From a virus, in IMG/VR virus record IMGVR_UViG_3300037189_001795, positions 1 through 20,465 of that record: a stretch of DNA of 20,465 nt, one strand, 5' to 3'. Shown one piece after another: positions 1-20,465 of the stretch; the first letter of the stretch is position 1, and every line of letters starts with the position of its first letter. The notes under the pieces are model-generated. The model was not told the DNA's origin and made no database searches. It worked only from the letters and a program-made list of their open reading frames with translations. The translations under genes were made by a program, and so were the position numbers.

Positions 1-3000
1 GTTGCCCCACTTGTTGACGAATGAAAACCATACGCCTGAAGTTTAATTGTTTTACCCGGCACAAAAAAGTTGGCGGGAAGCGTAAGCGTTCCGACTCCGG
101 TTGAGGTTAAAGTCGTTTCAGTCGTCGTATTTGCACACGTTGCATCAGCAGTTTGCGTAAACAAAGTACCAGACAACGACTGATTCACCCCTGCTTCGTT
201 TGCATAAATTGTTTTTTGCGTTGAATCATGCCAAACGTCGCCTGAGTTTACAGAACTTGGAGCCGTCCCTGTCGCGATGTTCATCGATGCGCGAGTGGTT
301 GATGATCCTGCAAGGTTTAAAAATGCAGTTAGTGTCGAAGTTCCAAGTCCAAGTTGGTTTGCTGCGATGTTTCCGCTGAAGTTGCTTGTCGATCCGTTTG
401 AAACATAAAGCGTGTTTGCGGCCCCACGGAAAAACCCAAGATCAAACGGTCCGACGTTAGAGTCTGATCCAGTTGACCACAAAAAATTCCCTGTTGATGT
501 GGTTGTGAGTCTGGTCGATGTGACTCTGAAAATACCGTTACCGGATACAATCCCACCGGTGCCAGTGTTAATTCCACCAAGAGCAGAAAGCAGACCGTTG
601 AACAACACTCCTCCAGCATTCACATAAAGAGCGTATGGACTTGTTAAGGTTACGTTTGTTCCTGCTGATGGTGCCCCTGCAATATATACTGTAGATGCGT
701 TGGTGTAAGTGACTGCCGTGTTAGTTGCAGCAAGTGTCGGCACACCAAACGAATTGACCATGTTGTTAGTTACGGTCGATGAAGCGGTTGAGCTTGTGTC
801 CGTAAAGGTTGCGGCATCATGTGCTAATTGAACTCCTGTTGTTCCCCACGCTGAGGCAGAAAAATTACCGCCAAGATGCAGTAAAGATGTTGGGGCCATG
901 TTTCCAATACCAACAGCTCCAGAAAGCAGCCACACCATTGAATCTCGGTTTGTAGCATTCCCCGTAATATTTAATTTTAAACCGTTTCCTGCTATAGAGC
1001 CATTTTGTGCTGAAAATAGCCAGTTCGCCAAGTTATTGGGTCCATACCCAAAACGAAAAACAGTGCCGTAAGAAGACACGCCACCGGGGCCGATGATTGT
1101 CGTCATACCTTGATAATCAACAGTAAGTCTATCGCTCCCGTTGGTTCCAAGAATTAATTGCGGTTGAGTTCCTGCTGACCCAATTACTGATCTGATAAAG
1201 GCCGAAATACCAGAGTTTGTAGAGTTTCTGTTAAAAAACAGAATTCCAACACCACCACCTGCGCCTGCAAAATTGTCATTTCTAAGAACAAGGGGGTAAG
1301 TGTTTTGTGCCGTACTATCTTCAAATACACTTTTTCCGGATGATGCCAAAGTGTACGAATTTGTAAGAGTTGCATTGGTTCCAGCAGTAGGGGCACCCGA
1401 CAAATACAAAGTTGCGATATTGCTGTAGGTGGTTGCATTTGATGTGGCAATCACCGGAGTCGCTATCGCATTAATTGCAGTTAAGTTTGAAAAAGTTGTA
1501 GATGTCGTTCCGGTCGAGGTTGTATCGGTGTAAGTATTCGCATCCTGACGGATTGCGATACCGTTCGAAGTCCACGCTGAAGCAGACACCACACCCTGAG
1601 ACCCAATGTTGAGCAGAGCGGATGGGCTTCGTGTGTTGTGTCCAGTAAACTGTCCCGATACGGTCAGAGGAGAATACTGAATTGCAATCTGAACGGTCGT
1701 TCCGTAGTTGGTTGTTCCAGTAACGGAATACGGGTTTGAAACCACCACAGTCGTGGAGTTGGTCACCGATGTAATCGTTCCGAGTGAAATAAGCGAGGAC
1801 GTTAAATACCCACCATCAACAATTACGGTCAGGCCAACATCGGCTGAGGTAAATGCTCCGTTAACCGCTGTCAAAGTATTTGTTGTGCCGTTGAAGTTTG
1901 TTGTGCCTCCGGCTGTTCCAACAAAAGTTCTTGCATTAGTTCCAACGGTGGCGTCCGTACGACCTACGGTTTTAATCGCAAATGAGTTTGCAATCGTTCC
2001 ACCGACAATACCTTGAGCGGACGATGCGTTGTAGAATCCACCCGTAGTCATATACCCGTTTGTGAACATATGTGCGCCACTTGAGGACACATAGTACGAG
2101 TTAGCCGCATATCCGTAGTAGTTGCACCCCATGAATACGCCATCATCGAGCGATATTAATTTACTGGTGAAATAGGACTTGTTCCCAAAATAAACTCTGC
2201 CGTCAGTTCCCATTGAGTGAAGCGTTGTTCCACCCACTTGGAAATCAAACACACGGGAGGATGCGTTTGAAGCCGTATTGGTAATGTTGATCAACGATCC
2301 TGTGAAGACACCCGAAGCGTTGTTCCAAGTTTGCGAGTAAGACTGTGCCACCAAAGTGGATGCAGCCGTAAATGCAGCCGGAGTGTATGAGGTGATCCCT
2401 GAAGTGTTGGTTAACGACCAGAAAATCGTCGATGTTCCTGCGCTTGACGAACTTCGATCACGGAATGCAATCCCGTTTGATCCGCTCAACAGAGTGGTGT
2501 ACCCACCTGCCGATCCGATTGAGTATTGAGTTCCGTAAAGGATTGACCCATCTTGAACGATTGATAAAACATTTGATGCTGAACTGTTTTTCACAATCAG
2601 CATCGGAGTTGTTTGCGTCGGCGCACCCTGAAGAATCAGTGCGGTTTCATCGACGGTCGGAGAGGTCGTTACATGGATTTTTGCAAGCGGAGTTTGAGTG
2701 GCATAGGCCGCATTTAACAACTGAATTCTACCGATAGCCAAAAAAGAACTGCCATTCACCGCAGTAACATTCACTCGATAATATCGAAACGATACTGGAC
2801 TTGCCAATGAGTAGGATCGAGATTCCCCAGCCCCCCATGCTGTTTGCGCTGTTCTTGTGTCAATCGTTGTTTGCTCTCCGGAAAAGGCACCCGTATTTGA
2901 TCCAAGCAAAGTCCACGCTTGTGCCATATTCGCCGCTGCAGCAGAAGACGCAATCAAGTTATAGCTATTAATTGTTACAGATGTAGTTAAATCAATTTGA

Positions 3001-4991
3001 ATCCACTGAGGGTTCGTAAATGGAGAAACACTCAACCATTCTCCACCAGTTGTCCCAGAAGCAAATGCTCTCCACGCTTGATATATACCAGAATACTCAG
3101 TGGATGCGCTTGTGACTTGCGAAGATGTTGGACTCGAAGTTGTATTCGATGTCATTGCATTAAGAGGATATGTCGTCGCTGTGTTGGTCGACCCTACCGC
3201 CATTCGAGTGCTTGCAGTAGACCAGTAAAGGTTGATGTTGTCTTGCGCAATATTGGTGTTTGCGTCGATGAAAGGAATTGAGCCTGAAGTTAAAGAGGCA
3301 AATCGAGCCGTTCCGACAAGATGGAATGCCGTAGCAGGAGATGAAGTACCAATACCAAGGCGGTTATTTGCTTCATCATACGCCGAAGTTCCAAAGAAGA
3401 TTTTTCCTTTGGTCGCATTGCTTGTGGAAGACAAAGTCAAAGCGTTGCCTGAAGCAGTACCGCCGATGACACCTTGTCCTCCGGCCACACCAGTCGAAAG
3501 ATTGGCCGTGATCGTTCCGGCAGTGTTCGTTAGACCAGTCGAGAACGTATAAAGGCCGACATTGCTGATGTTGCCCTGGAGTTTTTGAAGGATTGTTTGA
3601 AGCGAATCCCCTGCCGTGATTGTTCCTGCTGAAGGCGTGAAGGATGCAATCTGAGCAAGGTAAGTCCTAGCATCGGTGAAATAAAGTTGTGTGCCTTCAG
3701 AGATGTTGGTGGTCGTAAGCGATACTGCCCCGGTCTGACCATTTACGGAAGACACACCCGTGACAAGTGCCCCGATGTTTCCATTCAATTTTTGAATTGC
3801 AGAAAGAATGCTATCTGTGGGGGAAATGGTACCCGCTCCTGAGACATAGCCAGTGAGAGTGGAACCAATAGTTCGAGCATTGGTGTAATATAATGGGCCA
3901 TTCTCAGGCACAACAGAAGTATCAAGAGTCTGAAATGTCTTGTCGCCCCTGAAGTATTGGGCTGTGGTCCCTGCTGTAATTGCAGGTTCTTTGGCATAGA
4001 AGATCGCAAAATCAGTAGAAGCAAGGTATCCATCTTGTGATCCGCTCGACTTCTTCACCTGAATCGCTGTGCCCGTACCAATCACGGCCCCGGCACCGTT
4101 AGTGATGGTCAGAACAGAAGATGTAGCCTCAGAAAGTGATCCGAAGCTGAGAGCGTTTTGTTTTGATTGAAAGGTAGAGAAGTCAGACGCTGAAAGGAAT
4201 CCGGCCTGAGATGCGCTTGATTGTTGAATGGTAAATTGACCAGTGCCTGAATCATACGCAAGCGGAGTCAAAGCAGAAACCGAACCCCTGGACCGGGCAT
4301 CGGTGTAATAGTAATTTGTGCCAGTTTCTGAAATATCGGCAGTTCCAAGAACAACCGCTCCGGTTTGTCCATTGACGGAAATAACAGACTCGTAGTTGGC
4401 AATCTTATCCCAAGCGGTACCGTTAAAAATAATCCAGTCACCAACTGCCCAATTTCCAATACCGTCAATGATGGTATTTCCGGCAACACTCACTTTGTAA
4501 TAATCGCCGTTTGTACCTACTCCGCTTGTAATGACCGGAGTGTTGGTGGAAGCATTCCAAAGACCAAGAAAAGTAAGGCCACCGACCACCCCAGGAGGGA
4601 TGTACGCCACTGGAATCAGATTGCTACCATCAAGAGGTGCATATCCGTTGGCAACACCCTTGTTTGCAATGTTTTCAGGAGTAAATCCGAGAGCATCCTG
4701 TTTTTGGGCAAATGTTGTAAAATCCAAGGCAGACAAATAACCATCGCTCTGAGCAGTAGCGATAGGGATTTGAATGTGACCGCCGACAATGACAAGCGGA
4801 GCATCGGCCTGTGTGACTCCTTGAGGATCAAACCATGTTGTATCGTAGTTCGCGTTTGATGCTTTTCCAAGAACCTGTCCGGCAAGACCTCCCGTTGGAA
4901 TACCAACACCCGGTACGCCCTGCACTCCTGTATCTTGAATGATGATGATTTCCGGATCGGAATTTAAAACAATGATTTGATTTTGGCTCAC
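1..4991 (-). CDS. Very long modular tail fibre (partial, open at left edge)
   Basis: Reading from GTG 4991, the frame has no stop to the left edge: about 1,663 codons. Modules in order: a Gly-rich lead with GQVLGKASNANYDTTWFDP (about 22-56); three 'GYLSA.DF.TF..KQ' copies (about 78, 260 and 317); a NGDYYKVSVAGN...GDWIIFNGTAWDKI module (about 139-193); three YYTDAR-type motifs (about 220, 362, 432) with two VNGQTGAV repeats; LGIGTSSP (about 542); an F5/8C (discoidin)-like domain (about 625-759); and a distal part with two related 85-90-residue modules (about 1134-1223 and 1377-1460). It is Thr/Ser/Asn/Gly-rich throughout, as expected for a trimeric fibre. Its C-terminus and any chaperone domain lie outside the window. 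Confidence 0.85.
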   Translation of the reverse strand, partial: MSQNQIIVLNSDPEIIIIQDTGVQGVPGVGIPTGGLAGQVLGKASNANYDTTWFDPQGVTQADAPLVIVGGHIQIPIATAQSDGYLSALDFTTFAQKQDALGFTPENIANKGVANGYAPLDGSNLIPVAYIPPGVVGGLTFLGLWNASTNTPVITSGVGTNGDYYKVSVAGNTIIDGIGNWAVGDWIIFNGTAWDKIANYESVISVNGQTGAVVLGTADISETGTNYYYTDARSRGSVSALTPLAYDSGTGQFTIQQSSASQAGFLSASDFSTFQSKQNALSFGSLSEATSSVLTITNGAGAVIGTGTAIQVKKSSGSQDGYLASTDFAIFYAKEPAITAGTTAQYFRGDKTFQTLDTSVVPENGPLYYTNARTIGSTLTGYVSGAGTISPTDSILSAIQKLNGNIGALVTGVSSVNGQTGAVSLTTTNISEGTQLYFTDARTYLAQIASFTPSAGTITAGDSLQTILQKLQGNISNVGLYTFSTGLTNTAGTITANLSTGVAGGQGVIGGTASGNALTLSSTSNATKGKIFFGTSAYDEANNRLGIGTSSPATAFHLVGTARFASLTSGSIPFIDANTNIAQDNINLYWSTASTRMAVGSTNTATTYPLNAMTSNTTSSPTSSQVTSASTEYSGIYQAWRAFASGTTGGEWLSVSPFTNPQWIQIDLTTSVTINSYNLIASSAAAANMAQAWTLLGSNTGAFSGEQTTIDTRTAQTAWGAGESRSYSLASPVSFRYYRVNVTAVNGSSFLAIGRIQLLNAAYATQTPLAKIHVTTSPTVDETALILQGAPTQTTPMLIVKNSSASNVLSIVQDGSILYGTQYSIGSAGGYTTLLSGSNGIAFRDRSSSSAGTSTIFWSLTNTSGITSYTPAAFTAASTLVAQSYSQTWNNASGVFTGSLINITNTASNASSRVFDFQVGGTTLHSMGTDGRVYFGNKSYFTSKLISLDDGVFMGCNYYGYAANSYYVSSSGAHMFTNGYMTTGGFYNASSAQGIVGGTIANSFAIKTVGRTDATVGTNARTFVGTAGGTTNFNGTTNTLTAVNGAFTSADVGLTVIVDGGYLTSSLISLGTITSVTNSTTVVVSNPYSVTGTTNYGTTVQIAIQYSPLTVSGQFTGHNTRSPSALLNIGSQGVVSASAWTSNGIAIRQDANTYTDTTSTGTTSTTFSNLTAINAIATPVIATSNATTYSNIATLYLSGAPTAGTNATLTNSYTLASSGKSVFEDSTAQNTYPLVLRNDNFAGAGGGVGILFFNRNSTNSGISAFIRSVIGSAGTQPQLILGTNGSDRLTVDYQGMTTIIGPGGVSSYGTVFRFGYGPNNLANWLFSAQNGSIAGNGLKLNITGNATNRDSMVWLLSGAVGIGNMAPTSLLHLGGNFSASAWGTTGVQLAHDAATFTDTSSTASSTVTNNMVNSFGVPTLAATNTAVTYTNASTVYIAGAPSAGTNVTLTSPYALYVNAGGVLFNGLLSALGGINTGTGGIVSGNGIFRVTSTRLTTTSTGNFLWSTGSDSNVGPFDLGFFRGAANTLYVSNGSTSNFSGNIAANQLGLGTSTLTAFLNLAGSSTTRASMNIATGTAPSSVNSGDVWHDSTQKTIYANEAGVNQSLSGTLFTQTADATCANTTTETTLTSTGVGTLTLPANFFVPGKTIKLQAYGFHSSTSGA
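610..865 (-). repeat. Distal fibre module, copy B
   Basis: Encodes SASAWGTTGVQLAHDAATFT, a Thr/Ser stretch, then TYTNASTVYIAGAPSAGTNV and TLTSPYAL, matching copy A (1321-1590) motif by motif. The divergence suggests an old duplication. Confidence 0.65.
1321..1590 (-). repeat. Distal fibre module, copy A
   Basis: Encodes SASAWTSNGIAIRQDANTYT, followed by a Thr/Ser stretch, then TYSNIATLYLSGAPTAGTNA and TLTNSYTL. The same order of motifs recurs in copy B at 610-865. Confidence 0.65.
2715..3110 (-). other. F5/8C (discoidin)-like carbohydrate-binding domain within the long fibre
   Basis: The translated region has A.RAF with a GEWLSVSPFTNPQWIQIDL core, then SYNLIASSAA, AQAWTLLGSN, FRYYRVNVTAVNGSSFLAIG and RIQLL. 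'W...A.F.....W.s.......WiqiDl', 'W.l.GS' and 'yrY.R.....ng....i.ri.l' is the galactose-binding-like F5/8C pattern. It is the clearest receptor-binding candidate in the fibre. Confidence 0.7.
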
Positions 4992-5365
4992 GCTGTTACC
5001 TCCGGAGATACGAATACCGCTCCCTGAATCAATCTTCTAACTTCTGTGCCAGTGTTTAGAAAAATGTCCCAGGTGTAGTTGGTTGTATTGTTTTGAAAAT
5101 CGACCGCTGGATTCACGGGAATCGCAGCCGTTTGAGCAGCAGTCAGTGAAATAGTAAATTGACCAACCGTAGCAGGTACGGTTTGGTTAGCAATGACAAT
5201 AGAAAAAGATTGAGTGATTGTAGGATCACTATACGAGCGGCGAATTTGTGCATTTAAGGTCATTCCAGTGAGGTTGATTGCGGCACCAGTGGAATCTTTA
5301 TACTGCATGGTACGGGTGAATGTCGCCCCCTGTTCAATCAAAAGATCATAAATTCCTGCGCTCAT
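4988..5365 (-). CDS. BppU N-terminal-like baseplate/fibre-associated protein
   Basis: A 125-residue beta-sandwich-like protein: GIYDLLIEQGATFTRTMQYK, then DSTGAAINLTGMTLNAQIRR, a central GQFTISLTAAQTAAIP, and NYTWDIFLNTGTEVRRLIQG near the end. The 'i.qG.tf......d..g...dLtg.t...qir...' layout is common in small proteins placed before long tail fibres and resembles the N-terminal domain of baseplate upper protein BppU. It probably connects the large fibre to the baseplate. It starts right after the lipoprotein stop and ends by overlapping the GTG start of the fibre gene (GTGA). Confidence 0.6.
   Translation of the reverse strand: MSAGIYDLLIEQGATFTRTMQYKDSTGAAINLTGMTLNAQIRRSYSDPTITQSFSIVIANQTVPATVGQFTISLTAAQTAAIPVNPAVDFQNNTTNYTWDIFLNTGTEVRRLIQGAVFVSPEVTA
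4998..5003 (-). promoter_or_regulatory. Strong ribosome site setting the GTG start of the long fibre
   Basis: GGAGGT with a 6-nt spacer before GTG at 4991-4989, located in the last codons of the BppU-like gene. It supports GTG as the true start even though the gene lacks a nearby ATG. Confidence 0.8.
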
Positions 5366-5665
5366 TTATTTGATCCCACCATTTCTACATTGTATCAGTT
5401 CTGCACGGATTTTAAAAACATACCCAGAATAGTCCTTGAAGGTACTCAAGTCCATGCAATGTGCGCCTTTAAAGTCTGGGTCGGAGACGCGAAATTCTTT
5501 CGCTATGGATGGGTCTTTGATCCGATTGCAAAGAAACACCGAATTCAAGGGTTGCGCCTCATCGTAGAAAAAAGTGCATACCCATCCGTCCGGTTGATCC
5601 GGGAGACTTGCGCATCCCGTAATCGCGAACATCAAACTAAGGAAGGCTCCTTGTAATCGCTTCAT
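5366..5665 (-). CDS. Small lipoprotein (possible o-spanin-like)
   Basis: I place the start at ATG 5665 (99 residues), with AAGG just upstream, not at in-frame ATGs further 5', which would add a very basic 30-residue stretch before the signal. The protein begins MKRLQGAFLSLMFAITGCAS: positive residues, hydrophobic core and a lipobox-like ITGC with Cys18. The mature part has four further Cys (WVCTFF, FLCNRI, GAHCMD, IQCRNG), probably disulfide-bonded in the periplasm. The start overlaps the preceding membrane-protein gene by 29 bp, and the TAA stop abuts the next ATG. It could be the outer-membrane half of a spanin pair or an exclusion-type lipoprotein. The family is not recognised. Confidence 0.62.
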   Translation of the reverse strand: MKRLQGAFLSLMFAITGCASLPDQPDGWVCTFFYDEAQPLNSVFLCNRIKDPSIAKEFRVSDPDFKGAHCMDLSTFKDYSGYVFKIRAELIQCRNGGIK

Positions 5666-5840
5666 TTGCCTTTTGTGCCTCTTCTTTGCTTTGTGCGATC
5701 TTTGCCTGGTCAATCGCCTTTGCTTCATTTGAAGCCCGTAGACGATCTTTTGCAAGTTCGATTTCTTTGATCAAAGAACCAATCACGGAGAAGATTTTAG
5801 GCAGCGCGACGATTACCTGAAGGATTAATCCCAGGCTCAT
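5637..5840 (-). CDS. Small membrane protein with charged helix (possible i-spanin or holin-like)
   Basis: A 67-residue protein. Residues about 3-24 (LGLILQVIVALPKIFSVIGSL) form a hydrophobic anchor, followed by a charged, Ala/Lys/Glu-rich helix (KEIELAKDRLRASNEAKAID). Its 3' end overlaps the start of the lipoprotein gene by 29 bp in a different frame. An inner-membrane anchored helical protein overlapping a small lipoprotein is the layout of Rz/Rz1 spanin pairs, though this protein is shorter than most i-spanins. It starts in an ATGA overlap. A 16-nt perfect palindrome (5763-5778) lies in the coding sequence. Confidence 0.55.
   Translation of the reverse strand: MSLGLILQVIVALPKIFSVIGSLIKEIELAKDRLRASNEAKAIDQAKIAQSKEEAQKANEAITRSLP
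5763..5778. repeat. Perfect 16-nt palindrome
   Basis: TTCTTTGATCAAAGAA is its own reverse complement. It lies inside the small membrane-protein gene. It may be chance in A/T-rich coding sequence or a protein-binding site. Confidence 0.4.
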
Positions 5841-6109
5841 TTCTTGATCGCTCCAACGAGCTTCACGATCTCAGGGATGGCAAAGGCTACGATCTCCAGT
5901 CCTTCAGCCAGTGTAAGAGCTTTAAGGTCTGATGGTACCTTGTCGATCTCATTATACGCCAAAAGAAGTTTTTGCTTGAGTTCCTCATTGCCCTGAATTT
6001 TAACGATAATATCCGCAATGTCGGACGCTTGAACCCCATCTTTAAACTCCTCTGCTAACAGAGCAGAAACCGCTAAAAGCCCCACCAACACATCCTTAAT
6101 GTCTTGCAT
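5837..6109 (-). CDS. Small helical protein of unknown function
   Basis: A 90-residue, all-helical, acidic protein: MQDIKDVLVGLLAVSALLAE, a central KIQGNEELKQKLLLAYNEID, and a hydrophobic C-terminal helix (GLEIVAFAIPEIVKLVGAIKK). I do not recognise the family. The two hydrophobic ends could associate with the membrane, so a holin-related role is possible given the neighbours, but the segments are amphipathic and not clearly membrane-spanning. An AGAGGGATAGG ribosome region precedes the ATG, and the gene ends in an ATGA overlap with the next. Confidence 0.6.
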   Translation of the reverse strand: MQDIKDVLVGLLAVSALLAEEFKDGVQASDIADIIVKIQGNEELKQKLLLAYNEIDKVPSDLKALTLAEGLEIVAFAIPEIVKLVGAIKK

Positions 6110-6110
6110 C

Positions 6111-6356
6111 CTATCCCTCTTTCTTATCGCTTAAAAATCGACCCTCAAGCCTTGAGAGTGACCGCTCAATATAGGATAGCTTATCCATGATTTTAGAGTC
6201 CAGAGCATCATGCTTTTCATCGAGCTTCTGGACGCGGATGGTCAATTCTTTGGCCTTTTCTTGAACGGCAAGCAGCTTTCCCTCAAGCCTGACAAGCCAG
6301 ACAATTCCACCAAGTGCGCTCAAAACAATTGAAGACAATTCGATAGGAAATGGCAT
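6111..6356 (-). CDS. Small membrane protein with coiled coil (possible holin accessory or spanin-like)
   Basis: I chose ATG at 6356 (81 residues) because GGAG lies 6 nt upstream; an earlier TTG at 6368 has no ribosome site. Residues about 6-24 (LSSIVLSALGGIVWLV) form one membrane segment. The rest is a charged coiled coil (KAKELTIRVQKLDEKHDALD, then KLSYIERSLSRLEGRF). One N-terminal membrane anchor plus a soluble coiled coil fits several phage lysis accessory proteins (XhlA-like or i-spanin-like), but I do not recognise the family. It directly follows the fibre-assembly gene and is followed by three more small genes. Confidence 0.6.
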   Translation of the reverse strand: MPFPIELSSIVLSALGGIVWLVRLEGKLLAVQEKAKELTIRVQKLDEKHDALDSKIMDKLSYIERSLSRLEGRFLSDKKEG

Positions 6357-6357
6357 C

Positions 6358-6768
6358 TCATACTCCAATCATTGCGGTTACTTCTTCGTCAGTCAGACCA
6401 AGAGCTTTCAGTTTGGCAGCAGCAGAGGCAAGTCTAGATTTTCGTGCCTCGGTTTCAAGATCGCGTTGCGCTTGTATTTGCTGAAGACGAAGTTCATTTG
6501 CTTTTTTATCGGCTTCAATTTTAGCCAAGTTTTCAGCTTCTTCTTTTGCTTTTTCAGCCAGTTCCGCGACTTTTGGGTCATCAATCAGAATCCATGCTCC
6601 GTCTTTAAATTGAATGAGCTTTCCTTCTTGCGCTTCCGGTGGGGCAATTTCAGTGACATTCGGAGGAGACAAAAACTCAGATTCCCCTTCAATGTGCGCC
6701 ATTGGGTTTGGTTGAAGCATTATTTCTCTTTCAAAAATACCATTTTCGTCAAATTTATATGCTTTCAT
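6358..6768 (-). CDS. Tail fibre assembly-like protein
   Basis: A 136-residue protein. The first 75 residues have the shape of tail fibre assembly proteins: MKAYKFDENGIFEREIMLQP, then VTEIAPPEAQEGKLIQFKDGAWILI. A long charged helix, probably coiled coil, follows (about 78-120), and it ends ASAAAKLKALGLTDEEVTAMIGV, a closing helix seen often in such proteins. They act as chaperones or clamps for the fibre encoded just upstream, and some remain in the particle. The start is ATG at 6768 with GAGGAA 4 nt upstream, 6 bp after the fibre stop. Confidence 0.72.
   Translation of the reverse strand: MKAYKFDENGIFEREIMLQPNPMAHIEGESEFLSPPNVTEIAPPEAQEGKLIQFKDGAWILIDDPKVAELAEKAKEEAENLAKIEADKKANELRLQQIQAQRDLETEARKSRLASAAAKLKALGLTDEEVTAMIGV
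6363..6366 (-). promoter_or_regulatory. Ribosome site that favours the ATG at 6356
   Basis: GGAG with a 6-nt spacer before ATG 6356-6354, and nothing comparable before the TTG at 6368. It sits in the last codons of the fibre-assembly gene. Confidence 0.65.
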
Positions 6769-6774
6769 AGTTCC

Positions 6775-7704
6775 TCAGAATTTAATGATGTAATTAACAC
6801 CCAAGTTTGCAGGACGGGTTTCAGAGCCCCCTTGTCCTGCGATAATAGTTCCGGAATAGTAAGTAAAAATACTTCTAAAGTTAAAATTTTCACCATCGGC
6901 AGCCATGTCTCTAGGGTCTCCGTCACCAGTACCAGTTTGATATTGGTGCCGGTGATTACCGCCTCCATGGTCGTGATAACCAAACTGATCTGATTGGACA
7001 CCCCCAACCGTTGCAGAATATCCTCCGGTTGTCCCTGCGCCCCTTAAAAAATATCCTTGTGTGTTAGGGAGCAAAAAAGAACCACCCGATCCACCGTAAG
7101 TATATCCGATTGCATTATAGAGATTTGCGTAGGTCGTTGTCGAAAGTGATGATCCATCGCAATACAAAAATCCAGCCGGAGGAGTTACGCTTGCTCCTGC
7201 AAATGGCAGGATTGAACCTACCGGCATTGCAAGATCAAGCGCATCAAGTTGTGATTGAATGGTTGTTCCTGTTGCAATTTTGTGCCCCGTTGGATCGGCT
7301 TTTGAATACGCAGCATCTACCATGTATTGCCAATTTGCACCGATTGCAGGAGTCACATTTAAAGTATTATCGACAAGGCATTTATAAAATTGCCCGCCAT
7401 ATTTAACGACTGATCCAATGAAATATGTAGTGCTTGCATCATATTCAGGAATTCCTTCCTGCATGAGATACGCGAGTTGATAGAATGCCACATAATGAAG
7501 CGCGTTCATGTCCTCAATTGCCGGGGAATTGCCCCCGAGAACAGCACTGAACCACCCACCGTCCCAGTTCCCGAGTTGTTGCATTACCCAAGGATCGGTT
7601 GTAGTGGTCGGGCTCCCGGCTGCGAGTGATCCGAATTTACCGATCTCCCCGGCATTCGCCGCTGATCCGAATAATTTTTGATAAACTCTGCTTAGTTTCG
7701 CCAT
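6775..7704 (-). CDS. Tail fibre with phage collar domain
   Basis: A 309-residue receptor-binding-type fibre. Residues 1-75 form an N-terminal attachment region (KLFGSAANAGEIGKFGSL, then a Gly/Trp-rich part). Residues 88-129 are a CBM5/12-like module (YDASTTYFIGSVVKYGGQFY ... WQYM). Residues 160-222 are the tail collar domain (MPVGSILPFAG, PAGFLYCDGSSLS, LPNTQGYFLRG). A metal-binding-like HDHGGGNHRH lies at 244-253, and the end has the usual SETRPANLGVNYIIKF. The His cluster is typical of trimeric fibres that bind iron along the axis. A GAGGAGA site just upstream gives strong initiation. A fibre-assembly-like gene follows at once. Confidence 0.87.
   Translation of the reverse strand: MAKLSRVYQKLFGSAANAGEIGKFGSLAAGSPTTTTDPWVMQQLGNWDGGWFSAVLGGNSPAIEDMNALHYVAFYQLAYLMQEGIPEYDASTTYFIGSVVKYGGQFYKCLVDNTLNVTPAIGANWQYMVDAAYSKADPTGHKIATGTTIQSQLDALDLAMPVGSILPFAGASVTPPAGFLYCDGSSLSTTTYANLYNAIGYTYGGSGGSFLLPNTQGYFLRGAGTTGGYSATVGGVQSDQFGYHDHGGGNHRHQYQTGTGDGDPRDMAADGENFNFRSIFTYYSGTIIAGQGGSETRPANLGVNYIIKF
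7318..7443 (-). other. CBM5/12-like module in the collar fibre (residues 88-129)
   Basis: Shares D.A/P, TY, IG, VV, YGG, Y, N, P and W.Y with the C-terminal module of the preceding gene, which suggests duplication or shared acquisition of one binding module. Confidence 0.65.
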
Positions 7705-7713
7705 TTTATCTCC

Positions 7714-8478
7714 TCAAGGTACAACAATGGCATAAGTATAATTCAGCCATGTCCATGTTGTATTGTAATTTCCGTAGGTATTAAACCCGTTTACATTGTA
7801 ACCGCTAAAATATTTCCAGTAAGGACCATCTACAGGCACATTATCAAAATTTCCTGCGAGGATATTTTGATAGTATTCCCCACCGTATTGAACGACTTGA
7901 CCAATCGCGTAAGTAACGGCAGGGTCCCAGGCAGGGAATGCGGTCACTTGATAGCTAATCATGCCAAAAAACTGATTAACATACGGGGCATAAATCACTG
8001 ATCCGATTCCGACTCCCATCGGTTTCGGAAGAAGTCCCTGAATCAAGATCATCTCGGCAAGCTGTGCTGATCCGATTGCAGTGCTGAAAAAATATGACAT
8101 TTGCATATTCTTGAAATCAAATACTAAGAAGTCGCCCGGGAAGAATACCGAGATCAGTTTTTGAATGTCATATAAGGACGAACCGCCGTTATTTCGAATG
8201 ATCGCGAACTTGATTAACTGTCGGAAATCAGAGTCAGATAAAGAAATAGGACCGCTAAAATCAGTACCATATCGAGTGATTCCGACATATTTGCCGATGA
8301 CATCAAGCTGCACACCCTCGGCAGTGTTCAGATCATAGGCATTTTGAACCGCTACCGGGAGTTGGTTTACGACCGCCTCCTGAGTCAATGCCTCAATCGT
8401 CGCATAGGCGCGAGGCTTTCCTGCGTATTGTTTAATCAGAAGGTCGGCGTAATACTGGGCAATTTCAAGATCAGTCAT
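7714..8478 (-). CDS. DUF2612/gpI-like baseplate-to-fibre protein with C-terminal CBM5/12-like module
   Basis: A 254-residue protein. Residues 1-170 fit DUF2612/gpI-like proteins that link the J wedge to the tail fibres: LEIAQYYADLLIKQYAGKPR, NTAEGVQLDVIGKYVGITR, DSDFRQLIKFAIIRNNGG and the hydrophobic LAEMILIQGLLPKPMGVGI. Residues 183-223 carry a separate small module: WDPAVTYAIGQVVQYGGEYY and a VPVDGPYWKYF ending. This is the 'W...TY..G..V.Y.G..Y......N..P....W' pattern of CBM5/12 (chitin-binding-type) modules. The last 30 residues are Tyr/Trp/Asn-rich. It starts in a TAATG overlap with the J-like gene. Confidence 0.8.
   Translation of the reverse strand: MTDLEIAQYYADLLIKQYAGKPRAYATIEALTQEAVVNQLPVAVQNAYDLNTAEGVQLDVIGKYVGITRYGTDFSGPISLSDSDFRQLIKFAIIRNNGGSSLYDIQKLISVFFPGDFLVFDFKNMQMSYFFSTAIGSAQLAEMILIQGLLPKPMGVGIGSVIYAPYVNQFFGMISYQVTAFPAWDPAVTYAIGQVVQYGGEYYQNILAGNFDNVPVDGPYWKYFSGYNVNGFNTYGNYNTTWTWLNYTYAIVVP
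7810..7932 (-). other. CBM5/12-like module in the DUF2612 protein (residues 183-223)
   Basis: Contains W, TY, IG, VV, YGG, Y, P and W at the spacings typical of CBM5/12-type carbohydrate-binding modules. A near copy lies in the next gene at 7318-7443. Confidence 0.65.
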
Positions 8479-9875
8479 TATAGCACCGTGATTGTTGATT
8501 CTCCGTAGTTTCCAAGGTCATCGGTTGCCCTTACTACCGCAACAGTCGGAGAACTCGGAGCTGTATACAATCCTGATCCGTTAACTGAACCCCCACCCGA
8601 ATGGACGGACCAAGTGTAAGTCTGATGCCCTCCGACTGCTGTGAGTTGTTGCGTATCGTTCACATTGATCGTTTTAGTGACCGGAGTTACATAGATTGGC
8701 AACAGAATGATATTTGCTGATGTTATCGCAAATTGATTGTTGAGAGCCGTCGGGGAGAGCGTATTTGTATACGACCCACTGACAGAAAGCGAAAATCCTG
8801 CATTCGTAACAAGAGTATTCGGATCAAGCTCCTGCACCAAAGTGGCAAGCTCGTTGATGTTTACTTGAGTTCCGACCCCAGGAGTAAGGCTAGTAGGAAG
8901 GCCAGAAATAATCCTCGAATAAAAAGGCGCATTTACACCATCCAGAGACGACACATTGAACTTGATAAAAAGATTCTGAGGAGTGACGACATCCCAAGAC
9001 ACGACAAAAGGAGACCCGTCAATCTGTGTAACGGTATAGGATACTGATCCTTTCATACCGCATCCGGCGTTTCTCTTCAGATAGATTGCGTTTGCTACAT
9101 CGGCAGCGGAGACGGCCCCACCTACGATTACCCAAATCGAGTGCGAGGGAATACCATTTGCGTCTGTGGTCGGAGTATTGTTCTCGTAAACATAGGCCGC
9201 AGTGATGCCGTTGATGTTTTCCAAGGCTCCGATAAGACCTTGAAGGTATCCTTGAGAAGGAAGAGCGACGGACTTTTGACGCCGAATCTTCAATGCAGCA
9301 TCGGTCTCTTCATTCAAGCCCAGGCTCGTGTAAGTCGTCGGATTATTGATTAAGGAAACCCCGAGGACGACCGTAATCGGTACGGTAATGGTATTCGGTA
9401 CGGTAAGAACGGCCCCGACATCCTTTGCGCTAAATGGATAGGCATAAACTCCGGCAGTGCTAGGGTATTGAGTCGTTTGAAGCTGGAACTGATTTCCTGC
9501 GTTATCCGCGACCGTAAAAGGAGAATCAGGATACAGATCAAGTCCCTTGAGTGTACAGGCTTGGCTAGTGGTAATCGTGACATTCGTTACGGTCTTAGTT
9601 CCTGCAAGTCGCTGAATTCCGTTATACGCTACGCGCTGATCGAGCGTTACCCCGAATGCCTTATCCGGATCAAAGTTATTATTGACCTGGGTAATCAGGT
9701 CCAAGTTATCTAGGATCGCTTGAATGAAAATCCCGATCATCTGCCCGTCTGGGGTATCGGAGTCAATGTTGATGTCGTTCCCGTAAATGCTTTGAAAAGC
9801 CGCTTTGAAATCGGCGTAAAGGTCTTGATAAGTTTTTGTCGTCAGCCCCGTGGCTGTGATTGCATTTGTTGCCAT
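8478..9875 (-). CDS. Baseplate wedge J-like protein with a C-terminal Ig-like domain
   Basis: A 465-residue protein. The N-terminus (MATNAITATGLTTKTYQDLY, then IYGNDINIDSDTPDGQMIG) is the standard opening of baseplate J/gp6-like proteins. Residues about 185-215 have LNEETDAALKIRRQKSVALP, another J-like signature, followed by GYLQGLIGALENINGI and a domain up to about 390. Residues about 395-465 form an Ig-like domain (YTWSVHSGGGSVNGSGLYTA, VRATDDLGNYGES) that is extra compared with P2 gpJ. J proteins join wedges into the baseplate ring. The ATG has GAGGA 6 nt upstream. The stop overlaps the next start by one base. Confidence 0.86.
   Translation of the reverse strand: MATNAITATGLTTKTYQDLYADFKAAFQSIYGNDINIDSDTPDGQMIGIFIQAILDNLDLITQVNNNFDPDKAFGVTLDQRVAYNGIQRLAGTKTVTNVTITTSQACTLKGLDLYPDSPFTVADNAGNQFQLQTTQYPSTAGVYAYPFSAKDVGAVLTVPNTITVPITVVLGVSLINNPTTYTSLGLNEETDAALKIRRQKSVALPSQGYLQGLIGALENINGITAAYVYENNTPTTDANGIPSHSIWVIVGGAVSAADVANAIYLKRNAGCGMKGSVSYTVTQIDGSPFVVSWDVVTPQNLFIKFNVSSLDGVNAPFYSRIISGLPTSLTPGVGTQVNINELATLVQELDPNTLVTNAGFSLSVSGSYTNTLSPTALNNQFAITSANIILLPIYVTPVTKTINVNDTQQLTAVGGHQTYTWSVHSGGGSVNGSGLYTAPSSPTVAVVRATDDLGNYGESTITVL
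8481..8693 (-). other. Ig-like domain, copy 2 (J-like protein residues about 395-465)
   Basis: Shares TWS, GGS, SGLYTA, RA.D..G and T.TV with the N-terminal domain of the neck protein (17653-17874), in the same order and with only small gaps. Here it is attached at the C-terminus. Confidence 0.72.
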
Positions 9876-10229
9876 TTAAATCCTCACCACTGTTGAATAG
9901 CTTACTCGCTCAGTGTAGACGGTATTGATCGAATACTGAAGGGTGATTTTACGATTCGAGTCGATTGAAAATGACGAATCCACAATGCCCGTGACTCCGA
10001 CCGTGTTCAAAATCACAGAATTAATATCGAGCTGAATCTGAAGTTTGTTCTTGCTCCCGAGCCGATTAAACCAGTCGATCCCTGCCGTAATATCAAAAAA
10101 GCAATCTCCGAGGAAAGACTGAAGTCTGGTCTTTACATTTTGGGCAATCGCGTCATTTGCGCTTAGGTAATCGTTTCGACCTTTCCCGAACAGCCAATCA
10201 TTTTCTATGTCAATTTTGCGTACAATCAT
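9876..10229 (-). CDS. Baseplate wedge protein (gp25/gpW-like)
   Basis: A 117-residue protein with the gp25-like arrangement: N-terminal DIENDWLFGKGRNDYLSAND, then VKTRLQSFLGDCFFDITAGIDWF in the middle, and a C-terminal strand region ending YSINTVYTERVSYSTVVRI. It is a small wedge component that helps start sheath assembly at the baseplate. It lies directly before the J-like wedge gene, as in P2, Mu and related phages. It starts in an ATGA overlap with the spike gene and its TAA stop abuts the next start. Confidence 0.8.
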   Translation of the reverse strand: MIVRKIDIENDWLFGKGRNDYLSANDAIAQNVKTRLQSFLGDCFFDITAGIDWFNRLGSKNKLQIQLDINSVILNTVGVTGIVDSSFSIDSNRKITLQYSINTVYTERVSYSTVVRI

Positions 10230-10921
10230 TCGAGTAAGGCTCCCAGATTGGATGATAAACTAGAAATCGCTGCTGATAAAGCTTGCGCTGCAGGTCCGAG
10301 CGTAGGTTCAACAGTCGCTAAGCTCGTGGCTGTTGCGAATGAGTTTAGGGCGTCAGAAAGCCCAACAAGTAAGTCCTTTAGGTTTTGTACATCATTTTTG
10401 ATGGCAATTTTTTCGGAGCTAAGCATCACCTTGGCTTTATCGTTAGCGATCACGACTCGATCCGGATCATAGTTTGAAATCGCATTCTTTGAATGCCTAA
10501 TCCCAACAAGGGCCATCGCGTCCGCGATGTTATGGGTTCTCGCCGTTGTAGGCTCCTGGTTTACCTGCCCAGACGCCCACCATGCGTCAATATCCCTATC
10601 ATTGAACATGAGTATGCAAGTGTCGCCCTGCTTGATCGGCATGGTGATATGCCCCGTCCCACCCGTAAGCGTTACAACAGGGCAGGATATCGCCATTGGG
10701 TAATCCTTTAAGATCGGATAGTAGTTCGAAGTTTCCGAATCCCTTGTGAAGTAAACCTGCTTGTAATTAAAAGTTACATCTGCGGTTTGAGTGTCAGGAT
10801 AAAAGTTCTGAATCGTTCCAAGAGCGTGACAATTTAATTCCAGAAAAATAGTTCTTTTTAATTCTAATAAATTGTCAATTAAATCAGGGGTATGGCGAAT
10901 TATTGGATTTAAATTAATCAT
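10226..10921 (-). CDS. Baseplate spike / central puncturing protein (Gp138 N-terminal-like OB fold)
   Basis: A 231-residue protein. After a helical lead, residues about 32-150 form an OB-type domain: LGTIQNFYPDTQTADVTFNY, then CPVVTLTGGTGHITMPIKQ, DTCILMFNDRDIDAWW and NIADAMALVGIRH. This matches the Gp138 N-terminal/gpV-gp45 spike pattern. Residues about 155-185 give short beta strands (RVVIANDKAKVMLSSEKIAI) that could begin a small spike helix. The C-terminus (about 190-231) is Ala/Ser/Leu-rich and helical, so no long needle or enzymatic domain is present. It overlaps hub and gp25-like genes by ATGA, and its own ribosome site is weak (AAAG). Confidence 0.8.
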   Translation of the reverse strand: MINLNPIIRHTPDLIDNLLELKRTIFLELNCHALGTIQNFYPDTQTADVTFNYKQVYFTRDSETSNYYPILKDYPMAISCPVVTLTGGTGHITMPIKQGDTCILMFNDRDIDAWWASGQVNQEPTTARTHNIADAMALVGIRHSKNAISNYDPDRVVIANDKAKVMLSSEKIAIKNDVQNLKDLLVGLSDALNSFATATSLATVEPTLGPAAQALSAAISSLSSNLGALLE

Positions 10922-11856
10922 AAATCTTTATAAATCCCAGCGTACATTGTTAGAGTAGTCACAGCCGGAGCATTAACCGTTGGGCTGATTATTCCTCTAT
11001 GCGTGATGTCATAAATCTTATAGTAAGAGTTCATCGCGTAATAGTACCGTTTTGGATTAACGGATGCCGCTAAGATTTGTTGCGACCCTGTGGTGCTTCT
11101 TAAAAAGACCCTTTGCCCGACTAGAAATCGAGGCTCAAAAACTAAATCAACACTTACGCGATCTGAATTGATTACAGGAGTCCCCAGAAGGCCAGTAGCA
11201 GAATTGATCTCATTCACGATCGGGGGAATTGTCTCGCCTTCTCCGATCACATTCACAATATTATTATCAATGAAGCATCCGTTATTACCTAAAAACTGCC
11301 TAAGAACATCCCCCGTGTTTCCGTTTAGTTGAATCTGCCTTTGCAATGGTTGAGTATTGGCAAAAATGCTTTCTGATATTTTTCCGATCTGAACGACATT
11401 CTTTTGACCCCCTGCATTTACAAGGTCATTTAAAAGGGATGTAACGATCTGTTTGTAAGTAGTCCCGATCCCGAATGTATGGTTTGACTCGGCTACGGCC
11501 CAGGCGAATCCCCCGTCATATCCTGTGATCTGAGTCACAAAATTAGTTCCTTCACGGACGGAGAAAGCGTTTCCTACATATCCGGCAAAGATCAAGGACA
11601 TCTGATCGCCCTCGTATCCTGCTCTGAGAAACATTTTCCTGCGCTTTAAAGGATCGGAATAATCTACTCGGATCAAGTTTCGGGTTTCTTCGTTCAGATT
11701 ATAGACCTTGATCGTAGCGTCTTGTTTCGATGTTTTATAAACTCTTACGATATTAAACTCGATGCTAAAAGGCAGTTTGATGACCTTGTATTCTTCGACA
11801 TCTGGCCCGGTATCAAGCTGGATTTTTAGCTCATAAATTCGATTACGCTTCTCCAC
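10918..11856 (-). CDS. Baseplate hub protein (gp27/gp44/gpD-like)
   Basis: A 312-residue protein placed between plug and spike genes. Residues 1-110 form beta strands with ATIKVYNLNEETRNLI and RRKMFLRAGYEGDQMSLIFAGYVG, the standard opening of tail-hub proteins of the T4 gp27/Mu gp44/P2 gpD type. The middle contains TYKQIVTSLLNDLV and NTGDVLRQFLGNNGCFIDNN, and the C-terminal third has DRVSVDLVFEPRFLVGQRVFL and YYKIYDITHRG. A trimer of it normally caps the tube and holds the spike. The start is GTG at 11856 with AAGG 6 nt upstream (11863-11866). It ends in ATGA overlap with the spike gene. Confidence 0.83.
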   Translation of the reverse strand: MEKRNRIYELKIQLDTGPDVEEYKVIKLPFSIEFNIVRVYKTSKQDATIKVYNLNEETRNLIRVDYSDPLKRRKMFLRAGYEGDQMSLIFAGYVGNAFSVREGTNFVTQITGYDGGFAWAVAESNHTFGIGTTYKQIVTSLLNDLVNAGGQKNVVQIGKISESIFANTQPLQRQIQLNGNTGDVLRQFLGNNGCFIDNNIVNVIGEGETIPPIVNEINSATGLLGTPVINSDRVSVDLVFEPRFLVGQRVFLRSTTGSQQILAASVNPKRYYYAMNSYYKIYDITHRGIISPTVNAPAVTTLTMYAGIYKDL

Positions 11857-12190
11857 GAGTCACCTTCAAATAATACTGGGCTTCAGTGTTATCGAGGAAA
11901 TACATCGTGCAAAAACCCGATACAAAATCCTGCTGATTTTGAGGCTCCTGATTGTTCGTGGTCGTGACGCAAAGACCAAATGGAAGCTGATTGATAAATT
12001 GATGCAGCAGATTCGGGCTAACGCAAATTCTGATTCCTTGAAGGGTAAAAGTCCCGTATTGAAGACTTGTGATGAACCATCCAAGCTGCATTGGCTTGAA
12101 TTCCATCTCAATCGTGACGATGCTTCCATCATAGAGAACGAATCTCTGTTTCTGTCTTGCGTCTGCCGTGATCTGTTGAATTTGATACAT
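11843..12190 (-). CDS. Baseplate plug-like protein (Pam3 gp18 type)
   Basis: A 115-residue beta-rich protein with RFVLYDGSIVTIEMEFKPMQ followed by LGWFITSLQYGTFTLQGIRI and LPFGLCVTT. This 'f.l.dg...l...y.....gWy.....g..i..gi....LPfGL' layout matches the small baseplate plug proteins known from cyanophage Pam3 gp18 and relatives, which lie between Dit-like and hub genes, as here. It starts one base inside the preceding stop (TAATG) and ends 14 bp inside the hub gene. The assignment rests on pattern and gene order. Confidence 0.68.
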   Translation of the reverse strand: MYQIQQITADARQKQRFVLYDGSIVTIEMEFKPMQLGWFITSLQYGTFTLQGIRICVSPNLLHQFINQLPFGLCVTTTNNQEPQNQQDFVSGFCTMYFLDNTEAQYYLKVTRGEA

Positions 12191-13047
12191 TATGCCACCA
12201 TCCCTGAAATGACCGATGATTGACTAACGGAAGAAGCTGGAGGAGTAGAAATCCCGAGATCTGCTCCCGTTGAAGCTCCGGCTGATAGTCTCCCCGTGGT
12301 GTTAGCTGCATTGATCACAGTGACCGCGTATTGGGTTGATGCAAATTGCATCTTTTTAAAGGTGATTTCAATGTCCGTGATCATCCGGCTATCTTGATTC
12401 TGAATGAATCTCAAAGACTTGATCGCCATGTTGGTCTGTTTGTTCCAAGGAGTCTGCACAGTCATCAGGGTTCGATTCACATAATACCCATAGAGTTTAT
12501 TGAATGCCTGTTGCTGTTTGTTCTGGATATTAACCTGACCCGATGCCCAGTCGAATGTTTTAACGGATTGATACGCATTTTGAAGATTCGCTAATACTTG
12601 AAACGCTTGCGCTGCTTGATTATATGCTAGCAGCGCGTAGGCTGATACTTCTGGGGTATAAGCAGAAAGCGCGTAGAATCTTGATAAAACCTGTGATTGA
12701 GCAATCTGTAGAGTCTTATTCGGAGCAATGTCATTTAATTCTCCGATAAATCCCTGAACACTTACTTCAAGCGGTTTCTGCGCGATATGATCCTGAATCG
12801 CGTAGTTAGCTTCAACATAATGATCCGTGATATCGGATTCGATACTGATAGAGTTTTCTGCCTCATAATGAAATAGAAAAGCATCATCGGAAAATGGAGG
12901 GATCGGAGTGCCAGGCACGGCGAAGTTTTGCTGCGGCTCGTATCGGTTGTTTTGATTGCTTGGAGTAATTAAAACAACATTACCGAGGGCGTTTGCTCCT
13001 GCCGTAATGTTCCCTAACGCTGGGAGATTTGTTGATTGGTATGCCAT
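12190..13047 (-). CDS. Baseplate/distal tail protein with Dit-like N-terminal domain
   Basis: A 285-residue protein. Residues about 60-110 contain SISIESDITDHYVEANYAIQ and the KPLEVSVQGFIGEL run, the mark of the Dit-like N-terminal domain found in myovirus baseplates: protein that connects the tube end to the hub and binds as a ring. A helical middle region (about 120-200), a beta segment (MITDIEITFKKMQFA) and a Ser/Ala/Thr-rich tail follow. The ATG at 13047 overlaps the tape measure stop by one base (TAATG) and is preceded by GAGGGG, so initiation should be strong. The place between tape measure and plug/hub genes agrees with the role. Confidence 0.8.
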   Translation of the reverse strand: MAYQSTNLPALGNITAGANALGNVVLITPSNQNNRYEPQQNFAVPGTPIPPFSDDAFLFHYEAENSISIESDITDHYVEANYAIQDHIAQKPLEVSVQGFIGELNDIAPNKTLQIAQSQVLSRFYALSAYTPEVSAYALLAYNQAAQAFQVLANLQNAYQSVKTFDWASGQVNIQNKQQQAFNKLYGYYVNRTLMTVQTPWNKQTNMAIKSLRFIQNQDSRMITDIEITFKKMQFASTQYAVTVINAANTTGRLSAGASTGADLGISTPPASSVSQSSVISGMVA

Positions 13048-14204
13048 TATTTACCCCTCAAGCTTTGCAGCGCACTTTGTGTTGACCTATGAACTTCCGA
13101 CCCGTGAGCGCGTGATGTTTCTTTCGGATCATTTGATCCGTAGATATTCGTATTGTTTGTTTGATTGATTACATTACCAGCCCCACCTGCCGTAGCTGGA
13201 ACAAGGTTACCCATCATGAGTTCTTTAAACCCTGGGAAATCCCCAGAGAAAAGACCTCTTGTAAATTTATTGGCAAAGATGTCTTTTGTTTTTTCGTTTT
13301 GAAATACATTTTCTTTTCCTTCTTTGTATTTCTCGAATTCACTAAGAAGAAAAACCAATCCCGTAACAACAGCAGAAAGAGGATTGAGATAGGCAGCCAT
13401 GCCTGCGAGAGCAAGCCCGAATGCTTTTAGAAAATCTAGTAAAGGTCCACCCTGTCCGCTTTTGAAAGACCTGATGATATTCAGAATGCCTTTCATTGCG
13501 TTTTCAATCATTTTTAAAGCTGGCAAAACGACTTCAGCGGCAAAGTCTGCTCCAACTCCCTTAGTAAAAGAATCTTTTAAGTTTTCGAACTCTACACCGA
13601 TTTGTCTAAGCTGCTTCTGCCTTGCTGGAGAGATAATCTGCCCAAAAAGCTTATCCATGTTTTTATTATTTTCTCTTAAAAACGGGATAAACGCATCGCC
13701 ACCTATAAAACTTCTTATTGCTTCGTTTGCATATTCGACATCGCCTGGGTATTTTTTTGTAAATTCTTCTATTTTTTTCATGGCATAGAAAATGCCATTT
13801 TTTCCTTTCGCTTTATTTACATCAAAATCAACAACGGTTTGGAGCCTTTTCAATCCTTCTGGGGGATTGCCTTGCGACATTTGAGCAAGAACTTTTTTTA
13901 AATTAGTAAATGCCGCTGTTGTATCTTCAGCAGAAACTCCTGATTGCCTGGCTGCATTGATCCAGGATTGTAACTGCTCGCTTGAGTCTCCGGTAAGAAG
14001 GGAAAAGTTTACAAGGCTTTTCCCCATTTGAGCTTCAGCGGAACTGATCTGCTCAAGGGCATAAAGAAGAGCCAAAAACTCAAGGCGAAGAGAATTAACA
14101 AAACCGCCTGTTTTTTGGAGATTAGAGCCGACAGAGGTCAAACCTTTGACGGCTACATCCGCGCCTTTTAGGCCGATTTCAACGAGTAACTCACCGATTT
14201 TCAC
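13047..14204 (-). CDS. Tail tape measure protein
   Basis: A 385-residue, mainly alpha-helical protein. Residues 1-60 start MKIGELLVEIGLKGADVAVK, followed by long helices. Residues about 62-180 contain LLTGDSSEQLQSWINAARQ, SAEDTTAAFTNLKKVLAQM and FIPFLREN, typical of tape-measure N-terminal regions. A hydrophobic stretch at about 255-290 may be the membrane-active part. The C-terminus is polar with VINQTNNTNIYGS. It is short for the class, which predicts a short tail (about 58 nm if roughly 0.15 nm per residue applies). The start is GTG at 14204 with GAGG 6 nt upstream, and it overlaps the chaperone frame by 14 bp. Confidence 0.85.
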   Translation of the reverse strand: MKIGELLVEIGLKGADVAVKGLTSVGSNLQKTGGFVNSLRLEFLALLYALEQISSAEAQMGKSLVNFSLLTGDSSEQLQSWINAARQSGVSAEDTTAAFTNLKKVLAQMSQGNPPEGLKRLQTVVDFDVNKAKGKNGIFYAMKKIEEFTKKYPGDVEYANEAIRSFIGGDAFIPFLRENNKNMDKLFGQIISPARQKQLRQIGVEFENLKDSFTKGVGADFAAEVVLPALKMIENAMKGILNIIRSFKSGQGGPLLDFLKAFGLALAGMAAYLNPLSAVVTGLVFLLSEFEKYKEGKENVFQNEKTKDIFANKFTRGLFSGDFPGFKELMMGNLVPATAGGAGNVINQTNNTNIYGSNDPKETSRAHGSEVHRSTQSALQSLRGK

Positions 14205-14463
14205 GATTCACCTCGTAAAATGCGGATTCGTATTTATTTACAAAAGTCTCGTAATGCAGTGCTTGAATTACTTCTCTCGCAGTCATTTCCATAACCTCCC
14301 TTAGTGTGCCATATCCGGCCTTCACTAAGCGAAAGAAAATAATCAGGTCATCGTCCTCGGCCCTTATGCGAGGCTTTGTTTTACTTTCTCCAGTACTGGA
14401 GAGAACTTCGCATAAAGGCTTTTCGTAAAAGGCAGGATGTTTTCTTTCGCAATCAAATAGCAA
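14191..14463 (-). CDS. Tail assembly chaperone, second frame (T-like part, probably reached by -1 frameshift)
   Basis: This frame is open after a TGA at 14469-14467 and ends at TGA 14193-14191, overlapping the tape measure by 14 bp. It has no ATG in a useful place; the earliest near-cognate codon is a TTG at 14463 with no ribosome site. Relative to the upstream chaperone it is in the -1 frame. The part after the upstream stop is acidic then helical (AEDDDLIIFFRLVKAGYGTL, REVIQALHYETFVNKYESAF), like the T part of G/GT pairs that contacts the tape measure. If the slip occurs at codon 122, the fusion would have about 184 residues. It is best read as the extension of the upstream protein, not a separate gene. 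Confidence 0.68.
   Translation of the reverse strand: MLFDCERKHPAFYEKPLCEVLSSTGESKTKPRIRAEDDDLIIFFRLVKAGYGTLREVMEMTAREVIQALHYETFVNKYESAFYEVNRENR
14211..14214 (-). promoter_or_regulatory. Ribosome site fixing the GTG start of the tape measure gene
   Basis: GAGG lies 6 nt before GTG at 14204-14202, within the end of the chaperone second frame. No ATG start competes nearby. Confidence 0.7.
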
Positions 14464-14744
14464 ACTTCAAAATAATCGGCCCGAGCCTCGACTGCTTCGA
14501 AGGTATTCTCATCGATCCTGCTACCGTTATAGGTAGCTCGACGAGCGCACACCATTAGAGCTGATTCGACCTTCTTAGAGCCTAAGAAGGTACAGACTAA
14601 ATCTTTTAAAAGATTTGCATCGATGTCTGTATTGGAATCCACTTTCAAGGCTTTTGCCTCCTCCATGATCGCTTGGAGGAGGGCACGAGCTTCCGCAAAA
14701 GAGGCCGGGCTGATTTTTAATTCTGCTCCGCTCTCAAGAATCAT
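14364..14744 (-). CDS. Tail assembly chaperone, short form (G-like)
   Basis: A 126-residue, helical protein lying between tube and tape measure, the fixed place of tail assembly chaperones (lambda G/GT, P2 E/E+E'). It begins MILESGAELKISPASFAEAR and contains DLVCTFLGSKKVESALMVCARRATYNG and YFEVCYLIAKENILPF. The last 100 nt overlap an open -1 frame (14191-14463) that carries the likely second part. These chaperones coat the tape measure while the tube polymerises and leave the finished particle. The gene starts at an ATGA overlap with the tube gene. A 10-bp perfect hairpin (14569-14591) lies inside it. Assigned mainly by position, size and the overlapping frame. Confidence 0.75.
   Translation of the reverse strand: MILESGAELKISPASFAEARALLQAIMEEAKALKVDSNTDIDANLLKDLVCTFLGSKKVESALMVCARRATYNGSRIDENTFEAVEARADYFEVCYLIAKENILPFTKSLYAKFSPVLEKVKQSLA
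14376..14382 (-). other. Candidate -1 ribosomal slip site (A AAA CAA)
   Basis: Within the overlap, in the zero frame GTA AAA CAA, the P-site AAA codon can re-pair perfectly one base back; the A-site CAA cannot. It therefore allows slippage but is not a canonical X XXY YYZ site. A GGAG (14388-14391) lies 5 nt upstream and overlaps a palindrome, CTCCAGTACTGGAG (14388-14401). A second weak candidate is T TTT ACG near 14424-14430. I found no classical heptamer in the open overlap. Confidence 0.4.
14569..14591 (-). repeat. Perfect 10-bp inverted repeat in the chaperone gene
   Basis: ACCTTCTTAG and CTAAGAAGGT flank a 3-nt loop, inside codons for TFLGSKKV. No T tract follows on either strand, so it is not a standard terminator. 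It could be a regulatory RNA structure within the chaperone mRNA, or chance. Confidence 0.5.
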
Positions 14745-15196
14745 GTGATTGCTCTTGGAGCGTTAGAAAACTTGATGGTGTAAACAGATACGGACTGATC
14801 TGTGTCACCTTCGACATTTACCTTTGCTTCTACTTGCTTAGTAAATACGCCACCAGAAAGGATATAAATGTCACTGCTAAGCGTTCCATCACCTTTACCG
14901 ATCTTTTTTACAAGTTCGCCGATCATGAGGACGAAGCCCGCAAAGTTTGCTTGCTGATTCACGAGAAGTCCGTTCATGAATTTGTCATCCGCTGATCCAC
15001 GAATCAATCGGAGTACAAGCTCGGATTGCTTTCCGGATTCATTGAGACCGTAGATCGAGTTTCCGTTCTTCCCGGTCTTCACTTGCGCGATTTCGTTAGG
15101 GAAGGTCAATACCGCAATGTCCCCGTCCGCGAGATCGGCGAGGATTCGGTTATTGATAGTGATCGTATCTGCTCCTGAGAGTGCTACAGTAGCCAT
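14741..15196 (-). CDS. Tail tube protein (DUF3277-like)
   Basis: A 151-residue, beta-rich protein. It begins MATVALSGADTITINNRILADLADGD and contains GKNGNSIYGLNESGKQSELVLRL, FAGFVLMIGELVKKIG and the C-terminal YTIKFSNAPRAIT. This is the pattern and size of DUF3277 tube proteins, the usual partner of DUF3383 sheaths. The tube forms the rigid channel inside the sheath. A strong ATAGGAGA ribosome site lies just upstream of the ATG, inside the 11-bp gap after the endonuclease gene, so the tube has its own efficient initiation despite the insertion. Its stop overlaps the chaperone start in an ATGA. Confidence 0.87.
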   Translation of the reverse strand: MATVALSGADTITINNRILADLADGDIAVLTFPNEIAQVKTGKNGNSIYGLNESGKQSELVLRLIRGSADDKFMNGLLVNQQANFAGFVLMIGELVKKIGKGDGTLSSDIYILSGGVFTKQVEAKVNVEGDTDQSVSVYTIKFSNAPRAIT

Positions 15197-15207
15197 TTTC
15201 TTTTCTC

Positions 15208-15714
15208 CTATGCGTTTAAATTTAAATATTTCATTGCATTTTTAAAAACAATTTTGTTCTCTTTTAACATTGAAATCCCAACATTGCATTCGTTGCACAG
15301 TAAGCCTCTTACAGCTCCAGTTGTATGACAATGATCCACCTTTAAAGTATAGTTCAAATCGCTTTCGTGTTTCCCACATATTTTACAGCAATGCCATTGC
15401 TCAATTAACATTCTATTGTATTCGCTTAATGTTATCCCGTATTTTTTTTTGTAATTAAAACTTCGAATTCTTTCATCATTAAGTCTTTTTTTACATTCTA
15501 TTGAACAGCTTTTAGGGTTTCCTTTTGTGTTTGAAGCATAGAATTTTTTACCGCAAGATTTGCAGTTCAATTCTTTTTTTATTCTTGGATTTTCTTTTCT
15601 ATCCAATTTTGACCATTCTGTCCTATAAATACGGGTACATTTATCAGAACAAATTTTCTGATTATGTACCCGTTTTTTAAATTCAGAATTGCATATTACA
15701 CAAATCATAATCAC
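15208..15714 (-). CDS. Free-standing HNH homing-type endonuclease (endonuclease VII-like)
   Basis: A basic 168-residue protein. Residues about 5-26 and 50-74 each contain a CxxC...CxxxC zinc-ribbon-like motif (CVICNSEF, CSDKC; CKSCGKKF, CSIEC). Residues about 109-145 form the nuclease: CCKICGKH, then VDHCHTTGAVRGLLCNECN, the signature of the recombination endonuclease VII/HNH family. The His residues of the DHCH motif are present, so it looks active. The gene sits between intact sheath and tube genes and is clearly A/T-richer than they are (one 60-base line, 15421-15480, has 15 G/C; a sheath line, 16441-16500, has 28). No Shine-Dalgarno sequence precedes either the GTG at 15714 or the ATG at 15708. 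These traits fit a selfish mobile endonuclease. Confidence 0.88.
   Translation of the reverse strand: MIMICVICNSEFKKRVHNQKICSDKCTRIYRTEWSKLDRKENPRIKKELNCKSCGKKFYASNTKGNPKSCSIECKKRLNDERIRSFNYKKKYGITLSEYNRMLIEQWHCCKICGKHESDLNYTLKVDHCHTTGAVRGLLCNECNVGISMLKENKIVFKNAMKYLNLNA
15631..15678 (+). terminator. Long inverted repeat in the 5' end of the HNH gene; reads as an intrinsic terminator on the plus strand
   Basis: Outer arms ACGGGTACAT (15631-15640) and ATGTACCCGT (15664-15673) pair perfectly. Inner arms ATCAGAA (15643-15649) and TTCTGAT (15656-15662) continue the stem around a 6-nt loop, with a small 2/1-nt asymmetry between the two parts. On the plus strand the stem is followed at once by six T (15673-15678), as in a rho-independent terminator facing against the genes. 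In the sense mRNA it is a 17-bp hairpin starting about 40 nt after the start codon. It could block antisense transcription or limit translation of the endonuclease. The structure is directly visible; the role is inferred. Confidence 0.6.
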
Positions 15715-17156
15715 GCATTTACAGAGACAATTACATTTGAGCTATGGATCGCGCCTGCTGCCTTGATTGCGATCTGAACCAGAGGAGCTTGACGGGCTGC
15801 TCTATTTACTGGGTTCTGTTGTGCTACTGGTGCGCTGTAGATGTAGTATCCACGCTGGGCCACATTGGCGATCAAGTCGGCCTGATTTCCAAAGAAAGTG
15901 GTCGAAGTCCATGTTCCGGGAGCAGAGTATTGATTGGTTACGGCTTGCTCGCAGACTTGACGGTATGCGCCTTTAAGGATGCTCATTCCGTTTTCGGTTT
16001 GTGGCACCTTAGTTCCTACTTGAGCAAGTGCATTGAATCCTGCCACTTGAAGGGCACCGACGAGCCATTGAAGATTGTAGACATCATCAAAAAAGCTGTT
16101 TGCACCAGAGCAGAACACTTTAGCCACGCCTTGAATTGAGATGTAAACATCCGCTCCGGCAAGCTCGCACTTGTTGAGCAGGGTTTGAGTCATGCTCGGA
16201 TCAGGCTGAATGGTGGCCAAGTCCTTCAAATGCATGGTGATGGTTGTGTTTGAACCAGCAAAATCTACTGACAGGCCGCGAGAAGCGTATGCAGCCATCA
16301 TTTCGAGGGCAGAAGTCACGGCTTGTGCTGCGCTGATTCCTGCGGTCACAACCTTCTGAGAAATAACTACTGATTGAGAAGCAGAGTTAGTCAAAGAGTT
16401 AGCGGTTACGGTCACAGGTAGAGCCGCTCCATCTACACCGACGAATGAGAAGGTAAACCCATTCGCGTAATCCCCGACGATTACAATATCGGCCAATCCT
16501 GGGAATGACCTAAAGATGGTTTGAAGTCCAGAAGCGGTGATCGTATACGCTACTGATCCAGTGCTATGGGTTCCGTATTCAAGGGTATAAAATCCTGCGG
16601 CTGGAACCGAAGAAAAGGTCAGGGATTGCAATTCGGTCACTGCTTGAGAGCAGTAGAACAATCCGCGTGATTGGGTATATCCACCAGTGCGGAGTTGATC
16701 GAGCAAACCACCAGCTTCCACAGAGGCTGAGTCATTGGATACGAAAAAAGCGACTTTGTTCAAAGTCTGGATCAATGCTGCGGCCTCGAGCATATCCGCA
16801 TCTGATTCGATTGCCGCAGTCATTACTCCGAAATACTGGATCACATCTTTGGTTGAGAGAATGGTATCTGCCAAAGTCCCATCGAGCTGAATCACAACAA
16901 GGTAACCGCCACCTGCGAGGATGTTCGGCTTTTGAGAGAATACCGCTACAGCCATTTTGTAGGTGTTAGAAGAAGTCCCGAAATCGGTCGCAACATCATC
17001 AGGGGAAAGATAGAGTTTGTATCCGCTTACGCCGAATGAAAGAGCCGGAGTTTCGTTTGTGAAAAGCGCAAGATTAGAAGTGTTATAAGCTCCAAGACCT
17101 GCACCGGGCTGAAGCACGCTGATATTGATTACATTTGAAATACTGATTTGACTCAT
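15711..17156 (-). CDS. Tail sheath protein (DUF3383-like)
   Basis: A 481-residue contractile sheath subunit, the usual length for DUF3383 sheaths. The C-terminal third carries the conserved-looking run FCSGANSFFDDVYNLQWLVG, then VPQTENGMSILKGAYRQVCEQAV, GYYIYSAP, and a final NRAARQAPLVQIAIKAAGAIH segment. These regions normally form the inner domain that packs on the tube. The start is supported by a GGGAGA ribosome site. The frame is intact, so the endonuclease gene that follows has not split it. Its TGA stop overlaps the GTG candidate start of that endonuclease gene. Confidence 0.9.
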   Translation of the reverse strand: MSQISISNVINISVLQPGAGLGAYNTSNLALFTNETPALSFGVSGYKLYLSPDDVATDFGTSSNTYKMAVAVFSQKPNILAGGGYLVVIQLDGTLADTILSTKDVIQYFGVMTAAIESDADMLEAAALIQTLNKVAFFVSNDSASVEAGGLLDQLRTGGYTQSRGLFYCSQAVTELQSLTFSSVPAAGFYTLEYGTHSTGSVAYTITASGLQTIFRSFPGLADIVIVGDYANGFTFSFVGVDGAALPVTVTANSLTNSASQSVVISQKVVTAGISAAQAVTSALEMMAAYASRGLSVDFAGSNTTITMHLKDLATIQPDPSMTQTLLNKCELAGADVYISIQGVAKVFCSGANSFFDDVYNLQWLVGALQVAGFNALAQVGTKVPQTENGMSILKGAYRQVCEQAVTNQYSAPGTWTSTTFFGNQADLIANVAQRGYYIYSAPVAQQNPVNRAARQAPLVQIAIKAAGAIHSSNVIVSVNA

Positions 17157-17166
17157 AGTTTCTCCC

Positions 17167-17874
17167 TCAATTTGTCACGATTTCCGCGCTCTGGAAGGCA
17201 TCAAAATAACCCGTCCCAGTCGTCTTCGTTACCTGATATTGTACGACCACATTGATATTAAATCTATATGGTATTGCTGTCCCATCAAGATTTGAAAGAT
17301 TGGTAAATCCCGTTGATACCTTGCCAATTTGGAACGAATTAAGTTCTTGTTGTTGCTCTGCGTAATTAGAGCTTAAAGCCAAAAGGACCTGTTCTTTTAA
17401 GTCCCTGGCATCCGGCCCACGGCTCATGCAATCAATTGAGAGCGTAGCCTTCATGTTTACAGACTGAACTTGAGTATTTGTTGAATTATCAAAGTAATTG
17501 GTGACCCCGAAAGATTTGCTATCAGCAACTTCGACCACAACAAAAAGGCCCTCATCAGTAGGCATAATGATCTTTTGATCCCACAGGAAAACTCTTCCTT
17601 GATCCAAGCTCATTTCCTTTTGAATTATATCGCAGACTAGGTGGGGAATTGTCCCCACATTGATTGTGGTCAATGCTATTAAACCGGAGGCATCAATCGC
17701 CCTAATTTGGTCAATTCCGAGCTTCGTTCCGGCTGTATATAGTCCAGACGAGTCAATCGAGCCTCCGGTGTTGTTTTTAGAAATACTCCAAGTGATAGGA
17801 TTAGTGCCACTTGTAACGGCAAGTGGCTGCTTTGAATTAAATCCCATGTAAGAAGAGTTCGAGATGATTTTCAT
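17167..17874 (-). CDS. Neck/tail terminator-like protein with an N-terminal Ig-like domain
   Basis: A 235-residue two-part protein. Residues 1-74 form a bacterial Ig-like (Big_2-type) domain marked by ITWSIS, GGSIDSSGLYTAG and IRAIDASGL. Residues about 75-235 begin IPHLVCDIIQKEMSLDQGRV and contain LSIDCMSRGPDARDLKEQV and YRFNINVVVQYQV. That arrangement fits the phage neck terminator (gp12-like/LIC_12616-type) proteins that cap the tail tube just before the sheath gene. The Ig part is an addition to the usual fold and closely matches the C-terminus of the J-like baseplate protein in this window. The gene starts at an ATGA overlap and ends 10 bp before the sheath start. Confidence 0.68.
   Translation of the reverse strand: MKIISNSSYMGFNSKQPLAVTSGTNPITWSISKNNTGGSIDSSGLYTAGTKLGIDQIRAIDASGLIALTTINVGTIPHLVCDIIQKEMSLDQGRVFLWDQKIIMPTDEGLFVVVEVADSKSFGVTNYFDNSTNTQVQSVNMKATLSIDCMSRGPDARDLKEQVLLALSSNYAEQQQELNSFQIGKVSTGFTNLSNLDGTAIPYRFNINVVVQYQVTKTTGTGYFDAFQSAEIVTN
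17653..17874 (-). other. Ig-like domain, copy 1 (neck protein residues 1-74)
   Basis: This region encodes a domain with TWS, GGS, SGLYTA, RA.D..G and T.INV. All of these recur in the same order in the J-like baseplate protein (coding positions 8481-8693). Ig-like domains on phage virions usually sit on surface-exposed proteins and are thought to bind carbohydrates weakly. Here the domain is fused to the N-terminus. Confidence 0.7.
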
Positions 17875-18257
17875 TTTCTAAAATCCTCGACACATTCAAA
17901 AGAGTTATACCCGTAGGCTGACCAGTCATTCTTATACATGACTCGGAAAGGAATTCCCTGATAGATAAAAATATCATCCGGATTCAAGGTAAGATCAGGA
18001 GTGGCCCAGACGCTCATTTTCTTCCACTTGCGCTGTCCGGTCGGGCTGATATCGAGATTCTGTGGACTTTGGAACTCGACGATGCCTTGAAATTGGATAT
18101 TCGTTCTGGTTTCTACGACTTCAAAATTGATAGTTTCTTTTTTAATAACCGTAAAAGTAAGGTTCTGAAACCAGTCCGAAATGGTGGCTTCCATTGTCGG
18201 AAGCGTAGGAGTGATTTGATCGAGCGATCTACTGTTTGCATTAGTGATGAATTTCAT
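17871..18257 (-). CDS. Small head-closure / stopper-like protein
   Basis: A 128-residue protein that I do not recognise by name. It looks beta-rich in its second half, with KKMSVWATPDLTLNPDDIFIYQG followed by a RVMYKNDWSAYGYNSFEC segment. A 'D.i...G..yrv....dws.yGy' ending is common in small neck proteins that sit between the gp10-like and the neck-terminator genes in myovirus modules. It starts at an ATGA overlap with the gp10-like gene and ends in an ATGA overlap with the next gene. Its size, fold-like pattern and place point to a head-closure or stopper ring, but this is inference from synteny. Confidence 0.55.
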   Translation of the reverse strand: MKFITNANSRSLDQITPTLPTMEATISDWFQNLTFTVIKKETINFEVVETRTNIQFQGIVEFQSPQNLDISPTGQRKWKKMSVWATPDLTLNPDDIFIYQGIPFRVMYKNDWSAYGYNSFECVEDFRK

Positions 18258-18730
18258 TTTTTGCTCGCAGTCGCTTCTTTGATTCTAAAATTGATCGAAT
18301 TCCGAAGCTGTTGGGATTCGACAAGGGTTTGCTTTACCTTCTTGTATTTCATGTTCGAGGGTTTCCAGTTACCGAATCCCCTGGTATCGAAAGCATTCAA
18401 GATGATCGCTTTTCCTAATGCTCCGAGCTTCATCAAAAGTACTATGGCTGATTGCTCTTTGATGATTTCAAGAACTCCGTTTTTATCTACGGGCAAATTG
18501 CTAAGAGCAGACTTGAATTTGGTTTCTAAAGGCATTCTCAAGAATGATCTTTTCGGGATGCCTCTAGCGATTGACCCGAATTCGTGAACGGCTCCGATCT
18601 CTGCGTTACCGTTTGCGCCTTCTTTACGGGAATTTTTATCCCCTAAAATCCCGATTTGAACTTTTCCCATCGGTTTTTTTAGCGTCCTGATAAAATTCTT
18701 TAGTTTTTTATCATCGACGGGTGGCTTCAT
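18254..18730 (-). CDS. Neck / tail-completion protein (HK97 gp10- or Mu gpG-like)
   Basis: A basic protein of 158 residues. It carries the family-like core IGAVHEFG (about 46-53) and IPKRSFLRMPLE (about 58-69), a middle helical region, and a C-terminal ESQQLRNSINFRIKEA motif. The 'EFG....IP.R.FLR' and 'T/S..L..SI' pattern is shared by HK97 gp10-like and virion-morphogenesis gpG-like proteins, which complete the head-tail joint. It overlaps both neighbours by ATGA, and no good independent Shine-Dalgarno sequence is visible upstream, so it is probably translated by coupling to the connector gene. Confidence is good for a neck/tail completion role, lower for the exact family. Confidence 0.75.
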   Translation of the reverse strand: MKPPVDDKKLKNFIRTLKKPMGKVQIGILGDKNSRKEGANGNAEIGAVHEFGSIARGIPKRSFLRMPLETKFKSALSNLPVDKNGVLEIIKEQSAIVLLMKLGALGKAIILNAFDTRGFGNWKPSNMKYKKVKQTLVESQQLRNSINFRIKEATASKK

Positions 18731-19158
18731 GGCTTCGTACCGCCGAACTTTGAGAACATATTTCCGATGAGTCGAGGATACGCAAGCGAGATGTATTTCG
18801 CGCCGTAGTAGGTTTTTGCGTAATGGGAAAGCATCGGGTCTTTCTTGATGAATTCTGGAATATCTTGACCTTCTGATACTGATCCGACTGATTTGCTAGT
18901 CGTCATCCAAGCGAAGTTTCCTGAAATCCCTTGAGTCGATGCTCTTAAATCCATTACAAGGTAATGCGCGGTAAGATAAAGATATGCGAGATTGAATTCG
19001 GTCTGGGTATCCCAAAGACCTTCATTGAAATTTACTGAACACTCGTCGAGTGCTTTATTGATATCGGAATCCATGACGGTGTTATTGGCAACACCGAACG
19101 GGAAATCACGGGTAAAGTATGTTTTAAAATCTGCCGCTGTCGGTACTGTGTAGGCCAT
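18727..19158 (-). CDS. Head-tail connector/adaptor protein (DUF4054-like)
   Basis: A 143-residue, mostly helical protein that starts MAYTVPTAADFKTYFTRDFP and contains a LAYLYLTAHYLVMDL helix and the phrase FAWMTTSKSVGSVSEGQ, followed by a C-terminal YYGAKYISLAYPRLIGNMF segment. This is the pattern of DUF4054-family proteins, found directly after DUF2184 capsid genes and thought to act as the adaptor ring under the portal. The ATG at 19158 has an AAGGGG ribosome site 5-6 nt upstream. Its stop overlaps the next start in an ATGA, so translation is probably coupled. The function comes from family and position only. Confidence 0.78.
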   Translation of the reverse strand: MAYTVPTAADFKTYFTRDFPFGVANNTVMDSDINKALDECSVNFNEGLWDTQTEFNLAYLYLTAHYLVMDLRASTQGISGNFAWMTTSKSVGSVSEGQDIPEFIKKDPMLSHYAKTYYGAKYISLAYPRLIGNMFSKFGGTKP

Positions 19159-19181
19159 ATTTTACCCCTTTCTTAAAAGTT

Positions 19182-19210
19182 CGCCCCGATATCAAGTTGA
19201 TACCGGGGCG
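19182..19210 (-). terminator. Strong hairpin after the capsid gene: partial terminator or mRNA-stabilising stem-loop
   Basis: On the minus strand the sequence forms a 13-bp stem (one G-U pair) with a 3-nt loop, CGCCCCGGTATCA / TGATATCGGGGCG. It lies 20 nt downstream of the capsid stop and 23 nt upstream of the next start codon. Only a weak T tract (CTTTT, after GAA) follows. It could be a leaky intrinsic terminator or a 3'-end protector that keeps capsid mRNA more abundant than downstream neck mRNA. The structure is seen directly; its function is inferred. Confidence 0.6.
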
Positions 19211-19230
19211 ATTGTGGTTGCGATGAGAAA

Positions 19231-20244
19231 TTATCTGCTGAAGTAGTACAGTTCAGATGGACGGTACGCTTGTACGCCAGTGAATTGACCGTAACCCACA
19301 TTCTGGAACATGAAATTGTCCACAGAGTTAGCCAGGGTGTTGGTGTAGTCGACTGGGATGTCCATACGGATGGACTCTTCGTCGTAGTTCAACAGGGCAT
19401 ACCGAGTAGCTCCGAGGGAGTTGTAAGCGGTATCGCCGTATGCGCAAGGGAGAATCTTGAAGTTAGGATTCCGGCAGATGAGCTTGAATGCTTCTTCAAG
19501 AACTTGCAACTTGGTTTTGATTGGGAAAGACGCATCGGTAAGAGACGCCAATCCGTTGTAATCACTTTCAGGGATGATGAAGTGAGTTGGGAAAGTGGTA
19601 CGAGCGCAGTTTGAACGGTACTTCTCAATGATTACAGAGAGGAGGGTGTTCAAGTTAGCAGCAGAAAGACCACTGATTGGAGCAGTGATGGTGGTGGTGT
19701 CGTTGGTGATACCGCTCTGGTTCAAAAGACCAAGAACTGAAGTATCGCCAGTCATTCCGAGGAATGCCACTTTCTGTACTCCGAGATCCCAGTTCCGTTT
19801 ACGCGCTTTTTCTTTCGCGGTAACCAGGTCCCAGTTTCCGGACTTTGCAGCCTGTTCGAGATCGAAAATGGACCAGCCGATTTGCTTTGCCCAGTTACGA
19901 ACTTTTACAGTGATCGAGTCAACACCGGCGTCTGCTGAAGCAAGACGAGAGTTGTTTGAACCCATGTTCAGAATACCAGTGGAGAAATCATCTCCGAGCT
20001 GGAATGAACGATAAGTGACCAGGTTAGAAGACCATGCGCCTTCGCCTACGCGCACTGGAATATAGTCAGCCGGAGCAATTTCGAAGAATTTTTGCTCGGT
20101 AACTTTCTTCATGATGGTGGTCAGAGTGGTTACACTTACTTCGTAACCGAGAGCGTTGATTTGCCTTTCAATCGCATTTGCTACTCGTTGCTCACGAGCG
20201 TTCAACACGATCGGTTCCCCTTGTGAATTCAGAATTTTAGACAT
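19231..20244 (-). CDS. Major capsid protein (DUF2184-like, HK97 fold)
   Basis: This 337-residue protein is the likely shell subunit. It resembles the DUF2184 capsid family of myoviruses. It has an N-terminal helical segment (about 1-50), a central part with the family-like stretch IGWSIFDLEQAAKSGNWD (about 115-135), then KEKARKRNWDLGVQKVAFLG and a 'GLLN' motif (about 173-177). The C-terminal half contains PTHFIIPESDYN and ends in a beta-rich region. Length is typical for the family. There is no N-terminal scaffold or protease-like domain. The ATG start is preceded by a strong AGGAGA site in the short gap from the decoration gene, consistent with high expression. A 29-nt hairpin follows the stop. 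The family call is from memory of its sequence pattern. Confidence 0.88.
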   Translation of the reverse strand: MSKILNSQGEPIVLNAREQRVANAIERQINALGYEVSVTTLTTIMKKVTEQKFFEIAPADYIPVRVGEGAWSSNLVTYRSFQLGDDFSTGILNMGSNNSRLASADAGVDSITVKVRNWAKQIGWSIFDLEQAAKSGNWDLVTAKEKARKRNWDLGVQKVAFLGMTGDTSVLGLLNQSGITNDTTTITAPISGLSAANLNTLLSVIIEKYRSNCARTTFPTHFIIPESDYNGLASLTDASFPIKTKLQVLEEAFKLICRNPNFKILPCAYGDTAYNSLGATRYALLNYDEESIRMDIPVDYTNTLANSVDNFMFQNVGYGQFTGVQAYRPSELYYFSR

Positions 20245-20268
20245 TCTTTTTCTCCTATTAGTTAATTA

Positions 20269-20465
20269 TTAAGCCAATGCGCCTGGAAGGTCGATGATTA
20301 CCCGAATCAGGTCTCCGTCAGCGGAAGCCTTATCGAGAGCGCGACCAACAATCATCATGCCAGTAGAGGCGGTGACGATTTTGTTGCTTGCGACAACGAT
20401 AGCGACTTTTGCGTTTGGAACGATTGCAGCAGAGGCGGTCATGTACAGGCAAGATCCGCGAGCAA
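20269..20465 (-). CDS. Capsid decoration/stabilising-type protein, C-terminal part (partial at right edge)
   Basis: An open frame enters from the right edge and ends with TAA at 20271-20269, giving the last 64 residues. The visible part is Ala/Val/Ile-rich beta-strand-like sequence ending in GRALDKASADGDLIRVII and a short tail. That 'G.AL..A.ADGDL.RV' ending is typical of small capsid cement proteins (DUF2190-like or head decoration families), which bind the outer surface of the shell. Its place immediately upstream of the major capsid gene, with only 24 bp between them, fits that role. The start and N-terminus lie outside the window, so full length and exact family cannot be judged. A general head protein of unknown function is the alternative. 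Confidence 0.72.
   Translation of the reverse strand, partial: ARGSCLYMTASAAIVPNAKVAIVVASNKIVTASTGMMIVGRALDKASADGDLIRVIIDLPGALA

Follow-up and report, generated by a model that had tools for sequence, protein, structure and literature searches.

Background

Immunoglobulin-like (Ig-like) domains are well known and common on the surfaces of phages, including on baseplate proteins. Five classes of virion protein have been listed as carriers: tail fibres, baseplate proteins, the tail tube, the major capsid protein and Hoc (PMC9022992, after Fraser et al.). Tail terminators fall outside this list. Several structures describe what surrounds a terminator ring. The helices of the terminator point outward (PMC11042391, PMC12886913), the terminator of Staphylococcus phage 812 has an outer beta-sandwich that binds the sheath (PMC12886913), and the Ig-like domain of the Vibrio phage XM1 collar spike, gp40, binds gp4 and the terminator gp5 and strengthens the joint (PMC10457771). 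In the T5 terminator, the N-terminus contributes to the contacts between subunits, and the protein was monomeric when a His tag was attached there (PMC11784142). At the other end of the XM1 tail, each of six wedges holds two copies of the wedge protein, whose third domains connect adjacent wedges (PMC10457771).

The sequence analysed here, called the window, is the whole of a 20.5 kb viral contig fragment (IMG/VR record IMGVR_UViG_3300037189_001795). On its minus strand it encodes the structural proteins of a phage with a contractile tail, in capsid-side genes, neck genes and genes for the sheath, tube, tape measure, baseplate and fibres. Its closest named relative is Bdellovibrio phage phi1422 (JQ177062), a dwarf myovirus of the phiPLPE group, whose genome paper mentions neither Ig domains nor the proteins gp54 and gp65 (PMC3391216).

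Results

The neck protein of the window (17167-17874, minus strand, 235 amino acids) is a tail terminator. Residues 75-235 (17167-17652, minus strand) match PF23961 (Pfam E 3.6e-7), passing its curated cut-off over residues 95-218 with 30.4 bits against 27, and the predicted fold is that of lambda gpU and E217 gp29; the best structural match of the core model is XM1 gp5 (Z 15.2), and E217 gp29 reaches Z 12.2. The position of the gene fits this assignment. On one side is a head-completion or collar-like gene (17871-18257, minus strand; PHROG 939 head protein, E 2.2e-12, with a weak match to PF22755, the E217 collar gp28, E 0.056), and on the other is the tail sheath gene (DUF3383; 15711-17156, minus strand; Pfam E 9.4e-35, PHROG tail sheath E 7.9e-60), whose product is the contact neighbour of the terminator. 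By analogy with its homologues, the protein would form a hexameric ring atop the tail. A coiled-coil protein that was the best PDB sequence match of the terminator profile was judged spurious, and E217 gene 00030 was rejected as the E217 terminator because it does not belong to PF23961. A genome scan with our first terminator alignment gave no matches. Between the tube and sheath genes lies a small gene (15208-15714, minus strand) that has cysteine clusters and, by eye, the look of an HNH endonuclease; it may be a homing insertion, since one related contig (L003) has no open reading frame between its tube and sheath genes.

The first 74 residues of the neck protein (17653-17874, minus strand) form an Ig-like domain that is absent from the solved terminators compared here. 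The terminators of XM1, E217, Pa193, lambda and T5 match the neck model only from residue 73-75 on, and their chains align from their own residues 2 to 7 at the point where the neck protein reaches residue 74, which identifies the Ig-like domain as an N-terminal addition. In the terminators of ZF40, phiPLPE and JD001, which lack the domain, PF23961 begins at residue 5 or 6, and domain-less terminators in related environmental contigs likewise begin a few residues at most from the core. Homologous neck proteins without the domain thus align from residue 74 and not from residue 1. Within the clade, the domain is conserved at this position in every neck relative whose 5' end is intact, and in the AlphaFold2 model it connects directly to the first terminator helix. 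An apparently long N-terminus on one other terminator (L141) proved to be an artefact of an upstream reading frame.

The second carrier is a J-like protein (8478-9875, minus strand, 465 amino acids), which is a baseplate wedge protein of the T4 gp6 type. Its core, residues 1-394 (8694-9875, minus strand), matches PF04865 (E 1e-10) and PHROG 6 baseplate wedge (E 1.2e-38), and its fold matches the XM1 wedge chain 7kh1_A5 over residues 2-395 (Z 17.3) and the Pa193 wedge (Z 17.1). Here the Ig-like domain is C-terminal, at residues 395-465 (8481-8693, minus strand). The XM1 wedge protein, 404 residues long, aligns to J residues 2-395, that is, without the Ig domain, and several relatives of the J-like protein end exactly at the boundary between core and Ig domain. 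Each host protein is therefore also found without the domain. In one related contig (L092:5526-5843, plus strand), the J core is in one frame and its Ig domain in another that overlaps it, a split that may represent a sequencing error, a broken gene, or a programmed frameshift that gives some of the J proteins an Ig domain.

The two Ig-like domains are homologous. They share motifs in the same order, ITWSI..GGSIDSSGLYTAG..IRAIDASG..TINV in the neck protein and YTWSV..GGSVNGSGLYTAP..VRATDDLG..TITV in the J-like protein; these motifs and the coordinates of both domains are as an earlier note on this DNA had given them. A two-sequence BLASTP comparison found 38% identity over 61 residues (E 6e-7). 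Scored without composition adjustment, the pair reaches 40.8 bits, and none of 20,000 shuffles reached this score (maximum 28.1 bits). In an ordinary composition-adjusted search among the 26 window proteins, however, the pair appears only at E 0.33, so the two sequences by themselves are a borderline case that such a search could miss, and position profiles decide the matter. A neck-domain profile built from relatives, with the window and its nearest relative excluded, finds the J domain of the window at E 1.5e-15, and in the reverse direction a J-domain profile recovers the neck domain with E 8e-15 (profile matches of the two domains are annotated at E 3.9e-18 for the neck and 6.3e-20 for J). 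Every one of the remaining proteins among the 26 scored above E 0.3 with these profiles, and across 132 loci no other match appeared save one frameshift-split J protein.

Predicted structures agree with the profiles. AlphaFold2 models of both proteins, made from 21-sequence alignments, have block pLDDT values of 90-96 in both domains, and the two were compared through a common template, the C-terminal Ig domain of the T5 tail tube protein pb6 (residues 378-462). The neck domain fits it at Z 11.7 (rmsd 1.4 A, 74 residues) and the J domain at Z 11.1 (rmsd 1.6 A, 73 residues). This is the best phage match of both domains; intimin, the phi29 capsid Ig domain and a Big_2-CBM56 structure come next, and the J domain matches the Big_2 domain of 7r3t at Z 11.8. 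Structural matches at Z 9-12 and 1.4-2.1 A extend over the whole domain, which identifies the fold as Ig-like. Neither window domain matched Pfam Big_2, for which the best score in the clade was 15 bits, from the J protein of L006, against a cut-off of 22.8. Searched in isolation, the Ig domains gave no NCBIfam match and no Pfam match above the cut-offs.

The weakness of the pair in the composition-adjusted search (E 0.33) might suggest a chance resemblance between glycine- and threonine-rich ends of low complexity. That explanation has a negligible probability and we regard it as refuted: independent profiles match at E ~1e-15, both domains have the same fold, and both are conserved in phi1422. 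The phi1422 proteins gp54 and gp65, which are 34 and 42% identical to the window proteins over their whole length, carry the same Ig-like domain at the same protein end, in a region whose synteny with the window is kept. The annotation of gp54 is hypothetical protein. The proposal of the earlier note that one family of Ig-like domain is carried by two unrelated virion proteins was thus borne out.

The two domains differ in their distribution. Scans of IMG/VR yielded about 100 contigs, and domains were counted in those with both genes intact. Both domains were present in 20 contigs, neither was present in 12, and the neck domain alone was found in seven, two of which have a near-identical partner, so that the independent count is lower than seven; no contig had the J domain alone. 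The J domain was therefore found only in phages that also have the neck domain. Another genome scan added a Bdellovibrio metagenome-assembled contig (L143) that has both domains, is of the same type as an IMG/VR contig and provides one further named host link; a Bacteroidetes metagenome-assembled contig carries the neck domain only.

When these states are mapped on a tree of J cores, the neck domain requires one change and therefore looks like a single gain, retained since; this fits a history of one gain, with no loss seen in the clade. The J domain requires at least six changes, three of which are forced by well-supported branches, and a single gain followed by several losses would account for them, as would repeated gains.

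A tree of 79 Ig domains from about 50 related contigs is divided by a single branch (SH-aLRT 95) into a part with all the neck domains and a part with all the J domains; the tree is unrooted and has no outgroup Ig domains because an Ig-only alignment was too variable for scans of both collections. The similarity of neck to J domains within contigs (0.350) did not differ significantly from that between contigs (0.339, p 0.054). There has been no recent exchange or copying between the neck and J genes, and the idea that the domain had moved between these genes in the window phage, as the earlier note implied, found no support. An older event is a different matter. One domain may have been copied from the other within the genome of the clade ancestor, since the neck and J sets are mutual closest matches among the loci compared and J domains occur only where a neck domain is present. 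The branch support and the absence of excess similarity within contigs leave no trace of recent copying, and the unrooted tree is equally compatible with an old duplication and with two captures from a common pool, so that we hold a within-genome duplication to be plausible at somewhat less than even odds.

Strong purifying selection acts on both Ig domains. In a comparison of the window with its closest relative, the neck Ig domain has a dN/dS of 0.10 and the terminator core one of 0.094; the values for the J-like protein are 0.058 in its Ig domain and 0.050 in its core. Across 19 contigs, the identity of the neck Ig domain (0.41) comes close to that of the terminator core (0.46), whereas the J Ig domain (0.46) is clearly less conserved than the J core (0.56). 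Neither dN/dS nor identity over the 19 contigs revealed, in either domain, the diversifying selection or fast change expected in a receptor arms race.

The window phage and its relatives have other repeated or surface modules. A second small beta domain is inserted in the window sheath (15711-17156, minus strand) at about residues 177-266. Sheaths of relatives have it once or twice, and it is also found within the J proteins of numerous relatives and in the gene that follows J; among the carriers are the J and DUF2612-type proteins of L025, L042, L083 and other contigs. A profile of the J insert finds the window sheath at E 5.6e-9. When matches near 310 amino acids, which are not sheaths, are excluded, the sheath insert is present in 26 of 39 contigs with a neck Ig domain and in none of 12 without one; in sheaths it occurs only in contigs with the neck Ig domain. 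Mutual dependence of the insert and the Ig domains found no support, because 13 neck-Ig contigs lack the insert. Two tail proteins also share a third module, which resembles CBM5/12 and lies in a collar-domain fibre (6775-7704, minus strand, residues 86-128) and in a DUF2612 baseplate protein (7714-8478, minus strand, residues 182-224); the two copies are 37% identical over 43 residues (E 1e-6), with Pfam matches of E 2e-5 and 1e-4 that are below the cut-off. A giant tail fibre (3-4991, minus strand), cut by the contig end, includes an F5/8 type C (galactose-binding-like) domain at residues 628-748. Salmonella phage SE13, a Rosemountvirus related to the window phage by sheath and J, has two Big_2 domains on a separate, free-standing virion protein, encoded two genes upstream of its sheath (L014:317-952).

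Discussion

The likely arrangement of the domains on the virion can be drawn from E217, Pa193, XM1 and 812. If the terminator forms a six-fold ring, six neck Ig domains would sit around the outside of the joint between head and tail, and if there are two J-like proteins per wedge, as in relatives, twelve J Ig domains would stand at the baseplate rim. The point in the earlier note that a neck terminator is normally partly buried, which would make such a domain unusual there, is a weak one, given the outward helices, the outer beta-sandwich of 812 and the XM1 spike domain that docks on the terminator. The T5 N-terminus, with its place in subunit contacts, nonetheless suggests that an N-terminal domain could sit nearer the subunit interface than assumed here.

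We favour the reading that the neck and J domains are two ancient, separately inherited Ig-like add-ons at the two ends of the contractile tail, with different roles. The neck domain would be a fixed structural part, bracing the terminator where it meets the collar or the first ring of the sheath, and with it the head-tail-sheath junction, in the manner of the 812 beta-sandwich and the Ig-like foot of the XM1 spike; this role agrees best with its constancy and slow change. The optional J domain would fit the role of an accessory surface module at the rim, with a weak or no essential function. We put the probability of this reading, history and roles taken jointly, at about 0.5. One observation speaks against the bracing analogy: the beta-sandwich of 812 is no N-terminal addition, as its chain aligns to window terminator residues 75-235.

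Adhesion, the role that the earlier note proposed, is possible for both domains. They could be accessory adhesins that weakly hold the virion to the host surface or matrix, a role proposed for the Ig-like domains of tail tubes and Hoc (PMC9022992); the fold is common to domains of intimin, FdeC and LigA, and tail proteins of this phage also bear modules that resemble CBM5/12 and F5/8C. However, Ig-like folds are also common structural modules, both domains are under purifying selection with no excess of change, and no loss of the neck domain was seen in the clade, whereas an adhesin at the periphery would be expected to be gained and lost over time. A clamp would have a low dN/dS, but so would an adhesin whose ligand is conserved. 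On balance, we consider it rather unlikely that both domains are adhesins.

A bolder picture, which we hold to be improbable, goes further. Terminator and wedge cap the sheath at its two ends, and their Ig domains might be structural bookends of the contractile sheath, the neck domain gained first and the baseplate domain second; terminators might also constitute a further functional class of Ig carrier beyond the five. The terminator Ig domain, for which no loss was seen in an environmental clade that includes the isolated phage phi1422, is a clean case for testing function: it is fixed, low in copy number and at a structurally known site, and the same virion may carry an optional counterpart on a second protein.

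A literature search of partial coverage, and hence weak evidence of absence, found no earlier report of an Ig-like domain fused to a tail terminator. The closest systems each share part of the arrangement. The C-terminal Ig domain of T5 pb6 (5ngj), of the Big_2 type according to PMC9022992, has the same fold (1.4-1.6 A over 73-74 residues), but it is on the tail tube of a siphophage, whereas those of the window are on the terminator and the wedge. The nearest precedent is the 812 terminator gp99, with an added, sheath-binding beta-sandwich termed unique (PMC12886913); that sandwich is inside the stretch that aligns with the core (chain 5-275 against model 75-235), while the window Ig domain is N-terminal to it. 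Phage P1 PmgC is a neck protein with a domain called Ig-like (PMC12810830), but it is an adaptor and not a terminator. In XM1, the Ig-like N-terminal domain of gp40 is docked on the outside of the terminator and head-completion rings (PMC10457771); there the domain belongs to a separate protein, and in the window phage it is fused to the terminator itself.
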